From: Nonomuraea fuscirosea
Lineage (GTDB): Bacteria > Actinomycetota > Actinomycetes > Streptosporangiales > Streptosporangiaceae
Reading direction: 5' to 3'
Length of the DNA: 64,000 nucleotides
NCBI RefSeq assembly: GCF_003001935.1
Contig: NZ_PVNG01000033.1
Coordinates: 1 to 64,000 of the forward strand
The notes under the pieces are model-generated. The model was not told the DNA's origin, searched no databases, and saw only the letters and a list, made by a program, of their open reading frames with translations. The translations under genes were made by a program, and so were the position numbers. Positions within the stretch are counted from its first letter, which is position 1, and each line of letters begins with the position of its first letter. Shown piece after piece: positions 1 to 64,000 of this stretch.

Positions 1-85
1 TCAGATGACGCTGATGGTGGATCGCGCCGGTCAGGTGCTGACTCCGGCTGTGCGTGCGGAGTTGCGCGCCAGCCAGACCAGGTGA
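1..85 (+). CDS. Roadblock/LC7 (MglB-like) protein, C-terminal end only
   Basis: Only the last 27 codons lie in the window, read from base 2 and ending in TGA at 83-85. The peptide ends LTPAVRAELRAS, which resembles the C-terminus of the roadblock/LC7 proteins of actinobacterial conservons. The identification rests mainly on context: the next two genes encode a DUF742 protein and a small GTPase, the usual partners in the cvnA-B-C-D order. Roadblock proteins of this type act as partners or activators of the CvnD GTPase at the membrane. The rest of the gene and the expected sensor kinase gene lie to the left of the window. Confidence 0.6.
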   Translation, partial: QMTLMVDRAGQVLTPAVRAELRASQTR

Positions 86-90
86 TGTAG

Positions 91-507
91 GTGTCGAATC
101 CCACGTGGAACAGCGGCGGCTGGAACAGCGGCGGCTGGGAGCCGCCGCCTCCGCCGCCGTCGAGCTCCGACCCGGCCTCCCCGGTACGGCCCTACGCCGT
201 GACCGGCGGACGGACGGCGCCGCGGGTCAAACTGGCGATGGAGGCCCTGGTGTCCTCGGCGACGGCCGAGCACCGGGAGTTCTCCCACATCACGCCCGAG
301 TACAAAGCGATCAGCCAGCTCTGCCTCCAGGTGAGATCCGTGGCCGAGGTCTCGGCCCTGCTGCGGATCCCGCTCGGGGTGGTGCGCGTGCTGATCGCGG
401 ACATGGCGGCCGAGGGTCTGGTTCGGGTGCATCAACCGCAGCTGGAAGCGGGTAGGCCGGACGTCAACCTGCTGGAAAGGGTGCTAAGTGGACTTCGCAG
501 GCTCTAG
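91..507 (+). CDS. DUF742 conservon protein (CvnC-like)
   Basis: This is a 138-residue protein with a GTG start five bases after the previous stop. Residues about 1-30 are low complexity, with WNSGGWNSGGW followed by a run of prolines. From about residue 33 (RPYAVTGGR) the sequence matches the DUF742 pattern, with a helix-turn-helix-like C-terminal half (about residues 80-125, AEVSALLRIPLGVVRVLI). DUF742 proteins are the third member of conservons, which act as membrane-associated G-protein signalling units in actinomycetes. The gene overlaps the downstream GTPase gene by 20 bp, so translation is probably coupled. The partner receptor cannot be seen here. Confidence 0.85.
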   Translation: MSNPTWNSGGWNSGGWEPPPPPPSSSDPASPVRPYAVTGGRTAPRVKLAMEALVSSATAEHREFSHITPEYKAISQLCLQVRSVAEVSALLRIPLGVVRVLIADMAAEGLVRVHQPQLEAGRPDVNLLERVLSGLRRL

Positions 508-1075
508 CCCCGGTCTGACCTCGACCAAGATCGTGGTCGCCGGCGGTTTCGGAGTGGGCAAGACGACGTTCGTCGGCGCGGTGTCGGAGATCATGCCGTT
601 GACCACGGAGGCCGTCATGACCGATGCCTCCGCCGGGATCGACGATCTGGGCATGACGCCGCTGAAGTCGACCACGACCGTCGCCATGGACTTCGGCCGG
701 GTCTCCCTGGATCGTGACCTGATCCTCTACCTGTTCGGCACGCCCGGGCAGCACCGGTTCTGGTTCATGTGGGACGACCTGGTACGCGGCGCCATCGGCG
801 CGGTCGTGCTGGTCGACACCCGCCGCCTGGCCGACAGCTTCCCGGCCATCGACTATTTCGAAGAGGCGCAGCTCCCGTTCATCGTGGGGGTGAACGGGTG
901 GGACGGCTCCTACCCGCACAGCGACTCCGAGGTGCGCGACGCCCTGACGCTGGCGCCGCACATCCCGATGGTGCGGCTCGACGCCCGCTCCAAGGACTCG
1001 GTCAAGAGCGCTCTGATCAACCTGGTCGAGCACGCGCTCACGGTCAGGATGGCCGTGCCAGGCTGGAGCGGCTAG
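488..1075 (+). CDS. Small GTPase of conservon (CvnD-like)
   Basis: This 195-residue Ras-like ATP/GTP-binding protein starts at a GTG inside the end of the DUF742 gene. The P-loop GGFGVGKTT lies at residues 19-27 and the G3-like segment is FGTPGQHRFWFMW. The usual NKxD specificity motif appears as VNGWDGS, a variant typical of this family. The protein is expected to cycle between GTP and GDP forms under control of the roadblock and DUF742 partners. It is the last gene of the conservon. The next gene, ffh, starts 57 bp later and is functionally unrelated. Confidence 0.9.
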   Translation: MDFAGSSPGLTSTKIVVAGGFGVGKTTFVGAVSEIMPLTTEAVMTDASAGIDDLGMTPLKSTTTVAMDFGRVSLDRDLILYLFGTPGQHRFWFMWDDLVRGAIGAVVLVDTRRLADSFPAIDYFEEAQLPFIVGVNGWDGSYPHSDSEVRDALTLAPHIPMVRLDARSKDSVKSALINLVEHALTVRMAVPGWSG

Positions 1076-1132
1076 CGGACCGGATAGGCTGGAGTCTTAG
1101 ACGTACTTTCGCTTCGAGGACTGGCCAACCAC

Positions 1133-2683
1133 GTGTTCGAGACGCTTTCCGACCGGCTGACATCGGTCTTCTCCTCCCTCCGATCCAAGGGGCGGCTGTC
1201 CGACGCCGACATCGACGCCACCACCCGCGAGATCCGCATCGCCCTGCTAGAGGCCGATGTCGCGTTGCCGGTGGTCAAGGCGTTCGTCGCCCAGGTCAAG
1301 GAGCGCGCCCGCGGTTCCGAGGTCTCCCAGGCGCTGAATCCGGCGCAGCAGGTCGTCAAGATCGTCAATGACGAGCTGATCGGGATCCTCGGCGGTGAGA
1401 CCCGCAGGCTCCGCTTCGCCAAGACCCCGCCCACCGTCGTCATGCTGGCGGGCCTCCAGGGCGCGGGCAAGACGACCCTCGCGGGCAAGCTCGCCCGGTG
1501 GCTGCGCGAGCAGGGCCACGCGCCCATGCTGGTCGCCGCCGACCTGCAGCGGCCCAACGCCGTCCAGCAACTCCAGGTCGTGGGCGAGCGCGCCCAGGTC
1601 GCCGTCTACGCGCCCGAGCCGGGCAACGGCGTCGGCGACCCGATCGGGGTGGCCCGCCGCTCCATCGACGAGGCCCGCCGCCTGCAGCACGACATCGTCA
1701 TCATCGACACCGCCGGCCGCCTGGGCATCGACCAGGAGATGATGAAGCAGGCCGCCGACATCCGCGACGCGGTCTCGCCCGACGAGGTCCTGTTCGTGGT
1801 CGACGCCATGATCGGCCAGGACGCCGTCACCACGGCGCAGGCGTTCATGGAGGGCGTCGGCTTCGACGGCGTCGTGCTGACCAAGCTCGACGGCGACGCC
1901 CGTGGCGGCGCCGCCCTGTCGGTCCGCCACATCACCGGCCGGCCGATCATGTTCGCCTCCACGGGCGAGAAGCTCGAGGACTTCGACGCTTTCCACCCCG
2001 ACCGGATGGCCTCGCGCATCCTCGACATGGGTGACATCCTCACCCTGATCGAGCAGGCCCAGAAGACGTTCGACGAGGAGCAGGCGGCCAAGATGGCCGG
2101 CAAGCTCACCTCGGGCGAGAACTTCACGCTGGAGGACTTCCTCGAGCAGATGATGATGGTCCAGAAGATGGGGCCGATCAAAAACCTGCTCGGCATGATG
2201 CCCGGCATGGGGCAGATGCGCGACCAGATCAACTCCATCGACGACCGCGACCTCGACCGCATCGCGGCCATCATCCGCTCGATGACCCCCGGCGAACGCC
2301 AGGACCCCAAGATCATCAACGGCTCCCGCCGCGCCCGCATCGCCGCCGGCTCCGGCGTCACCGTCAGCGCCGTGAGCAACCTGATCACCCGCTTCTTCGA
2401 AGCCCAGAAGATGATGAAGCGGATGGCGGGCGGCATGGGCATCCCCGGCATGCCGGGGGGCCGCGGCAAGTCCGGCAAGGCCCAGAAGAAGGCCAAGAAG
2501 GGCCGTCGCGTCAGCGGCGACCCGCGCAAGGCCGCCCTCGGCAAGGCTCCCGCGGAACGCACGGAGGACGAGACGCCCAAGCAGGGCGGCGTGCTCGGCA
2601 ACCTGGGCGGCAAGCTGCCTCCGGGGATGGAGCTGCCGCCCGGCTTCGACCCCTCCAAACTCCGCCTCCCCGGCCAGAAGTAA
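1133..2683 (+). CDS. ffh: Signal recognition particle protein Ffh (SRP54)
   Basis: The 516-residue GTPase binds 4.5S RNA and targets ribosomes carrying signal-anchor proteins to FtsY at the membrane. Residues 1-90 form the N domain. The G domain carries GLQGAGKTT (107-115), DTAGR (192-196) and TKLDGDARGG (250-259). The methionine-rich M domain (about 325-440) contains GMMPGMGQM. A Lys/Gly/Pro-rich tail of about 70 residues follows, longer than in E. coli but common in actinomycetes. The start is GTG at 1133 (MFETLSDRLT), the normal N-terminus of the family. A strong hairpin follows the stop codon. Confidence 0.97.
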   Translation: MFETLSDRLTSVFSSLRSKGRLSDADIDATTREIRIALLEADVALPVVKAFVAQVKERARGSEVSQALNPAQQVVKIVNDELIGILGGETRRLRFAKTPPTVVMLAGLQGAGKTTLAGKLARWLREQGHAPMLVAADLQRPNAVQQLQVVGERAQVAVYAPEPGNGVGDPIGVARRSIDEARRLQHDIVIIDTAGRLGIDQEMMKQAADIRDAVSPDEVLFVVDAMIGQDAVTTAQAFMEGVGFDGVVLTKLDGDARGGAALSVRHITGRPIMFASTGEKLEDFDAFHPDRMASRILDMGDILTLIEQAQKTFDEEQAAKMAGKLTSGENFTLEDFLEQMMMVQKMGPIKNLLGMMPGMGQMRDQINSIDDRDLDRIAAIIRSMTPGERQDPKIINGSRRARIAAGSGVTVSAVSNLITRFFEAQKMMKRMAGGMGIPGMPGGRGKSGKAQKKAKKGRRVSGDPRKAALGKAPAERTEDETPKQGGVLGNLGGKLPPGMELPPGFDPSKLRLPGQK

Positions 2684-2688
2684 CCCAC

Positions 2689-2721
2689 CCGCCGCCCCGG
2701 GCACCTCGCTCGGGGCGGCGG
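2689..2721 (+). terminator. Hairpin terminator after ffh
   Basis: Perfect 11-bp inverted repeat CCGCCGCCCCG / CGGGGCGGCGG with an 11-nt loop, starting 6 bp after the ffh stop. It has no T-run, as is usual for actinomycete terminators. Confidence 0.7.
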
Positions 2722-3554
2722 ACATTGGGGCCCGGCGACTCGCCATCCCGCGGCAAACCAGACCAAGCGATCACCGCTACTAGACCGCTCTGCGGGCTGC
2801 CAATGCTCCACGGGGCTGCCAACGCGCCACGGGGCTGCCAACGCGCCACGGGGCTGCCAACGCGCCACGGGGCTGCCAATGCTCCATGGGCCGTCACCAC
2901 TCTGCGGGGTTGTCGCCGCTCCACAGGCCGTCACCACTCTGTGAGCCGCCACCTCGCCCGGGGCGTCTATGCGCGGCGAACTCGTTGCTCCACCACTCAG
3001 CCGGCACCCCCACTCGCACCCCCGACCTGGCCCGCCCGCGCGGCCGCCTTGCCCTGCCTGCACGCCCGCCCGGTTCGTCCGACCCACCGTCTCCACATCC
3101 GCCCCACCCGCACTCCCGTTGGACCAGTCCGGTCTCACCCGCCCGCGCACCCGCCCGCGCACCCGCCTGTGCGCACGCCTGCCCTACCATCCGGACCGTC
3201 ACCTCCACTTGACCCTTCTTTGTCCCGGCCGGCGGTGCGGTCGCTCGCCGGTCGCCGGTTGGCGGTGAAGTGCCGTTTCCGGCCTGTACGGACTGCGGTG
3301 GGGGACATGGCCTTGGTAGGTCGGGCGCGGGGTCTGGGGGTGTGGTGGTTCTTGTCGTAGTTTTGCGGTGTGGTGTCGTCGACGAGTCGTGGGTAGTGCC
3401 GTCGATCTGGCACAATGACATGTTGGAACATCGTGACCAGGCGGGTGCCCTCTCACCTCCCGCAGGTCGCGCCTGTCCCTGGAGCGTCATCCCGTCGTGC
3501 CCCACTCGGCGAGGTGCCGTTCACCCACGCTCGAATGCAGGAGAGACCACACCC
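2722..3554. other. 833-bp spacer between ffh and rpsP, no convincing gene
   Basis: Open frames here are compositional (Pro/His/Arg-rich) and have no recognisable domains or ribosome-binding sites. The left part holds a five-copy 19-bp repeat (2795-2889). The middle is C-rich on the plus strand and repeats short words such as CGCCCGCGCACC. The right part (about 3400-3420, GGCACAATGAC) could hold the rpsP promoter, but I see no clear -35 and -10 pair. Confidence 0.6.
2795..2889. repeat. Five tandem 19-bp repeats
   Basis: Unit GGCTGCCAACGCGCCACGG is repeated head to tail at 2795, 2814, 2833, 2852 and 2871. Copies 2, 3 and 4 are identical; the first and last differ at a few bases (AATGCTCC in place of AACGCGCC). 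It does not encode a plausible protein. Confidence 0.9.
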
Positions 3555-3995
3555 GTGGCAGTCAAGATCAAGCTCAAGCGGCTCGGCATGATCCGCAACG
3601 CTCAGTACCGCATCGTCGTCGCCGACAGCCGCACCAAGCGTGACGGCCGGGCGATCGAAGAGATCGGCCTGTACCACCCGAAGAACGACCCTTCGCGCAT
3701 CGAGATCGACGCCGAGCGTGCCGCTTACTGGCTGGGTGTCGGCGCGCAGCCGACCGAGCCGGTGCTCAAGCTGCTCAAGCTCACCGGTGACTGGCAGAAG
3801 TTCAAGGGCGAGCCCGCCCCTGCGCCGCTCAAGGTCGCCGAGCCCGCGCCCGACCGTCACGCCCTCTACGAGGCCGCGGCCAAGGAGGCGCTGTCCGGTG
3901 GCGACACCGGCACGGCCGCCACCACGCCGAAGAAGGCCAAGAAGAAGGACGAGGCCGAGGCCCCCGCCGAGACCCCGGCCGAGGGCGAGGCCTGA
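3555..3995 (+). CDS. rpsP: 30S ribosomal protein S16
   Basis: The 146-residue protein begins [21 protein letters not shown], the conserved S16 N-terminus, from a GTG at 3555. AGGAG at 3539-3543 is the likely ribosome-binding site, so the much longer open frame upstream is not used. The S16 core ends near residue 85. A Pro/Ala then Lys/Glu-rich tail of about 60 residues ([11 protein letters not shown]) follows, as in other actinomycetes. S16 binds 16S rRNA during early 30S assembly. The gene heads the conserved rpsP-khpA-rimM-trmD-rplS group. Confidence 0.97.
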
Positions 3996-3996
3996 C

Positions 3997-4242
3997 GTGC
4001 TCGAGGAGGCTCTCGAGCACCTCGTCAAGGGCATCGTCGAACATCCTGACGATGTCCGGGTCCGCGCACGCCGCATTCGCAGCGGGCGCGTCCTGGAGGT
4101 CCGGGTGCACCCCGAGGACCTGGGTAAGGTCATCGGACGCGGCGGGCGCACCGCCAAGGCGCTGCGCACGGTCGTGAACGCCCTGGCCGACGGGAAGTAC
4201 GTACGGGTCGACTTGCTCGATCTGCACGAAGCAGTCCGTTAG
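3997..4242 (+). CDS. khpA: KH-domain RNA-binding protein KhpA
   Basis: The 81-residue single KH domain protein starts at a GTG one base after the rpsP stop, giving coupled translation. The KH GXXG loop is seen in GKVIGRGGRTAKALR (GRGG at residues 47-50). In Gram-positive bacteria KhpA pairs with KhpB/Jag and binds many small RNAs and mRNAs. Its place between S16 and RimM is conserved and suggests a role linked to ribosome or RNA maturation. Length and motif both match the family. Confidence 0.93.
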   Translation: MLEEALEHLVKGIVEHPDDVRVRARRIRSGRVLEVRVHPEDLGKVIGRGGRTAKALRTVVNALADGKYVRVDLLDLHEAVR

Positions 4243-4258
4243 CGTCAGGTAGGTTTTC

Positions 4259-4291
4259 GCGCCCTCATCGGTCTCGTTCCGATGGGGGCGC
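4259..4291 (+). terminator. Hairpin between khpA and rimM
   Basis: Arms GCGCCCTCATCGG and CCGATGGGGGCGC form a 13-bp stem with one T-G wobble and a 7-nt loop. It sits 17 bp after the khpA stop and 28 bp before rimM. It may be a terminator, or an attenuator that lowers expression of rimM-trmD relative to rpsP. Confidence 0.6.
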
Positions 4292-4319
4292 TCCGCGTTG
4301 CTACAGAAAGCAGGTTCAG

Positions 4320-4820
4320 GTGCAGCTGGTCGTCGGCCGGATAGGCCGCCCGCACGGGATACGCGGTGACGTGACCGTGGAGGTGCGCACCGACGAACCG
4401 GAGCTGCGCTTCGCCGCCGGTACGGCGATCCGGACCGATCCGCCGGACCGGGGTCCGCTCGTCGTCGCGGCCCGCCGCTGGCACAAGGGCACGCTGCTGC
4501 TGTCTTTGGAAGGGGTCACCGACCGCGACACCGCCGAGGCGCTGCGCGGCACCATGCTGGTCATCGACTCGGACGAGGTGACGCCGTCCGACGACCCCGA
4601 CGAGTTCCACGACCACCAGCTCATCGGGCTCGAGGTGGTGACCGTCGCGGGCGAGCCGGTCGGGCAGGTGGACGACGTGCTGCACCACGGCCAGGACCTG
4701 CTCGTGGTACGCCGCAAGGGCCAGGAGGACGCCCTCATCCCCTTCGCCCGGGCGCTGGTGCCCGAGGTCGACCTGGAGGCGGGCAGGCTGGTCGTCGATC
4801 CGCCTGAGGGGCTGCTGTGA
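4320..4820 (+). CDS. rimM: 16S rRNA processing protein RimM
   Basis: The 166-residue protein has an N-terminal RimM barrel ([24 protein letters not shown] at the start) and a C-terminal PRC-barrel (about residues 95-166, [20 protein letters not shown]). RimM binds S19 and helps mature the 30S head. Start GTG 4320. The stop overlaps the trmD ATG by one base (TGATG), so the pair is translationally coupled. Length is normal for the family. Confidence 0.95.
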
Positions 4821-5836
4821 TGCGGCTCGACATCATCTCGATCTTTCCCGAGTACTTCGCGCCGCTCGACGTCTCGCTGATCGGCAAGGCGCGGGAGCGG
4901 GGCACGCTCGACGTACGCGTGCACCAGTTGCGCGACTGGGCGTACGACGTGCACAGGACCGTGGACGACACTCCTTACGGTGGGGGTCCGGGCATGGTCA
5001 TGAAGCCGGAGGTGTGGGGCGAGGCCATCGACGCGGTCATCGGCGCGAGCGCGGTCCCCGGCGGAGCCCGGGGCGGAGGTCACGTTCAGGGCTCGGATGA
5101 GGACGAGGGGCGCGACGGGGGAGAGGCCCGCGCCACGCCGCAGGCTAGCGCGCCCGGGTCGGTCGTGCCACCTCCGGTCGCCCCGGGAACGGATGCCCCG
5201 GGAACGGTCGAGCCGGGAACGGTCGAGCCGGCAGGGGTCGAGCCGGGAACAGGCGCGTCGGCAACGGTCGCATCGGGAACGCCCGTCCTGCCGCGGATGA
5301 TCGTCCCGACGCCGAGCGGCCGGCCGTTCAGTCAGGAGCTCGCGCAGGAGCTGGCGCAGGAGCCGTGGCTGCTGTTCGCCTGCGGGCGCTACGAGGGCAT
5401 CGACTCGCGGGTCATGGAGGAGTACTCCGGGCGGCTGCGCGTGGACGAGGTCAGCATCGGCGACTATGTGCTGGCCGGCGGCGAGGTGGCGGTGCTGGTC
5501 ATGGTGGAGGCGATCGGCAGGCTGCTGCCCGGCGTGCTCGGCAACGCCCAGTCGGTCGTGGACGACTCGTTCGCGCCCGGGTCCATGGAGAATCTGGTCG
5601 AAGGCCCGGTCTACACCAAGCCGCCGGTGTGGCGGGGGCGCGAGGTGCCCGCCGTTCTGCTGTCCGGACATCACGGAAATGTCGCCCGGTGGCGACGGGA
5701 CGAAGCGATCCGGCGTACCGTACGAAATCGGCCTGAACTCGCGGCGGCGCTCGACCCCGCGAAGCTGGACAAGCACGACAGGAAGCTCCTCGACGAGCTG
5801 TCGTTTCGCGTCCGCCGGAAAGATGTGGCAAACTGA
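4820..5836 (+). CDS. trmD: tRNA (guanine-N1-)-methyltransferase TrmD with a low-complexity insert
   Basis: TrmD makes m1G37 in tRNA from S-adenosylmethionine and prevents +1 frameshifting. The family pattern is clear: [18 protein letters not shown] (residues 49-66), [11 protein letters not shown] (162-172), [10 protein letters not shown] (186-195) and [12 protein letters not shown] in the knot. The protein is 338 residues instead of about 230-270. The extra length lies at about residues 76-157, just before the AdoMet-binding knot, and is Gly/Pro/Val/Thr-rich with repeats of PGTVEP and relatives. The reading frame is intact, so the enzyme should fold with an extruded loop. I chose the ATG at 4820; a GTG one codon earlier is also possible. 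Confidence 0.95.
5045..5290 (+). repeat. Repeat-encoded insert inside trmD
   Basis: This part of trmD has no counterpart in ordinary TrmD proteins such as the mycobacterial one as I recall it. Its right half is built from imperfect 15-bp units (CCGGGAACGGTCGAG and variants) that keep the frame, giving PGTVE-like pentapeptides. Confidence 0.8.
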
Positions 5837-5995
5837 ATCGCTGCCGACCATCCCGCGGTCGGTGTTGCGTGCCCGGGAATGAGCGACCCCGGGCCCCACG
5901 AGACAGCAAGCGTGTCCGCTTCCGTCGCCGCGCCCGACTCGGGTGTGGCCGGGTGGACCTCCGCGTGCCCGCGAAACTTTGAGGAATAGACTCTC

Positions 5996-6358
5996 ATGCA
6001 CACGAAGATCCAGGAGCTCGAGAAGGCGACCCTGCGCGGCGACGTGCCGGCTTTCCGCCCCGGTGACACCCTCGAGGTTCACGTACGCGTCGTCGAAGGC
6101 AACCGGTCCCGCGTCCAGGTGTTCAAGGGCTTCGTGCTGCGCAGGCAGGGCAGCGGCGCCCGCGAGACCTTCACGGTCCGCAAGGTCAGCTACGGCGTCG
6201 GCGTCGAGCGCACCTTCCCGGTGCACAGCCCGGTCATCGAGAAGATCGTGCTCGTGACCCGTGGCGACGTCCGCCGCGCCAAGCTCTACTACATGCGCGA
6301 CCTGCGTGGTAAGGCCGCCCGTATCCGCGAGAAGCGTGAGACGACGGCCGCCAAGTAA
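5996..6358 (+). CDS. rplS: 50S ribosomal protein L19
   Basis: The 120-residue protein begins [28 protein letters not shown] and contains the family core [16 protein letters not shown] and [34 protein letters not shown]19 sits at the 30S-50S interface. AGGAATAG at 5981-5988 can serve as the ribosome-binding site. The 159-bp gap after trmD holds no other gene. A hairpin follows the stop. Confidence 0.98.
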
Positions 6359-6374
6359 CCATGGCGTTTACCGA

Positions 6375-6397
6375 TGGCCCGCGCATCGCGCGGGCCA
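6375..6397 (+). terminator. Hairpin terminator after rplS
   Basis: Perfect 10-bp stem TGGCCCGCGC / GCGCGGGCCA with loop ATC, 16 bp after the rplS stop, followed by TTCGGCTTT. It marks the end of the rpsP-rplS group. Confidence 0.8.
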
Positions 6398-6468
6398 TTC
6401 GGCTTTACAGGGCCGTTTCCTTTATGTGGAGCGACTCGTGCGTGGGTGTAACGTCGGTCGAGGCTTGT

Positions 6469-6493
6469 CGAGCCTAGTCATCATCTAGGCTCG
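6469..6493 (+). promoter_or_regulatory. Inverted repeat just before lepB
   Basis: Perfect 9-bp arms CGAGCCTAG / CTAGGCTCG around a 7-nt loop end six bases before the lepB ATG. This is the place of a leader hairpin that could cover the ribosome-binding site, or of a dimeric repressor site. No typical Shine-Dalgarno motif is visible apart from this element. Confidence 0.5.
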
Positions 6494-6499
6494 TCAGCG

Positions 6500-7357
6500 A
6501 TGACTAGCGAGAGCCAGGAGCACGGCGCTGTGCGCCGCCCTGTCGAGGACGAGGTGGACGTGGTCGCCGAAGAGACTCAGCAGCCTGCCAAGGGCGAGAA
6601 GAATGAGAAGAAGGGGTCGTTCTGGAAAGAACTTCCTGTTCTCGTGGTAGTCGCCCTGGTGCTGGCCCTGATCATCAAGACGTTTGTGGTCCAGGCGTTC
6701 TATATTCCGTCGGAATCGATGGAGAACACCCTGCTGACAAATGACAGGGTCCTGGTCAACAAGCTCGTCTACCACACCCGTGACATCGAGCGCGGTGACG
6801 TGGTGGTGTTCTCGGGAGTCGATTCCTGGGACGGGGAGTTCGAGCTGGAGGAGCCGTCCAACCCCGTCGCGGCGTTCTTCCGCTGGGTCGGCACCGCGTT
6901 CGGCATCGTGCCCGGCGAGAAGGACTACATCAAGCGGGTCATCGGCGTCGGCGGCGACCACGTCAAGTGTTGCGACTCCAAGGGGCGCATCACGGTCAAC
7001 GGCACACCCATCGAGGAAGAGAGTTATCTCTATCCGGGTGACGTGCCGTCCGACAAGTTCTTCGACATCACCGTGCCGCAGAACCGGCTGTGGGTGATGG
7101 GCGACCACCGTTCGGTCTCGCTCGACTCCCGCTCGCACACCGGCGATCCTGGCGGCGGCTCCATTCCCGTGGGGCAGGTCATCGGCAGGGCGTTCGTGAT
7201 CGTCTGGCCGTTCGACCGGTTCTCCTCGATCGACATCCCCGACACCTTCGCGCAGCCCGCTCTCAACGCCCTCGGCGAACAGGTGCCGCTGGTCGCGGGG
7301 TTCGGGCTGGCCGTACCCTTGGTGCTGGTTCGTCGGCGCTTGCGGAAGAGGCGCTGA
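6500..7357 (+). CDS. lepB: Type I signal peptidase, long form
   Basis: The 285-residue membrane serine protease removes signal peptides from exported proteins. An acidic/lysine-rich cytoplasmic N-terminus (1-43) is followed by a transmembrane helix (about 45-63). The catalytic serine is S73 in [11 protein letters not shown], and the general-base lysine is K145 in [12 protein letters not shown]. The box MGDHRSVSLDSR follows. A second hydrophobic segment near residues 255-278 ends in RRRLRKRR, so both ends are probably cytoplasmic. It overlaps the second lepB by one base (TGATG). Compared with the second copy it has an extra insert at about residues 106-140. Confidence 0.95.
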   Translation: MTSESQEHGAVRRPVEDEVDVVAEETQQPAKGEKNEKKGSFWKELPVLVVVALVLALIIKTFVVQAFYIPSESMENTLLTNDRVLVNKLVYHTRDIERGDVVVFSGVDSWDGEFELEEPSNPVAAFFRWVGTAFGIVPGEKDYIKRVIGVGGDHVKCCDSKGRITVNGTPIEEESYLYPGDVPSDKFFDITVPQNRLWVMGDHRSVSLDSRSHTGDPGGGSIPVGQVIGRAFVIVWPFDRFSSIDIPDTFAQPALNALGEQVPLVAGFGLAVPLVLVRRRLRKRR

Positions 7358-7950
7358 TGGCCGTCACCAAGAAGGCGGAGGGCGTGGGCAAAGAGAAGAA
7401 GAAGGGCAGTTTCCGCGAGACTGTCCTGCTGCTCGTCATGGGCGTCGGCATCGCGCTGCTGCTGCAGGCCTTCGTGGTCGGCTCGTTCTACATCCCGTCG
7501 GAGTCGATGGAGAAGACGCTGCTGATCAACGATCGCGTCTTCGTCAACAAGCTCGCGGGCGCGCCCGATCGCGGCGACATCATCGTCTTCAAGGGATGGA
7601 ACGGCGAGGACACGATCAAGAGGGTCATCGGTGTCGGCGGCGACAAGGTGGTGTGCTGCGACAAACAGAAGCGCATCACGGTCAACGGTACGGCCCTGGA
7701 CGAGTCCTCCTACCTCTATCCCAACGATTTCGCTTCCGGCGATAAGTTCGACGTCACCGTGCCCGCAGGAAAGCTCTGGCTGATGGGCGACCACCGCAGC
7801 GCCTCGGCCGACTCCCGGTCCCACATGGAGGAGCCCGGAGGCGGTTTCATCTCGGTGGACGCGGTGATCGGCACGGCCGTGGTCCGCTACTGGCCGCTGT
7901 CGCGGGGCTATCTTTTCTCCCGTCCCGACATCTTCGACAAGGTCAAGTAG
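7357..7950 (+). CDS. lepB: Type I signal peptidase, short form
   Basis: This 197-residue paralogue of the preceding gene shares its layout: Lys-rich N-terminus, one transmembrane helix (about 21-42), catalytic S50 in [11 protein letters not shown], lysine K88 in [11 protein letters not shown], and [12 protein letters not shown]. It lacks the C-terminal anchor and the insert of the longer copy. Tandem signal peptidases at this locus are usual in actinomycetes and probably differ in substrate range. The ATG at 7357 overlaps the upstream stop, so the two are co-translated. rnhB follows after 52 bp. Confidence 0.95.
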
Positions 7951-8002
7951 GCGCGGCTTCCGGTCGCGGATTGCGGCGAATGGGGCGTACGCTGCCTGTG
8001 TC

Positions 8003-8671
8003 ATGACAGTTGCGTTCCGCCCTCGACCGAGCGTCGTCCGGCGAGATTCCGGACTCTACGCCTATGAGCGGGCGCTCGCTCGCCGCGGCCTCAGCCCGAT
8101 CGCGGGCGTGGACGAGGCCGGCCGCGGCGCGTGCGCCGGGCCGCTGGTGGTCGCGGCCGTCATCCTGCGCAAGCAGGTCGACGGCCTGGCAGACTCCAAA
8201 CTTCTCACCCCCCAGGTGCGCGAACGACTCTACGAGCAGATCATCCGCGTCTCCCATGTAGGCATAGTGATCATCCCGTCGGGGGAGATCGACGCCAAAG
8301 GTCTTCACAAGTGCAACGTTTCAGGAATGCGGCGAGCTGTCGCACAGTTGCCCTGTGACCCGGAGTACATCCTGACGGACGGCTTCCCGGTCCCGGGGCT
8401 ACCGGCGCCGTCTCTGGCCGTGTGGAAGGGGGACCAGGTGGCCGCATGCGTGGCGGCGGCGTCGATCGTGGCCAAGGTGACTAGGGATCGCCTCATGGTC
8501 ACGCTCGACGAGCGCTACCCGCTGTACGGCTTCGCCGAACACAAGGGGTATGTCACACCAGGACACCGGCTGGCGCTGGAAACGCATGGCCCGTGTCCTG
8601 ATCACCGTTTCTCCTTCGTCACGGTGGCGAGGGGGATGGGTGAAAATGAAATGGGGGCCGGGGTTGCCTGA
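8003..8671 (+). CDS. rnhB: Ribonuclease HII
   Basis: The 222-residue enzyme cuts RNA in RNA/DNA hybrids and at single ribonucleotides in DNA. The catalytic carboxylates are visible: D37 and E38 in [10 protein letters not shown]126 in LTDGFPV and D162 in KVTRDRLM. Start ATG 8003 is preceded by a short spacer without a strong ribosome-binding site. The lepB-rnhB-DUF2469 order is conserved in actinobacteria. Confidence 0.96.
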
Positions 8672-8710
8672 CCAGGCGAACCGGGGGACCGGTACGACAG
8701 GAGGACCGCG

Positions 8711-9034
8711 ATGAGCGCAGAGGATCTCGAAAAGTACGAAACCGAGATGGAGCTGCAGCTTTACCGCGAATACCGTGATGTCGTCGGTTTGTTCACGTAC
8801 GTGGTGGAGACTGAACGGCGCTTCTATCTGACCAACTCGGTGGATCTCGACGTCCGTACCGCGGAGAACGGTGACGTCTTCTTCGACGTGAAGATGCAGG
8901 ACGCCTGGGTGTGGGACATGTACCGGCCGGCGCGGTTCGTCAAGAACGTGCGGGTCGTGACATTCAAGGACGTGAACGTGGAGGAGCTCGCCAAGGCGGA
9001 CCTGGAAATGCCCAAGGAGGGGTTCTCGGGGTAG
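8711..9034 (+). CDS. DUF2469 protein, function unknown
   Basis: The 107-residue acidic protein begins MSAEDLEKYETEMELQLYREYRDVV and contains FYLTNSVDLDVR and DAWVWDMYRPARFVKNVRVVTFKDVNVEEL, the whole of the DUF2469 family. It is highly conserved in actinobacteria and sits next to rnhB in most of them. There is no known activity, signal peptide or membrane segment. AGGAGG at 8699-8704 fixes the start. In most relatives yraN follows almost at once; here it is 867 bp away. Confidence 0.9.
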   Translation: MSAEDLEKYETEMELQLYREYRDVVGLFTYVVETERRFYLTNSVDLDVRTAENGDVFFDVKMQDAWVWDMYRPARFVKNVRVVTFKDVNVEELAKADLEMPKEGFSG

Positions 9035-9901
9035 GGGGCGCGTGGGAAGGCTGGGGGCCTGAGCCGGCGATGGACTCACGGCCCTGGGACGTACACGGCT
9101 ACGGCCCGCTGACAAGGCCGTTCACTCCCACGCCTGCCGCGCCCGCACCTCAGGGCATGCCCGCCTGTCAGCAGTGCGGTCGCATCCATCTCAGGGCGCG
9201 CTCTCATCTCGGGCACGCCCGCATTTCACGAGACCGGCCGCATTTGAGGGGCCCTGGCCGCTCTCACCGTTCCAGGCGGTCGGGCCGGAAAGCTCTCACC
9301 CACGACCGCGTCATCCGAGCCGCGCTCGACCTCACGGAGGTCGCCTCTTCCCCTTGAGGTGGGCCCAGCACTTGCCTGGCCGCTCATCCCCTGCACGGCG
9401 GCCCTTGCTTTCAATAGAGCGCTCCCCCTTTCCACGAGATTACCGAGGGTGCCGCTCGCTCTTCCTGCGGGCGAACCCGGCGCCCTCCCGGATTCCCTCG
9501 CTCTTCCTGCGAGCGGCCCCTGCCGCTCTTCGCGGCCGTTCGGCCCTCTGGCAGGGAGGGTCCTGCACTTTCTGAGCTGCTTACGCTTCCCACGAGGTGG
9601 GCTCTGTGCTTCCCGCGAGGTGGGCTTCTTGCTTCACCGGGGCCGCTCGCCCTCATCGCGGCCTGTGATCTTGAGACGCTGACTCTAGGAGGATCACGGG
9701 AAGCACCCGCTTCCACGGGACCGAGAAGCAGCCACTCGGCGGGACATGGGAGATGGGGGCCCGCTCCCGCGTTATCCACAGGCTCTCCCCCTCCCTCCAC
9801 CCCTATCCCCAGAACCCCGTTCGGCCCCTCATCCACCACCCCGCATCCGCGAAGGTCAGTGCGCAGACCCACCCGCACCACCCACCGGACGGAGCCGGCA
9901 C
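9035..9901. other. 867-bp spacer between DUF2469 gene and yraN
   Basis: I find no credible gene. The frames that stay open are Pro/Arg/Ser-rich and lack ribosome-binding sites. Words such as CTCGCTCTTCCTGCG (near 9455 and 9498) and CTTCCCACGAGGTGGGCT / CTTCCCGCGAGGTGGGCT (near 9587 and 9610) are repeated, so this looks like another decayed repeat tract. Near its right end is the sequence TTATCCACA (9772-9780). Confidence 0.55.
9772..9780 (+). promoter_or_regulatory. DnaA-box-like 9-mer
   Basis: TTATCCACA equals the consensus E. coli DnaA box. It is a single site 122 bp before yraN and could be chance. Confidence 0.3.
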
Positions 9902-10261
9902 ATGACACCGGAGAGCAAGCAAGAGCTGGGCAAACGCGGCGAGCAGGTAGCGGTGACCTACCTGGAGGCCGAGGGGATGAAGGTGATCGAACGCAACTGG
10001 CGCTGCCGCCACGGCGAGATCGACATCATCGCGGAAGACGGCTCCAACCTCGTCGTGGTGGAGGTCAAAACCCGATCGAGCAGATCACACGGCTCCGCCC
10101 TGGAGTCGGTCAGCCCCGCCAAACTCGCCCGGCTGCGCATGCTCGCGGCCAAATGGCTGACCACGCGCACCGAAACGTACAAAGCGGTCAGGGTAGACGT
10201 GATCGCCCTCGAACGTTTCGCCGGTGATTTCGCACTGCGTCACGTGCGGGGGGCGATCTAG
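9902..10261 (+). CDS. yraN: UPF0102 / YraN family nuclease-fold protein
   Basis: The 119-residue protein begins MTPESKQELGKRGEQVAVTYLEAEGM. The PD-(D/E)XK-like pattern is visible as GEIDII (E39, D41) and VEVKTR (E54, K56), as in Holliday-junction-resolvase-like nucleases, but the function of the family is unproven. I chose the ATG at 9902 because conservation begins there; the frame is open further upstream with low-complexity sequence. It abuts comM, the stop being followed directly by the comM GTG. Confidence 0.9.
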   Translation: MTPESKQELGKRGEQVAVTYLEAEGMKVIERNWRCRHGEIDIIAEDGSNLVVVEVKTRSSRSHGSALESVSPAKLARLRMLAAKWLTTRTETYKAVRVDVIALERFAGDFALRHVRGAI

Positions 10262-11800
10262 GTGGCCGTGGCCCGCACGCGCAGTGTGGCGCTGGTGGGC
10301 GTCACGGGCCGTACGGTGGAGGTCGAGGCCGACGTGGGCAACGGCCTGGCCGGCATCCACCTCATCGGCCTCCCCGACACCGCACTCAGCGAAGCCCGCG
10401 ACCGGGTGAGATCAGCGATGGTCAACAGCAACTATCCCTGGCCGGACGCCCGCATCATCGTCAGCCTCTTCCCGGCCAGTCTCCCCAAGCGCGGATCGCA
10501 GTTCGACCTGGCCATCGCGATGGCCATCCTCGGCGCGGCCGGAGTGGTTCCCGCGGAACGGATCGCGGAGCCGTTCTTCCTCGGCGAGCTGGGCCTGGAC
10601 GGCCGAATTAGGGCGGTACGCGGCGTGCTGCCCTCCGTCCTGGGCGCGGCCAAGCACGGAGACGTCACGGTCGTGGTCCCGGCGGCGAATTCCGCGGAGG
10701 CCGTCCTGGTGCCTGACGTGAAGGTGGTCCCCGTCGCGCACCTGCGGCAGCTCGTGGAGTGGCTGCGAAAGGGAGACGACCCGCCCAAACCAGAGACGGA
10801 TGAGTGCCCGGAGCCACCCAAACCCGCCGCCAAGCCCGACAACATCGACCTGGCGGACGTCGTGGGCCAGCCGGTCGCCCGCCGAGCCCTCGAAGTCTGC
10901 GCGGCCGGCGGCCACAACCTCTGGATGCTCGGCCCGCCCGGCACCGGCAAGACCATGCTCGCGGAGCGCCTCCCCACCCTCCTGCCGAATCTGGAGCTCG
11001 ACCATGCCCTGGAGGTCACGGCCATCCACTCGGTCGCCGGAGCCCTGCCATCCAGTGCCCCCATGATGAGCCGGCCACCGTTCGTCAGCCCGCACCACAC
11101 GGCGACCTCCGCCGCGATCATCGGCGGCGGCAGCACGATCGTCCGCCCAGGAGCCGTCTCCCTGGCCCATCGCGGGGTGTTGTTCATGGACGAGGCGCCC
11201 GAGTTCCCGCGCCATGTCCTCGACGCGCTGAGACAGCCGCTCGAATCCGGCCGCGTGACCGTCTCCAGATCCGCCGGTTCGGTCACGTTCCCCGCCAGGT
11301 TCATGCTCATCCTGGCGGCGAACCCCTGCCCCTGCGCCCAGGCCGAAGACCAGGGAGGCACCTGCAGATGCACACCCATGACCCGCCGCCGTTACCTCGG
11401 CAGGCTCTCCGGCCCGCTGCTCGACCGCATAGACATGAAGGTCACGGTCGCGCGCTCGACCAGACGCGAGTTGCTGGCCGACCGTCAGTTCGTGGAGACC
11501 AGCGAGACGGTGGCCGAACGCGTCCTGGTGGCTCGTGAACGTGCCGCCAAACGTCTGGCCGGCACACCGTGGCGCTCGAACGCCGAGATCCCGTCCTCCG
11601 TCCTCCACGCCGACTACCGCCCGTCCGCCGAAGCGATGCACCCCATGACGTCCTGCCTCGACTCAGGCACCCTGACCGCCCGCGGCCTCGACCGCGTCGT
11701 CCGAGTCGCCTGGACCCTCGCCGACCTGGCCGACAAGGACGTCCCCAGCCAAGACGAAACCAACGCCGCCCTCAGCTTCTGGCTGGGCGTGGAGTCCTAA
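10262..11800 (+). CDS. comM: YifB/ComM family Mg-chelatase-like ATPase
   Basis: The 512-residue protein has an N-terminal Lon-protease-like domain (about 1-165, with VNLSPASLPKRG-like VSLFPASLPKRGSQFDLAIA), an AAA+ core with Walker A GPPGTGKT (224-231) and Walker B GVLFMDEAPEF, the NPCPC motif AANPCPCAQ, and a C-terminal lid. ComM is a hexameric helicase that extends branch migration during natural transformation in Gram-negative bacteria. In actinobacteria it is conserved beside dprA, but its role is less clear. The GTG start follows the yraN stop directly. Confidence 0.93.
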   Translation: MAVARTRSVALVGVTGRTVEVEADVGNGLAGIHLIGLPDTALSEARDRVRSAMVNSNYPWPDARIIVSLFPASLPKRGSQFDLAIAMAILGAAGVVPAERIAEPFFLGELGLDGRIRAVRGVLPSVLGAAKHGDVTVVVPAANSAEAVLVPDVKVVPVAHLRQLVEWLRKGDDPPKPETDECPEPPKPAAKPDNIDLADVVGQPVARRALEVCAAGGHNLWMLGPPGTGKTMLAERLPTLLPNLELDHALEVTAIHSVAGALPSSAPMMSRPPFVSPHHTATSAAIIGGGSTIVRPGAVSLAHRGVLFMDEAPEFPRHVLDALRQPLESGRVTVSRSAGSVTFPARFMLILAANPCPCAQAEDQGGTCRCTPMTRRRYLGRLSGPLLDRIDMKVTVARSTRRELLADRQFVETSETVAERVLVARERAAKRLAGTPWRSNAEIPSSVLHADYRPSAEAMHPMTSCLDSGTLTARGLDRVVRVAWTLADLADKDVPSQDETNAALSFWLGVES

Positions 11801-11828
11801 CCTCCAGCACCAGCAAGGCTGAGCACGC

Positions 11829-12060
11829 CACCATCTCGCACGAGCAGCGCCGAAGACGCCGCCATCTCGCACGAGCGGTCCCAGAGACGCCGCGAGCCCG
11901 CATGAGCGAGCCCGGAGACGTCGCCATCTCGCACGGGCGGACCCGAAGGCGCCGCTATCTCGCACGAGCGGAGCCGCAGACGACGCCATCTCGGACACAA
12001 GCAGAGTTCCTAAGCCCTCGCCTCGCACGAGCAGGGCCGACGACGTCGCCATCGGACGCG
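11829..12060. repeat. Degenerate tandem array, about 31-bp unit
   Basis: About seven imperfect copies. Each begins CGCCATCTCGCACGAGC and then varies, ending AGACGC or similar. The 31-bp period is not a multiple of three, which argues against coding. Confidence 0.8.
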
Positions 12061-12364
12061 GCCCCCTTACACACTCGCGACCGACGATTGCACCTGCCCA
12101 CTCGTCGGTCCGAGTCAGCTCCACGACGTAGATCAAGTGACCGATCGAGAGAGCCCGCCGCAAGCAGCATCGATATGAAAGGTCAGGTCCAGGCTGAGAC
12201 CAGTCCTAGTCGACACAACCGACGCCTGAACCGGGGCGGGGCACTCCACGCCGTCCCGGCGGGGCCAACGCGAGCCGTCAAAGCCATACACACCCCACCG
12301 CGCCATACACCTCCGACCAAGCCGAACCATTCACCGCGCAGCGACCATCCGAGCCCACGCCTGC

Positions 12365-12610
12365 ACTTTGCACAGCGAACGACCGGACCCTCTACCTGCA
12401 CTTCTGCGCAGCGATCGCCCGGAGTTCGTGCCCGCGCCTTGCGCAGTGACCGGCCGGAGCCCCTGCCTGCACTTCGCAGTGACCGGCCGGAGCTCCCGGC
12501 CGCACCGTGTACAGCTCACGACCGGGTGCCCCTGATCGCACCTTGCGCAGCGACCGGCCGGAACCCTGACTGCACTTCGCCTAGCGACCGGTCGAAGCCC
12601 CGACCTGTGC
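12365..12610. repeat. Degenerate tandem array, 33-35-bp unit
   Basis: About seven imperfect copies built around GCAGCGACCGGCCGGAGCCC followed by CTGCCTGCACTTC or CACCTTGC. Period is 33 to 36 bp. Confidence 0.75.
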
Positions 12611-12778
12611 CCACCGCACGTCCTGTACCGCCCCGAACCGCAACCCGGAGCTTTGCCATGATCACCAAACGCCCAGCGCCACTCCAAGCTGCCACCCAGA
12701 ACACGCCCCTCTCACCCCTGGCACGCACCGGACCTACGACGCCCCCCGAGCACTTCCGGCCCGTCACACGCATTACAC

Positions 12779-12976
12779 CGGTCGCATCAGGTAGGGCGGC
12801 CGGACTCGGCAAGCCGGTCGGATTTGGCAGGCCGGTCACGTCCGGTAAGCCAGTCAGACCCGGTGCGCTAAGCATGTCCTGTATGCCGGTCGGACCCGGT
12901 GCGCTAATCAGGTCCTCTATGCCGGTCGGACCCGGTGTGCCAATCACGTCCGGTACGCCGGTCAGACCGGTTGCGC
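12779..12976. repeat. Eleven tandem 18-bp repeats
   Basis: Eleven units of exactly 18 bp start every 18 bp from 12779 to 12959. Typical copies are CGGTCGGACCCGGTGCGC and TAATCAGGTCCTCTATGC; alternate units pair into a 36-bp higher-order repeat between 12851 and 12958. No gaps occur between the copies. Confidence 0.9.
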
Positions 12977-13178
12977 CCCTTCAACACCTCACAAACGTCA
13001 TGCGTGCCAGCCCTGCGACTCCTGCGGCTGCCACTCCCACTCCCACAGGCGCGGCCATCACCGGACCGGTCACATCCACCGAGGGCGACCAAGTCCGGAC
13101 AGAAGTCCTCTGCCGTATGAGGCCTGGAAGGAGACCAGACCCTGCAGCGAAGCCGGGACTAACAGGGAGGCCAAGCCT

Positions 13179-15029
13179 GTGATGGAGATCAGCATCGAGA
13201 CAGCGTCGGAAAGCCGCGAGACAGCGAACCACGCGCAAACGCAGGACGACAGCGGCACAGCCGACAGCCGGACAGTCGACAGCGGGCCCTCGCACTCTCC
13301 CGGGCGGATCGAAACCAGGAGGGCTCCTACCACTTCGACTGTTCCTCCAGGGATCTACGGTTCCCTGGAAGCACCTGGCCCTTCCAGCCCTTACAACCCC
13401 TCCAGCCCTTCCAGCCCATCCAACCCCTTTAGCACCTCTAGGCCCTCTAGCCCGATTCGCTCGTCTAGCCCGTGCAGGCCCTCCAGCATCTCCAGGCCCT
13501 CCGGCACGTCCAGGACAGGGGAGGCGTCGACCGGCACCGGGACGCCTGCTACATACCCCGGCCGCCCAAATGGGACAGCCCTGACCGCCGAAGAGTCTGG
13601 ATTGTCCAAGATCGACAGATTTTGTGAGTCCGATGAAACCTCGTCGGGGGACCAGGTAACACCGGGACCTTCCGAACATGCCGGAGCCCCTCAGAACGCC
13701 CTCACCGTCGCCGTCGCCGCAGAAGCGAGAGCCCCGAGCGACACAAATGAACATGTCGGCCCCGTCATCATCGCTGCAACAGCCCAAGGCGAGACCGAAG
13801 CCCGAGCCGCCCTCATGCGAGCCGCCGACGTAGGCGACCCCGTGATGGGCCGCCTGGTAGACCAGTACGGTGCCCAGCAGGCAGTGAGGGCGATCCGCTC
13901 CCGGACCCTGCCACCGGAGTTCACCGCCCGAGAAGCCGAGCAAGAACGCCCACCCGACCTCACGGCACGCCTGAACACCTGGTACGCCCGCCTGGCGGCC
14001 TCCAACCCCGCAGCGGATGTCGAGGTGGGGAAGAGTTTCGGAGCCAGGCTGATCATCCCGGGCGACTCGGAGTGGCCGACGCAGCTGGACCAGCTCGGAG
14101 CGGGCCGTCCCCTGGCGCTCTGGGCTCACGGCACCGCGGACCTCCGCTTCTCGTGCCTCAAATCGGTGGCCGTAGTAGGAGCCAGAGCCGCCACGTCATA
14201 CGGTTCTCACGTCGCGGCGGAGTTCGGCGTCGGCTTGAGCGAGTCGGGCTGGACCGTCGTGTCAGGCGGAGCGTTCGGTGTGGACGGAGCCGCGCACAAG
14301 GGCGCGCTGGCCGCCGGTGCGCCGACGGTCGTGGTCCTCGCCTGTGGTGTGGACGTCTGCTATCCGAGCAGCCACGAGGCTTTGTTCGCGGCCGTCGGGC
14401 AGCAGGGGGTCCTGATCAGCGAGTGCCCGCCCGGCGTCCATCCGACCCGAGCCCGCTTCCTCATCAGGAACCGCCTGATAGCCGCCCTGTCGCGAGGCAC
14501 GGTGGTCGTCGAAGCGGCTCTCCGCAGCGGCGCCCTCAACACGGCCACCCACGCCCTGACCCTCACCAGACACCTCGGCGCGGTGCCGGGGCCGATCACG
14601 TCGAGCATGTCCGCCGGCTGCCACAGACTCCTCCGCGAACGCAAGGCGGTGTGTGTCACCTCACCGGAGGACATGATCGAGCTCGTGGGCGTGCTGGGCG
14701 ACGACCTGACACCACAGACGAGAGCTCCCGCTGTTCCCAGAGACAAGCTCAACGAGTCGACGAAACGAGTCCTGGACGCGGTACCCACCCGAGGCGGCGC
14801 AGGGCCGGCATCGATCGCGGTGGCGGCCGGGGTCGGCCTGGACACGGCGTTGAGCGCCTTGGGCGGCCTGGCCGCCGCGGGCTACGTCGAACGAAGCACC
14901 AAGGGCTGGCGCCTCCGCAAACAACAAACCGCGTACCGCAGAGCCCCCGACTCCAGCACCCTCGAACCACCCCCAGCCCCCGAGCCCGACCCCGCGGAAT
15001 TCCCACCCTTCCCGGAGGACTTCCCGTAA
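13179..15029 (+). CDS. dprA: DNA processing protein DprA with long N-terminal extension
   Basis: DprA binds single-stranded DNA and loads RecA; in non-competent bacteria its role is uncertain. The SAM-like start (EARAALMRAADVGDP) begins near residue 207. The Rossmann core has KSVAVVGARAATSYG, VSGGAFGVDGAAHKGAL, LISECPPG and RNRLIAALS. A DprA winged helix lies near residues 525-590. The protein is 616 residues against about 300-400 usually. The first 200 or so are Ser/Pro/Thr-rich and repeat-encoded. A GGGAGG at 13165-13170 lies 8 bp before the GTG at 13179 (ATG at 13182), and I see no good start between it and the conserved region, so the extension may be translated. Confidence 0.88.
   Translation: MMEISIETASESRETANHAQTQDDSGTADSRTVDSGPSHSPGRIETRRAPTTSTVPPGIYGSLEAPGPSSPYNPSSPSSPSNPFSTSRPSSPIRSSSPCRPSSISRPSGTSRTGEASTGTGTPATYPGRPNGTALTAEESGLSKIDRFCESDETSSGDQVTPGPSEHAGAPQNALTVAVAAEARAPSDTNEHVGPVIIAATAQGETEARAALMRAADVGDPVMGRLVDQYGAQQAVRAIRSRTLPPEFTAREAEQERPPDLTARLNTWYARLAASNPAADVEVGKSFGARLIIPGDSEWPTQLDQLGAGRPLALWAHGTADLRFSCLKSVAVVGARAATSYGSHVAAEFGVGLSESGWTVVSGGAFGVDGAAHKGALAAGAPTVVVLACGVDVCYPSSHEALFAAVGQQGVLISECPPGVHPTRARFLIRNRLIAALSRGTVVVEAALRSGALNTATHALTLTRHLGAVPGPITSSMSAGCHRLLRERKAVCVTSPEDMIELVGVLGDDLTPQTRAPAVPRDKLNESTKRVLDAVPTRGGAGPASIAVAAGVGLDTALSALGGLAAAGYVERSTKGWRLRKQQTAYRRAPDSSTLEPPPAPEPDPAEFPPFPEDFP
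13378..13515 (+). repeat. 9-bp repeats encoding a Ser/Pro-rich segment of DprA
   Basis: Imperfect units such as CCCTCCAGC and CCTTCCAGC are repeated in frame, giving PSSP, SSPSSP and RPSS runs in the N-terminal extension of DprA. Confidence 0.75.
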
Positions 15030-15692
15030 CCGCAGCAGGGTTGCCCCATCAACGAGGGCGATCACGTACGCACAACACCGAGTACCAGGTGAGGCCCAGG
15101 CAGTCCCGCGAACAGGAGGCTGAAGACCTGCGTCATCAGCGAAGGAAGCCTCGGCCGATGGCGTAGAAAACGGTGCAGGCGATGCAGGGCTGCCGGGACA
15201 GGCCAATTCCCCCCGGTGAAGGCGTGCGATCAACTCATACAACCCCGGCGCGCGACAACGGCATCACACGACGGGTTGCGCCGACGGAAGTGGCGCACCA
15301 CTTTGCCCTGCTCACAAACATGGAGCTGTGAAATGGTGACGGCCACCGTTTGACCCTTGGAGGGCCCTGACGAGACCGGAGAGCAGAACGATGGCCGCAA
15401 CAACAGTGTGGCTTCCGACTGGTCGCGGGTAAGGCAGAACGCACATCGGTGGCTCCTACTTTGTCGACCCCGTCAAGCGAGCATTTACGACGAAGATGGG
15501 GGAGGGTGAGTGGGTTTGGACGGGCCGGGGTGGCGAGGCGGACATGAGCGGGTTCGTGGTTTGGAGGTGGGAGGTGTGGTGGGTATGGGTGGGCGAGTGG
15601 CCGGAAGAGTGAGCGTCTTGAATGGCGGTGGGTGTGGCGTGCGGTGGACGTTCGAGGGGACGGACGCGGTCAGACCTTGATCGGAGAGTGAT
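15030..15692. other. 663-bp spacer between dprA and xerC, nothing recognised
   Basis: No open frame here shows a known domain or a ribosome-binding site. The right part (15500-15650) is G/T-rich on the plus strand. No tRNA cloverleaf or strong hairpin was seen. Confidence 0.5.
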
Positions 15693-16595
15693 GTGGGCGT
15701 GGACGAGGTGGGCGTGGACAGGGAAGACGTGGTGATCGAGTTCGGGCGGTATTTGCGGCTTGAGCGTGATCTTTCGCCGCACACGGTCCGGGCGTACTTG
15801 ACCGACGTCAACTCCCTGCTCGATCACACGCACGGGGTGCTGGAAGGGCTCGATATCGGGGCGCTGAGGGAGTGGCTGGCCGGGCAGCATGCGGCGGGAA
15901 AGGCGCGGGCCACGCTGGCGCGGAAGACGGCCTGCGCTCGTACCTTTACCGCGTACTGCCATCGCCGCGGCTGGTTGTCGACGGATCCGGGGCTGCTGCT
16001 GGGGAGCGCCAAGGCGCCCAGGCCGCTGCCCGCCGTACTCGATCAGCGGCAGGCGGAGGCAGCCCTGGATGCCACCCCCAGCGGAGACCCTAAGGAACTG
16101 CGCGATCAGGCGCTTCTTGAGTTGTTGTACGCCACGGGCGTGCGGGTGAGTGAACTTTGCGCGCTCGACGTTGACGATGTCGACCGTGAGCGGAACGTCG
16201 TCAGGGTGATGGGCAAAGGGCGCAAGGAGCGTACGGTGCCGTTCGGGCTTCCTGCTCTACGCGCGTTGGATCGGTGGTGCATCCATGGGCGGCCGTTGTG
16301 GATGAAGGCTGGAAGCGGGCCGGCCCTCTTCCTGGGAGTTCGGGGTGGGCGTATCGACGCGGGCACCGTACGGCGAGTGGTGCACGCGCGGCTGGCGCAA
16401 GTAGAGGGCGCGCCCGATCTGGGGCCGCATGGGTTGCGGCACAGTGCGGCGACGCATCTTCTTGAAGGCGGCGCAGACCTTCGCAGCGTGCAGGAACTGC
16501 TTGGGCACGCGTCCCTCAACACCACCCAGATCTACACGCATGTATCGATCGAACGGCTGCGGGCGGCGTATCGGCAGGCGCATCCTCGGGCTTGA
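15693..16595 (+). CDS. xerC: Tyrosine recombinase XerC-like
   Basis: The 300-residue site-specific recombinase has an N-terminal SAM-like core-binding domain (about 10-100) and a catalytic domain. All catalytic residues are visible: R151 in GVRVSEL, K175 in GKGRKER, H246 and R249 in [12 protein letters not shown]272 in LGHASL and the nucleophile Y281 in IYTHVS. XerC with XerD resolves chromosome dimers at dif. Chromosomal xerC beside dprA and the M23 gene is a known actinobacterial arrangement, so this is not an island integrase. The first residues contain several GTG codons; 15693 is the longest reading and the true start could be up to 13 codons later. Confidence 0.92.
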
Positions 16596-16867
16596 TCGAT
16601 GGATCGGGCAGGGATGAGGGCGGGTAGATGTGCGTCCATACGACGTGGGTCCACGACTCGCGGGTCGAGGCGCGAGTAACGGCTACCGTCTCGCTTTGGC
16701 CAGTCTGCTCAAAGCAGCTGACGCGATGACGCGAGGTGCTCTCAGTCAGTGGGTGGCCGTTCTAATCTCACCAGCCCTTCGGTCGGCCGGTAGGGACGGG
16801 GTTGTAGAGGCGGCGAAGGGCCATCGATCGAGCGGGTGCTGGCTGTTGATGTCGCGCGGTTCGTCGG

Positions 16868-17524
16868 TCAGCTCGGAGGAAGGCGGCGTCGGGGAGCTGC
16901 ATTTCGGCGGTGATGTCGTCCTTTACGGTGCTGACCTCGCGTCGGGCCGTGCTGAGGCGTTCTGACTTGGCGCTTGTTGCGTATGCGGTGTGTGCTGCGC
17001 AAGGCGGTGGCGAGCAGGAGGAGCACGGCTCCCACAAGTACGCCGACGCCGATTGTGGAGGCAGAGATCAGCTGGGTTGAGGCTGCGTACAGCAGGGATT
17101 GGATTGGGGATGTGGGGCGATGGCTGGCGGGTAGCGAGCCTTCTCCTGAGGTGGTAGCGCTTTTGTCGCCCTCCCCCTCGCTCTCGCTCTCCCCCTCGCT
17201 CTCGCTCTCGCTCTCGCTCTCCCCCTCGCTCTCGCTCTCGCTCTCGCTCTCGCTCTCGCTCTCGCTCTCGCTCTCGCTCTCGCTCTCGCTCTCGCTCTCG
17301 CTCTCGCTCTCGCTCTCGCTCTCGCTCTCGCTCTCGCTCTCGCTCTCGTCCTCGCTCTCGACGTAGCCGTCACTGATGCTGTCGCGGCCAGGGCCAGGGC
17401 CAGGGCCAAGATCAAGGCCAAGGTCAGCGCCGGACGTGGTGGCGATGGCGTTCGTGCTGGTGGCGTTCGTGGTCGCCGTTGTGGTGGTGCTGACGATCGC
17501 GGCGGTGGTCGTATCTGTGCTCAC
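16868..17524 (-). CDS. Ser-Glu repeat stalk with C-terminal membrane anchor, possibly the end of the M23 protein
   Basis: On the minus strand this frame encodes a Thr/Ala-rich segment, a Gly-Pro segment (GLDLGPGPGPG), about 70 residues of nearly pure Ser-Glu dipeptides, then a hydrophobic helix (about residues 150-170, STIGVGVLVGAVLLLLATAL) and a basic tail (RSTHRIRNKRQ and RKGRHHRR). This is the layout of a wall-spanning stalk with a C-terminal anchor. It has no signal peptide of its own. The frame stays open upstream through a Thr-Asp repeat into the 3' end of the M23 gene, one frame away. The two may be one protein split by a frameshift at a repeat junction. The first usable codon in this frame is a GTG at 17524. 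Confidence 0.55.
   Translation of the reverse strand: MSTDTTTAAIVSTTTTATTNATSTNAIATTSGADLGLDLGPGPGPGRDSISDGYVESEDESESESESESESESESESESESESESESESESESESESESEGESESESESEGESESEGEGDKSATTSGEGSLPASHRPTSPIQSLLYAASTQLISASTIGVGVLVGAVLLLLATALRSTHRIRNKRQVRTPQHGPTRGQHRKGRHHRRNAAPRRRLPPS
17168..17360. repeat. Hexanucleotide repeat (CTCGCT)n
   Basis: About 124 bp (17225-17348) is a perfect run of roughly 20 CTCGCT units, preceded by interrupted units with CTCCCC from 17168. On the minus strand each unit is AGC GAG, Ser-Glu. A 6-bp unit keeps the reading frame whatever the copy number. Confidence 0.97.
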
Positions 17525-17569
17525 GGTCGCGCTGGCGCTGGTGCTGGTGGCGGCGGTTGCAATGATCTT

Positions 17570-18653
<1,084 letters not shown>

Positions 18654-18704
18654 GCGGGGAGTTTGGCGGGGTTGCCTTGGGTCGCGAGGTGGTGAACGTC
18701 GTTC

Positions 18705-18743
18705 TGTGGATAGAGGGCGCAGCGGAAGGGTGCCTGTGGATAA
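18705..18743 (-). promoter_or_regulatory. Two DnaA-box-like 9-mers
   Basis: TGTGGATAG (18705-18713) and TGTGGATAA (18735-18743) lie 30 bp apart, three turns of the helix. The second is a perfect reverse complement of TTATCCACA. They are upstream of the M23 start and may be binding sites for DnaA, but no other origin feature is near. Confidence 0.3.
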
Positions 18744-18848
18744 CGCGGTTGCGGAATGGTGAGGGTGAGGCATGATGGGGACGCCTGCTGCGGGACGGTG
18801 GGTCGACTCGATCAAGTGGTTCGTGGGCTACACCTGATGACGCTGCGG

Positions 18849-20282
18849 TTACGTGGTCCGGGGACGATGGTTGGCGCCGTGCGGACGTAGAGGTGACGTC
18901 CAGATCCAGATGGTGCTCAGAGCGATGCCCGCGGCGCAGATGAGGATGACAGGGCGCAAGCCGATGAGTTCGGCGACCAGACCGCCGGCGAGGCCGCCCA
19001 AGGCCAGTACGCCTTGGACGGCGAAGGTCATGGTGGCGTTGACCCGGCCACGGAGCTCCGGGGACGTCTCCCGGAGGATGATCGCACCCATGCAAGTGGC
19101 GAAGGCGACGACGATGCCGCCGGTGATCGTGCCTGTCAGGACGAGGATCGAGATCTTCCACCAAAGAGAGCCGTTCAGCAGACCCACCGTGAGGATCTCC
19201 ATGGGGAAGAAGATCACCGCGATGAGGAGGACGCGGTCCTCGCCATAGCGCTTGGACAGGCGGGCCGTTGCCCATGCGCCGAGCAGGCCGCCGGCGCCGC
19301 CCAGGGCGATGAGGACACCGATAAGGCTTTTGGGGATGTCAAGCGTGTTCAGCATGTAGAGCATGTAGACGGCCGTGTACGCCATGGCGAAGAAGTTGAT
19401 CGTGACGCCTGCTCCCAGGAGCGCGCGGAGCATGGGATGGGTGACGCTGGCCTTCAGGCCTTCCCTGACGTCCTGCCACATGCCTCGCGAGGTCGTGGCG
19501 GTGTTCTTCTCCGGGGTTCGGATGGAGCGGAGCAGTAGGGCCGAGGTCAGGAACGACAGAGCTTCCGCCAGTACGGCCAAGGGTGCCGTGAGGAGCTGCA
19601 CCAGGAGGCCTGCCAAGCCGGGACCGCTGACTGATGCGACGGAATACGAGGCGTGGAAGCCGGCCATCGCCTCGGTGCGCTGGGCCGTTGGGACTACGGC
19701 CGCGATGTGGGGGAAGTTCGCCGCTTTGAAGAGCACGCCGGCCGTACCGATCACGAGGGCCACGACGATCAGCCAGACGACGTTCAGTACGCCGAGCAAC
19801 CAGGCGATCGGGATCGTGACTGCGGCTGCACATGAGACGAGTTCGCAAGCGATCATCATCGGGCGATGACGGGTGAGCCGGTCGGCGATGGCGCCCGACT
19901 GGAGGCCGAACGCGAGAGCGGGCACCGAGGCGGCGGCGGTCAACATGCCCATCTGGGATGGGGAAGCGGTCAACAGGGTGACAGCGGTCAGTGGGATGGC
20001 CAGCTTCGACACTTCTGAGCCGGTGATGGAGATCGTTCGGGCGGTCCACAGCAGGCGATAGTCGCGTTGCTTTCTCAAGGGGGTTGGCAGGGGAGCAATC
20101 TCAGCGGTGGTCGGAGGGCTGGGTCGGCTAATGCCTGCTTCTCCGGTCTCGGCGCATCCGGAAGCCGTGGCGGGGGGGTCGGTGAGGTCAGCGATGCTAC
20201 TGGCCTCATGATGTCCAGGCTGATGCGAGTGGGGTTGGCGGGTAGGGGCGGCGTCGGCCAAACTGTGAAGGGAACGCTTCAT
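18849..20282 (-). CDS. MFS exporter (MFS_3 / macrolide-efflux-like)
   Basis: The frame is 477 residues. Transmembrane segments begin near residue 78 (LLWTARTISITGSEVSKLAIPLTA), with the MFS motif A equivalent GLQSGAIADRLTRHRPMM, and about 12 helices follow. The family exports antibiotics, siderophores or other small molecules. The first 65 residues are hydrophilic, and the ATG at 20282 lies inside the operator palindrome shared with the divergent ArsR-type gene. Either the transcript is leaderless or the real start is a later codon such as the TTG just before RKQRDYRLLW. Control by the divergent regulator is strongly suggested by the arrangement. Confidence 0.85.
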   Translation of the reverse strand: MKRSLHSLADAAPTRQPHSHQPGHHEASSIADLTDPPATASGCAETGEAGISRPSPPTTAEIAPLPTPLRKQRDYRLLWTARTISITGSEVSKLAIPLTAVTLLTASPSQMGMLTAAASVPALAFGLQSGAIADRLTRHRPMMIACELVSCAAAVTIPIAWLLGVLNVVWLIVVALVIGTAGVLFKAANFPHIAAVVPTAQRTEAMAGFHASYSVASVSGPGLAGLLVQLLTAPLAVLAEALSFLTSALLLRSIRTPEKNTATTSRGMWQDVREGLKASVTHPMLRALLGAGVTINFFAMAYTAVYMLYMLNTLDIPKSLIGVLIALGGAGGLLGAWATARLSKRYGEDRVLLIAVIFFPMEILTVGLLNGSLWWKISILVLTGTITGGIVVAFATCMGAIILRETSPELRGRVNATMTFAVQGVLALGGLAGGLVAELIGLRPVILICAAGIALSTIWIWTSPLRPHGANHRPRTT

Positions 20283-20308
20283 GATTATGAAGATATCCCT
20301 TCACAGTT
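20261..20308. promoter_or_regulatory. Operator palindrome between MFS and ArsR genes
   Basis: Perfect 13-bp arms AACTGTGAAGGGA (20261-20273) and TCCCTTCACAGTT (20296-20308) flank an inner palindrome CTTCATGATTATGAAG (20277-20292). A further half-site AATGCTTCACG follows at 20317. The element covers the first codons of the MFS frame and lies 43 bp before the ArsR-type ATG. It is the obvious binding site for the adjacent winged-helix repressor. Confidence 0.85.
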
Positions 20309-20351
20309 ATGAAAGCAATGCTTCACGTCCGATATTGAGTACCGTTGGCAC

Positions 20352-20975
20352 ATGACGCGGCACGGTGAAGGGCTCAGTGATCCCAAAGCGATGAGGGCGC
20401 TGGCTCATCCGGCGAGGTTGATGATCCTCAACAGGCTGAATGTGGAGGGCAGCGCCACCGCCACCGAGGTGGCGGAGATCGCGGGGATCACTCCCAGCGC
20501 CGCCAGTTATCACCTGCGGATGCTGGCCAAGTACGGGTTCGTGGAGGACGCACCGCCGAGGGGGGATGGCAGGGAGCGGCTCTGGAAGGCGGTGGGCAAG
20601 CCGGTCAGCGTGGGGGTGCTGCCTGATGATCAGCCTGATGTCCGGGAGGCCAAGGTCACGTTGATCACGGCGTTCCGCCGGGAGGCCAATGAGGAGGCTG
20701 AACGGGCGCTGGCGAACATCGATCAGGAGCCCGAGGAGTGGCGTGATGCGACCCTGTTCGGTCGTTACCGGATCAGGGTCGATGCCGAGGAGCTTGCCCA
20801 GTTGAACCGGGAGATCGGGAAGTTGATCGAACCTTTCGTGGTGCAGCGCCGGCGTGAAGGGGTCGCACCGAAGGGGGCCCGAGTGGCTGAGGCTCAGGTC
20901 AATCTGTTCCCGGTGGTCGCTAGGGCGGTGCCGGGGCTGCCCACCGAAGACCATGGTGCGGCTGGAGGTAAGTGA
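20352..20975 (+). CDS. ArsR-family winged-helix transcriptional regulator
   Basis: The 207-residue protein has an N-terminal winged helix: LSDPKAMRALAHPARLMILNRL, then TATEVAEIAGITPSAASYHLRMLAKYGFVEDA, the recognition helix of the ArsR type. No Cys-based metal site is visible. The C-terminal 120 residues (EREANEEAERALANID, then a YRIRVDAEELAQLNREIGKLIEPF helix) match the ligand or dimer domain of larger ArsR proteins next to drug exporters. It is divergent from the MFS gene with a long palindrome between them, so it probably represses both. Confidence 0.9.
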   Translation: MTRHGEGLSDPKAMRALAHPARLMILNRLNVEGSATATEVAEIAGITPSAASYHLRMLAKYGFVEDAPPRGDGRERLWKAVGKPVSVGVLPDDQPDVREAKVTLITAFRREANEEAERALANIDQEPEEWRDATLFGRYRIRVDAEELAQLNREIGKLIEPFVVQRRREGVAPKGARVAEAQVNLFPVVARAVPGLPTEDHGAAGGK

Positions 20976-21237
20976 GGTACGCGGCTTCGTGTGGGGTGTA
21001 AGGGGTGGGTGTGGGCTGTGGGTGTAAGAGGCGGGTGTGGGTGTAAGGGGTGGACGGTGCGCCTGGCTTCGGCAGAGCGTGGGGAATGCAGCGGGAATGG
21101 GTGAGTGTGGGCTTGATCCGCTTCAACGGGCATCCGAGATCAGGTGTGTTGCGACAAGCGCTAGAACCCGAGCGCCCGCTGGGTCCCTTTCAGATGCCGT
21201 TGACAAGGGGTTCGTCCGCGGAAGGGCGTCCATGACG

Positions 21238-21539
21238 GAGAGCATGGGAAGAAGGCGCGTCCTCGCCGTTCGTTCACGCCCGAGTTCAAGGCCGAGATCG
21301 TCGAGTTGTGCCTGCGTGGTGATCGCTCGGTTGGGCAGGTGGTCAAGGAGTTCGATCTGACCGAGACCGTGGTGCGGCAATGGGTGCGTCAGGCCGAGGT
21401 TGATGCCGGGCGGCGTGAGGGGCTGACCAGTAGCGAGCGGGAGGAGTTGGCGGCGCTGCGGCGGGAGACCCGGCGGCTGCGTGAGTATGTCGACGTTCTC
21501 AAGCGGGCGACGGTCTTCTTCGCCAAGGAGAACCGGTGA
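21238..21539 (+). pseudogene. IS3-family transposase OrfA remnant
   Basis: Translation in the right frame reads GKKARPRRSFTPEFKAEIVE, then LCLRGDRSVGQVVKEFDL and TETVVRQWVRQAEVDAG, ending in the leucine-zipper-like ELAALRRETRRLREYVDVLK, a typical IS3 OrfA. The natural ATG (21245-21250 region) is out of frame by one base with this sequence, as if one G had been lost in ATGGGAAGAAG, so the intact start is missing. A TTG at 21306 could start a truncated form. The stop overlaps the OrfB GTG (GTGA), as in functional IS3 elements. Confidence 0.8.
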
Positions 21540-21935
21540 GCGTGCATCCGTTCATCGAGGCTAAGCGTTCATTGAGGCGAAGAAGCGTTCATTGCGACGA
21601 AGAGGCGTTCATTGAGGCGGAGAAGCAGGGCGGTCACGGCGTCAAGCGGGCGTGTGAGTTGCTGGGAGTCTCCCGTGCTGCCTTTGACGCACGCCGCGAT
21701 GCCGCCCCTGGACCGCGCACGCCGCGATGCCGCCCCTGGACCGCGTGCTGTGCGGATGGCGAGCTGGCCGAATAGATCGCCCAGGTCCACGGGTGCTCCC
21801 CGGGACAGCAACGGCGCACCGCGGGTGTCTTCCACGGCGTCGTCCGGGATCTCGCGACGGTGGACGAGCGGAGCGCAGCTGCAGCGGGAGGGTGAGTGGC
21901 GCGGTCGGCGGCGGATGAGGTTGTTCCACTTTGAC
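21536..21935 (+). pseudogene. IS3-family transposase OrfB remnant
   Basis: The start MSVHPFIEA is followed after a disruption by EAEKQGGHGVKRACELLGVSRAAF, the N-terminus of IS3 OrfB. The sequence is damaged by a triplicated GCGTTCATTGAGGC-like segment (21567-21625), a tandem duplication of GCGATGCCGCCCCTGGACCG (21697 and 21727), an in-frame stop after DGELAE, and frameshifts. GAPRV and a trace of GRRRM can still be read in other frames. The catalytic rve domain is absent, so the element cannot move by itself. I could not identify terminal inverted repeats. Confidence 0.75.
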
Positions 21936-22322
21936 GACGCCAGGGTTGTGGGGTCAGGCAAGTGCGGCGGTCTCGTAGCGGCGGCGGGGGTTGATCGTCC
22001 GGGGGTGCTCGGAGAGGAGGGACGGGCTGAAAGTGGGGCGTTGACGGGTGGCTACCTGTGGTGATTGACGATCACATGTTGAGCGAGGGGCAAGCTGTCG
22101 CTTTCCGATTGTCCTGGTCGGAGTGACATTTCGTAAGAATTCGCTCTTTGGGCGGTTCGGCGCCGGGGTTCGCGGCAGTTCCGGGGCCCCGAGGCGTTCG
22201 ATCACTGTCGACTGATCGCGAGGCGGTCGGCTGGCCGGGGGCGTGCCATAGCTGCGTGGTTCGCACGTCGGGGAACGGGGTTGGGTCGGTTGTTGGAGGA
22301 AGGTGAAGGTCTGTAGGTGGGG
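21936..22322. other. 387-bp region without a recognised gene
   Basis: It follows the IS remnant and precedes the 3' end of the reductase gene. It contains a short lower-GC stretch (22100-22150, with TTTCGTAAGAATTCGCTC). The frames that are open here on the minus strand are antisense extensions of the neighbouring gene. Nothing else was recognised. Confidence 0.4.
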
Positions 22323-22901
22323 TCAGGCGTGCAGGGTGGGGCGGTAGATGAGTTCTTGGGTGTGGCTGTCGAGGGTTCTGCTCTCGATGAGTTCGAGGTC
22401 GAAGTCGGCCGCGCCTTGGAAGATCGGATCCAGTCCGGTCTGACCGGTGATCACTGGGAAGATGGTCACCTGGACGCGGTCGACCAGGCCGGCGGCCATC
22501 AGCGCCCGGTTCAGCGACAGGCTGCCGTGCGAGCGCAACGGCACCTCGGACTCCTCCTTCATCCGGGCGACGATGTCGACGGCGTCGCCGCTCACCAAGG
22601 TCGCGTCGCGCCAGTCGAGGGGGCCTTTCAGCGTGGTCGACACCACGGTCGCCGGCAGATTCGTCATGCGGGTCACCCAAGGGTCACGGACCTCGGACTC
22701 CTCGGTGCTCGTGGTCAGCATCTGTGTGAACGCCCGGAACGTGTTGGCCCCGAAGACCATCCGCTGCTCCTCCTCGTACAGGGAGAGGCGGTGGTCGAGC
22801 AGTTCGGGGCCTTGCTTGCCCCAGTAGCCGGTCCAGTCGCCACTGGCGGCACCGAAGCCGTCGAGGCTGGTCAAGACGTCGAAGGTGTAGGTGGCGGTCA
22901 T
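22323..22901 (-). CDS. RibD C-terminal / dihydrofolate-reductase-fold protein
   Basis: The 192-residue protein begins MTATYTFDVLTSLDGFGAASGDWTGYW and ends with DFDLELIESRTLDSHTQELIYRP, typical of the small stand-alone RibD_C/DHFR-like reductases of actinomycetes. The NADPH-binding segment is near RSHGSLSLNRALMAAGLVDRVQVTIFPVITG. The substrate is unknown. AGGAGG 7 bp upstream of the ATG at 22901 fixes the start, so the longer open frame is not used. It stands alone in the accessory segment. Confidence 0.9.
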   Translation of the reverse strand: MTATYTFDVLTSLDGFGAASGDWTGYWGKQGPELLDHRLSLYEEEQRMVFGANTFRAFTQMLTTSTEESEVRDPWVTRMTNLPATVVSTTLKGPLDWRDATLVSGDAVDIVARMKEESEVPLRSHGSLSLNRALMAAGLVDRVQVTIFPVITGQTGLDPIFQGAADFDLELIESRTLDSHTQELIYRPTLHA

Positions 22902-23389
22902 GATGGCCTCCTGCGGCGTGGGTGGTCGGTGTATGAAGACAGACCGGCGACCTGGGTGAAACTCATCGATGTTGGAGTCGCGCTCTTGTGGAGTCGCGCT
23001 GTCGTGAAGTTGCTGGAGTCGTGCAGTTCGGTGGCTCGCCGAGCGGATTGGCCGGCTGGCGGGGTTGAGTGTGGTCGTCGGAGGTTGGACGTAGCGGGGG
23101 CGGTTTCTGCTGGGGAGGTGGGGCGGGTTGTTGGTCGGCGGCAAGACCGTTGGATAAGGGGGCTGGGCAGGTGAGGAGGCAAGGCTTGAGCGCGGACAGG
23201 TGGTTGTGAAGGTGCATGTGGTGGGGTTATGGCGGGCTGGAGAAAGGGGCGGAGAACGATGCGCCGGCCGGTGACCCAGCCGAGCATGCGGTGGATCGCC
23301 GTGGCCAGGAACTCCGCGGCCAGGTGGTCGGGGTCGTCTAGGCTGCGCAGGTCGATCTCGACGGCGACCAGTGGCGGACGCTCCGTCAT
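22898..23389 (-). CDS. Doubtful small ORF, first 50 codons look protein-like
   Basis: From an ATG at 23389 the minus strand reads MTERPPLVAVEIDLRSLDDP then DHLAAEFLATAIHRMLGWVTG, a plausible folded segment with good codon bias. The rest (about residues 55-163) is Pro/Ser/Thr-rich and repetitive and may be non-coding. There is no clear ribosome-binding site. It may be the 5' remnant of a decayed gene. I do not recognise the family. Confidence 0.25.
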   Translation of the reverse strand: MTERPPLVAVEIDLRSLDDPDHLAAEFLATAIHRMLGWVTGRRIVLRPFLQPAITPPHAPSQPPVRAQALPPHLPSPLIQRSCRRPTTRPTSPAETAPATSNLRRPHSTPPAGQSARRATELHDSSNFTTARLHKSATPTSMSFTQVAGLSSYTDHPRRRRPS

Positions 23390-24135
23390 CCGCAGCCGGG
23401 GCGCGCCGAGTTCGGCCTTCGGCCGCAGGCGGTGACGATCAAGGGTTTGATTGGGCCTCTGTAGGTTCTGCTTAGACGTGTTAGGGCGGGTGAGGTGGCT
23501 GGACTGTGGGCAGGGGTGAGGGTCCGCGTGGATGTGTGGATGCGTAGGTGCCTGGGCGGGTGGTGTGGGTCGTGTGGGCGGTGCCGGCGGTGCGGGTCCT
23601 GTGGGTGAGGTGAGTCGTGTGACTTGTGGCAGGTGAGCGTTGTGGATGAGGGGTGTAGTGGGCAATGCGGGTCGAGTGGGTGAGGTGTGAGTGAAGTGGG
23701 CGGTGGGGGTTGTGTGGCTGGGGGAGTCGTGTGGCTTGTGTGGCGAGATGGGGCGTTATGGGTGGGGTGGGACGGGTGGAGTGGAGGTGCGGTGCTGTGG
23801 GTTGAGGCGGTGTGTGTGGCCGTGTGGTGGGGTGGTCGTTGTGATTGGCGTGGGTGATTTGGGGCTGGTGGGGTTGATGAGTGGTGGTGTGGCGGAGGGG
23901 CGGAATGTCTGGTTGACCGCAGACGGTCAGCCTGGGGTGGTGTGGGAGGTAGACTTTTCGGTGGCCTGTGACCACAGGCCGACTTCGCATGCCCCATTGC
24001 GGACCGCGCCATCGGTCCGGGCCATGTGCCCGGCGGGAGCGGGTTCGGGGCATCAGGGCGGCAGACAACGTGCTGCTGCGGCATAACCGAGAACCGCGCC
24101 CATCCGCAGGGCGCCAAGACCTGGAGGACCAGAAC
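23390..24135. other. G/T-rich spacer upstream of rpsB
   Basis: No gene is recognised. From 23500 to 23940 the plus strand is strongly G/T-rich, with repeated words such as GTGTGGCTTGTGTGG, GGTGAGGTGTGAGTG and GGTGAGGTGAGTCGTG. Several frames are open but read as low-complexity sequence. The last 200 bp hold two hairpins and the rpsB leader. Confidence 0.5.
23963..24033 (+). promoter_or_regulatory. Two hairpins in the rpsB leader
   Basis: Arms GGCCTGTG / CACAGGCC (23963-23980) and CCGGGC / GCCCGG (24017-24033) lie 100-170 bp before the rpsB ATG. S2 operons are often autoregulated by leader structures, but I cannot match this to a known motif. Confidence 0.35.
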
Positions 24136-25089
24136 ATGGCCCCCGTCGTCACCATGCGACAGCTGCTCGAGAGTGGCGTTCACTTCGGGCACCAGACCCG
24201 GCGCTGGAACCCGAAGATGAAGCGCTTCATCTTCACCGAGCGCAACGGCATTTACATCATCGACCTGCAGAAGTCTCTGTCGTACATCGACCGGGCCTAC
24301 GACTTCGTGAAGGAGACGGTCGCCCACGGCGGCACGATTCTCTTCATCGGCACGAAGAAGCAGGCTCAGGAGGCCATCTCCGAGCAGGCCGCGCGGGTCG
24401 GCATGCCGTACGTCAACCAGCGTTGGCTGGGTGGCATGCTCACCAACTTCTCCACCGTGCACAAGAGGCTGCAGCGTCTGAAGGAGCTCGAGGAGCTCGA
24501 CTTCGACAACGTCGCGGCCTCGGGGCTCACCAAGAAGGAGCTCCTGATGCGCCGTCGCGAGAAGGACAAGCTCGAGCGTACGCTCGGCGGCATCCGTGAC
24601 ATGGGTCGCGTGCCCAGCGCGGTGTGGGTCGTCGACACCAAGAAGGAGCACATCGCGATCAGTGAGGCCAAGAAGCTTGGCATCCCTGTCGTCGCGATCC
24701 TCGACACCAACTGCGACCCCGACGAGGTCGACTACCCGATCCCGGGCAACGACGACGCCATCCGCGCCGTCGGTCTGCTGACCAGGGTCGTCGCCGACGG
24801 TGTCGCGGCCGGTCTGATGGCTCGCTCCGGCGCCGCTCGCGGTGACGAGAAGCCGGCCGCCGCCGAGCCGCTGGCCGAGTGGGAGCGCGAGCTCATCGAG
24901 CAGGGCACCCCTGAGCGTGCGGCTGACGAGGCCGCGCCGGCTGAGCCGGCTGCTCCTGAGGCGGCCGCCGAGGAGGCTCCCGCTGCTGAGGCCGCTGCTC
25001 CCGAGGCCGTTGCCGCCGAGGCTGCTCCGGCCGAGGAGGCTCCGGCTGAGGCCGCCGCCGAGGGCGAGAACGCGCAGCCGCAGGCCTGA
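24136..25089 (+). CDS. rpsB: 30S ribosomal protein S2
   Basis: The 317-residue protein begins [20 protein letters not shown] and contains [43 protein letters not shown] and [23 protein letters not shown], the S2 family core (to about residue 240). A tail of about 75 residues, rich in Ala, Glu and Pro, follows. Such tails are common in actinobacterial S2. GGAGG at 24123-24127 fixes the ATG at 24136. A hairpin terminator follows, and tsf is unusually distant (1.35 kb). Confidence 0.98.
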
Positions 25090-25117
25090 GGCTGAGGCCG
25101 AAGCTGAGGCCTTGGTC

Positions 25118-25150
25118 AGGGCGGGGCACGACTTCTGACGTCCCCGCCCT
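25118..25150 (+). terminator. Hairpin terminator after rpsB
   Basis: Perfect 9-bp arms AGGGCGGGG / CCCCGCCCT with a 15-nt loop, followed by CTTCGGGG, 29 bp after the rpsB stop. It would separate rpsB from tsf transcription. Confidence 0.7.
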
Positions 25151-25385
25151 CTTCGGGGCACGCATGCGGGTTGGCAGGCGAAAGCTTCCGGCCTCTTGGA
25201 CGGACGGTTACCGGTCGGAAGGTCGGCAGGCGCCGGTCCGAGGCTGGGAGTGCCGGTCTGAGGTTGAGGCTGGGAGCGCCGGGCTGAGGCTGGAGTCCGC
25301 TAAGGCTGGATGTCAGCTAAGGCTGGATGTCGGCTGAGGGCCGGGCCAGGCCGGGTGTTGTGTCGGCTTGAGTTGGGCACCGGTC

Positions 25386-25640
25386 TAGCGCCGGGCGCTG
25401 GCTCAGGGGCGGACACTGGCCCAAGGTCAGGTGCTGGCTCAGGCCGGGACATCGACCCAAGGTCAAGTGTCGGCTTGAGGCCGGGACACCGGCTCAAGGT
25501 CAGGTGCCGGCTCAGGGGCGGACACCGGCCTAAGGTCAGGTGTCGGCTTGGAGTCGGGACATCAGTCCGAGGTCGGGTGCTGGCTTAGGGCCGGAACGTC
25601 GGCTTAGAGCCGGGTGCCGGCTTGGGGCAGGGAAACCCGC
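25386..25640. repeat. Degenerate tandem array, 36-37-bp unit
   Basis: About six or seven copies. Each begins AAGGTCAGGTGCTGGCTCA or near it, followed by GGCCGGGACACCGGCTC or variants. Copies start near 25386, 25423, 25459, 25496, 25532 and 25569. Confidence 0.8.
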
Positions 25641-25776
25641 TCGGAGTCGGGTGCTGGCTCAAGGTCGGATGTCGGCTTAAGGCCGGAGTGCTGGCTCAAG
25701 GTGGGGCACATCGGCTCCGAGTCGGGTGCCGGCTTAGGGCGGGCACTGGCTTTCAGGGTCGGTGTCGGTTCAAGGC

Positions 25777-25844
25777 CGGTGCCGGTTCGAAGCTGGTGTC
25801 GGTACGAGGTCGGTGCCGGTTCGAAGCTGGTGTCGGTACGAGGT
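25777..25844. repeat. Perfect 34-bp direct repeat, two copies
   Basis: Two identical adjacent 34-bp copies (25777-25810 and 25811-25844), each starting CGGTGCCGGTTCGAAGC and ending GGTACGAGGT. The perfect match points to a recent duplication. Confidence 0.95.
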
Positions 25845-26032
25845 CGGTTGGCTCAGGTTCTGCCGCTGGTAGAGCCGGGTTGGCTGAGCTTGGCCGCGGC
25901 TGCCGAAGCTGAGGTTGGCTGAAGTACAGGTCGGCCAGGGCTGAGGGTGCTGAAGCTGAGCGACTGATGGTGGTCGGTTCGCGCAGGGTCTGCAGTCGGC
26001 CAGAGTAGGTCGGTGCAGGTTGTGCGGTCGGC

Positions 26033-26221
26033 TGAGGTTGGTTCGCGCACGTTCTGCGTGATCAGCCGCGGTCGGTCCTGCACGTTCTGTGTGATCGGCC
26101 GTGGTCGGTTCCGCATGGATGTGTGGTCGGCCGAGGTTGGTTGCGCACGATGTGTGGTCGGCCGAGGTTGGTTGCGCACGTTCTGTGTGGTCGGCCGTGG
26201 TTGGTCGCGCAGGTTCTGTGG
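26033..26221. repeat. Degenerate tandem array, 31-34-bp unit
   Basis: Six copies of a unit beginning GTTGGTTGCGCACG and ending TGTGTGGTCGGCCG. Two neighbouring units near 26131 and 26162 are almost identical. Confidence 0.85.
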
Positions 26222-26438
26222 CTGATGTGAGGCGGTGCTGAGCTGAGGTGGTAAGCCGAGGCGAGGCTGGGCAGTATGCCGAGCGAAGCAGCAGCGAGGC
26301 CGGGCCGACCCGGGCCCCGAGTAAGGCAAGGCTCCCGTACGGCATACGCCTGCCGTACGAACAGAGGGTGGGAGGCCGGATCCCGGCACCTGCCCCATCC
26401 ACGATGACGACGACGAAATCCCACAAGGAAAAAGAGCA

Positions 26439-28116
<1,678 letters not shown>

Positions 28117-28159
28117 CGGAGCGAGCCCGAGACCGCCAGCTAGAAGACAGGGAGCCGCT

Positions 28160-28717
28160 GTGATCGACGAAACCCTCCTCGAAGCCGAGGAGAAGATGGA
28201 CAAGGCCGTTTCGGTCGCGAAGGAGGACTTCGCGAGCATCCGTACGGGCCGGGTCACCCCCTCGATGTTCAACAAGATCAACGCTGAGTACTACGGCACG
28301 CCGACGCCGATCCAGCAGTTGGCGTCGTTCCACGTGCCCGAGGCGCGCATGGTCATCATCCAGCCGTACGACAAGGGCTCGATGAGCGCGATCGAGCGGG
28401 CCATCCGCGACTCCGACCTCGGCGTCAACCCCACCGACGACGGTCAGGTGATCCGGGTGACGTTCCCCGAGCTGTCCGAGGAGCGTCGCAAGGAGTACAT
28501 CAAGGTCGCCAGGAACAAGGGCGAGCACGCCAAGGTGTCGGTACGCAACATCCGCCGCTCCGCCAAGGAAGTCCTCGACAAGATGATCAAGGACGGCGAG
28601 GCGGGCGAGGACGAGGTCCGGCGGGCTGAGAAGGAGCTCGACGATCTCACCCAGAAGCACGTCGCCCAGATCGACGAGCTGCTCAAGCACAAGGAAACCG
28701 AGCTGCTCGAAGTCTGA
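28160..28717 (+). CDS. frr: Ribosome recycling factor
   Basis: The 185-residue protein splits post-termination ribosomes together with EF-G. The three-helix bundle and beta domain are recognisable: [45 protein letters not shown] and [35 protein letters not shown]. Start GTG 28160 with ACAGGGA 7 bp upstream. The length is exactly that of the family. Confidence 0.98.
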
Positions 28718-28722
28718 GCGGC

Positions 28723-28826
28723 GCGCCGCAGGGCGGACCACGTTCGCGACCGGCCGCCGCAGGGCGGACCGCGCCGGCGACGGGCCGCCGCAGGGCGGAC
28801 CGTGTTGGACGGGCCGCCGCAGCGTA
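28723..28826. repeat. 31-bp spaced repeats between frr and cdsA
   Basis: GCCGCCGCAGGGCGGACC or close variants occur at about 28723, 28753 and 28784, with a partial copy at 28812. Each copy can form a small hairpin (CCGC...GCGG). The 157-bp gap has no gene. Confidence 0.8.
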
Positions 28827-28874
28827 GCGGGTCTGCACTACGGCCCTCGCTTCGACGGCGGGGGCCGTGGGCTC

Positions 28875-29726
28875 TTGGAGAACTCAGTGGAAGAACGTAC
28901 GGCTGGCACCAGCTCGAGCGGCGGCAGCCGTACCGGAAGAAACCTGCCCGCGGCGATCGCCGTCGGTGTGGTGCTGGGCGCGCTGGTCATCGGCACCGTC
29001 TACACCATCAAGGAGCTGTTCCTCCTGGTGGTGGCGGGGGCCGTCGGCGTGGGCGTGCTGGAGCTGGTCAAGGCCTTCGCCACCCGTGACATCAAGGTTC
29101 CGGCCGCGCCGGTGCTGGCAGGCATGGTCGCGATGCACGCGGGGGCGTACTGGGGCGGACCGGTCTGGTTGCTGGCCACGTTCGCGCTGTCCGCGCTGGT
29201 GCTGCTCATCTGGCGGATGTTCAGCGACGGCACGGACGGCTACGTACGCGACGCGTCGGCGTCGGTGCTCACGCTCCTCTATCCCGCGATGCTGGCCGCG
29301 TTCGTGGCGCTGTTGCTGAAGGAGAGCGACGGCGACCACCGCGTGGTGATCTTCATCGCGGTGACCGTGGCGAGCGACATCGGCGGCTACATCGCGGGGG
29401 TGCTGTTCGGCAAGCACCAGCTGACGGTGATCAGCCCGAAGAAGACCTGGGAGGGGCTGGCCGGGTCGATCGTCGCGTGTACGGCGGTGGGCGCCTGGCT
29501 GGTGACCTGGCTGCTCGGCGGCGACATCTGGCAGGGGGCGCTGATCGGCGCGCTGGCGGCGGTGCTGGCGACCGTGGGCGACCTGATCGAGTCGATGATC
29601 AAGCGGGATCTCGGCATCAAGGACCTGGGGACGATCCTGCCGGGGCACGGCGGGCTGATGGATCGGCTGGACTCGCTGGTGACGACGCTGGTGCCGGTCT
29701 GGGCGTTGATGACCATCTTCTTCTGA
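28875..29726 (+). CDS. cdsA: Phosphatidate cytidylyltransferase (CDP-diacylglycerol synthase)
   Basis: The 283-residue membrane enzyme makes CDP-diacylglycerol from phosphatidic acid and CTP, the precursor of phosphatidylinositol and cardiolipin in actinomycetes. About seven or eight transmembrane helices are seen. The family signature is at the C-terminus: SPKKTWEGLAGS, then GDLIESMIKRDLGIKD and LPGHGGLMDRLDS. The start is TTG at 28875 (MENSVEERT), or GTG at 28887. It closes the pyrH-frr-cdsA group and is convergent with the next gene. Confidence 0.95.
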   Translation: MENSVEERTAGTSSSGGSRTGRNLPAAIAVGVVLGALVIGTVYTIKELFLLVVAGAVGVGVLELVKAFATRDIKVPAAPVLAGMVAMHAGAYWGGPVWLLATFALSALVLLIWRMFSDGTDGYVRDASASVLTLLYPAMLAAFVALLLKESDGDHRVVIFIAVTVASDIGGYIAGVLFGKHQLTVISPKKTWEGLAGSIVACTAVGAWLVTWLLGGDIWQGALIGALAAVLATVGDLIESMIKRDLGIKDLGTILPGHGGLMDRLDSLVTTLVPVWALMTIFF

Positions 29727-29738
29727 CGGCGGCGGGGG

Positions 29739-30758
29739 TCAGGGGTGCTGGGCTTCTGTGGCTGTGGTGGTGGGGGAGAGCCAGAGCCACCGTACGGCCT
29801 CCCCGCCGAACGCGAATCCTGACATGTCAGGCATGTGGGGTGGATTGGCCTGCATCAGGACGCCCGAGTACTGCGGCCCCAGGGGGAACGTCGCAGGCTC
29901 GTGATACCACTTAGCCGTGTGCCCGTGGCCCAGCCACGTGACCGAGTGCCACGGATACTGCGACAGCCACACCAGCAGCAGCGCCGCGTCCCGCGGATCC
30001 TCACGGGTGGCCACGGCCAGCTCGATCCTGGCGTACGCGTCCGGCTTGTCGATCCACTGCTCCACCGTCGGCATGCGCTGGCAGCTCATCCCGACCGTGG
30101 ACAGCACGGTGAAGCCGCGGTCGTGCGCCGGAGGGCGTTCGGTGATGCCGACGGTGGGCAGCCGGTCACCGCTGGCGTCCCAGTAGCGGCCCGCCGGCCC
30201 CAGCACCCGGTCCAGGTGCCCCATCACGAACTCCTGGAACGACGGCCACGACCCCTCGCTGTGCCGCCAGCGCCAGTAGGACCTGGCGTTGGAGATACGG
30301 GGACGCAGCCCTTCGAGCGCCTCCGACAGCGCCCACGCGAACGGCGACTCGCCCACCGCGTCGCGGGCGTACCCCGGCATGCCCCGGTTCATGTCGGCCC
30401 AGCCCGGGATGACCGCGAGCAGATCGTCGTCCTCGTAGAGCGCCACGCCGTCGCCCTCCTCGAACCACAGCGGGCTCAGCTGCCCGAGCGGGCGGCGGCC
30501 GCCGGGGTGCAGGGTGTTGGGCCTGGGCATCAGCGGCGGCAGACCGGCGTTGATCCGCGCCAGGTCGACGACGGCCGGGGCGGGGCGGTGGTTGGCCAGC
30601 CAGACGGCGCCGTGGACCGCACCGTCGGGTGAGCACAGGTAAGCTACCGAGGAGTCCTCGTCCCGCTCGACCACGAGCGTCCGGCTCCCGTACGGGTTGC
30701 CGGCGGCGAGCACGACCTCGGTGCCACCCTCGCCAGATGCCGACCGAAAAATCGCCAT
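29739..30758 (-). CDS. Suppressor-of-fused (SUFU) domain protein
   Basis: The 339-residue cytoplasmic protein has a C-terminal SUFU-like domain: GFTVLSTVGMSCQRMP, YARIELAVATRED, LLLVWLSQYPWHSVTWLGHGHT and QYSGVLMQANPPHMPDMSGF are features of the family in bacteria. The N-terminal part (FRSASGEGGTEVVLAAGNPYGSRTLVVERD and GLPPLMPRPNTLHP) is a separate region I do not recognise. Bacterial SUFU proteins are often immunity proteins to polymorphic toxins, but none is nearby. I chose the ATG at 30758 (MAIFRSASG) over an upstream frame extension. It converges with cdsA. Confidence 0.75.
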   Translation of the reverse strand: MAIFRSASGEGGTEVVLAAGNPYGSRTLVVERDEDSSVAYLCSPDGAVHGAVWLANHRPAPAVVDLARINAGLPPLMPRPNTLHPGGRRPLGQLSPLWFEEGDGVALYEDDDLLAVIPGWADMNRGMPGYARDAVGESPFAWALSEALEGLRPRISNARSYWRWRHSEGSWPSFQEFVMGHLDRVLGPAGRYWDASGDRLPTVGITERPPAHDRGFTVLSTVGMSCQRMPTVEQWIDKPDAYARIELAVATREDPRDAALLLVWLSQYPWHSVTWLGHGHTAKWYHEPATFPLGPQYSGVLMQANPPHMPDMSGFAFGGEAVRWLWLSPTTTATEAQHP

Positions 30759-30878
30759 ACGAGATGACTGTAGATCGGGCGGTGACCAACGCGCGAGCCA
30801 TGACGTGACCAGGAATGCCACCTCCGATCCGAACGTTCATTACCCTGGTCGACAACCCCTCAAAGCAAAGGCAGTAAC

Positions 30879-31979
30879 GTGTCCCAGCCTCCAGGCCAGC
30901 TCACCTTCGTCGCGCCGCGCCGGGCCAAGCCCGCCCGGCACCTGGCCGACCTGTCGATGGCCGACCGGCGGGCCGCGGTCACCGAGCTGGGCGAGAAGGC
31001 CTTCCGCGCCGACCAGCTCTCGCGCCACTACTTCGAGCGGCTGACCACCGACGTCGACGCGATGACCGACCTGCCCGCGGCGGCCAGGGAGAGGTTGTCC
31101 ACGCTGCTGCCCGATCTGCTCACGCCGGTCAGGGAGATGACCACCGACGGGGGCACCACGCGCAAGACGCTGTGGCGGCTGTTCGACGGGGCGCTGGTCG
31201 AGTCGGTGCTCATGCGTTATCCCGATCGGGTCACGATGTGCGTGTCGTCGCAGGCCGGATGCGGCATGAACTGCCCGTTCTGCGCCACGGGGCAGGCCGG
31301 ACTGACCCGGAACATGTCCACCGCCGAGATCGTCGAGCAGGTCGTCTCCGGGGCGCGGGCGCTGGCCGCCGGCGAGGTGCCCGGCGGGCCAGGGCGGGTC
31401 AGCAACGTCGTGTTCATGGGCATGGGCGAGCCGCTGGCCAACTACAAGCAGGTGATCGGCGCGGTCCGCCGCATGGTGGAGCCGTCGCCGCACGGGCTCG
31501 GCATCTCGGCGCGCGGGGTCACCGTGTCCACGGTCGGGCTGGTGCCCGCGATCGGCAAGCTCGCCGACGAGGGGCTGCCGGTCACGCTGGCGCTGTCGCT
31601 GCACGCGCCCGACGACGAGCTGCGCGACACGCTGGTGCCGATCAACACGCGGTGGAAGGTGGCCGAGGTCCTCGACGCCGCCTGGGCGTACGCGGCGCGG
31701 ACCAAGCGGCGGGTCTCGATCGAGTACGCGCTCATCAAGGACGTCAACGACCAGGAATGGCGGGCCGACCTGCTCGGCAAGCTGGTCAAGAACAAGCTGG
31801 TGCACGTCAACCTGATCCCGCTCAACCCGACCCCCGGGTCGAAGTGGACGGCGTCGCGGCCGGAGGACGAGCGGGCGTTCGTGCGGCGGCTGGAGTTCCA
31901 CGGGGTTCCGGTGACGGTCAGGGACACCCGCGGACGCGAGATCGACGGCGCCTGCGGACAGCTCGCCGCCGCCGAATAA
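30879..31979 (+). CDS. rlmN: Dual-specificity RNA methyltransferase RlmN (radical SAM)
   Basis: The 366-residue enzyme methylates C2 of A2503 in 23S rRNA and A37 in tRNA. The radical-SAM cluster cysteines C128, C132 and C135 are in CGMNCPFC. C121 (MCVSSQAGC) and C359 ([10 protein letters not shown]) match the two additional cysteines of the mechanism, the latter carrying the methyl intermediate. GMGEPLANY is the SAM-binding motif. The GTG start at 30879 is preceded by a weak AAAGGCAG. Confidence 0.96.
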
Positions 31980-32068
31980 CCGCCGCCGAAGCACCCGCCG
32001 CCGAATCACCACCGCCGAATGACCGCCGCCGAAGCACCCGCCGCCGAATCACCACCGCCCGAATAGCC
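31980..32068. repeat. 43-bp tandem duplication after rlmN
   Basis: Two adjacent copies, starting at 31980 and 32023, agree over at least 36 bp (each begins CCGCCGCCGAAGCACCC). Shorter CCGCCGAA words fill the unit. It lies between convergent genes. Confidence 0.9.
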
Positions 32069-32070
32069 GC

Positions 32071-32091
32071 CGGCCGAGTGAAGATCGGCCG
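32071..32091. terminator. Hairpin between convergent rlmN and ABC permease genes
   Basis: Perfect 7-bp arms CGGCCGA / TCGGCCG around GTGAAGA. Placed between two converging genes, it could end transcription in both directions. Confidence 0.5.
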
Positions 32092-32120
32092 GAGGCCGAG
32101 GCGGAGCCGGTGCGAGTGGG

Positions 32121-32789
32121 TCAGGTTCTGCGGCGGAGCCACACGTACGCGCCGAGGCCGATCAGGCACCAGGCCAGCGAGATCGAGCCGAGCGCGGGCA
32201 GCTGGGCGACGAGCTCGCCGGCGTTCGCGGCCTTCATCCAGGAGATGAGCGGGACCGTGAGCCAGTAGAGCGACGTGCCGCTGATCAGCAGCATCGCCAG
32301 GAACCCGAGCAGCAGGGCCATGATCGAGAAGGCGGGCGACGGCAGGACGACCCGGCTGGTGAGGGCGCCGAGTGCGGTGCCGGTCAGGGCCGACAGCGCG
32401 TACAGCAGGAATGAGGCGGTCAGCAGGCCGGGCGACGGCGCGCCGGTGATGCCGAGCAGCAGCGCCCAGGCCATGGCCAGCGCTGAGAGGACGGCGGTCG
32501 CGGCGAACGCCGCGAGCAGCCCGGCGGCCACCTCCTTGCCCCGCCCGCCGACCTGGACGGCCGACATCTCCCGCTGACGGTCCGGCTCGGTGTCGAGCAG
32601 GCTCCTGGCCGCCCAGGCCAGGACGGGGAGGACGAGGATGGCGCCGTCCGTGAGCACGGAGGCCTCCTCGCCCCGGGGCGCCCGGTTGCCGTGCACGATC
32701 GCGAGCATGGCCACGGTGAGGAGCAGCGCCTGGTGCACCCGGTGCGAGCGGATGTAGGCGGCCAGCCGGAAGACGGCCAGGGCGATCAT
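32121..32789 (-). CDS. ABC transporter membrane protein
   Basis: The 222-residue integral membrane protein has about six hydrophobic helices (for example LLLTVAMLAIVHG, LLAAFAATAVLSALAMAWALLLG, SFLLYALSALTGTALGAL and FSIMALLLGFLAMLLISG). No family is obvious from sequence alone. It overlaps the upstream ATPase gene by 4 bp (ATGA), so the pair forms one ABC exporter of unknown substrate. Confidence 0.75.
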   Translation of the reverse strand: MIALAVFRLAAYIRSHRVHQALLLTVAMLAIVHGNRAPRGEEASVLTDGAILVLPVLAWAARSLLDTEPDRQREMSAVQVGGRGKEVAAGLLAAFAATAVLSALAMAWALLLGITGAPSPGLLTASFLLYALSALTGTALGALTSRVVLPSPAFSIMALLLGFLAMLLISGTSLYWLTVPLISWMKAANAGELVAQLPALGSISLAWCLIGLGAYVWLRRRT

Positions 32790-33514
32790 CGGATCTCCTC
32801 GATCTCACGGGCCGGATAACCCTGGTCGCGCAGGCCGGCCAGGAACCGGGGCAGTTCGTCGAGGGGCACGGTGACGGCCACCGTCGCCTGGCCGCGTTCC
32901 TCGGGCTCCGGGGGAGCCACCGCGCTCTCCGTGACGTGGCCGTCCAGCACGGACCAGTGGCGCAGGCCGGGCAGGCCGCGCAGCCCGCCCTGGTGGTCGC
33001 TGGCGATGACGACGCCGCCGCGCGCCGCCACCTCGGTCGCGATCGCGGGCAGGGCCGAGCGGGTGTCGGCGTCCAGGCCGGCGAACGGCTCGTCCAGGAT
33101 CAGCAGCCCCGGCTCGGCCATCAGCGCCTGGACCAGGCCCACCTTGTGCGCGCTGCCCTTCGACAGGTCGGGCAGCCGGGTGTCGAGCAGCCGGCCCATG
33201 TTCAGGCGTTCGGCCCAGGGCTCCCAGCGGGCGCGGCCGCGGACGCGGGACATGTGCCGCAGATAACCGGTGACCGTGAACGGCTGGTCGGTGGGGAAAC
33301 GGTCGGGGGCGAAGCCGACGACCGCCGGGCGGCCGGAGACGGTGCCGCGGGTGGGCCGTGCCAGGCCCGCCAGCAGGCGGAGCAGGGTGGACTTGCCCGC
33401 TCCGTTCACGCCGGTCAGCTCGATCACGTCGCCGGGGGCGAGGTCGGCGTCGACGTCTTCGATGACGAAAGGTTCACGCCTTCGGTAACGGAAAGAGACC
33501 CGGGATAGACGCAT
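32786..33514 (-). CDS. ABC transporter ATP-binding protein
   Basis: The 242-residue ATPase has Walker A GVNGAGKST, Q-loop region GFAPDRFPTDQPFTVTGYLRHM, a degenerate signature LSKGSAHKVGLVQAL, Walker B LLILDEPFAGLD and the switch histidine in ASDHQGG. The start is the ATG at 33514 (MRLSRVSFRYRR). A longer frame exists upstream but lies in the promoter region shared with the divergent DivIVA-type gene. The pairing with the next gene suggests an export system. Confidence 0.88.
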   Translation of the reverse strand: MRLSRVSFRYRRREPFVIEDVDADLAPGDVIELTGVNGAGKSTLLRLLAGLARPTRGTVSGRPAVVGFAPDRFPTDQPFTVTGYLRHMSRVRGRARWEPWAERLNMGRLLDTRLPDLSKGSAHKVGLVQALMAEPGLLILDEPFAGLDADTRSALPAIATEVAARGGVVIASDHQGGLRGLPGLRHWSVLDGHVTESAVAPPEPEERGQATVAVTVPLDELPRFLAGLRDQGYPAREIEEIR

Positions 33515-33608
33515 GATCCTGTAACGGTATAGGTCGGGTCGCAGGGCCGGGATAAAGGTCCGACAATAGAGGCGGCACCCCAGCTTCACGTCTCAAGAGG
33601 AGAGAGGC

Positions 33609-34157
33609 TTGAACCGCTTTCCACGCGTCATCGGCATGCGTTCAGGCTATGACCCCGTCGAGGTCGACGCCCTGATCGGGCGGATCGAGTCGACCTTGGG
33701 CCGAGGCTCGCACGCCTTGGAGCCCGTCACCGCCGACGAGGTACGCGGCGCCACGTTCCGCGCCAAGCGCGGCGGCTACCAGGAGACCGCGGTGGACTTC
33801 GCCCTGGAGGCGTTCGTGGTGGCCCTGGAGACCCAGGCCAAGCGGCCCGTACGGCTGGCCATGGCCGAGCCGACCGGCGAGATGCTCCGCGAAGAGTGGT
33901 TCGAGACGCAGGCCGCGCGCGTCGAGCGCGTGGCCTTCCGTCCCGGCCGCATGGGCACCGGCTACAACGAGGACGAGATCGACGCCTTCCTCGACCGGAT
34001 CGTGGCCACGCTGCGCGGCACGACCGACTTTCCGGTGACGGCCAAGGAGGTGCGGGCGGCGAAGTTCTCGACCGTGCTGTTCAGGTCCGGCTACCTCATC
34101 GCGGACGTCGACTCCTTCCTCGCGGGCATCGCCGATGTCCTGGAGCAGCGCGCCTGA
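33609..34157 (+). CDS. DivIVA-domain protein with duplicated motif
   Basis: The 182-residue protein contains two DivIVA-type half repeats: FPRVIGMRSGYDPVEVDALIGRIEST with VRGATFRAKRGGYQETAVDFALEAF, and FRPGRMGTGYNEDEIDAFLDRIVATL with VRAAKFSTVLFRSGYLIADVDSFL. The family is found only in actinobacteria as far as I know, and its function is unknown, perhaps related to polar growth. The start is TTG at 33609, with AGAGGAGAGAGG just upstream. No long coiled coil follows, unlike true DivIVA. Confidence 0.8.
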   Translation: MNRFPRVIGMRSGYDPVEVDALIGRIESTLGRGSHALEPVTADEVRGATFRAKRGGYQETAVDFALEAFVVALETQAKRPVRLAMAEPTGEMLREEWFETQAARVERVAFRPGRMGTGYNEDEIDAFLDRIVATLRGTTDFPVTAKEVRAAKFSTVLFRSGYLIADVDSFLAGIADVLEQRA

Positions 34158-34162
34158 GCCGC

Positions 34163-34849
34163 TCAGCCTGCCGGCGTGGAGGCGTTCTCGACGGCTTCGA
34201 GCAGGCCGCGCAGGTCCGGCTGGGCGCGCTGGATGATCGTCTCGTCGTCCGGCCGCTGCCCCTGCCGGTTGATCCAGACGCGGGGCAGCCCCAGCCGGTG
34301 GGCGGGCACCATGTCGTGGAAGTAGCTCTGGGCCACGTGCACCCAGACCTCCGGCTCGTACGCGCGCCCGAACGCCTCGAAGTGCGCCGTGGCCGGCTTG
34401 TAGGCCCCCACGTCCTCGGCCGTCACCACCGCCTCGACCGGCACCGCCAGCCGCCGCCGCGTCTCGGCGACCAGGTCACGGTCGCAGTTGGTGAGCAGCC
34501 CCAGCCGCCACCCGGCCTCGCGCAGCGCCGACAGCTCGGCCCCGACCTCGGGGAACACCGGCCAGTACGGCAGCGTCGCGGCCAGCACGGAGGCGTCGTC
34601 GGCGCCCAGTTCGACCTTCTCCTCCGCGCACGCCCTGCGCAGCGCCTCGGCCGTCAGCAGGCGGTAGCGCATCGTGGGCGACTCGCTCTGGACGTCGCGC
34701 TCATGCCTGACGTACGCCTCCAGCACCTCCGCTCCCTTCCCCGGGGCGACCAGCTCGACGCCGGTGCGGATGCCGTGCCGCCAGTCGACCAGTGTTCCGA
34801 AAACGTCGAACGTTACCCATCGCATGAATCCCATCATGACGGTCATCAC
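34163..34849 (-). CDS. HAD-superfamily hydrolase (haloacid-dehalogenase type)
   Basis: The protein has the HAD motif I nucleophile in VTFDVFGTLVDW, motif II as LLTNCD and motif III-IV residues in VTAEDVGAYKPA and HVAQSYFHDMVPAHRLG. The pattern matches type II haloacid dehalogenase-like proteins, with phosphatase or dehalogenase activity. The N-terminus holds several closely spaced ATGs; AGGA lies 9 bp upstream of the first (34846), while conservation starts at the ATG of 34825 (MRWVTFDVF). It converges with the DivIVA-domain gene (5-bp gap). Confidence 0.85.
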   Translation of the reverse strand: MMTVMMGFMRWVTFDVFGTLVDWRHGIRTGVELVAPGKGAEVLEAYVRHERDVQSESPTMRYRLLTAEALRRACAEEKVELGADDASVLAATLPYWPVFPEVGAELSALREAGWRLGLLTNCDRDLVAETRRRLAVPVEAVVTAEDVGAYKPATAHFEAFGRAYEPEVWVHVAQSYFHDMVPAHRLGLPRVWINRQGQRPDDETIIQRAQPDLRGLLEAVENASTPAG

Positions 34850-34885
34850 GGATCCTGTGCTGAGCCACGCGGGCGTTCGGCGAGG

Positions 34886-35869
34886 CTAGGCGGGCCGGGT
34901 GCGGTGGAGGAGGGCGACGACCACCGAGGTCACGGGGGCGGCCAGGAAGGCGCCCGTGATGCCGGCGATCACGCCGCCCACCGCGATCGCCACCAGGATG
35001 ACCGCGCCGGGCAGGTCGAGGGCCTTGCCGTAGATCTGCGGCGCCAGCACGTGCCCCTCGATCTGCTGCACGGCCACGGTCACAGCCACCACGATCAGCG
35101 CCACGAACACGCCCTTGGCCACGAGCGCCACCACGGCGGCCAGCAGCCCGGCCAGGAACGCCCCCACCACCGGCAGGAACGCGCCGATGAACGTCAGCAC
35201 CGCCAGCGGCAGCGCGAGTGGCACGCCGAGGATCCACAGCGCGATCCCGATGAAGAACCCGTCGACCGCGCCCACGACGGCGATGCCGCGGATGTAGCGG
35301 CCGATCACCGAGTAGATGAGGCGGCCGGTCTCGGCCAGGCGCGGCCTGGCGGCGGCGGGGGCGAGCTGGAGCAGCCAGTGGAAGAGCCGGTCGCCGCCGT
35401 GCACGAAGTAGATGGACAGGATCACCGCCAGCACGGCCCCGACGACGATCTCGCCCGCCGTCTTGACCCCGGCCAGTGCGCCGCCGGCCACCTGGCGGCC
35501 CTGCCCGGCCAGGTAGTCGCGGGCCTGGCCGAGCAGTTGCCGGTCGTCGAGCCCGAACCTGAGGGCCAGGTCGTGCAGGCCGTCGAGCACCGTGCCGAGG
35601 CTGGCGCCCAGCTCGGACAGGCTGGCGATGGTGGGCGGCCCCAGCAGCGCGCCGAGGCCCCCGGCCAGCAGCAGCCCGCCGGCGAAGACGATCGTGGTGG
35701 CGAGGGCCGCGCCCAGGCCGCGCGAGCGGAGCCAGCGGGCGGGCGGGCGGAGCAGGGCGGTGAGGAAGACGCCGATGACGATCGACAGGGCCACCGTCCG
35801 CACCTGGTGGAGGCAGAAGAGGACCACCGCGATGACCGCGATCCAACCGAGCAGCCGCCACGGCCTCAT
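34886..35869 (-). CDS. AI-2E family permease
   Basis: The 327-residue membrane protein has about eight transmembrane helices and the family-typical segments IGRYIRGIAVVGAVDGFFIGIALWILGVPLALPLAVLTFIGAFLPVVGAFLAG and QQIEGHVLAPQIYGKALDLP. Members transport varied small solutes and some act as Na+/H+ antiporters; the autoinducer-2 label is historical. It stands downstream of the HAD gene on the same strand but has no clear functional link to either neighbour. Confidence 0.9.
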   Translation of the reverse strand: MRPWRLLGWIAVIAVVLFCLHQVRTVALSIVIGVFLTALLRPPARWLRSRGLGAALATTIVFAGGLLLAGGLGALLGPPTIASLSELGASLGTVLDGLHDLALRFGLDDRQLLGQARDYLAGQGRQVAGGALAGVKTAGEIVVGAVLAVILSIYFVHGGDRLFHWLLQLAPAAARPRLAETGRLIYSVIGRYIRGIAVVGAVDGFFIGIALWILGVPLALPLAVLTFIGAFLPVVGAFLAGLLAAVVALVAKGVFVALIVVAVTVAVQQIEGHVLAPQIYGKALDLPGAVILVAIAVGGVIAGITGAFLAAPVTSVVVALLHRTRPA

Positions 35870-35930
35870 CCCCTGCCCCCCATCCTGCCTGGTCAGAGGA
35901 GTTCCCCCAGGTCAGCGGGGGCAACCCTGC

Positions 35931-37778
35931 TCAGCCGGGCGGGGCCAGGTGCGGACGCTGGGAGCGCTTGCTGGCCTCGTACGTCTCCCGCGCCGCGTAG
36001 GTGGCGCTGGTCGTCCCCACCTGCGCCACGGGCACGTCCCACCACGCCTCGGAGGAGGGCACGTCGTCGGCCATCCGGTCGGTGCGTACGTAGACGACCG
36101 TGGTCTCCGAAGCCGAACGTGCGTCGTCGAGCGCCTTGCGCAGGTCGGCGACCGTCTCGGGACGCAGCACGGTGGCGCCGAGACTGGCCGCGTTGGCCGC
36201 CAGATCGACCGGCAGCGGACCGCCGTCGTGCCGCTGGTAGGCGGTGCCGAGCCGCTCGGCGCCCACGCTCTCCGACAGGCGCCCGATGGAGGCGAAGCCG
36301 GAGTTGTCGACCAGGACGACGACGAGCTTGACGCCCTCGGAGACGGCGGTGACGAGCTCCTGGGCCATCATCAGGTAGGAGCCGTCGCCGACCAGCACGA
36401 ACACCTCGCGCTCAGGGCGGGCCATCTTCACGCCGAGGCCGCCGGCGATCTCGTAACCCATGCAGGAGTAGCCGTACTCGACGTGGTAGGAGCCGGGGCC
36501 GCTGGGCCGCCAGAGTTTGTGCAGGTCGCCCGGCATCGAGCCGGCCGCGCACACCACCACGCCGTCGTCGCCCGCCGCCTCGTTGACCGCGCCGATCACG
36601 GCGGACTGCGGGATGGGGGTGCCCTCCACCGCGTACGCCCGGTCAACGGCGGAGTCCCAGGCCCGGGTCAGCTCGGCGGCCCGCTCCCGGTAGGCGGCCG
36701 GCGTGCCCCAGCCCGCGCACGCCTCGGTCAGGTCGGCCAGTCCTTCGCGGGCGTCGGCGACCAGTTGCAGGCCCGACAGCTTGGCGGCGTCGAAGCCGGT
36801 GATGTTGAGGTTCACGAACCGGGCGGAGGGGGCGAAGATCGTCCGGGAGGCGGTGGTGAAGTCGCTGTAGCGGGTGCCGACGCCGATGATCACGTCGGCC
36901 TCGCGGGCCAGCGCGTTGGCGGCCGTGGTGCCCGTCGCGCCGACGGCGCCCAGCGCGAGCGGATGACCGTGCGGCAGCGCGCCCTTGCCGGCCTGGGTCT
37001 CGGCCACGGGGACGCCGTGCGCCTCGGCGAAGGCGCGCAGCTCGTCGGTGGCCTCACCGTAGATCACGCCGCCGCCGGCCACGATCAGCGGCCGCTCGGC
37101 CGCCCTGATCAGCTCGGCGGCCCGCGCCAGAGCCGCGCGTTCCGGGCGCGGCCTGGGGATGTGCCAGACGCGGTCGGCGAACAGCTCGTCCGGCCAGTCG
37201 AACGCCTCCGCCTGAACGTCCTGCGGCAGCGCCAGCGTCACCGCGCCGGTCTCGGCCGGGTCGGTGAGCACCCGCATGGCGGCCAGCAGCGCGGACGGCA
37301 GCTGCTCGGGGCGGTTGATCCGGTCCCAGAAGCGGGAGACCGGCTTGAAGCAGTCGTTGACCGAGATGTCGTAGGAGCGCTGGTCCTCCAGCTCCTGCAG
37401 CACCGGGCTGGCGACGCGGGTGGAGAAGATGTCGCCGGGCAGCAGCAGCACGGGCAGGCGGTTGATGGTCGCCCCGGCCGCGCCGGTGATCATGTTGGTG
37501 GCGCCGGGGCCGATGGAGGTGGTGCAGGCCAGGGTGGTCAGCCGGTTGCCGGCGCGGGCGTACGCGGCGGCGGTGTGCACCATCGCCTGCTCGTTGCGGC
37601 TGAGGTGGTAGGGCAGGTCCTCGGCGGAGGTGGCCAGCGCCTGGCCGAGGCCGGCCACGTTGCCGTGGCCGAAGATGCCGACGCAGCCGCCGAAGAACCT
37701 GCGCTCGACGCCGTCGCGTTCGCTCCACTGGTGGGCCAGGAAGCGCACGACGGCCTGCGCGACGGTCAGCCGGATCAC
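35931..37778 (-). CDS. iolD: 3D-(3,5/4)-trihydroxycyclohexane-1,2-dione hydrolase IolD
   Basis: The 615-residue thiamine-diphosphate enzyme opens the ring of the inositol catabolite diketo-inositol to 5-deoxyglucuronate. The TPP-activating glutamate is E63 in SRNEQAMVHTAAAYAR. The TPP/Mg motif starts at GDGS (464-467) and runs to the Asn of VVLVDNSGF. CTTSIGPGATNMITGAAGAT and FGHGNVAGLG at the start are typical IolD features. It overlaps iolB by 4 bp (ATGA) and is the last gene of the leftward operon. Confidence 0.96.
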   Translation of the reverse strand: MIRLTVAQAVVRFLAHQWSERDGVERRFFGGCVGIFGHGNVAGLGQALATSAEDLPYHLSRNEQAMVHTAAAYARAGNRLTTLACTTSIGPGATNMITGAAGATINRLPVLLLPGDIFSTRVASPVLQELEDQRSYDISVNDCFKPVSRFWDRINRPEQLPSALLAAMRVLTDPAETGAVTLALPQDVQAEAFDWPDELFADRVWHIPRPRPERAALARAAELIRAAERPLIVAGGGVIYGEATDELRAFAEAHGVPVAETQAGKGALPHGHPLALGAVGATGTTAANALAREADVIIGVGTRYSDFTTASRTIFAPSARFVNLNITGFDAAKLSGLQLVADAREGLADLTEACAGWGTPAAYRERAAELTRAWDSAVDRAYAVEGTPIPQSAVIGAVNEAAGDDGVVVCAAGSMPGDLHKLWRPSGPGSYHVEYGYSCMGYEIAGGLGVKMARPEREVFVLVGDGSYLMMAQELVTAVSEGVKLVVVLVDNSGFASIGRLSESVGAERLGTAYQRHDGGPLPVDLAANAASLGATVLRPETVADLRKALDDARSASETTVVYVRTDRMADDVPSSEAWWDVPVAQVGTTSATYAARETYEASKRSQRPHLAPPG

Positions 37779-38614
37779 GATGTCCTCCCGAAGGGCAGCC
37801 TGGGGTCGATGGGCTGGGCCTCCCAGGACGAGCGGATCCAGGCGTGGCGGGGATCGTCGCAGAACGCCATCGAACGCTGCTCCCCTGGGCCCGCCAGGAC
37901 GTTGAGGTAATAGAGGTCGTAGCCGGGGGCGGCCATGGAGGGACCGTGGTAGCCGTAAGGGACGAGGACCACGTCGCCGGATGAGACCTCGGCGAGGGTG
38001 TCGATCTGGCCTCCCTCGGAGGAGTAGACGCGCTGGTAGCCGATGCCCTGGTCGCCGACCTCGAAGTAGTAGATCTCCTCCAGCACGGCCTCGCCCGGGT
38101 TGGGGGTGTCGTGCTTGTGCGGCGGATAGGAGGACCAGTTGCCGTCGGGGGTGAGCACCTCCACGGCCATGAGCTTGTCGCAGTCGAAGGCGTCGGGGCT
38201 GCAGAAGTTGTTGACCTGGCGGCTGGCCCGGCCCGCCCCCCTGATCTCGACGGAGACCTCGGCTGCGGCGACGTAGCGCGGGGGCAGCGCCCGGGTGGCG
38301 CGGGCGGAGGGGAACGCGATGCGTCCCGCGCCCGACACGGTGATTTTCGTAGAAATCGGGATATAGGCGAAATCGGAGGGGCCGTCGAAGACCGAGGCGC
38401 GGCCCGTCAGCACGAACGTGTCATCGGGCAGGGTGACCGTGCACGAGCCGGCCAGCGGCAGGACGAGCATCTCCTCCTCACCGGTGTCGAACGTGACCGG
38501 AGCCTCGCTCAGATCCGCGACCCGCAGGCCCGAGTAGGTCCAGCCCGCCAGCGACGGGGTGATCCGCACCGACCAGGGGCCGTCGGCGGTCTTGCCGTAG
38601 GGCAGATAGGTCAT
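37775..38614 (-). CDS. iolB: 5-deoxy-glucuronate isomerase IolB
   Basis: The 279-residue cupin enzyme converts 5-deoxyglucuronate to 2-deoxy-5-keto-gluconate. The metal site is visible in SSYPPHKHDTPNPGEAVLEEIYYFEV (His, His and Glu), and VPYGYHGPSMAAPGYDLYYLNVLAGP is the second conserved block. It shares 4-bp overlaps with both iolD and the aldolase gene. Length is normal. Confidence 0.96.
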   Translation of the reverse strand: MTYLPYGKTADGPWSVRITPSLAGWTYSGLRVADLSEAPVTFDTGEEEMLVLPLAGSCTVTLPDDTFVLTGRASVFDGPSDFAYIPISTKITVSGAGRIAFPSARATRALPPRYVAAAEVSVEIRGAGRASRQVNNFCSPDAFDCDKLMAVEVLTPDGNWSSYPPHKHDTPNPGEAVLEEIYYFEVGDQGIGYQRVYSSEGGQIDTLAEVSSGDVVLVPYGYHGPSMAAPGYDLYYLNVLAGPGEQRSMAFCDDPRHAWIRSSWEAQPIDPRLPFGRTS

Positions 38615-39528
38615 GCTCCAGCCTCTCGCACCAGGGCTGCGGCGCCGTCCACCGCGGTCGCCACGTCGTCGTCCGGGGGGTAGAGCAGGGCGCGCCCCAC
38701 CACGAGGCCGCGGACGCCGGGCAGGCCCAGCGCCCGGTGCCAGTCGGCGTAGGCGGCGTCGATGTCGGGCGGGTCACCGCCGAGGAGCAGCGCGGGCAGC
38801 GTGGTCGCGGCCATCACCCGCTCCATCTCGGCCACGGCGGGGATCTTCAGCCAGGTGTAGGCGGAGGTGACGCCGAGGGCCTGGGCGATGCTGATGGAGC
38901 GGATCACGGCGTCGGGCGACAGGTCGTTGCGGACGACGCCGGACTCCGAGCGCAGCGACCAGAACGGCTCCACCATGGCCACCAGCCGCCTGCGGGCCAG
39001 GCCGGTGACCGCCTGGGCGCACGACTCCAGAGTGGCCACGGTCGCGTGGTCGGAGGGGTCGATGCGGCACAACATCTTGCCGCCGTCGAGCCGCATGGCG
39101 TCGATCGAGTCGGCGTCGAAGCCGGTGAACCGGTCGTCCATCTCGAACACCGAGCCCTGCAGACCGCCCCTGTTCATGGAGCCGAAGGCCAGCTTGCCCT
39201 CCAGCGCGCCGAGCAGCAGCAGGTCCTCCAGGACGTCGGGGGAGGCCAGGATGCCGTCCACCCCCGGCCTGGACAGCGCCACCCGCAGCCGGTCGAGCAG
39301 GTCGACGCGGCTGGCCATGGCCAGCGGCCGGTCGCGTACGCCCAGTGAGCCCCTGGCCGGATGGTCGGCGGCGATGATCAGCAGCCGCTCGCCCTCGGCC
39401 GGCAGGCCGCGCCGCTCGCGGCGGGCCGCGGCCGCGGCGATCTCCTCCGGCCGGGTGGCGCGGATGTGCGTGAGCCGCGCGTAGTCGGTCGCCCGCGCGT
39501 CGGTCACGGACAGTGTCGTGTCGCTCAA
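38611..39528 (-). CDS. Cgl0158-type aldolase of inositol catabolism
   Basis: The 305-residue protein resembles the DeoC/FbaB-like aldolases called Cgl0158 family, found in actinobacterial iol clusters. Features are LLIIAADHPARGSLG, GILASPDVLEDLLLLG, RLDGGKMLCRIDP and TSAYTWLKIPAVAEM, where the lysine of LKIP is a candidate Schiff base. It probably cleaves 2-deoxy-5-keto-gluconate-6-phosphate to dihydroxyacetone phosphate and malonate semialdehyde, the role of IolJ. Assignment of substrate is from context. It overlaps iolC and iolB by 4 bp each. Confidence 0.85.
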   Translation of the reverse strand: MSDTTLSVTDARATDYARLTHIRATRPEEIAAAAARRERRGLPAEGERLLIIAADHPARGSLGVRDRPLAMASRVDLLDRLRVALSRPGVDGILASPDVLEDLLLLGALEGKLAFGSMNRGGLQGSVFEMDDRFTGFDADSIDAMRLDGGKMLCRIDPSDHATVATLESCAQAVTGLARRRLVAMVEPFWSLRSESGVVRNDLSPDAVIRSISIAQALGVTSAYTWLKIPAVAEMERVMAATTLPALLLGGDPPDIDAAYADWHRALGLPGVRGLVVGRALLYPPDDDVATAVDGAAALVREAGA

Positions 39529-40463
39529 GATCCGGCCCCGTTCAGCAGATCCTCCACCTCGGCGGTCGTCGGCATGGCGTCGGCGCAGGCCAGGCGAGCC
39601 GCGACGAACGCGCCGGCCGCGTTGGCGAAGCGCAGGGTGCGCTCCAGCGGCCAGCCGCGCAGCAGCCCGAGGCAGATGGCTCCGCCGAACGCGTCTCCCG
39701 CGCCGATCCCGTTGACCACCTTCACCTCCATGGGCTCCACCACTGCGCTCTCCTCAGAGGTACGCGCGAAAACCCCTTCGGGGCCCATTTTCACGATCGC
39801 GACGCGTACGCCGGCGTCCAGCAGCGCCTGCGCGGCCGCCTCCGGATCGCGTACGCCGACCGCGACCTCGACCTCCTCCAGGTTGCCTACCGCCACGTTC
39901 ACCTGCGGCAGGGCCCGGCGCGCGGCCTCGTGCGCGGCCTCGCGCGACTCCCACAGCGTGGCCCGGTAGTCGAGGTCGAACACCGTCCATCCGGACGTGC
40001 GCGCCGACAGGGCGGCGGCGTGGGCGGCGGCGCTCGGCTCCTGGCTCAGCCCGGTCAGCGAGAACCAGAACAGCTCGGTCGCGCGGATCGCGTCGAGGTC
40101 GAGCAGGTCGGGGGAGATCTGCAGGTCGGGCGGATGCTCGCCGCGATAGAAGTAGATGGGGAAGTGGTCGGGCGGGAAGATCTCGCAGAACGTCACGGGC
40201 GTCGGACGGCCTTCGACGGTGTGCACGAAGGCGTCGTCCACGCCGAAGCCGCGGATGGCCCGGCGCACGTAGTCTCCGAACGGATCCGCTCCGACTCCGG
40301 TGATCACCGCCGGTCTGAGCCCGTGGCGGGCGGCGGCGACGGCGACGTTGGTGGGACTGCCGCCGAGGAACTTCCCGAAGGTCTCGACGTCGGCGAGGCC
40401 GACGCCGGTCTGGAGCGGATAGACGTCGACGCCGCTGCGCCCGAACGTGATCAGGTCGTACAA
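39525..40463 (-). CDS. iolC: 5-dehydro-2-deoxygluconokinase IolC
   Basis: The PfkB-family sugar kinase phosphorylates 2-deoxy-5-keto-gluconate. It has LYDLITFGRSGVDVYPLQ at the N-terminus, GKFLGGSPTNVAVAAARHGL, and the C-terminal PfkB signature NGIGAGDAFGGAI with the catalytic Asp. I chose the TTG at 40463, four bases after GGAGG, giving 312 residues. The longer frame from an ATG at 40514 would run through an operator and adds unconserved residues. This is the first gene of the leftward iolC-aldolase-iolB-iolD operon. Confidence 0.93.
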   Translation of the reverse strand: MYDLITFGRSGVDVYPLQTGVGLADVETFGKFLGGSPTNVAVAAARHGLRPAVITGVGADPFGDYVRRAIRGFGVDDAFVHTVEGRPTPVTFCEIFPPDHFPIYFYRGEHPPDLQISPDLLDLDAIRATELFWFSLTGLSQEPSAAAHAAALSARTSGWTVFDLDYRATLWESREAAHEAARRALPQVNVAVGNLEEVEVAVGVRDPEAAAQALLDAGVRVAIVKMGPEGVFARTSEESAVVEPMEVKVVNGIGAGDAFGGAICLGLLRGWPLERTLRFANAAGAFVAARLACADAMPTTAEVEDLLNGAGS

Positions 40464-40508
40464 CGCACCTCCAGGGGGCCCGAGCTTTGCGTGGCTACTA
40501 TGGCATAT

Positions 40509-40518
40509 TGTCATGACA
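40509..40518. promoter_or_regulatory. Operator TGTCATGACA, iolC side
   Basis: Perfect 10-bp palindrome, 46 bp from the iolC start. It matches the consensus I remember for the GntR-type IolR regulator of Corynebacterium (KGWCHTRACA). No regulator gene for it lies in the window. Confidence 0.75.
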
Positions 40519-40587
40519 TTCGGATGTCCGCTATGTTGCCAGATGTCCTCAGCCTGGGGGCCCTATGGCAAGGTCTTTACGTCATAT

Positions 40588-40603
40588 ATATGTCATGACA
40601 TAT
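40588..40603. promoter_or_regulatory. Operator ATATGTCATGACATAT, ABC transporter side
   Basis: Perfect 16-bp palindrome with the same TGTCATGACA core as the iolC-side site. It lies 46 bp before the start of the binding-protein gene, so both divergent units have an operator at nearly the same distance. Confidence 0.8.
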
Positions 40604-40649
40604 TGGACCTTCTGGCTTCCTCCCCAAAAGCACACGTCGGAGGGTTTGC

Positions 40650-42041
40650 ATGGCACTGCGGAAACGGTCGGTAGGTGTGGTCGCGGTCATCGCCGCGGCC
40701 GGTCTGGGGCTCGCTGCCTGCGGCCAGTCGTCGTCCGGGGGAGGCGGTGACGCGATCGAGCTGACGATCGCCCAGAACGCCATCCAGGGCGGCAAGAACG
40801 AGGCGGCCGCGAAGTTCATCGCCGACTGGGTCATCCCCAAGTTCCAGGAGGCCCAGAAGGCGAAGGGCAAGGACGTCACGGTCAAGTTCGTTCCCAGCGG
40901 CGTCGACGACGAGCAGTACAAGACCAAGCTCTCCCTGGACCTCAAGTCCGGCAAGGGCGCGGACGTGATCGACATCGACAGCATCTGGGCCGGCGAGTTC
41001 GCCGAGGCCGGCTACATCAAGCCGCTGACGGAGGTGGCCGGGGCCGAGGCCGACAGCTGGGACGGCTGGTCGCAGATCCCCGAGGCGGTCCAGGGGATGA
41101 CCGAGTTCAACGGCAAGAAGTACGCCCTGCCCGTCGGCACCGACGGCCGCGTCCTCTACTTCAACAAGACCCTGTTCGCCAAGGCCGGGCTGCCCGCCGA
41201 CTGGCAGCCGAAGAGCTGGCAGGAGGTCCTCGACGCCGGCACCAAGCTCAAGTCCTCCGGCGTGCCCGTGCCGATCCAGATCAACGCCGGCACCGCCATG
41301 GGCGAGGCCACCTCGATGCAGGGCGTGCTGCCGCTGCTCGCCGGCGCGGGCGGCGAGGTGCAGCAGGACGGCAAGTGGAGCGGCGCCTCCCAGCCGCTCA
41401 AGGACGCGCTCGGCCTCTACCAGAAGATCTACGGCGGCGGCCTCGGCGACCCCAAGCTCCAGCAGGAGGCCAAGGGCCGCGACAAGTCGTTCCAGCAGTT
41501 CGCCGACGGCAAGATCGGCATCCTGATGGAGGGCGACTACTTCTGGCGCGGCGTGGTCAACCCCAAGACGGGCGTGGCCAAGATGGCCGACCGCGACCAG
41601 GTCGTCGGCTACGCCATGATCCCGGCCATGGAGCCCGGCAAGGGCATCCGCGGCCAGGACTTCGTCAGCATGTCCGGCGGCGCGCTGCGGACGGTCAACC
41701 CCAACACCAAGCACCCGAAGGAAGCCTTCGAGCTGCTGACCTTCATGCTCTCCCCGGAGGCGCTGAAGGAGGAGACCAAGGACGGCAATGTGCGCATCAC
41801 GCCGCGCAGCGACGTCAACAAGGAGATCCTCGCCGGTGAGCCGCTGCTGACGTTCATCTCGGAGAAGGTGCTGCCGCTGACGGCCTACCGGCCGCCGGTC
41901 GCCGCCTACCCGCAGGTGTCGGTGGCGCTGCAGGAGGCGACCGCGGCGGTCGTCGGCGGAACCGCGCCCGACCAGGTCGCGGCCGACTACCAGAAGAAGC
42001 TCGAAGGAATCGTCGGTGGCGCAGGCAACATCGCCTCCTGA
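40650..42041 (+). CDS. Carbohydrate ABC transporter substrate-binding lipoprotein
   Basis: The 463-residue exported lipoprotein has a basic start, hydrophobic core and lipobox LAAC with C24 (GLGLAACGQSSSG). The rest is a family 1 extracellular sugar-binding protein: ADVIDIDSIWAGEFAEAGYIKPL, FNGKKYALPVGTDGRVLYFNKTLFAKAGLP and FADGKIGILMEGDYFW. It first meets the substrate of the rightward operon. The substrate cannot be read from sequence; the GH38, PHP and inositol genes suggest a mannose- or inositol-containing glycoside. It overlaps the first permease by 26 bp. Confidence 0.92.
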   Translation: MALRKRSVGVVAVIAAAGLGLAACGQSSSGGGGDAIELTIAQNAIQGGKNEAAAKFIADWVIPKFQEAQKAKGKDVTVKFVPSGVDDEQYKTKLSLDLKSGKGADVIDIDSIWAGEFAEAGYIKPLTEVAGAEADSWDGWSQIPEAVQGMTEFNGKKYALPVGTDGRVLYFNKTLFAKAGLPADWQPKSWQEVLDAGTKLKSSGVPVPIQINAGTAMGEATSMQGVLPLLAGAGGEVQQDGKWSGASQPLKDALGLYQKIYGGGLGDPKLQQEAKGRDKSFQQFADGKIGILMEGDYFWRGVVNPKTGVAKMADRDQVVGYAMIPAMEPGKGIRGQDFVSMSGGALRTVNPNTKHPKEAFELLTFMLSPEALKEETKDGNVRITPRSDVNKEILAGEPLLTFISEKVLPLTAYRPPVAAYPQVSVALQEATAAVVGGTAPDQVAADYQKKLEGIVGGAGNIAS

Positions 42042-42948
42042 GACGCGGCCCGAGGACGAGGCGCAGGCCCCCCGCTACAGCTCTGACGCGGCGGGCCTGG
42101 GCAAGGCGCGGGCCGGGGCCTTCGCGGCGCCGGCCCTGCTGCTCATCGCGGTCTTCCTCGTCTTCCCCGCGCTCTGGGTGCTCTATCTCGGACTCACCAA
42201 CTACCGCCTGACCGGCACCGCGGCCGCCGAGCCGCAGTTCGTCGGCCTGGACAACCTGCTCGACGCGGTCTCCAACCCCACGTTCTGGAGCTCGACCTGG
42301 CTGACCGTGCAGTTCGTGCTCGGCTCGGCCGTCATCGGGCAGGTCGGCCTCGGCTTCGCCATCGCCTGGCTGCTGCGCGACCGGCGCGGCCCGCTCAAGC
42401 GCGTGGTCGAGGGCCTGGTCATCCTGGCCTGGATCCTGCCCAGCGCGATCGTGTCGTTCCTGTGGGTGGCGCTGCTCGACCGCGACGGCGGCACGCTCAA
42501 CGCGCTGCTCGGCCTGCCCGGCTTCGCCTGGCTGCTCGACCACCCGATGCTCTCGATCATCGTGTTCAACACCTGGCGCGGCACGGCCTTCTCGATGATG
42601 TTGTACGGCGCCGCCCTCGGCAACGTGCCCCCCTCCCACCTGGAGAGCGCCCGCCTGGCTGGCGCCTCCGGCTGGCAGCAGCTCAGGGACGTGGTGTTCC
42701 CGCACATCAGAGGCCACATCCTGACCAACCTGCTGCTGATCAGCCTGTGGACGTTCAACGACTTCAGCCCGTTCCTGCTCACCGCGGGCGGCCCCGACGG
42801 CAAGTCCGAGGTGCTCGCCGTGCACGTGTACAAGGTGGCGCTGCAGAGCGGTGAACTGGGCTACGGCGCCGCCGTCTCCACGATCATCCTGTTGATCAAC
42901 CTGGTCGTGGCGGTGTTCTACCTGCGGCTGCTGCGGAGCAAGAAATGA
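42016..42948 (+). CDS. Carbohydrate ABC transporter permease 1 (MalF type)
   Basis: The 310-residue membrane protein has six transmembrane helices and the permease loop EAA-like segment LESARLAGASGWQQLRDVVFPHIRGH. Helix 1 (APALLLIAVFLVFPALWVLYLG) and WFSMMLYG-like RGTAFSMMLYGAALG fit MalF-type permeases. The GTG start at 42016 is inside the end of the binding-protein gene. It overlaps permease 2 by 4 bp. Confidence 0.93.
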   Translation: MAQATSPPETRPEDEAQAPRYSSDAAGLGKARAGAFAAPALLLIAVFLVFPALWVLYLGLTNYRLTGTAAAEPQFVGLDNLLDAVSNPTFWSSTWLTVQFVLGSAVIGQVGLGFAIAWLLRDRRGPLKRVVEGLVILAWILPSAIVSFLWVALLDRDGGTLNALLGLPGFAWLLDHPMLSIIVFNTWRGTAFSMMLYGAALGNVPPSHLESARLAGASGWQQLRDVVFPHIRGHILTNLLLISLWTFNDFSPFLLTAGGPDGKSEVLAVHVYKVALQSGELGYGAAVSTIILLINLVVAVFYLRLLRSKK

Positions 42949-43763
42949 CGCGTTTCGTCCTGGGCCGGATCGGGTTCTACACGCTGATCGCGGTGCTGCT
43001 GGCCTTCTTCACCGTGCCGCTGCTGTGGCTGGTGACGGCGCCGTTCACCTCGGACCCCACGTACGAGGTGCGGGTGCCGGACTTCACCTGGGACAACTTC
43101 GCCGCGTTGCTGGAGCACCCGTACGCGCTGCCGTCGCTGTGGAACTCGGTCGTGCTGTCGGCCGGCACCGCCGTGCTGGTCGTGATCTTCGCGGCGCTGG
43201 CCGCGTACGCGCTCAGCCGGGTGCGGCTGCCGGGCCGCGACGCACTGCTGTACGCGTTGCTGCTGCTGTCGTCGATCATCACCGGGACGGCGGCGATGGT
43301 TCCGCTGTTCCAGCTCGCGGTGGAGCTGAACCTGATCGACTCGCAGTTCGGACTGATCCTCATTCTCACCGGCGGGCTGCTGCCCGCGGCGATCTTCATG
43401 CTGAAGGACTTCATGGACTCCACGCCGAAGTCCTACGAGGAGTCGGCCCGGGTGTTCGGGGCCTCGCCGCTGCAGATCGTGCGTGACGTGGTGGTGCCGC
43501 TGGTGCGGCCCGGCCTCGCGACCATCGCCGTCTGGGCCGTGGCCAACGTGTGGGGCAACTTCCTGATGCCGTACCTGTTGCTGAGCGACGTGGAGAAGCA
43601 GCCGGCGGCGGTGATCACGTACACGCTGTACACCGAGGGCGGGCAGGCCAACCTCAGCATGTTGTCCACGTTCGGGCTGCTCTACTCGATCCCGGTGGTC
43701 CTCATGTACCTGTTCGTCAGCAAGAAGTACGGCTTCCGCTTCCACGGAGGGATCAAGCGTTAA
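42945..43763 (+). CDS. Carbohydrate ABC transporter permease 2 (MalG type)
   Basis: The 272-residue membrane protein has six helices and the EAA loop YEESARVFGASPLQIVRDVVVPLVRPGL, as in MalG-type permeases. FYTLIAVLLAFFTVPLLWLVTAPFTSDP is the usual N-terminus. ATGA overlap with permease 1 and TAATG overlap with the ATPase gene show a tight operon. Confidence 0.93.
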   Translation: MTRFVLGRIGFYTLIAVLLAFFTVPLLWLVTAPFTSDPTYEVRVPDFTWDNFAALLEHPYALPSLWNSVVLSAGTAVLVVIFAALAAYALSRVRLPGRDALLYALLLLSSIITGTAAMVPLFQLAVELNLIDSQFGLILILTGGLLPAAIFMLKDFMDSTPKSYEESARVFGASPLQIVRDVVVPLVRPGLATIAVWAVANVWGNFLMPYLLLSDVEKQPAAVITYTLYTEGGQANLSMLSTFGLLYSIPVVLMYLFVSKKYGFRFHGGIKR

Positions 43764-44827
43764 TGGCCGCCATCGAACTACGCGGGCTGACCAAGGTCTA
43801 CCCCGGCGGGGTCAGAGCGCTCGACGCGCTCGACCTGGTCATCCCCGACGGCGAGTTCTTCGCCCTGCTCGGCCCCTCCGGCTGCGGCAAGACCACGCTG
43901 CTGCGCACGATCGCCGGGCTGGAGACCGCCACCGGCGGCGCCGTGGTCATCGGCGACCGGGACGTGACGGGCGTGCAGCCGGGCGCCAGGGACGTGGCCA
44001 TGGTGTTCCAGGACTACGCGCTGTTCCCGCACATGGACGTCACGGACAACATCGCCTACCCGCTGCGGATCAAGAAGGTGTCCAAGAACGACCGCCGCGA
44101 CAAGGCCGCCGAGGTCGGGGCGCGGCTAGGGCTCGAACACCTCATGGACCGGCGCCCCGGGCAGCTGTCCGGCGGGCAACAGCAGCGGGTCGCACTGGCC
44201 CGGGTGATGGCCACGCAGGCGCAGGCGTTCCTGTTCGACGAGCCGCTGTCCAACCTGGACGCGCGGCTGCGGCTGGAGGCGCGTACGTTCCTCAAGAAGC
44301 TGCAGCGCGAGCTGGGCGTCACCACCGTCTTCGTCACCCACGACCAGGCCGAGGCCCTGGCCATGGCCGACCGGATGGCGGTCATGGAATCCGGGCACAT
44401 CCGGCAGATCGGTACGCCGGCCGAGGTGTTCCAGCGGCCGGCCAACACGTTCGTGGCCGGCTTCATCGGCTCCACGCCGATGAACCTCCTGGACGGCGTC
44501 GTCCGAGGTGACACGCTGGAAGTGGCGGGCTGCAAGGTCGCGGTCCCGGCCGCGGCGGAGGGCCGGCTGTCCGACGGAGGGAAGATCGTGTACGGCGTGC
44601 GTCCCGAGTACATGACGTACTCGGCCGAGCCCGCTGACGGCGCGCTGGGCGGGAAGGTGTCCATCGTGGAGAACCTGGGCGCCTCCCACCTGGTGACCCT
44701 CGACGTCAACGACGTGAACGTGCAGGCCGTCGTGCCCGAGGGCAGCGAGCCCGCCGTGGGCGACGACGGATACGCGCTGCCCAGGCGCGACCGCGCCCTC
44801 GTCTACCTGGACGGAGAACTGGTGTGA
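43763..44827 (+). CDS. Carbohydrate ABC transporter ATP-binding protein (MsmK/UgpC type)
   Basis: The 354-residue ATPase has Walker [10 protein letters not shown], signature [13 protein letters not shown], Walker B AFLFDEPLSNLD and the switch FVTHDQAEALAMADR, followed by a C-terminal OB-fold regulatory domain (about 240-354, GVRPEYMTYS). The start is ATG 43763, overlapping the previous stop. Unlike many actinomycete sugar uptake operons, which share one distant MsiK ATPase, this one carries its own. It overlaps the PHP gene by 4 bp (GTGA). Confidence 0.93.
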   Translation: MAAIELRGLTKVYPGGVRALDALDLVIPDGEFFALLGPSGCGKTTLLRTIAGLETATGGAVVIGDRDVTGVQPGARDVAMVFQDYALFPHMDVTDNIAYPLRIKKVSKNDRRDKAAEVGARLGLEHLMDRRPGQLSGGQQQRVALARVMATQAQAFLFDEPLSNLDARLRLEARTFLKKLQRELGVTTVFVTHDQAEALAMADRMAVMESGHIRQIGTPAEVFQRPANTFVAGFIGSTPMNLLDGVVRGDTLEVAGCKVAVPAAAEGRLSDGGKIVYGVRPEYMTYSAEPADGALGGKVSIVENLGASHLVTLDVNDVNVQAVVPEGSEPAVGDDGYALPRRDRALVYLDGELV

Positions 44828-46002
44828 GAGGCCACTGGACGCTGGACGACCGGCTGGAGCGGATCCTGCGCGAGGTGCCGTTCGAGGTGCCGGCCGGGAC
44901 CGCCGCCGTGCACGTGAAGCTGTCGTACGACAGGTCGCAAGGGGTGCTCGACCTCGGGTGCGGCGCGCCGGACGGCTTCCGCGGCTGGTCGGGTGGCGCC
45001 CGCGACGAGTACACGATCACCCGCGACTGGGCCACCCCCGGCTACCTGCCGGGCGAGCCGGAGGCGGGCACGTGGCACGTCTGGCTGCGCCTGCACCGGA
45101 TCCCGGCGCAGGGGCTGGACTACACCCTGGAGATCACGGCCGAGCCCGTCGCCCCGCCCGAGCCCGTGGCCGAGGAGCCGCCGCACGGTGAGCGCCCGCC
45201 CCGCCGGGACATCCCCGGCGTGGACGGCCTGACCTGGTACGCCGGCGACTTCCACGCCCACACCCTGCACAGCGACGGCAGCCTGACCATCCCCGAGCTG
45301 GCCGAGCTGGCCCACGGGCGCGGCCTCGACTTCCTGGCCGTCACCGACCACAACACGGTCAGCCACCACCCCTGGCTGGCCAAGACCGGCCGCGACATCA
45401 CGCTCATCCCCGGCCAGGAGGTCACCACCGACCGCGGCCACGCGAACGTGTTCGGCGACGTCGGCTGGGTCGACTTCCGCGAGCGCCCCGACTCCTGGCT
45501 CGACCACGCCGAGCGCGCGGGCGGCCTCATGTCGATCAACCATCCGCTCGGCGGCGACTGCGCCTGGCTGCAGCCGATCGACCGCCGTCCTCCGATCGCC
45601 GAGGTGTGGCATTCCGGCTGGTGGGATCGCCGCTGGGGCGCCCCGCTGGCCTGGGCGGACGCCTGGCGCGACGACCTGATCGTGATCGGCGGCAGCGACT
45701 TCCACAAGCACGGCAACGACGGCCTGCCCGGCGCGCCCACGACGTGGGTGCTGGCCGAGGACACCGGCGCCGTGCTCGACGGCGTGCGCGCCGGGCGCAC
45801 CGCCGTCTCCGCCGGCCCCGACGCGCCGCTGCTGCTCAGGCTGGGCGACGAACTGCTCGCCCTCGACGCCGACGGCCTGGTGCTGGTGCGCCCCGACGGC
45901 ACCCGGCAGGTGGTGCGCGGCGAACGCGCGCTGCTGCCGGCGATCGACGGCCGGCACCGGCTGGAAACCTATGAGAACGAGGTGATCGCCCTATGCGCGT
46001 GA
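44824..46002 (+). CDS. PHP-domain metallohydrolase (CehA/McbA-like)
   Basis: The 392-residue protein has an N-terminal beta-rich part (about 1-130) and a PHP phosphoesterase-type domain: DFHAHTLHSDGS (142-153), TDHNT (174-178), a metal-ligand Glu in PGQEVTT (E199), SINHP and GGSDFHKH. These supply the ligands for a two- or three-metal centre. The family includes phosphodiesterases and the McbA/CehA carbamate esterase group. There is no signal peptide. Within this operon a phosphodiester bond on the imported sugar is the attractive target, but that is inference. Confidence 0.85.
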   Translation: MRGHWTLDDRLERILREVPFEVPAGTAAVHVKLSYDRSQGVLDLGCGAPDGFRGWSGGARDEYTITRDWATPGYLPGEPEAGTWHVWLRLHRIPAQGLDYTLEITAEPVAPPEPVAEEPPHGERPPRRDIPGVDGLTWYAGDFHAHTLHSDGSLTIPELAELAHGRGLDFLAVTDHNTVSHHPWLAKTGRDITLIPGQEVTTDRGHANVFGDVGWVDFRERPDSWLDHAERAGGLMSINHPLGGDCAWLQPIDRRPPIAEVWHSGWWDRRWGAPLAWADAWRDDLIVIGGSDFHKHGNDGLPGAPTTWVLAEDTGAVLDGVRAGRTAVSAGPDAPLLLRLGDELLALDADGLVLVRPDGTRQVVRGERALLPAIDGRHRLETYENEVIALCA

Positions 46003-46886
46003 GGAAAATCGCCAACGCCCCCGTGAGCTTCGGCGTCTTCGAGCTGAGCGACGCGCCGCCGCCGCTCGGCCCCGACGAGATGGTCCGCGCGCTGGCCGAC
46101 GCCGGCTACGAGGGCATCGACTCCGGGCCCATCGGCTACCTGGGCACCGGCTCCGAGCTGGCCGATCGGCTGGCCGGCGCCGGGCTGCTGCTGGCCGGCG
46201 GCTGGGTGGACCTGCGCTACGAGGACGCGGACGCCTACGCGAGCGGGCTGCCCGCGCTGGAGGCGGCGCTCGACGTGTTCGCCGCCGCCCCCGCCGGTGA
46301 CCTGCCGCCGCGGCCCACGCTGGCCTGCTCCACCTCGGCCGAGCGCTTCGCCCGGCCCGGCGGGAGCGTTCCAGGACTGGCCGCCTCCGACTGGCCCGCC
46401 TACGCCGCCCGCATCCAGGAGGCCACCGACCGGTGCAGGGAGCGCGGGTTCGAACCCGCCTTCCACCACCACCTCGGCACGAACATCGAGACGCCGCAGG
46501 ACGTCGAACGCCTGCTGGAGCTCACCGACGTGCACCTCTGCCTCGACACCGGGCATCTCCTGCTGGCCGGGGGCGACCCGGTCGAGTGCCTGCGCGCCTG
46601 GGCCGACCGGGTCGACCACGTGCACATCAAGGACGGCGACACGAAGATCCTGGCCCAGGCCCTGGCCGACGGCGTGGACCTGCGCGAGCTCATGGGCCGC
46701 GGCGGGTTCGCCCGGCTCGGCGAGGGCGAGCTGGACCTGCCCGCCGTGGTGCGCACGCTGGACGAGATCGACTACGAGGGCTGGATCATCATCGAGCAGG
46801 ACACCCTGCCCGGCCGGCGCTCGGTCGCCCAGAACATCGCCGACCAGGCGGCCAACCGTCAGATGCTGAAGGACTTGGGACTTTGA
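45993..46886 (+). CDS. Sugar phosphate isomerase/epimerase, IolE/IolH-like TIM barrel
   Basis: The 297-residue AP-endonuclease-2-like TIM barrel starts IANAPVSFGVFEL, similar to the N-terminus of inosose dehydratases and related isomerases. Metal ligands are likely in PAFHHHLGTNIET, HLCLDTGHLLLAGGD, DHVHIKDGD and GWIIIEQDTL. It is a candidate 2-keto-myo-inositol dehydratase or inosose isomerase for the cluster. It overlaps the PHP gene by 10 bp and the dehydrogenase gene by 4 bp. Confidence 0.82.
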   Translation: MRVRKIANAPVSFGVFELSDAPPPLGPDEMVRALADAGYEGIDSGPIGYLGTGSELADRLAGAGLLLAGGWVDLRYEDADAYASGLPALEAALDVFAAAPAGDLPPRPTLACSTSAERFARPGGSVPGLAASDWPAYAARIQEATDRCRERGFEPAFHHHLGTNIETPQDVERLLELTDVHLCLDTGHLLLAGGDPVECLRAWADRVDHVHIKDGDTKILAQALADGVDLRELMGRGGFARLGEGELDLPAVVRTLDEIDYEGWIIIEQDTLPGRRSVAQNIADQAANRQMLKDLGL

Positions 46887-47962
46887 GAATCGCGCTTGTG
46901 GGTTGCGGGGCCGTCACCCAGGCGGTCTACGTGCCGCTGCTGTCGCGGCGGCGTGACCTGTTCGAGGTGAGCGCCGTCTGCGACCTGTCGCGCACGCTCG
47001 CCGACGCCGTGGGCGACCGGCTGGGCGCCGCCGGACGATACACGTCGGTGGACGACCTGCTCGCCGCCGGCGGCTTCGAGGCCGTCGTCGTGCTGGCCTC
47101 TGGCTCGCACGGCGAGACCGTCAGGAAGGCCCTGGCTGCCGGGTACGCCGTGCTCTGCGAGAAGCCGCTCGCGCTGACCAGGGCCGAGGTGGCCGCGCTG
47201 CCGGAAGGGCGGCTCATGGTCGGCTACATGAAGCAGTACGACCCCGCCGTACGCCGGGCCGAGGAGGCCCTGGCCGCGCTCGGCGGCCCCGAGGCGATCC
47301 GCGCGGTCGAGGTCACCGTGCTGCACCCGAGCGGGGAGTCGCAGCTCGCCTTCGCCAACCTGACCCAGGCACGCGACGTGGACCAGGACCTGCTCGCCTC
47401 CCTGCGGGCGGCCGAGCACGAACTGGTGTCGCGGGCGCTCGGCGAGGCGGCCCCCGAACCGGTCAGGAACCTGTACGGGGTGGCGCTGGGCTCCATCTGT
47501 CACGACCTGTCGCTCCTGCGCCGCTTCACCGGCTCACCCCAGGAGATCTCGTACGTCGAGACGTGGGGTTCGGCCCCCGGCTCCATCGAGATCTCGGGGC
47601 CGCTGCCGGTCCGGGGCAGGTTCTCCCTGCGCTGGCACTATCTGGAGGACTATCCCGCCTACCGCGAGACCGTGGCGATCCACCACGATCGCGGCTCCCT
47701 CGAACTGGTCTTCCCCTCGCCGTACCTGATGAACGCGCCGACCACGCTGACCGTGGTGTCCGACGCGGAGAGCAGGGCACATTGGCGCGAGGTGACTGAG
47801 GCGTTCGAAGTACAGCTCGCGGCCTTTCATGCTTACGTGAACGATGGCAAGCCGCCCCTCACCGACGCGGGTGGCGGGCTCGAGGACATCGTCACGGCGC
47901 AGCGGATCGCGGCCCGTTACGCCGTGCAGCATGATCTGCCCATTGGAGGGGAGGCAGCGTGA
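46883..47962 (+). CDS. Gfo/Idh/MocA-family oxidoreductase
   Basis: The 359-residue NAD(P)-dependent dehydrogenase has the Rossmann start RIALVGCGAVTQAVYVPLL and the EKPLA motif (93-97) with the family lysine K94. A conserved His-containing segment is SICHDLSLLRR. Members oxidise sugars and cyclitols, for example inositol 2-dehydrogenase. The TTG start overlaps the previous stop (TTTGA). It overlaps the GH38 gene by 4 bp (GTGA). Substrate is unproven; oxidation of inositol or of a glycosyl-inositol is likely from context. Confidence 0.88.
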   Translation: MRIALVGCGAVTQAVYVPLLSRRRDLFEVSAVCDLSRTLADAVGDRLGAAGRYTSVDDLLAAGGFEAVVVLASGSHGETVRKALAAGYAVLCEKPLALTRAEVAALPEGRLMVGYMKQYDPAVRRAEEALAALGGPEAIRAVEVTVLHPSGESQLAFANLTQARDVDQDLLASLRAAEHELVSRALGEAAPEPVRNLYGVALGSICHDLSLLRRFTGSPQEISYVETWGSAPGSIEISGPLPVRGRFSLRWHYLEDYPAYRETVAIHHDRGSLELVFPSPYLMNAPTTLTVVSDAESRAHWREVTEAFEVQLAAFHAYVNDGKPPLTDAGGGLEDIVTAQRIAARYAVQHDLPIGGEAA

Positions 47963-50703
47963 GCAAGGAGATCGTCGTCGTTCCGCACACGCACTGGGAC
48001 CGGGAGTGGTACGAACCCTTCCAGCGTTTCCGGCTGCGCCTGGTGGCGTTGATGGACGAAGTGCTCGACACGATGGAACGCGAGCCCGCCTACCACTTCA
48101 CCCTCGACGGGCAGCTCGCCTGCGTGGACGACTACCTGGAGGTGCGCCCGGAGAACCGCGACCGCCTGGCCGCCCTGGTGGAGTCCGGGCGGCTGGCCGT
48201 GGGCCCGTGGCAGATCCTGCTCGACGAGTTCCTGTGCTCGGGCGAGAACATCATCCGCAACCTGGAGCTCGGCATGGCCAGGGCGGACAAGCTCGGCGGC
48301 GCCATGCCGGTCGGCTACCTGCCGGACATGTTCGGCCACACCGCCCAGATGCCGCAGATCCTGCGCAAGGCCGGGCTGTTGCACGCCTGCGTCTACCGCG
48401 GCGTCCCGTCCTCCGTCACCACCGACGCCTTCGCCTGGGTCGCCCCCGACGGCACCGCGCTGCGCACCCAGTACCTGCCCGCGGGCGGCTACGGCAACGG
48501 CGCCCACCTGTTCTCCGACACCGAAGGGCTGAAGGAGCGGGCGGAGTCCTTCGTCACGACCATGCGCGGTTGGCACGGTCCCGAGGGGCCGCTGCTCGCC
48601 ATGTACGGCACCGACCACTCCGCCCCCGTACGCGGGCTGCCGGACATGGTCGCCGCCATCGACGCCCGGATGGACACCCTGTCCGGCTACATCGGCGCGT
48701 ACAGCGGTGACGTCGAGGGCCTGCCGGAGGTGCACGGCGAGCTGCGCTCCCACGCCAGGGCCAACATCCTGCCCGGCGTCATCTCCATCCGCGCCCACGT
48801 CAAGCAGGCCATGAGCCGGGCCGAGCGGATGGTCGAGCGCTACGCCGAGCCGCTGGCCGCCCTCTGGGGCGAGGAGTGGCCCGGTCGCTTCCTCGACATG
48901 GCGTGGTGGCGGCTGGTGGACGCCAGCGGGCACGACTCCGTGACCGGCTGCGGCGTCGACGACACCGCCCAGCAGGTCGCCGCCCGCGTCGCCGAGGCCG
49001 AGCACCTCGGCCAGGCCGTGCGCGACATGGTGACCGCCCGCCTGGCGCGCTCCGTCCCGTCCGACGCGGCGCTCGTCGTCAACCCGACGCCGGCCGCCCG
49101 GCAGGGCGTCGTCGTCGTGGACGTGGCGGGCAGCGACCCGCTGATCGACCCGGCCGGCCGGCCCGTGCCCACGCAGCCGCTGGAGTACGCCTCCACGCTG
49201 CTGCTCGACGAGACCATGGACCCCGCCACGGCGCTGACCTTCGTCCACGGCACCGAGCTGTACGGGCAGCAGATCACCGCCTGGTCGGTCGAGGACGGGA
49301 CGCTGACGTTCAAGGTCGCGCGGGAGACGTCGGAGCTCGTCGACATGGACGAACTGCGCCGCTCCATCGACGGCGTGACCCGCGTCCGCATCGAGGCCGA
49401 GCCCCGGCGCACCGTCGCGGCCCTGGTGGGGGTCCCCCCGCTCGGCCACACGAGCGTCCGCCCCGCGCCCCGCGACCAGGTCTACGGGCCGCCCAGCGTC
49501 CCGGAGGACCACAGCCTGCGCGAGCACCACCCGGCCTGCTGGCTCAGGTCCGACTCCGCGCCCCTGCCGGTGCGCGGCGACGAGGAGGTGCTGGACAACG
49601 GGCTGCTCCGGGTCCTGATCGCCCGCGACGGCACGCTGACGCTGGTCGGCGAGGACGGCACCACCGTCACCGGCGCCGGGCGCATCGTCAACCGCGGCGA
49701 CGTGGGCGACACCTACAACTACGCGCCCCCGCTGGCAGACCAGGAGGTGGTCGAGGCGGAGATGGTCACCATCGAGCCGGTCACCTCGGGGCCGCTGATC
49801 GCGGCGGTCGACGTCCGGCGCGTCTACAACTGGCCGGCCTCGGCGGAGATCTCGGCGGGCAGCCCGGAGATCCCCGCCATCACGCGCAGCTCCAGGGTCG
49901 AGGAGATCGTCGTCAACACCCGCGTCGAGCTGCGCGCCGGCGAGCCGTTCGTGCGGCTGCGGGTCGAGTTCGACAACCGCTGCGAGGACCACCGCGTACG
50001 CCTGCACATACCGCTGCCGCAGACGGCCACCGAGTCGCACGCCGAAGGGCAGTTCGCGGTCGTCACCCGGGGGCTCACCTCCGAGGGCGGCTGCGGCGAG
50101 GAACCGCTGCCCACCTTCCCCGCCTCCTCCTGGGTGGCCGCGGGCGGCGTGGCCGCGCTGCTGGAGCACGTGACCGAGTACGAGGTGATCGACGGCGGCA
50201 CCGAGCTGGCCCTGACACTGCTCCGCTCGGTCGGCTACCTGTCGCGCAACCGCAACGTCCTGCGTCCGGAGCCGGCCGGCCCGCAGTTGCCGACCCCCGC
50301 CGCCCAGTCCCGCGGGCTGCGCACGGTGGAGCTGGCGCTGATGCCGTACGGAGGCTCGTGGGAGGAGGTCGTGCCCGCGGCCGAGTCCTTCCGGCACGAC
50401 CTGCTGGTGGTGCCCGGCCAGGGTGAGCCGTTCCTGCCGCTGCCCGAGGCGGGGGCCGGGATCTCGGTGATGGGTCACGGCGTGACGATGACCTCGCTGC
50501 GCGAACGCGACGGCTGGCACGAGCTCCGCGTCGTCGCCTCCACCCCGAACCCCACCGAGGCCGTCATCTCCGGCGACCTCGTGGCCGCCCGCCACGCGGA
50601 CCTGCGCGGCCGCCCCGGCGACCCGATCGAGATCACGGAGGGGGAGGTGCGGCTGCCGCTGGACGCCTGGGAGATCGCGACCATCCAGTTCCGTAAACTC
50701 TGA
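47959..50703 (+). CDS. GH38 alpha-mannosidase
   Basis: The 914-residue glycoside hydrolase has the family 38 start VVPHTHWDREWYEPFQRFR, where H12 and D14 match the zinc ligands. The nucleophile is D123 in GYLPDMFGHTAQMPQIL, and the fourth zinc ligand is H325 in DASGHDSVTGCG. An alpha-helical middle and a long C-terminal beta domain follow. No signal peptide is present, so it acts in the cytoplasm on imported oligosaccharide, releasing mannose with retention. It is the last gene of the rightward operon. Other GH38 specificities cannot be excluded. Confidence 0.94.
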   Translation: MSKEIVVVPHTHWDREWYEPFQRFRLRLVALMDEVLDTMEREPAYHFTLDGQLACVDDYLEVRPENRDRLAALVESGRLAVGPWQILLDEFLCSGENIIRNLELGMARADKLGGAMPVGYLPDMFGHTAQMPQILRKAGLLHACVYRGVPSSVTTDAFAWVAPDGTALRTQYLPAGGYGNGAHLFSDTEGLKERAESFVTTMRGWHGPEGPLLAMYGTDHSAPVRGLPDMVAAIDARMDTLSGYIGAYSGDVEGLPEVHGELRSHARANILPGVISIRAHVKQAMSRAERMVERYAEPLAALWGEEWPGRFLDMAWWRLVDASGHDSVTGCGVDDTAQQVAARVAEAEHLGQAVRDMVTARLARSVPSDAALVVNPTPAARQGVVVVDVAGSDPLIDPAGRPVPTQPLEYASTLLLDETMDPATALTFVHGTELYGQQITAWSVEDGTLTFKVARETSELVDMDELRRSIDGVTRVRIEAEPRRTVAALVGVPPLGHTSVRPAPRDQVYGPPSVPEDHSLREHHPACWLRSDSAPLPVRGDEEVLDNGLLRVLIARDGTLTLVGEDGTTVTGAGRIVNRGDVGDTYNYAPPLADQEVVEAEMVTIEPVTSGPLIAAVDVRRVYNWPASAEISAGSPEIPAITRSSRVEEIVVNTRVELRAGEPFVRLRVEFDNRCEDHRVRLHIPLPQTATESHAEGQFAVVTRGLTSEGGCGEEPLPTFPASSWVAAGGVAALLEHVTEYEVIDGGTELALTLLRSVGYLSRNRNVLRPEPAGPQLPTPAAQSRGLRTVELALMPYGGSWEEVVPAAESFRHDLLVVPGQGEPFLPLPEAGAGISVMGHGVTMTSLRERDGWHELRVVASTPNPTEAVISGDLVAARHADLRGRPGDPIEITEGEVRLPLDAWEIATIQFRKL

Positions 50704-50737
50704 GTAACGAATCGAACGCACGTAGTAATGTAGCCGC

Positions 50738-51456
50738 ATGATTACGGCGCGTCGCTCGCTGGCTCTGTTCGATCTGCCGATCGCGAAGTCGGGCGCGGTA
50801 CGCCTCGCCTCGCCCGACTTCTCGGAGGCCGACCCCGGCGTCTGCCGCGCCGACGGCGCCATCCTCTGAAGTGCCCGGCCTGCCTGGTCGTCATCTGCCC
50901 CAAGGGCAGGGTCGCGAAGTGGGCGAGCGGCGACATCTCCACCGGCCATCCAGGGCTGGTCCTGAAGCCCCTGGTCATCCACGAAGGCAACACACCGGTG
51001 ATCACGGACGCCCGCCAGGCGGCCGAGAACATCGGGCTGGCGGTCGTCTCGGTGGTCACGCAGAGTGAGCATCCTCGATTCAACGAAATCACCGCTGCAG
51101 TACAAGCGGCACTGGACACCATCGATCGAGAGACCGCTTATCGGTACGCTCGATACATCACCCTGTCACTGGAAGGTGACGCTCAGGAAGAATGGGGCCG
51201 AGGTATGGACACGAAGACCTATCCCTACCAGGGCGCATACGCCGAAAGCCTCGTCGCCGAGGGAGAGGTTAAGGGGGAGGCTAAGGGCAAGGCCAAGGGT
51301 AAAGCGGAGTTGCTGCTCAAACTCCTCGATTCGCGGGGACATGCGGTACCCGATGATGTGCGCGAGCGCGTCATGGAGTGTCGTGACGAGCCGACCCTCG
51401 ACAACTGGTTCGAGCGGGCTCTCAAGGGCGACTCGGTCGAGGAACTCTTCCTCTGA
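50738..51456 (+). pseudogene. Decayed PD-(D/E)XK/Rpn-like family gene
   Basis: The ATG at 50738 opens a 43-codon frame (ALFDLPIAKSGAVRLASPDF) resembling the N-terminus of a large family of actinomycete proteins related to Rpn/PD-(D/E)XK nucleases. It stops at 50867-50869. Another frame then continues with the family's later part: CLVVICPKGRVAKWAS, LKPLVIHEGNTPVITDARQAAEN, MDTKTYPYQGAYAESLVAEG and a Lys/Gly/Ala-rich hinge. The nuclease core between the two parts is missing. A 152-residue C-terminal piece from 50998 could still be expressed. Confidence 0.7.
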
Positions 51457-51488
51457 GTGAGACAAAAAGGGATCGCGACATAAGTCCG

Positions 51489-51695
51489 ATGACCTATCCG
51501 TATCAAGGCGAGTACGCCGAAAGCCTCATCGCGCAGGGCATGGCGCGGGCGGTTCTCCACCTCCTCGACACGCGGGGGATCGCCGTGCCCGAAGAGACGC
51601 GGGAGCACGTCATAGGCTGTCGCGACGAGGCAGTCCTGGACGAGTGGCTCAGGCGAGCCTTGAAGGCCGAATCGGTGGAGGACGTCTTCGGTTAG
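51489..51695 (+). pseudogene. Second C-terminal fragment of the same family
   Basis: The 68 residues MTYPYQGEYAESLIAQGMAR, then AVLHLLDTRGIAVPEETREH and VIGCRDEAVLDEWLRRALKA, repeat the last part of the preceding decayed gene with about 50-60% identity by eye. It lacks the rest of the gene. It may be a diverged partial tandem duplicate or the end of another decayed copy. Confidence 0.65.
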
Positions 51696-51762
51696 CCGAG
51701 TCGGCTGACATCACACCCGGATGGAGGGCGGAGAAGGGGCCGTTCTCCAGTCGGATCCGCTT

Positions 51763-52254
51763 CTAGCGGGTGCCCCACGAATACGTCTGCTTGCGTAGTT
51801 TCAGGTACACGAACGACTCGGTGGCCCGTACGGCCGGGATGGCGCGGATCTTGCTGAGGATCTCCAGCAGGTGCCCGTCGCCCTCGCACACCACCTCGAC
51901 GATCACGTCGAAGGAGCCGGCGGTGAGCACCACGTAGTCGATCTCGTCGATGGCCGACAGTTCGTCCGCCACCGACTCGAGGTCGCCCTCGCAGTTGACG
52001 CCGATCATGGCCTGGCGGGGGAAGCCCAGGGTGAGCGGGTCGGTGACGGCGACGATCTGCATGACGCCGGCGTCCTGCAGGCGCTGGACGCGCTGGCGGA
52101 CCGCCGCCTCCGACAGGCCCACCGCCTTCCCGATCGCCGCGTACGGCATCCGACCGTCGTTCTGCAGTTGCTCGATGATCTGCTTGGACAGGTCGTCGAG
52201 CACGACGGTGCCGGTGCTGGCGCTGTTTCTGCGTACGCGCGGCGGCGTCGTCAT
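51763..52254 (-). CDS. Lrp/AsnC-family transcriptional regulator
   Basis: The 163-residue protein has an N-terminal helix-turn-helix (LDDLSKQIIEQLQNDGRMPYAAIGKAVGLSEAAVRQRVQRLQDAGVMQIVAVTDP) and a RAM ligand-binding domain (IGVNCEGDLESVADELSAIDEIDYVVLTAGSFDVIVEVVCEG). AGGAGG upstream of the ATG at 52254 fixes the start. It diverges from the polyamine operon and probably controls it in response to an amino acid or polyamine. Confidence 0.92.
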   Translation of the reverse strand: MTTPPRVRRNSASTGTVVLDDLSKQIIEQLQNDGRMPYAAIGKAVGLSEAAVRQRVQRLQDAGVMQIVAVTDPLTLGFPRQAMIGVNCEGDLESVADELSAIDEIDYVVLTAGSFDVIVEVVCEGDGHLLEILSKIRAIPAVRATESFVYLKLRKQTYSWGTR

Positions 52255-52355
52255 CGAGAGGAATCCTCCTACTGGTCCGGCGTTACGGGGGCGTTCCCGC
52301 TGGGTTGCCGTCCTGGTGCGACATGTTGTCAGTTCTCCGTGGTCTGTCAAGCGAA

Positions 52356-52385
52356 TTCGTAGCAATTTGATATCTTCGCCACGAA
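52356..52385. promoter_or_regulatory. Imperfect palindrome, candidate Lrp site
   Basis: TTCGTAGC and GCCACGAA, one mismatch from perfect, are separated by 14 bp of A/T-rich sequence (AATTTGATATCTTC). This is the most A/T-rich point of the gap and could overlap the promoter of the dehydrogenase gene. Confidence 0.45.
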
Positions 52386-52452
52386 ATCCCTTGTCCGGAT
52401 GCTGGCGCTCTGTCAGAGTCGCGGCATCTCAGCCACCTCATCAGGAGGGCGC

Positions 52453-53886
52453 ATGACACCCCGTCTGCAGAACTTCATCAACGGTGAGTTCGTGGACGCC
52501 AAGAGCGGCCGGTTCTCCGACATCATCGATCCGTGCACGGGGGAGGCCTACGTCCAGGCTCCCGTCTCCGGGCCCGAGGACATCGACAGCGCCTACGCCG
52601 CCGCGGCGGCCGCGTTCGAGGCGTGGGGCGGGACCACCCCGGGTGAGCGGGCCAATCTGCTGCTCAAGGTGGCCGACGCCATCGACGCGCGAGCCGATGA
52701 GATCAACGACGCCGAGTGCCGCAACACCGGCAAGCCGCGCGCTCGCATGGCCGAGGACGAGACTCCCATCGCCGCCGACCACTTCCGCTTCTTCGCGGGC
52801 GCGGCGCGCACGCTGGAGGGCCCCACGGCCGGCGAGTTCCTGGCCGAGCACACCAGCGTGATCAGGCACGAGCCGATCGGCGTCATCGGCCAGGTCACGC
52901 CGTGGAACTACCCGATGATGATGGCGGTCTGGAAGATCGCCCCCGCGCTGGCGGCGGGCAACACGATCGTGCTCAAGCCGTCCGACACCACGCCCGTCTC
53001 CACGCTGAAGCTGGCCGAGATCATCGGCGAGGTGCTGCCGGCGGGCGTGTTCAACGTCGTCACCGGCGACCGCGAGACCGGCGCCCTGGTCGTGAGCCAT
53101 CCGACGGCCGCGATGGTGGCCATCACGGGCTCGGTCGGCGCTGGCATGTCGGTCGCCAAGAGCGCCGCCGACGACCTCAAGCGGGTGCACCTGGAGCTCG
53201 GCGGCAAGGCGCCGGTCGTGGTCTTCGAGGACGTCAAGGACCTGGGCAGGGCCGCCGCCGACATCGCCACCGCCGGCCTGTACAACGCCGGCCAGGACTG
53301 CACGGCCGCCTGCCGGGTGCTCGTGCAGGAGAGCGTGCACGACGAGTTCGTGGCCGCGCTCACCGAGGCAGCGGCCGGCACGGTCACCGGCGGCCTGGAC
53401 GACGAGGACGCCCTCTACGGTCCGCTCAACAACGAGAGCCAGCTCGCCAAGGTGCAGGGCTTCGTCGAGCGGGTCCCCGCGCACGCCAAGGTCCTCACCG
53501 GCGGTCACCGCGTGGGCGACAAGGGCTACTTCTTCGCCCCGACCATCGTCGACGGCCTGCGCCAGGACGACGAGATGGTGCAGAACGAGGTCTTCGGCCC
53601 CGTGATCACCGTCCAGACGTTCACCGACGAGGCCGACGCGCTGGCCAAGGCCAACGACGTGAAGTACGGCCTGAGCGGCTCGGTGTGGACCTCCGACCAC
53701 GGCCGCGCGATGCGCATGTCGAACCGGCTCGAATTCGGCGTGGTGTGGGTCAACACCCACATCCCGTTCGTCTCGGAGATGCCGCACGGCGGCTTCAAGC
53801 ACTCCGGGTACGGCAAGGACCTGTCGGTGTTCGGCCTGCACGACTACACCCGGGTGAAGCACGTCATGCACTACATCGGCGAATAA
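52453..53886 (+). CDS. Gamma-aminobutyraldehyde dehydrogenase
   Basis: The 477-residue NAD-dependent aldehyde dehydrogenase has N152 in VTPWNYPMMMAVW, E248 in HLELGGKAPV and the catalytic C283 in NAGQDCTAACR. CTAACR and HIPFVSEMPHGGFKHSGYGKDLS are typical of 4-aminobutyraldehyde dehydrogenases (YdcW/PatD type). It converts aminobutyraldehyde from putrescine to GABA. AGGAGG at 52443-52448 fixes the ATG at 52453. It heads the polyamine operon. Confidence 0.92.
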   Translation: MTPRLQNFINGEFVDAKSGRFSDIIDPCTGEAYVQAPVSGPEDIDSAYAAAAAAFEAWGGTTPGERANLLLKVADAIDARADEINDAECRNTGKPRARMAEDETPIAADHFRFFAGAARTLEGPTAGEFLAEHTSVIRHEPIGVIGQVTPWNYPMMMAVWKIAPALAAGNTIVLKPSDTTPVSTLKLAEIIGEVLPAGVFNVVTGDRETGALVVSHPTAAMVAITGSVGAGMSVAKSAADDLKRVHLELGGKAPVVVFEDVKDLGRAAADIATAGLYNAGQDCTAACRVLVQESVHDEFVAALTEAAAGTVTGGLDDEDALYGPLNNESQLAKVQGFVERVPAHAKVLTGGHRVGDKGYFFAPTIVDGLRQDDEMVQNEVFGPVITVQTFTDEADALAKANDVKYGLSGSVWTSDHGRAMRMSNRLEFGVVWVNTHIPFVSEMPHGGFKHSGYGKDLSVFGLHDYTRVKHVMHYIGE

Positions 53887-53903
53887 GAAGGAAAGACCCT
53901 GGG

Positions 53904-54971
53904 ATGACCGAGCTGAGTGCGATCGAGCTTGAAGACGTCGTCAAGGAGTACCACTCGCATGGCGAGGTCGTCCAGGCGGTCAAGGGTGTGACCCTGGACA
54001 TCCCCGAGGGGGAGTTCTTCTCCCTCCTCGGGCCGTCCGGTTGCGGCAAGACCACGACCATGCGAATGATCGCCGGCTTCGAGGCGCCCTCGAAGGGCCT
54101 GGTCCGCCTGCTCGGCCAGGACGTCACGAACGTGCCGCCGAACAAGCGCGACGTCAACATGGTCTTCCAGTCCTACGCGCTCTTCCCGCACATGAGCGTC
54201 TGGGACAACGTCGCCTTCGGCCTCAAGCAGCGCAAGACGCCACAGGAGGAGGTCAAGCGGAGGGTCGGCGAGATGCTGGAGATCGTCGACCTGGCCGGCC
54301 GGGAGAAGCGCATGCCGCGCCAGATGTCCGGCGGCCAGCAGCAGCGCGTGGCCCTGGCCAGGGCGCTGGTCAACCGGCCGCGCGCGCTTCTGCTCGACGA
54401 GCCGCTCGGGGCGCTCGACCTCAAGCTGCGCCAGGCCATGCAGATCGAGCTCAAGCGCATCCAGCGCGAGGTCGGCATCACCTTCGTCTACGTCACGCAC
54501 GACCAGAGCGAGGCGCTGACCATGAGCGACCGGATCGCCGTCATGAACGACGGCCTGGTCGAGCAGCTGGGCGGGCCGCACGAGATCTACGAACGGCCCG
54601 CGACCGCCTTCGTGGCCGGCTTCATCGGCACCTCCAACCTGCTCACCGGCGCCGCGACCGGCGGTGAGCTGAAGATCGCGGGCGGCCGGGTGCTGGTCCC
54701 AGGTCACGACGGCGAGGTGACGGTGACCGTACGGCCGGAGAAGATCACCATCGGCACCGAGGAACCCGCGCGCGAATCGAGCGCCGTGCGCGGAACCGTG
54801 GCCGAAGTCGTCTATCTGGGCACCTACAACAGTTATGCCGTGCGTCTCGCCGACGGGGCCGAGATGACGGTTTTCCAGCAGAACGCGCACGACGCGACGG
54901 CGACGGCGGAGCGGGGCGACTCCGTGTGGTTGTCGTGGCGGGCACAGCACTCGTACGTGATTGGAAGTTGA
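53904..54971 (+). CDS. potA: Spermidine/putrescine ABC transporter ATPase PotA
   Basis: The 355-residue ATPase has Walker [10 protein letters not shown] (43-51), signature [15 protein letters not shown], Walker [13 protein letters not shown] and [15 protein letters not shown]-terminal TOBE domain (about 270-355) is present. It starts 17 bp after the dehydrogenase gene and is followed by potD after 9 bp. The neighbours set the substrate class as polyamines. Confidence 0.94.
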
Positions 54972-54980
54972 CACCCCCTC

Positions 54981-56195
54981 ATGAACCCCCTCATGCGTGG
55001 AATGACGCAGCCCCGCACCCGTCGTGACGTCTTCAGGCTGACCGGCTTGTCCGCCGCCGGTCTCGCCCTGGCCGCCTGTGGCGTGCAGGGGCAGAAGGTG
55101 GCGCCGCCCAAGGCCGACGCCGTGGCGGACTACTGGGCCAAGCAGACCAAGAACGGCAAGGTCGTCTTCGCCAACTGGCCGGAGTACATGCCGGAGGACA
55201 AGGGACCGCTGGAGCGGTTCAAGAAGGACACCGGCATCTCCTACGAGTACAAAGAGGTCATCCAGGAGAACGCCGAGTTCTTCGGCAAGGCCGACCCCGT
55301 GCTGCGGGCCGGGCAGCCCCTGGGCTACGACATCGTGGTCATGACCAACGGCATCCAGCTCCAGCACATGATCGAGCTGGGTTACGTGGTGGCGCTCGAT
55401 CAGTCGAAGCTGCCGAACTTCCAGGCCAACGCCGGGCAGAAGTACAAGGAGCGGGCCTACGATCCCGGGAACAAGTACACGATTCCGTACACGTCGGGCG
55501 TGACCGGGATCGCGTACAACACCGAGTACGTCAAAGACGACATCACCAGCATCGAGTCGCTGTTCGACGCCAAGTACAAGGGGCGGGTCGGGATGATGTC
55601 CGACGCGCAGGAGATCGGCAACTTCGGCATGATCGCGCTGGGCATCGATCCGGAGAAGTCGACCGAGGCCGACTGGAAGAAGGCCGGCGAGAAGCTCAAG
55701 GCGCAACGCGACGCCGGAATTGTCCGGAAATATTATGATCAGTCGTATATCGATGCGGTGTCCAAGGGCGACATCTGGCTGACCATGGCCTGGTCGGGCG
55801 ACGTCTTCCAGCGCCAGCTCGCCGGCGAACCCGTCAAGTTCATCGTGCCCGAAGAGGGCGGCACGATCTGGACCGACAACATGCTCATCCCCAAGGGCGC
55901 GGCCAACCCGGTCGACGCCCTCATGCTGATGGACTACCTCTACCAGCCGGCCGTGGCCGCCGAGCTCGACGAGTTCATCCAGTTCGTGACGCCCGTCCCG
56001 GCCGTGCAGGACCTGCTGCGGGAGAAGGCGGGCACGGCCAAGGGCGCGGCCAAGAAGGCTCTGGAGGAGATGGTGGACAGCCCGCTCATGTTCCCCACCG
56101 AGGCCGACTACGCCAAGCTGCGCTCCTACACCCAGCTCACCACCCAGCAGGAGCAGGTGTTCAACCCGATCTTCCAGTCCATCACCCAGGCCTAG
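54981..56195 (+). CDS. potD: Polyamine-binding lipoprotein PotD
   Basis: The 404-residue binding protein has a twin-arginine-like start (TRRDVFRLTGLSAAGLALAAC) with lipobox cysteine C33, so it is probably exported folded and lipidated. VFANWPEYMPEDKGPLERFKKDTGI, VVMTNGIQLQHMIELGYVVAL and IPYTSGVTGIAYNTEYV follow the PotD/PotF pattern. Three in-frame ATGs occur in the first eight codons; the first (54981) has GGAAG 12 bp upstream. Confidence 0.93.
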   Translation: MNPLMRGMTQPRTRRDVFRLTGLSAAGLALAACGVQGQKVAPPKADAVADYWAKQTKNGKVVFANWPEYMPEDKGPLERFKKDTGISYEYKEVIQENAEFFGKADPVLRAGQPLGYDIVVMTNGIQLQHMIELGYVVALDQSKLPNFQANAGQKYKERAYDPGNKYTIPYTSGVTGIAYNTEYVKDDITSIESLFDAKYKGRVGMMSDAQEIGNFGMIALGIDPEKSTEADWKKAGEKLKAQRDAGIVRKYYDQSYIDAVSKGDIWLTMAWSGDVFQRQLAGEPVKFIVPEEGGTIWTDNMLIPKGAANPVDALMLMDYLYQPAVAAELDEFIQFVTPVPAVQDLLREKAGTAKGAAKKALEEMVDSPLMFPTEADYAKLRSYTQLTTQQEQVFNPIFQSITQA

Positions 56196-56199
56196 CGCG

Positions 56200-57051
56200 A
56201 TGCGGCGGCTCACCCCCTACCTGCTCGCGCTGCCGAGCTGGATGTGGCTGGCGATCTTCCTGGTCGTGCCCATGGCCGCGATGGCGTCGGTGTCGCTGCA
56301 GACCGGCAACGCCATCGACGGCTTCGCCATGACCTTCAGCTTCTCCAACTACGCCGACGCGATCGGCGCCTACAGCCCCCAGTTGCTGCGCTCGCTGCTC
56401 TACGGCGGGCTCGCCACGGTGGCCATGCTGGTCATCGGGTACCCGGTGGCGTACTGGATCGCGTTCAAGGCGGGGCACCGCAAGTCCGTCTACCTCTTCC
56501 TGCTGCTGCTGCCGTTCTTCGTCTCGTTCGTGCTGCGCACGATCTCGTGGAACTTCCTGCTGTCGGACAACGGCATCCTGTTCGGCACGCTGAAGGACTG
56601 GGGGCTGCTGCCGGCCGACTTCCACGTGCTGGCCACCACGTTCGCCGTGGTCGGCGGGCTGACGTACAACTTCCTGCCGTTCATGATCCTGCCGATCTAC
56701 GTGGCGCTCGAACGGGTGGACCCGAGGGTGGTGGAGGCGGCGCAGGACCTGTACGCGACCCGGGCGGCGGCCTTCCGCCGGGTGGTGCTGCCGCTGTCGC
56801 TGCCGGGCGTCTTCGCCGGGGTGCTGATGACGTTCGTGCCCGCGACGGCCGACCCGATCAACGCGGCGATCCTCGGCGGCACCTCCAACACGATGATCGG
56901 CAACATCATCCAGACCGAGTACCTGACCAACCTCGACTACCCGACCGCCTCGGCGCTGTCGTTCACGCTCATGGCGGTGCTGCTCGTCGGCATCTTCGTC
57001 TACGCGCGGGCGCTCGGCACCGAGAACGTCCTTGAGGCGGCGGCCCGATGA
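56200..57051 (+). CDS. potB: Spermidine/putrescine ABC transporter permease PotB
   Basis: The 283-residue permease has six helices with the typical ISWNFLLSDNGILFGTLKDWGLL and the EAA loop VVEAAQDLYATRAAAFRRVVLPLSLPGV. It starts four bases after potD and overlaps potC by 4 bp (ATGA). Confidence 0.94.
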   Translation: MRRLTPYLLALPSWMWLAIFLVVPMAAMASVSLQTGNAIDGFAMTFSFSNYADAIGAYSPQLLRSLLYGGLATVAMLVIGYPVAYWIAFKAGHRKSVYLFLLLLPFFVSFVLRTISWNFLLSDNGILFGTLKDWGLLPADFHVLATTFAVVGGLTYNFLPFMILPIYVALERVDPRVVEAAQDLYATRAAAFRRVVLPLSLPGVFAGVLMTFVPATADPINAAILGGTSNTMIGNIIQTEYLTNLDYPTASALSFTLMAVLLVGIFVYARALGTENVLEAAAR

Positions 57052-57833
57052 GGGGCGCGCGGTTCGGCGACCGCCTGCTGCACCTCTACACCTGGCTGGT
57101 CATCGTCTGGCTGTCGTCGCCGATCGCCGTGATGATCCTGTTCGGGTTCAACGACAAGCGGAGCAAGTCCAACACCACCTGGCAGGGCTTCACCCTGCGC
57201 TGGTACGGCGAGCTGTTCGACATCCCCGACCTGACCGTGGCGCTGCGCAACACCCTGGTCATCGCCCTGGTCAGCACGGTCATCACGGTCGTGATCGGCA
57301 CCATGCTGGGCCTGGCGCTCGGCCGGCACCGCTTCCGCGGCAAGGGCGTGACGAACTTCCTCGTCTTCGCCGCCATCTCCACGCCCGAGCTGGTCATGGG
57401 CGCCTCGCTGCTGTCGCTGTTCGTCTCCGGCAACGTGCCGCGCGACGCCAACACGATCATCGTCTCCCACGTGCTGTTCTCGCTGTCGTTCGTGGTCGTC
57501 ACCGTACGGGCCAGGGTGGTCACGCTGGACCCGTCGCTGGAGGAGGCGGCCAGGGACCTGGGGGCGACGGCCTGGGGCACGTTCCGGCAGGTGACGCTGC
57601 CGGCGATCATGCCGGGTGTGCTGGCGGGCGCGATGTTGTCGTTCGCGCTGTCCGTCGACGACTACGTGGTGACCAGCTTCGTCAACGGCTCGACCGTGAC
57701 GTTCCCGCTGTGGATCGTCGGCGCGGTCAAGACGGGCATCCCGGCGCAGGTCAACGTCATGGGTACGCTGATCTTCGGCATCGGCGTGCTGATCGCGATC
57801 GCCAACGCGGTCGCCACCCGCCGCCGCACCTGA
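57048..57833 (+). CDS. potC: Spermidine/putrescine ABC transporter permease PotC
   Basis: The 261-residue permease has six helices; ISTPELVMGASLLSLF and LEEAARDLGATAWGTFRQVTLPAIMPGVLAGAMLSFALSVDDYVVTSF are characteristic of PotC. It completes the transporter. The oxidoreductase follows after 21 bp. Confidence 0.95.
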   Translation: MRGARFGDRLLHLYTWLVIVWLSSPIAVMILFGFNDKRSKSNTTWQGFTLRWYGELFDIPDLTVALRNTLVIALVSTVITVVIGTMLGLALGRHRFRGKGVTNFLVFAAISTPELVMGASLLSLFVSGNVPRDANTIIVSHVLFSLSFVVVTVRARVVTLDPSLEEAARDLGATAWGTFRQVTLPAIMPGVLAGAMLSFALSVDDYVVTSFVNGSTVTFPLWIVGAVKTGIPAQVNVMGTLIFGIGVLIAIANAVATRRRT

Positions 57834-57854
57834 GAACGAGGGAAGTGGGATTTC

Positions 57855-59249
57855 GTGGATCCGCTGAAGGCGCTGGCTGACGCGGAGCGCAAGCCGTACT
57901 GGCTGGACAGCCCGGCCAGACCCGGGCCCACACCGCGGCTCACCGCGAACACCACCGCCGACCTGGTCGTGGTCGGCGGCGGTTTCTCCGGGCTGTGGAC
58001 CGCCCTGATGGCCAAGGAACGCGACCCCTCGCTCGACGTCGTCCTGCTCGAAGGCCGCAGGATCGGCTGGGCCGCCACCGGCCGCAACGGCGGGTTCTGC
58101 ATGGCGACGCTCACCCACGGCCTGGCCAACGGGCTGGAGCGGTGGCCGGAGGAGATCGACCGGCTCGAACGCATGGGCGTGGAGAACCTCGACGAGATCG
58201 AGCGCACCCTCGACCGCTACGGCGTGGACTGCTCGTTCGACCGCACCGGCGAGCTGCACGTGGCCACCGAGCCGTGGCAGGTCGAGAGCCTGAACGAGCA
58301 CCTGGACCTGATCTCGGAGCTGGGGCTCGACTACGTGCCGCTGGACCGGGATCAGGTGCGGGCCGAGGTCGGCTCGCCGACCTACCTGGCCGGGCTCTGG
58401 GAGCGCAGCGGCTGCGCCATGCTCGACCCGGCCCGGCTGGCCTGGGGCCTGCGCGCGGCCTGCCTGCGGCTCGGCGTCCGCGTCCACGAGCGCACTCCCG
58501 TCCGCTCGATGCGCGACGACGGCGGCACGATCAGCCTGCGCACGCCGTACGGGGTGGTGACCGCCCGCCGGGTGGCGCTGGGCACCGGCGTGTTCCCGCC
58601 GCTGCTGCGCCGGCTGCGCCACTTCGTGGTCCCGGTGTACGACTACGCCCTGATGACCGAGCCGCTGACCGCCGACCAGCTCGCCTCGGTGGGCTGGCAC
58701 AACCGGCAGGGCGTCGGCGACTCGGGCAACCGGTTCCACTACTACCGGCTGAGCGACGACAACCGGATCCTGTGGGGCGGCTACGACGCCGTCTACTACA
58801 ACGGCGGCCTGGTCAAGGCCGAGTACGAGCAGCGCGACGAGACGTTCGTCAAGCTCGCGGGCCACTTCTACGACACCTTCCCGCAGCTCGCCGACGTGCG
58901 CTTCACCCACAGATGGGGTGGCGTGATCGACACCTGCAGCCGGTTCAGCGCCTTCTACGGGCAGGCGCACGGCGGGCGGCTCGTCTACGCCGCCGGCTAC
59001 ACGGGCATGGGCGTCGGTGCCACCCGGTTCGGCGCGAACGTCATGCTCGACCTGCTGTCGGGCGAGCCCACCGAGCGGACGGGGCTGCGGATGGTGCGGG
59101 AGAAGCCGATCCCGTTCCCGCCCGAGCCGGTGCGTTCGGGGGTCATCCAGTTCACCCGCTGGTCGATCGCCCAGGCCGACCAGCACGAGGGCAGGCGCAA
59201 CCTGTGGCTGCGCGCCCTCGACCGGATGGGCCTCGGGTTCGACTCGTAG
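57855..59249 (+). CDS. FAD-dependent amine oxidoreductase (PuuB/DAO-like)
   Basis: The 464-residue flavoprotein has the FAD Rossmann motif VVVGGGFSGLWTALMAKE (GGGFSG at 41-46) and ends with a DAO-type segment YAAGYTGMGVGATRFGANVMLDLL. GWAATGRNGGFC is typical of gamma-glutamylputrescine oxidases and relatives. It should oxidise putrescine, or its glutamylated form, to the aldehyde used by the dehydrogenase at the start of the operon. A PuuA-type ligase is not present here, so direct oxidation of an imported amine is also possible. Confidence 0.85.
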   Translation: MDPLKALADAERKPYWLDSPARPGPTPRLTANTTADLVVVGGGFSGLWTALMAKERDPSLDVVLLEGRRIGWAATGRNGGFCMATLTHGLANGLERWPEEIDRLERMGVENLDEIERTLDRYGVDCSFDRTGELHVATEPWQVESLNEHLDLISELGLDYVPLDRDQVRAEVGSPTYLAGLWERSGCAMLDPARLAWGLRAACLRLGVRVHERTPVRSMRDDGGTISLRTPYGVVTARRVALGTGVFPPLLRRLRHFVVPVYDYALMTEPLTADQLASVGWHNRQGVGDSGNRFHYYRLSDDNRILWGGYDAVYYNGGLVKAEYEQRDETFVKLAGHFYDTFPQLADVRFTHRWGGVIDTCSRFSAFYGQAHGGRLVYAAGYTGMGVGATRFGANVMLDLLSGEPTERTGLRMVREKPIPFPPEPVRSGVIQFTRWSIAQADQHEGRRNLWLRALDRMGLGFDS

Positions 59250-59262
59250 CACACTTGTGCGC

Positions 59263-60135
59263 ATGAGAGTTGACTTCAACGCCGACGGCCTCACGCTGGC
59301 CGGGGACCTGCGGGTGCCCGGCGGGCAGGGGCCGTGGCCGGGGCTGGTGTTCACCGGGCCGTTCACCGGAGTGCGCGATCAGGTGACCGGGCTCTACGCG
59401 GCCAGGCTGGCCGAGCGCGGCTACGCCACGCTGGCCTTCGACCACCGCAACTGGGGCGACTCGGACGGGCGGCCGCGCCGGCACGAGGACCCCCAGGGCA
59501 AGCTGCACGACCTGCGGGCGGCGGTGTCGTTCCTGCGCTCGCGGCCCGAGGTGGACGCGGAGCGGATCGGGGTGGTGGGCATCTGTCTCGGCGGTGGCTA
59601 CGCGCTGAAGTTCGCCGCCTTCGACCCCCGCGTACGGGTCTTCGCCGGGATCGCCGGGGCCTACAACAACCCGTACGCGATGCGGTCCGGCATGGACTAC
59701 CAGGAGGCGCTGGCGGCCCTGACCGAGGTGGTCGAGCGGCAGGATCGCGGCGGGCCGGTCGAGTACGTGCCCGCCGTGGCGGAGCGAGGGGAGGCCGCGA
59801 TGCCGGGCGACGAGCCGTACGCGTACTACGGGAGCGAGCGCGGCGCCACGCCGCTCTGGGCGAACGAGGTGACCAGGGCCAGCGTGCTGGAGCTGCTCAC
59901 CATGGACAACATCATGGGCAGTGACTTCCTGTCACCGAAGCCGGCGCTGATTGTGCACGGGGTGGTGGACCGGTTCTGCTCGCCGGAAGGGGCCGAGGAG
60001 GCGTTCAAGCGGCTCGACCAGCCGAAGCGGATCGTCTGGCTGGACGCCCAGCGGCACATCGACCTCTACGACCGCGAGCCGTACGTCGGGCAGGCCGTCG
60101 AGGCGACCGCCGGCTTCCTGGCCGAGCACCTCTGA
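59263..60135 (+). CDS. Alpha/beta hydrolase, dienelactone-hydrolase-like
   Basis: The 290-residue hydrolase has the nucleophile elbow GICLGG with C108 instead of serine, as in dienelactone hydrolases. The oxyanion region is FTGPFTGVRDQ, and Asp and His of the triad are likely in VVDRFC and QRHIDLYD. It starts 13 bp after the flavoprotein gene, and its own promoter is not evident. The substrate is unknown. The stop codon lies inside a hairpin (arms GCCGAGCAC 60121-60129 and GTGCTCGGC 60139-60147). Confidence 0.85.
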   Translation: MRVDFNADGLTLAGDLRVPGGQGPWPGLVFTGPFTGVRDQVTGLYAARLAERGYATLAFDHRNWGDSDGRPRRHEDPQGKLHDLRAAVSFLRSRPEVDAERIGVVGICLGGGYALKFAAFDPRVRVFAGIAGAYNNPYAMRSGMDYQEALAALTEVVERQDRGGPVEYVPAVAERGEAAMPGDEPYAYYGSERGATPLWANEVTRASVLELLTMDNIMGSDFLSPKPALIVHGVVDRFCSPEGAEEAFKRLDQPKRIVWLDAQRHIDLYDREPYVGQAVEATAGFLAEHL

Positions 60136-60161
60136 GCCGTGCTCGGCAAGGTCGTGCTGAA

Positions 60162-60191
60162 CATCTGACCAGGAAAGCGCCTGGTCAGATG
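60162..60191 (+). terminator. Hairpin terminator after the hydrolase gene
   Basis: Perfect 12-bp stem CATCTGACCAGG / CCTGGTCAGATG with loop AAAGCG. It probably ends the polyamine operon transcript. A third inverted repeat (CCCCCGT / ACGGGGG, 60226-60246) ends 7 bp before the next start codon. Confidence 0.75.
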
Positions 60192-60253
60192 GGGTCGGGC
60201 AGCTTGCCGGGCATCATCCGGGTGACCCCCGTCGAGATCACGGGGGTTCGCGC

Positions 60254-61168
60254 GTGCGTAGAGAGTGGCTGTGGCCGGTCCTTGTGGTGACGCTGGTGAC
60301 GGCGGGGTGCGGGCAGGAGCGGGCGCCGGTGGTGTCCGTCGCGGTGCAGGCCCCGGTCAAGGTCGCCCGATGCTTGCTGAAATTTCCTGACAAAAGGGCC
60401 GGAGTTGTCGCGCGCGCCCGGCTCGAACGCGACATCGCCCGCTACGTGCACGGCCGCCCAGGGCGGATCGTCTACGGCGCACTCGACCTCGTCAGCGGGA
60501 TCAGGGTGGGCCAGGGCGAGCACGAGCACGACCTGATCACCGCCAGCGGCGCCAAGGTCGACATCCTCGCGGCCCTGCTGTCGCGTAAGGACGGCCGGCT
60601 CGGCGAAGGGGAACTCGACCTGGCCACCCGCATGATCACCGAGAGCGACAACAGCGCCGCCGACGCGCTCTGGTCACGGGTGGGCGCGGGCGGCGGGATG
60701 AGCGAGTTCTACCGCAGGATCGGGCTCAGGGAGACCACGCCGGGGCCGAGCAAGTACTGGGGCGGCACCACCACCAGCCCCGCCGACCGCATCCGCCTGC
60801 TGAGGGCGCTCGTCAAGGGCGGCGGAGGGCTGAGCGCGGCCGACCGGCGGACGGTGCTCGGGCTCATGGAACGGGTGCAGCAGGACCAGGCGTGGGGGGT
60901 CAGCGCCGCCGCCAGGGCGGGGGACCGGGTGGCGCTGAAGAACGGGTGGACGCCGCGGCCGTTCATCCACAACACGTGGGCCGTGACGAGCTACGGGCGG
61001 GTCTCGGGGCCGGGGCGCGAGCTGCTGGTGTCGGTGCAGACGGATCGGCAGCCGGGGGAGGGGACGGGGATCCAGACCATCGAGGGCATCGCCCGCCTCA
61101 TCGGCGCCCGCCTCGACGACCTCTCCCCGGTGATCACCCGCCCCTGCCCGACCGAGCCCATCGCCTGA
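60254..61168 (+). CDS. Class A beta-lactamase-fold serine hydrolase, lipoprotein
   Basis: The 304-residue protein has a short signal sequence with a possible lipobox (VTAGC, C19). The penicillin-recognising motifs are S98-GAK-101 (TASGAKVDIL, Ser and Lys of SxxK), SDN (131-133) and KNG (in VALKNGWTP) in place of KTG or KSG. An Omega-loop glutamate of the class A type is not obvious, so it may be a DD-peptidase-like or other hydrolase instead of a working beta-lactamase. The start is GTG 60254. It converges with the MFS gene (17-bp gap). Confidence 0.82.
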   Translation: MRREWLWPVLVVTLVTAGCGQERAPVVSVAVQAPVKVARCLLKFPDKRAGVVARARLERDIARYVHGRPGRIVYGALDLVSGIRVGQGEHEHDLITASGAKVDILAALLSRKDGRLGEGELDLATRMITESDNSAADALWSRVGAGGGMSEFYRRIGLRETTPGPSKYWGGTTTSPADRIRLLRALVKGGGGLSAADRRTVLGLMERVQQDQAWGVSAAARAGDRVALKNGWTPRPFIHNTWAVTSYGRVSGPGRELLVSVQTDRQPGEGTGIQTIEGIARLIGARLDDLSPVITRPCPTEPIA

Positions 61169-61185
61169 CCCTTCCCGACCAATCC

Positions 61186-62700
61186 TCAGCGGCGTTCGGC
61201 AGCCGGCACCTCCTCGGGGATCACCTTCGGCACGCCGCGCAGCCCGGCCAGCGCGAGCACCGCCACCACGGCCAGCAGGGCCGCCGTCACGTACGAGGTC
61301 AGGTGCATGCCCTCGATGAAGGCCGCCTGAGCCGCCCGGATCAGCCGCTCCGCCTGCTCGGCCGGCAGCGCGGCGGCGGCGCCCACCGCACCGGCGATCG
61401 ACTCGGCGGCGGCGGCTCCGCCCGGCACCCCGGCGGGCAGGTCGAGGCCGGAGCGGTAGGCGCTGGTCAGCACCGTGCCCAGGATCGCGATGCCGAGGGC
61501 CCCGCCCAGCTCGAACGCCGTCTCCGACACCGCCGCCGCGGCCCCCGCCCGCTGCCTCGGCGCGGTGGCGAGGACGTTGTCGTTGTTGACGGTGAAGGCG
61601 AACCCGACCCCCATGCCGCCGATGATCGAGATGGGCAGCAGCGTGAGGTAGTTCAGCTCGGCGCCCAGCGTCGTGTAGTAGAGGAACGAGCCCGCGTTCA
61701 TGGCCAGGCCGAGCGCGACCACGCCGTTCCTGCCGAGCGGCTGGATGAGCCTGGCGGCCAGGACGCCGCCCACCGCGCCGCTCAGGCCGCCGGGCAGCTG
61801 GGCCAGCCCCGCCAGCAGCGGCGACCAGCCGAGCACGAGCTGCAGGTACCACGCGAACATCAGCATCATGGCCGACATGGCGAAGATCGCCAGCAGGTTC
61901 GTCAGGATCGAGACGCTGAACGCCCTGCGCGCGAACAGCCGTACGTCGATCAGCGGCTCGGCCAGCCGGGTCTGCCGCCACACGAACAGCGCCAGCAGGA
62001 CGATCCCGGCCACGCCCGCGCCCAGGACGTCGGCGTGCTCCGGCCCCCGGTGCGCGGCCTCCTTGATCGCGTAGACGGTGGTCACCACGCCGGTGAACGA
62101 CAGCGCCACGCTGACCAGGTCGATCCGGCCCGCGTGCGGGTTGCGCGACTCGGGTAGCACCGCGATGCCGCCGACCAGCACCAGCGCCATGATCGGCACG
62201 TTGATCAGGAAGACCGAGCCCCACCAGAAGTGGTCGAGCAGCAGGCCGCCCACCACGGGTCCGACGGCGAAGCCGGCGGCGCTCATGCCGCTCCAGATGC
62301 CGACGGCCGCGGTCCGCTCCCCCGGGTCGGTGAACACGTTGCGCACGATCGACAGGGTCGAGGGCATGATCGTGGCGCCGGCCACGCCTAGCAGCGCCCT
62401 GGCGGCGATCAGGAGTTCGGGGGTGGGCGCGTACGCGGTGACCGCCGAGGCGGCCCCGAACGCGGCCGTGCCGATGAGCAGCAGGCGCTTGCGGCCGATG
62501 CGGTCGCCCAGGTTGCCCATGGTGACGAGCAGGCCGGCCAGTGCGAAGCCGTACATGTCGCCGATCCACAGCAATTGGGTGGCGCTCGCGCCGAGATCCG
62601 TCACCAGGCGGGGCAGCGCCAGGTGCAGGACCGTGAGGTCGAGGGAGAGCAGCAGCGTGGCCAGGCAGGCGACGGCCAGGCTGGACCATTTGTTCTTCAT
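61186..62700 (-). CDS. MFS exporter, DHA2 family (14 TM)
   Basis: The 504-residue exporter begins MKNKWSSLAVACLATLLLSLDLTVLHLALP and has motif A GNLGDRIGRKRLLLIG and motif C-like SGMSAAGFAVGPVVGGLLLDH. About 14 helices match the QacA/SmvA group that exports cationic drugs and antibiotics by proton antiport. The start is the ATG at 62700; a longer frame overlaps the neighbouring gene. It lies 35 bp downstream of the large regulator, which may control it. Confidence 0.92.
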   Translation of the reverse strand: MKNKWSSLAVACLATLLLSLDLTVLHLALPRLVTDLGASATQLLWIGDMYGFALAGLLVTMGNLGDRIGRKRLLLIGTAAFGAASAVTAYAPTPELLIAARALLGVAGATIMPSTLSIVRNVFTDPGERTAAVGIWSGMSAAGFAVGPVVGGLLLDHFWWGSVFLINVPIMALVLVGGIAVLPESRNPHAGRIDLVSVALSFTGVVTTVYAIKEAAHRGPEHADVLGAGVAGIVLLALFVWRQTRLAEPLIDVRLFARRAFSVSILTNLLAIFAMSAMMLMFAWYLQLVLGWSPLLAGLAQLPGGLSGAVGGVLAARLIQPLGRNGVVALGLAMNAGSFLYYTTLGAELNYLTLLPISIIGGMGVGFAFTVNNDNVLATAPRQRAGAAAAVSETAFELGGALGIAILGTVLTSAYRSGLDLPAGVPGGAAAAESIAGAVGAAAALPAEQAERLIRAAQAAFIEGMHLTSYVTAALLAVVAVLALAGLRGVPKVIPEEVPAAERR

Positions 62701-62735
62701 GCCGTCCACTGTCGGAGCGGCGGCTGACCGAGGGC

Positions 62736-64000
62736 CTACCGCTCGCTGACCGCCCGGCTGACCGCCGCCAGCCCGGCGGCGATGCGCTCGCGCGTGTCCT
62801 CGGTGCTGAACCAGCCGTCCGGGCACACCTCGCGCGCCTGGAGCAGCAGCGCGCGGGCCCGGTCGAGCTCGCCGCGGGCCAGCGCCGCCTCACCCTGCCC
62901 CAGGCAGGCCCAGGCCAGCGTCTCCATCGAGCCGTTCCGGCGCGACAGCTCGGCGGCCCGCGCGTAGTCGGCCTGCGCCCTGCCGGGCTCGTCCAGGTGG
63001 ATCAGCGCGTCGGCGCGGCGGCACAGGCTCTCGGCGATCTCCGTGGTGGCGTCCAGTTCGAGCGCCGTGCTGAGCGCCTCGTCGGCCAGCGCGTACGCGG
63101 CCCGGTAGTCGCCCTGCGCCTGGCGCAGCGCGCCCAGCCCGGACACCACCAGCACCGTGCCCCAGCGCTCCCCGAGCGCCTTGAACGCGGCCAGGCTGCG
63201 CTCGAACTTGGCCAGCGACTCCTCCGTTCGGCCCAGCACCTGCAGCACGAACGCCTGGCCGCTGAACGACAGCGCCTCCTGCCAGGGCGGAAGCCGCTCG
63301 GTCCCGGTCTCCAGCAGGTGGTACGTGGTCTCGAAATCCTCGGGCGGGCCGGTGAACATCGACAGCAGCATCATCAGGAACTCCACCCGCATCGGCAGGT
63401 GGGTGACCGGCAGCAGGCAGCTCGCCTCGTTCAGGCGCGCCCGCAGGGTCTCGTCCGCGCCTCCCGACCAGGCCGTGATGAGGACGCACATGACGTACTC
63501 CTCCTCGCGGCCGGGAAAACGCGTCTCGCCCAGCGCGGCCAGCAGCCCCAAGGCCAGGTTCGCGCTGGTGAGGCGGTGGCCGCGCATCCACCAGTAGCAG
63601 GCGCTGTGCGCCATGAGCTGCAGCCCCAGCTCCAGCCGCCGGGCCTCGACGGTCCAGCGCACGGCCGCGTCGAGGTCGGTGCTCTCCTCGTCGAGCCGGG
63701 CCAGCCACTCCATCTGCGCCGAGGTGCGCAGCCGGGGGTCGGCCTCCATCATCAGGTCCAGGTAGTAGCCGGCGTGCGCGTCGCGGACCGCCTCCTGCTC
63801 GCCCGACTCCGCCAGCCGTTCGGCGCAGAACGCCCTGATCGTCTCCAGCATCAGGAACCGGCCGTCGGCGAACTCCACCAGCGACTTCTCCGCCAGTGAG
63901 AACAGCACCTCCTCCGGCAGCCCGCACACCCGCTCCGCCGCTTCCGGCCGGGCGCCGCCCGCGAACACGCTCAGCCGCTCGGCCATCCGCTGCTCGCTCT
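62736..64000 (-). CDS. ATPase/TPR regulator, C-terminal part only
   Basis: The frame runs off the right edge of the window, so the N-terminus is missing. The visible 421 residues begin with the winged helix after an NB-ARC-type ATPase (RMAERLSVFAGGARPEAAERVCG, then LSLAEKSLVEFADGRFLMLETIRAFCAERL) and continue with TPR-like helices, ending RIAAGLAAVSRAVSER. This is the C-terminal layout of AfsR/SARP-type or LuxR-type ATPase regulators of actinomycetes. It probably activates genes in response to a signal sensed by the TPR part. The DNA-binding domain is outside the window. Confidence 0.85.
   Translation of the reverse strand, partial: SEQRMAERLSVFAGGARPEAAERVCGLPEEVLFSLAEKSLVEFADGRFLMLETIRAFCAERLAESGEQEAVRDAHAGYYLDLMMEADPRLRTSAQMEWLARLDEESTDLDAAVRWTVEARRLELGLQLMAHSACYWWMRGHRLTSANLALGLLAALGETRFPGREEEYVMCVLITAWSGGADETLRARLNEASCLLPVTHLPMRVEFLMMLLSMFTGPPEDFETTYHLLETGTERLPPWQEALSFSGQAFVLQVLGRTEESLAKFERSLAAFKALGERWGTVLVVSGLGALRQAQGDYRAAYALADEALSTALELDATTEIAESLCRRADALIHLDEPGRAQADYARAAELSRRNGSMETLAWACLGQGEAALARGELDRARALLLQAREVCPDGWFSTEDTRERIAAGLAAVSRAVSER

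Follow-up and report, generated by a model that had tools for sequence, protein, structure and literature searches.

The 64,000-nucleotide window of DNA analysed here contains an operon for myo-inositol catabolism and, running in the opposite direction, an operon encoding an ABC importer, a PHP metallohydrolase and a GH38 enzyme, which raises the question of whether the two are controlled together and which compound they would process. The block as a whole seems best explained as a single inositol regulon in which an upstream arm would handle an inositol glycoconjugate, a reading to which we give roughly even chances.

Gene content of the two divergent operons

Family-model searches recovered all of the genes that an earlier note on this DNA had named for the two operons. 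The range given there, 40463..50703, covered the right-hand operon and the promoter region but not the left-hand operon, which extends to 35931.

35931..37778, minus strand: iolD, 3D-trihydroxycyclohexane-1,2-dione hydrolase (TIGR04377, 909 bits, cut-off 715)
37775..38614, minus strand: iolB, 5-deoxy-glucuronate isomerase (TIGR04378, 304 bits, cut-off 205)
38611..39528, minus strand: Cgl0159-like aldolase (PF22649, 405 bits)
39525..40463, minus strand: iolC, 5-dehydro-2-deoxygluconokinase (TIGR04382, 362 bits, cut-off 300)
40650..42041, plus strand: ABC importer substrate-binding protein, SBP (PF01547; best solved chain 5ci5, 78 bits)
42016..42948, plus strand: ABC permease 1 (PF00528)
42945..43763, plus strand: ABC permease 2 (PF00528)
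43760..44827, plus strand: ABC ATPase, UgpC/MalK type (PF00005; NF008653, 391 bits, below the cut-off of 432; scored as a longer ORF starting at 43550)
44824..46002, plus strand: PHP metallohydrolase, CehA/McbA family (NF038032, 131 bits, cut-off 80)
45993..46886, plus strand: IolE-like protein, named IolE2 (TIGR04379, 147 bits, below the cut-off of 290)
46883..47962, plus strand: Gfo/Idh/MocA oxidoreductase, not close to IolG (PF01408; TIGR04380, 59 bits of 355)
47959..50703, plus strand: GH38 enzyme (PF01074, 116 bits)

IolC, IolB and IolD each scored above the curated cut-off for the myo-inositol catabolic pathway, and the iolB (E 1e-20) and aldolase genes are the sole matches of the window genome to their families. 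Judging from its position, the Cgl0159-like protein is probably the 5-dehydro-2-deoxyphosphogluconate aldolase of the pathway. The start of iolC is most likely the TTG at 40463, as the earlier note had it, which lies 3' of a GGAGG and was read by eye from the ribosome-binding site and the N-terminus. Neighbouring ORFs in both operons overlap by 4-26 bases when internal starts, picked by hand, are used for iolC, the ATPase gene and the Gfo gene.

The PHP protein fits the CehA/McbA family of PHP metallohydrolases, since it scored above the cut-off of the family model and its eight putative metal ligands (H144, H146, D151, H176, E199, H240, D292 and H294) were invariant in 16 of 16 sequences. Its match to the Pfam PHP model reached 24.1 bits, below the cut-off of 26.4, and is preceded by an N-terminal stretch of about 130 amino acids. 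PHP proteins are mostly phosphoesterases, but the CehA/McbA enzymes are named after the hydrolysis of carbamates, not of phosphodiesters.

GH38 enzymes are alpha-mannosidases, for which reason mycothiol was set aside as a substrate, and their zinc ligands and aspartate nucleophile follow the pattern H, D, D, H. The domain of the window protein scored above its cut-off, and the putative residues of this pattern (H12, D14, D123 and H325) were present and invariant in all 14 sequences; the protein is probably a cytoplasmic alpha-mannosidase. By sequence it is of the same GH38 type as the mannosylglycerate hydrolase MngB and the structures 2wyh and 3lvt, but it falls well below the cut-off of the MngB model (NF007331, 349 bits, cut-off 1138) and lies in an inositol rather than a mannosylglycerate context.

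Operators, regulator and linkage in relatives

An operator of the class TGTC-NN-GACA is common to both operons, with one site on each side of the shared promoter region; neither site had been mentioned in the earlier note.

40509..40518, no strand: operator TGTCATGACA, iolC side, perfect palindrome
40591..40600, no strand: operator TGTCATGACA, importer side, perfect palindrome, invariant in all six same-genus sequences

The iolC-side operator was found in all five same-genus loci (L063-L067) as TGTCATGACA in four and TGTCCTGACA in one, these being read from the locus sequences, as the promoter alignment covered this site in the window row only. The importer-side operator likely sits inside a promoter, TTTACG-17-CATATT, whose boxes were read by eye. 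Sites of the same class also lie upstream of the unlinked iolG, the GntR/UTRA gene and, in relatives, two phytase genes. Among 80 PHP loci, 95 of the 100 TGTCNNGACA sites fell at iolC, SBP or PHP promoters, and in the window, as in most linked loci, promoters of iol genes and of accessory genes both carry the shared operator. The exact operator occurred no more than 200 bases upstream of 17/31 SBP-led loci and 10/17 iolG genes compared with 17/776 other genes, and on reading, all of the latter either share an intergenic site with the core (importer, PHP and GH38 genes), iolG, GntR or phytase genes or are themselves GntR or phytase genes. It was absent at the other 14 of the 31 SBP-led loci, and nine of the 17 loci with an exact site have TGTCGTGACA and not the TGTCAGGACA or TGTCCTGACA forms of iolG. 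Eleven further IolG matches, not anchored at the gene start, had the operator in four cases, two of these as TGTCTGGACA; none was found at the 12 iolA genes searched.

A genome-wide scan with a longer degenerate operator pattern gave 27 matches against 7 in a reversed control, with palindromes counted on both strands. Of the sites described above, it recovered those on the importer side and at iolG but neither the one on the iolC side nor that at the GntR gene, so that it provides no complete regulon count for the window genome; most of the matches had no clear relevance. One more site, at 7999-8008, overlaps the first bases of an ORF (8003-8671) that looks like rnhB by eye, and was taken as chance. 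No published Corynebacterium glutamicum IolR motif was found in the literature searched.

In 11/12 Micromonospora, 2/2 Hamadaea and 2/7 Streptomyces loci, a GntR gene stands either between the two operons or upstream of the core, and its Nonomuraea orthologue has an operator site of its own in 4/4 genomes. By description, this regulator can be likened to the actinomycete protein SCO6974, reportedly identified by Yu in 2015 (cited in PMC6608401) as a GntR repressor of myo-inositol catabolism. A gene of the inositol-monophosphatase family is divergent from the Nonomuraea GntR gene in three of four genomes and 2.6 kb off in the fourth; its best model was histidinol-phosphatase (134 bits, cut-off 275), followed by inositol-1-monophosphatase (129 bits, cut-off 332).

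Gene presence in relatives was taken from tblastn, as a simple gene caller misses or misplaces some genes. Four of the five same-genus genomes had every block gene, and the fifth (L064) lacked the aldolase only. In 50/80 PHP loci, at least one of iolC, iolB, iolD and the aldolase gene is found no more than about 10 kb from PHP, and at least three are nearby in 33/38 Nonomuraea loci, with genera assigned from record titles and L214 ([Actinomadura] parvosata) counted as Nonomuraea. According to the earlier note, its reading would have to be abandoned if the operons never stood side by side in relatives; these counts show that they do. Micromonospora has the same layout, its operons being separated by a GntR/UTRA gene, and two Streptomyces have the iol and importer genes linked, but colinear. 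GH38 was found within 10 kb of PHP in 76/80 loci, one of the other four being a 5.3 kb contig, and three Streptomyces loci have the importer and PHP with no GH38 within 10 kb. The core is linked to iol genes in Nonomuraea, Micromonospora and Streptomyces, and no PHP locus of Actinomadura (0/10), Sphaerisporangium (0/3) or Planotetraspora (0/4) had any iol gene nearby. The importer-PHP-GH38 combination without nearby iol genes is common among relatives and could therefore serve a compound linked to inositol by regulation only; on reading, the core in other genera of the family mostly lacks iol neighbours and often stands beside proteasome-type genes. In the family, iolB and GH38 tend to occur together (37/41 versus 52/109 genomes, Fisher p 8e-7), but genome size and kinship confound this comparison and no weight was placed on it. 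Genes further downstream, for an aldehyde dehydrogenase and a second importer (52399-59249), were set aside because that stretch has no TGTCATGACA-like site, even when one mismatch is allowed, and because they do not stand consistently next to the core in other loci.

Because of the shared operators, the linkage in Nonomuraea, Micromonospora and Streptomyces, and the position of the GntR gene in Micromonospora, the view that the two operons form one regulon, already put forward in the earlier note, is strongly supported at the level of sequence.

Proposed pathway and its substrate

In the reading that we favour, the GntR protein would repress the regulon until an inositol signal appears, and the importer would bring in a water-soluble inositol compound that carries alpha-linked mannose and most likely a phosphodiester, for which a deacylated phosphatidylinositol mannoside (PIM) and the mannosyl-inositol-phosphate head of fungal sphingolipids are candidates. 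Soil should commonly contain phosphatidylinositol mannosides from actinomycetes and mannosyl-inositol phosphoceramides from fungi. In the cytoplasm, PHP would open the phospho(di)ester and GH38 would free mannose, while the inositol-monophosphatase-family enzyme of the regulon would remove phosphate; the cyclitol would then be oxidised by IolG and/or the Gfo protein and dehydrated by IolE2, and IolD, IolB, IolC and the aldolase would complete the breakdown. We infer the mannosyl-inositol(-phosphate) substrate from the family names GH38 and PHP and from the phosphatase-family gene near the regulator. The iol-free cores, the Streptomyces loci lacking GH38 and a Gfo protein without the catalytic aspartate count against a simple version of this pathway. 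Further points against the reading are the sites absent at 14/31 SBP-led loci and at iolA, the score of IolE2 below its cut-off, the histidinol-phosphatase model as best match of the phosphatase-family gene, the carbamate-hydrolysing namesakes of the PHP family and the Gfo-IolE2 pairs found away from the core. No described pathway joining these steps, nor a bacterial route salvaging inositol-lipid headgroups, was found in the open-access literature searched, and the regulon provides its importer, hydrolases, regulator and operator as candidates for such salvage.

Possible, though clearly short of even chances, is an inositol regulon with another substrate, such as free inositol, another inositol glycoside or a GPI-type glycan (mannose-glucosamine-inositol), in which PHP would act on an amide or on an ester of the carboxyl or carbamate type instead of on phosphate. 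The carbamate hydrolases that gave the CehA/McbA family its name and the three GH38-free Streptomyces loci are consistent with it, while the presence of GH38 in 76 of the 80 PHP loci and the phosphatase-family gene at the regulator locus argue against it. Were it true, the regulon claim would stand and the mannosyl-inositol phosphodiester claim would fall.

Proposed oxidation and dehydration of the cyclitol

The TIGR04379 cut-off, below which IolE2 scored, is passed by just 1/150 genomes of the family, nearly all of whose IolE homologues score below it as well. IolE2 is the sole IolE match of the window genome (E 1e-20) and forms a clade of its own, separate from IolE, in a tree for which truncated or out-of-frame rows (L119, L123 and L132) and rows cut at a stop (L116, L118 and L126) were ignored. 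No other IolE homologue was found in the 13 genomes with the linked system, and for this reason IolE2 is very likely their inosose dehydratase and the right-hand operon would feed inositol catabolism.

According to PMC9603128, the catalytic triad of inositol dehydrogenase (IDH) consists of Lys, Asp and His. The Gfo protein keeps the Lys and the His, but the Asp column holds Gly (four) or Thr (one) in 5/5 Gfo rows (row L166, in the wrong frame, was ignored), and the window protein thus lacks the triad expected of an IolG. Three usable IolG candidates had Asp in two cases and Gln in one (L163), so that the Asp is not strict among them. The window genome has an IolG candidate away from the block that carries the operator. 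Its 238 bits fall short of the 355-bit cut-off, which was not reached in any of the 9 genomes scored. Six Micromonospora and Streptomyces genomes, among the 13 with the system, had no close IolG, none of their matches exceeding 106 bits.

These features bear on a rather improbable alternative, oxidative deglycosylation, in which the Gfo protein would oxidise the sugar or cyclitol of a glycoside to a ketone, the IolE2 TIM barrel would eliminate or hydrate as in 3-keto-glycoside pathways, and GH38 would trim a side chain. Apart from the missing Asp, it is favoured by the nearest solved chains of the Gfo protein in phmmer, which are DgpA (7xr9, 41.5 bits) and then inositol dehydrogenase (3mz0, 36.9 bits), by a weak match of IolE2 to the 2-hydroxy-3-keto-glucal hydratase 8ro4, and by Gfo-IolE2 pairs that occur away from the core and without the operator in L287, L288, L306 (all of genus g22, which includes Planotetraspora records) and L304, with a GH2 gene (Pfam) beside the pair in L287. 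However, the closest solved relatives of IolE2 by sequence are IolE (profile scores of 115 and 103 bits) and not the keto-glucal enzymes expected of such a partner (45 bits to 8ro4), and IolE2 is the sole IolE homologue found in the 13 genomes with linked iol genes.

That a mannoside and an inositol operon merely lie side by side is very improbable even though the core mostly lacks iol neighbours in other genera, as the operator also marks unlinked cores and the unlinked iolG, the linkage recurs in three genera and two arrangements, a GntR gene can separate the operons, and the sole IolE homologue lies inside the right-hand operon; chance adjacency was rejected in view of the recurrent linkage and the operators.

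Within the favoured inositol regulon, Micromonospora and some Streptomyces, in which neither a close IolG nor a second IolE homologue was found, might run a self-contained pathway for mannosylated inositol phosphates that starts only from the imported glycoconjugate, with Gfo and IolE2 as a new oxidation-dehydration pair acting on (mannosyl-)inositol that PHP and GH38 release. We consider this unlikely; if true, these actinomycetes would be specialised in recycling the headgroups of PIM or of fungal sphingolipids. The enzyme questions raised by the block are the roles of the IolE2 clade and of a Gfo protein without the IDH Asp, and the oxidation of inositol in Micromonospora without a close IolG.

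PMC9430895 describes large bacterial iol clusters that are organised as divergons and include regulators, transporters and dehydrogenases; the block has IolC, IolB, IolD, an IolE homologue and the divergent layout in common with bacterial iol clusters. In contrast to these clusters, the block adds the ABC importer, CehA/McbA PHP and GH38 to the same regulon, its IolE homologue belongs to a separate clade, and its IolG candidate is unlinked (Nonomuraea) or no close one was found (the six Micromonospora and Streptomyces genomes); the terms "mannosidase" and "ABC transporter" are absent from the main text of that paper. According to PMC9430895, Salmonella-type iol clusters include the glycosidase-like srfJ, suggested to perhaps release inositols from sphingolipids, and thus resemble the block in having a glycosidase-like accessory gene. 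SrfJ is glycosylceramidase-like and was reported there from 10 species, whereas the block combines GH38 with an importer and PHP in actinomycetes.

Promoter sites of a divergent inositol gene block

The window covers the first 64,000 bases of a 97,763-base contig (genome size 12.18 Mb). Its PHP protein finds its best named matches in Nonomuraea, which we take as the genus. Divergent iol and importer-PHP-GH38 operons, as described in an earlier note, were confirmed in the window by family-model matches.

35931-40463, minus strand: iolC, Cgl0159-like aldolase, iolB and iolD, in this order
about 40464-40649: promoter region flanked by the two operons
40509-40518: perfect TGTCATGACA palindrome, iolC side
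40591-40600: perfect TGTCATGACA palindrome, importer side
promoter region to 50703, plus strand (core operon): substrate-binding protein (SBP), two permeases, ATPase, CehA/McbA-type PHP protein, IolE-like TIM barrel (IolE2), Gfo/Idh/MocA oxidoreductase and GH38 enzyme, in this order

IolC, IolB and IolD passed their curated NCBIfam cut-offs, and adjacent genes of both operons overlap by a few bases (three starts were chosen by us). With at most one mismatch, TGTCATGACA occurs three times in the window vs. a mean of 0.88 in shuffles. The importer-side palindrome falls between a -35 box (TTTACG) and a -10 box (CATATT) that were read by eye and absent from the output of a promoter scan; both boxes and the palindrome were invariant in an alignment of six out of six same-genus sequences.

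Relatives were searched for TGTCNNGACA, scored within 200 bases upstream of each gene. The site preceded the binding-protein gene in 17 of 31 SBP-led loci (eight TGTCATGACA, nine TGTCGTGACA), 10 of 17 iolG genes and 17 of 776 other called genes of the same loci. Ten of these 17 other genes were classified by us as divergent neighbors of the core operon sharing its intergenic site, while the remaining seven comprised two phytase genes, two GntR regulators and three divergent neighbors of iolG, GntR or phytase genes. The exact site was absent upstream of the SBP gene in 14 of the 31 loci, which counts against a shared operator; loci L069 and L070 carry a one-base variant. Among 80 named PHP loci, 95 of 100 sites fell at an iolC, SBP or PHP promoter and 57 loci had at least one site there, while Markov shuffles of all 80 yielded 19-27 sites anywhere. 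All of these site counts are uncorrected for kinship and include many close relatives.

Linkage in relatives and the regulator gene

The whole block was present in four of five same-genus genomes fetched, with locus L064 lacking only the aldolase. The best 80 of 417 confirmed PHP loci contained the importer in 71 cases, GH38 in 76, the IolE-like gene in 55 and Gfo in 56; these tallies are lower bounds, as some loci stop at contig ends. The adjacency of the two operons that the earlier note had described recurs in related genomes: 50 of these 80 loci had at least one of iolC, iolB, iolD or aldolase near PHP and 45 had at least three. At least one of these four genes was found in 36/38 Nonomuraea, 11/12 Micromonospora, 1/1 Bailinhaonella and 2/7 Streptomyces loci of this set, and in none of its 22 loci from Planotetraspora, Hamadaea, Plantactinospora, Actinomadura, Sphaerisporangium and Thermocatellispora. 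The divergent layout recurred with at least three iol genes in 10 of the 12 Micromonospora loci, while in Streptomyces hoynatensis and S. lonarensis iolC-aldolase-iolB-iolD lay 3' of GH38 and in its orientation. Another six loci, all from Nonomuraea (L209, L214, L221, L227, L239 and L282), exhibited PHP-IolE-like-Gfo-GH38 divergent from the iol genes, with the operator and without the importer in between. Many of the family's other genera have importer-PHP-GH38, frequently together with Gfo, next to what we read as proteasome-type genes and away from iol; the core is therefore older or more mobile than its iol linkage.

Separately, in three Streptomyces loci (L248, L261 and L273) the importer and PHP genes had no GH38 gene in the 10 kb around them. 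L069:1-8000 and L093:15465-18194 contained a GH38 subfamily that is more distant (identity about 45-48%) and apparently has its own importer genes, and in genome G077 a GH2 gene (L197:232-3207) and an iol operon follow a GH38 of this subfamily within about 5 kb.

The same site class also occurred upstream of unlinked iolG genes, both in Nonomuraea and in other genera, and TGTCATGACA lay just upstream of phytase genes (PF02333) that have iol genes nearby in two other genera (L198:13393-14733 and L204:14675-16026). A GntR/UTRA gene was located either between the operons or 5' of the core in 11/12 Micromonospora, 2/2 Hamadaea and 2/7 Streptomyces loci; its product is 66% identical to that of a GntR gene adjoining iolG in another genus. 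The orthologue in the window genome (contig C25, position 98205) is 68% identical to the Micromonospora protein. TGTCNNGACA was found just upstream of the GntR gene in four of four Nonomuraea genomes, as the sole site in the 20 kb fetched, and an inositol-monophosphatase-family gene (PF00459) was divergent from it in three; in the fourth genome the two genes are 2.6 kb apart. On C25 the site, TGTCAGGACA, lies between these two genes (L376:1447, about 98.15 kb). The PF00459 protein matched histidinol-phosphatase best and inositol-1-monophosphatase second in NCBIfam, both below cut-off. The GntR/UTRA protein on C25 is probably an autoregulated inositol regulator. GntR control of inositol genes has reportedly been observed in Streptomyces coelicolor (titles cited in PMC6608401).

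Because this one class of predicted operator also precedes iolG, phytase and GntR genes, we strongly infer that it marks an inositol regulon that includes the mannosidase operon, very probably under GntR control. The single regulon of the earlier note, a guess at the time, is thus raised to a strong inference by operators, linkage and the position of the GntR gene.

Enzymes and the candidate substrate

IolE2 of the window scored 147 bits against TIGR04379 (cut-off 290), a cut-off reached in one of 150 genomes of the family, whose IolE homologues score similarly. In a tree that ignored six poor rows, the linked IolE-like proteins and two unlinked ones (L127 and L129) formed one clade apart from other IolE homologues. 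IolE2 was the only TIGR04379 match (E 1e-20) in three of six same-genus genomes (the window genome, G069 and G141) and in 10 of 16 linked-copy genomes (four Nonomuraea, four Micromonospora and two Streptomyces), the remaining six having one or two further matches. As these 13 genomes carry iol genes at the same locus and no other IolE homologue was found in them, IolE2 very likely supplies their inosose dehydratase step.

A less likely alternative is that Gfo oxidizes a sugar or cyclitol of a glycoside to a ketone, IolE2 eliminates or hydrates, and GH38 handles a side chain. The IolE2 profile gave 115 and 103 bits to solved IolE chains vs. 45 to a 2-hydroxy-3-keto-glucal hydratase. The best evidence for this oxidative route is the Gfo-IolE2 pair found unlinked and without operator in L287 (8335-13405), L288, L304 and L306, accompanied in L287 by a GH2 beta-galactosidase-type gene (Pfam) and apparent importer genes.

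The window Gfo resembles IolG only distantly (TIGR04380 score 59 bits; 19-25% identity to three usable IolG candidates). PMC9603128 describes a Lys-Asp-His triad in inositol dehydrogenases, and the Asp column held Gly or Thr in five of five Gfo rows. This argues against Gfo as an inositol dehydrogenase and is not decisive because L163, one of the three IolG candidates, has Gln there. In the Nonomuraea genomes tested, an IolG candidate is encoded separately; its best scores, 219-291 bits, fall short of the 355 cut-off in every case, and the operator was present in the loci inspected. No IolG match exceeded 106 bits, the range of many other Gfo proteins in the same genomes, in six of six linked-system genomes (G159, G160, G162 and G163, Micromonospora; G164 and G165, Streptomyces), all with linked iol genes and the linked IolE2 as only IolE homologue. 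In these six genomes the oxidation step is best assigned, as a candidate, to the linked Gfo, the alternative being a divergent dehydrogenase elsewhere.

Eight putative metal ligands of PHP were invariant in 16 of 16 aligned relatives. In GH38, H12, D14, D123 and H325 did not vary among 14 of 14 aligned relatives; the roles of all these residues are those ascribed to them in their families. The closest model for GH38 is mannosylglycerate hydrolase (349 bits, cut-off 1138), and its closest structures are the bacterial GH38 enzymes 2wyh and 3lvt. No signal peptide was apparent by eye on PHP or GH38, so both should act after import.

In the inositol regulon reading, the importer arm likely brings in an inositol-containing compound under GntR control. 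That this compound bears alpha-mannose, which GH38 would free, is somewhat favored; more tentatively, it may contain a phosphodiester that PHP would cut, the inositol-monophosphatase-family enzyme then taking the phosphate off. Judged from the genes, a mannosyl-inositol(-phosphate) substrate is plausible. Phosphatidylinositol mannosides after deacylation and mannosyl-inositol-phosphate headgroups of fungal origin have structures that suit this reading, and both are equally compatible with it. Nothing relevant joining mannosyl-inositol, PIM or GH38 to inositol catabolism was found in searches of an open-access library. A survey of iol clusters (PMC9430895) describes divergons whose genes include regulators, transporters and dehydrogenases, and suggests that SrfJ possibly releases inositols from sphingolipids. 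In contrast, the window block, a variant of the iol system, adds a probable mannosidase and an ABC importer; "mannosidase" and "ABC transporter" are absent from the survey's main text.

Elsewhere in the window, genes at 52399-59249 (aldehyde dehydrogenase, second binding protein and permease genes, FAD-dependent oxidoreductase) look like amine or polyamine use. An ORF at 29739-30821 matches the SUFU domain (PF05076, 52 bits), a family named after an animal signaling protein.
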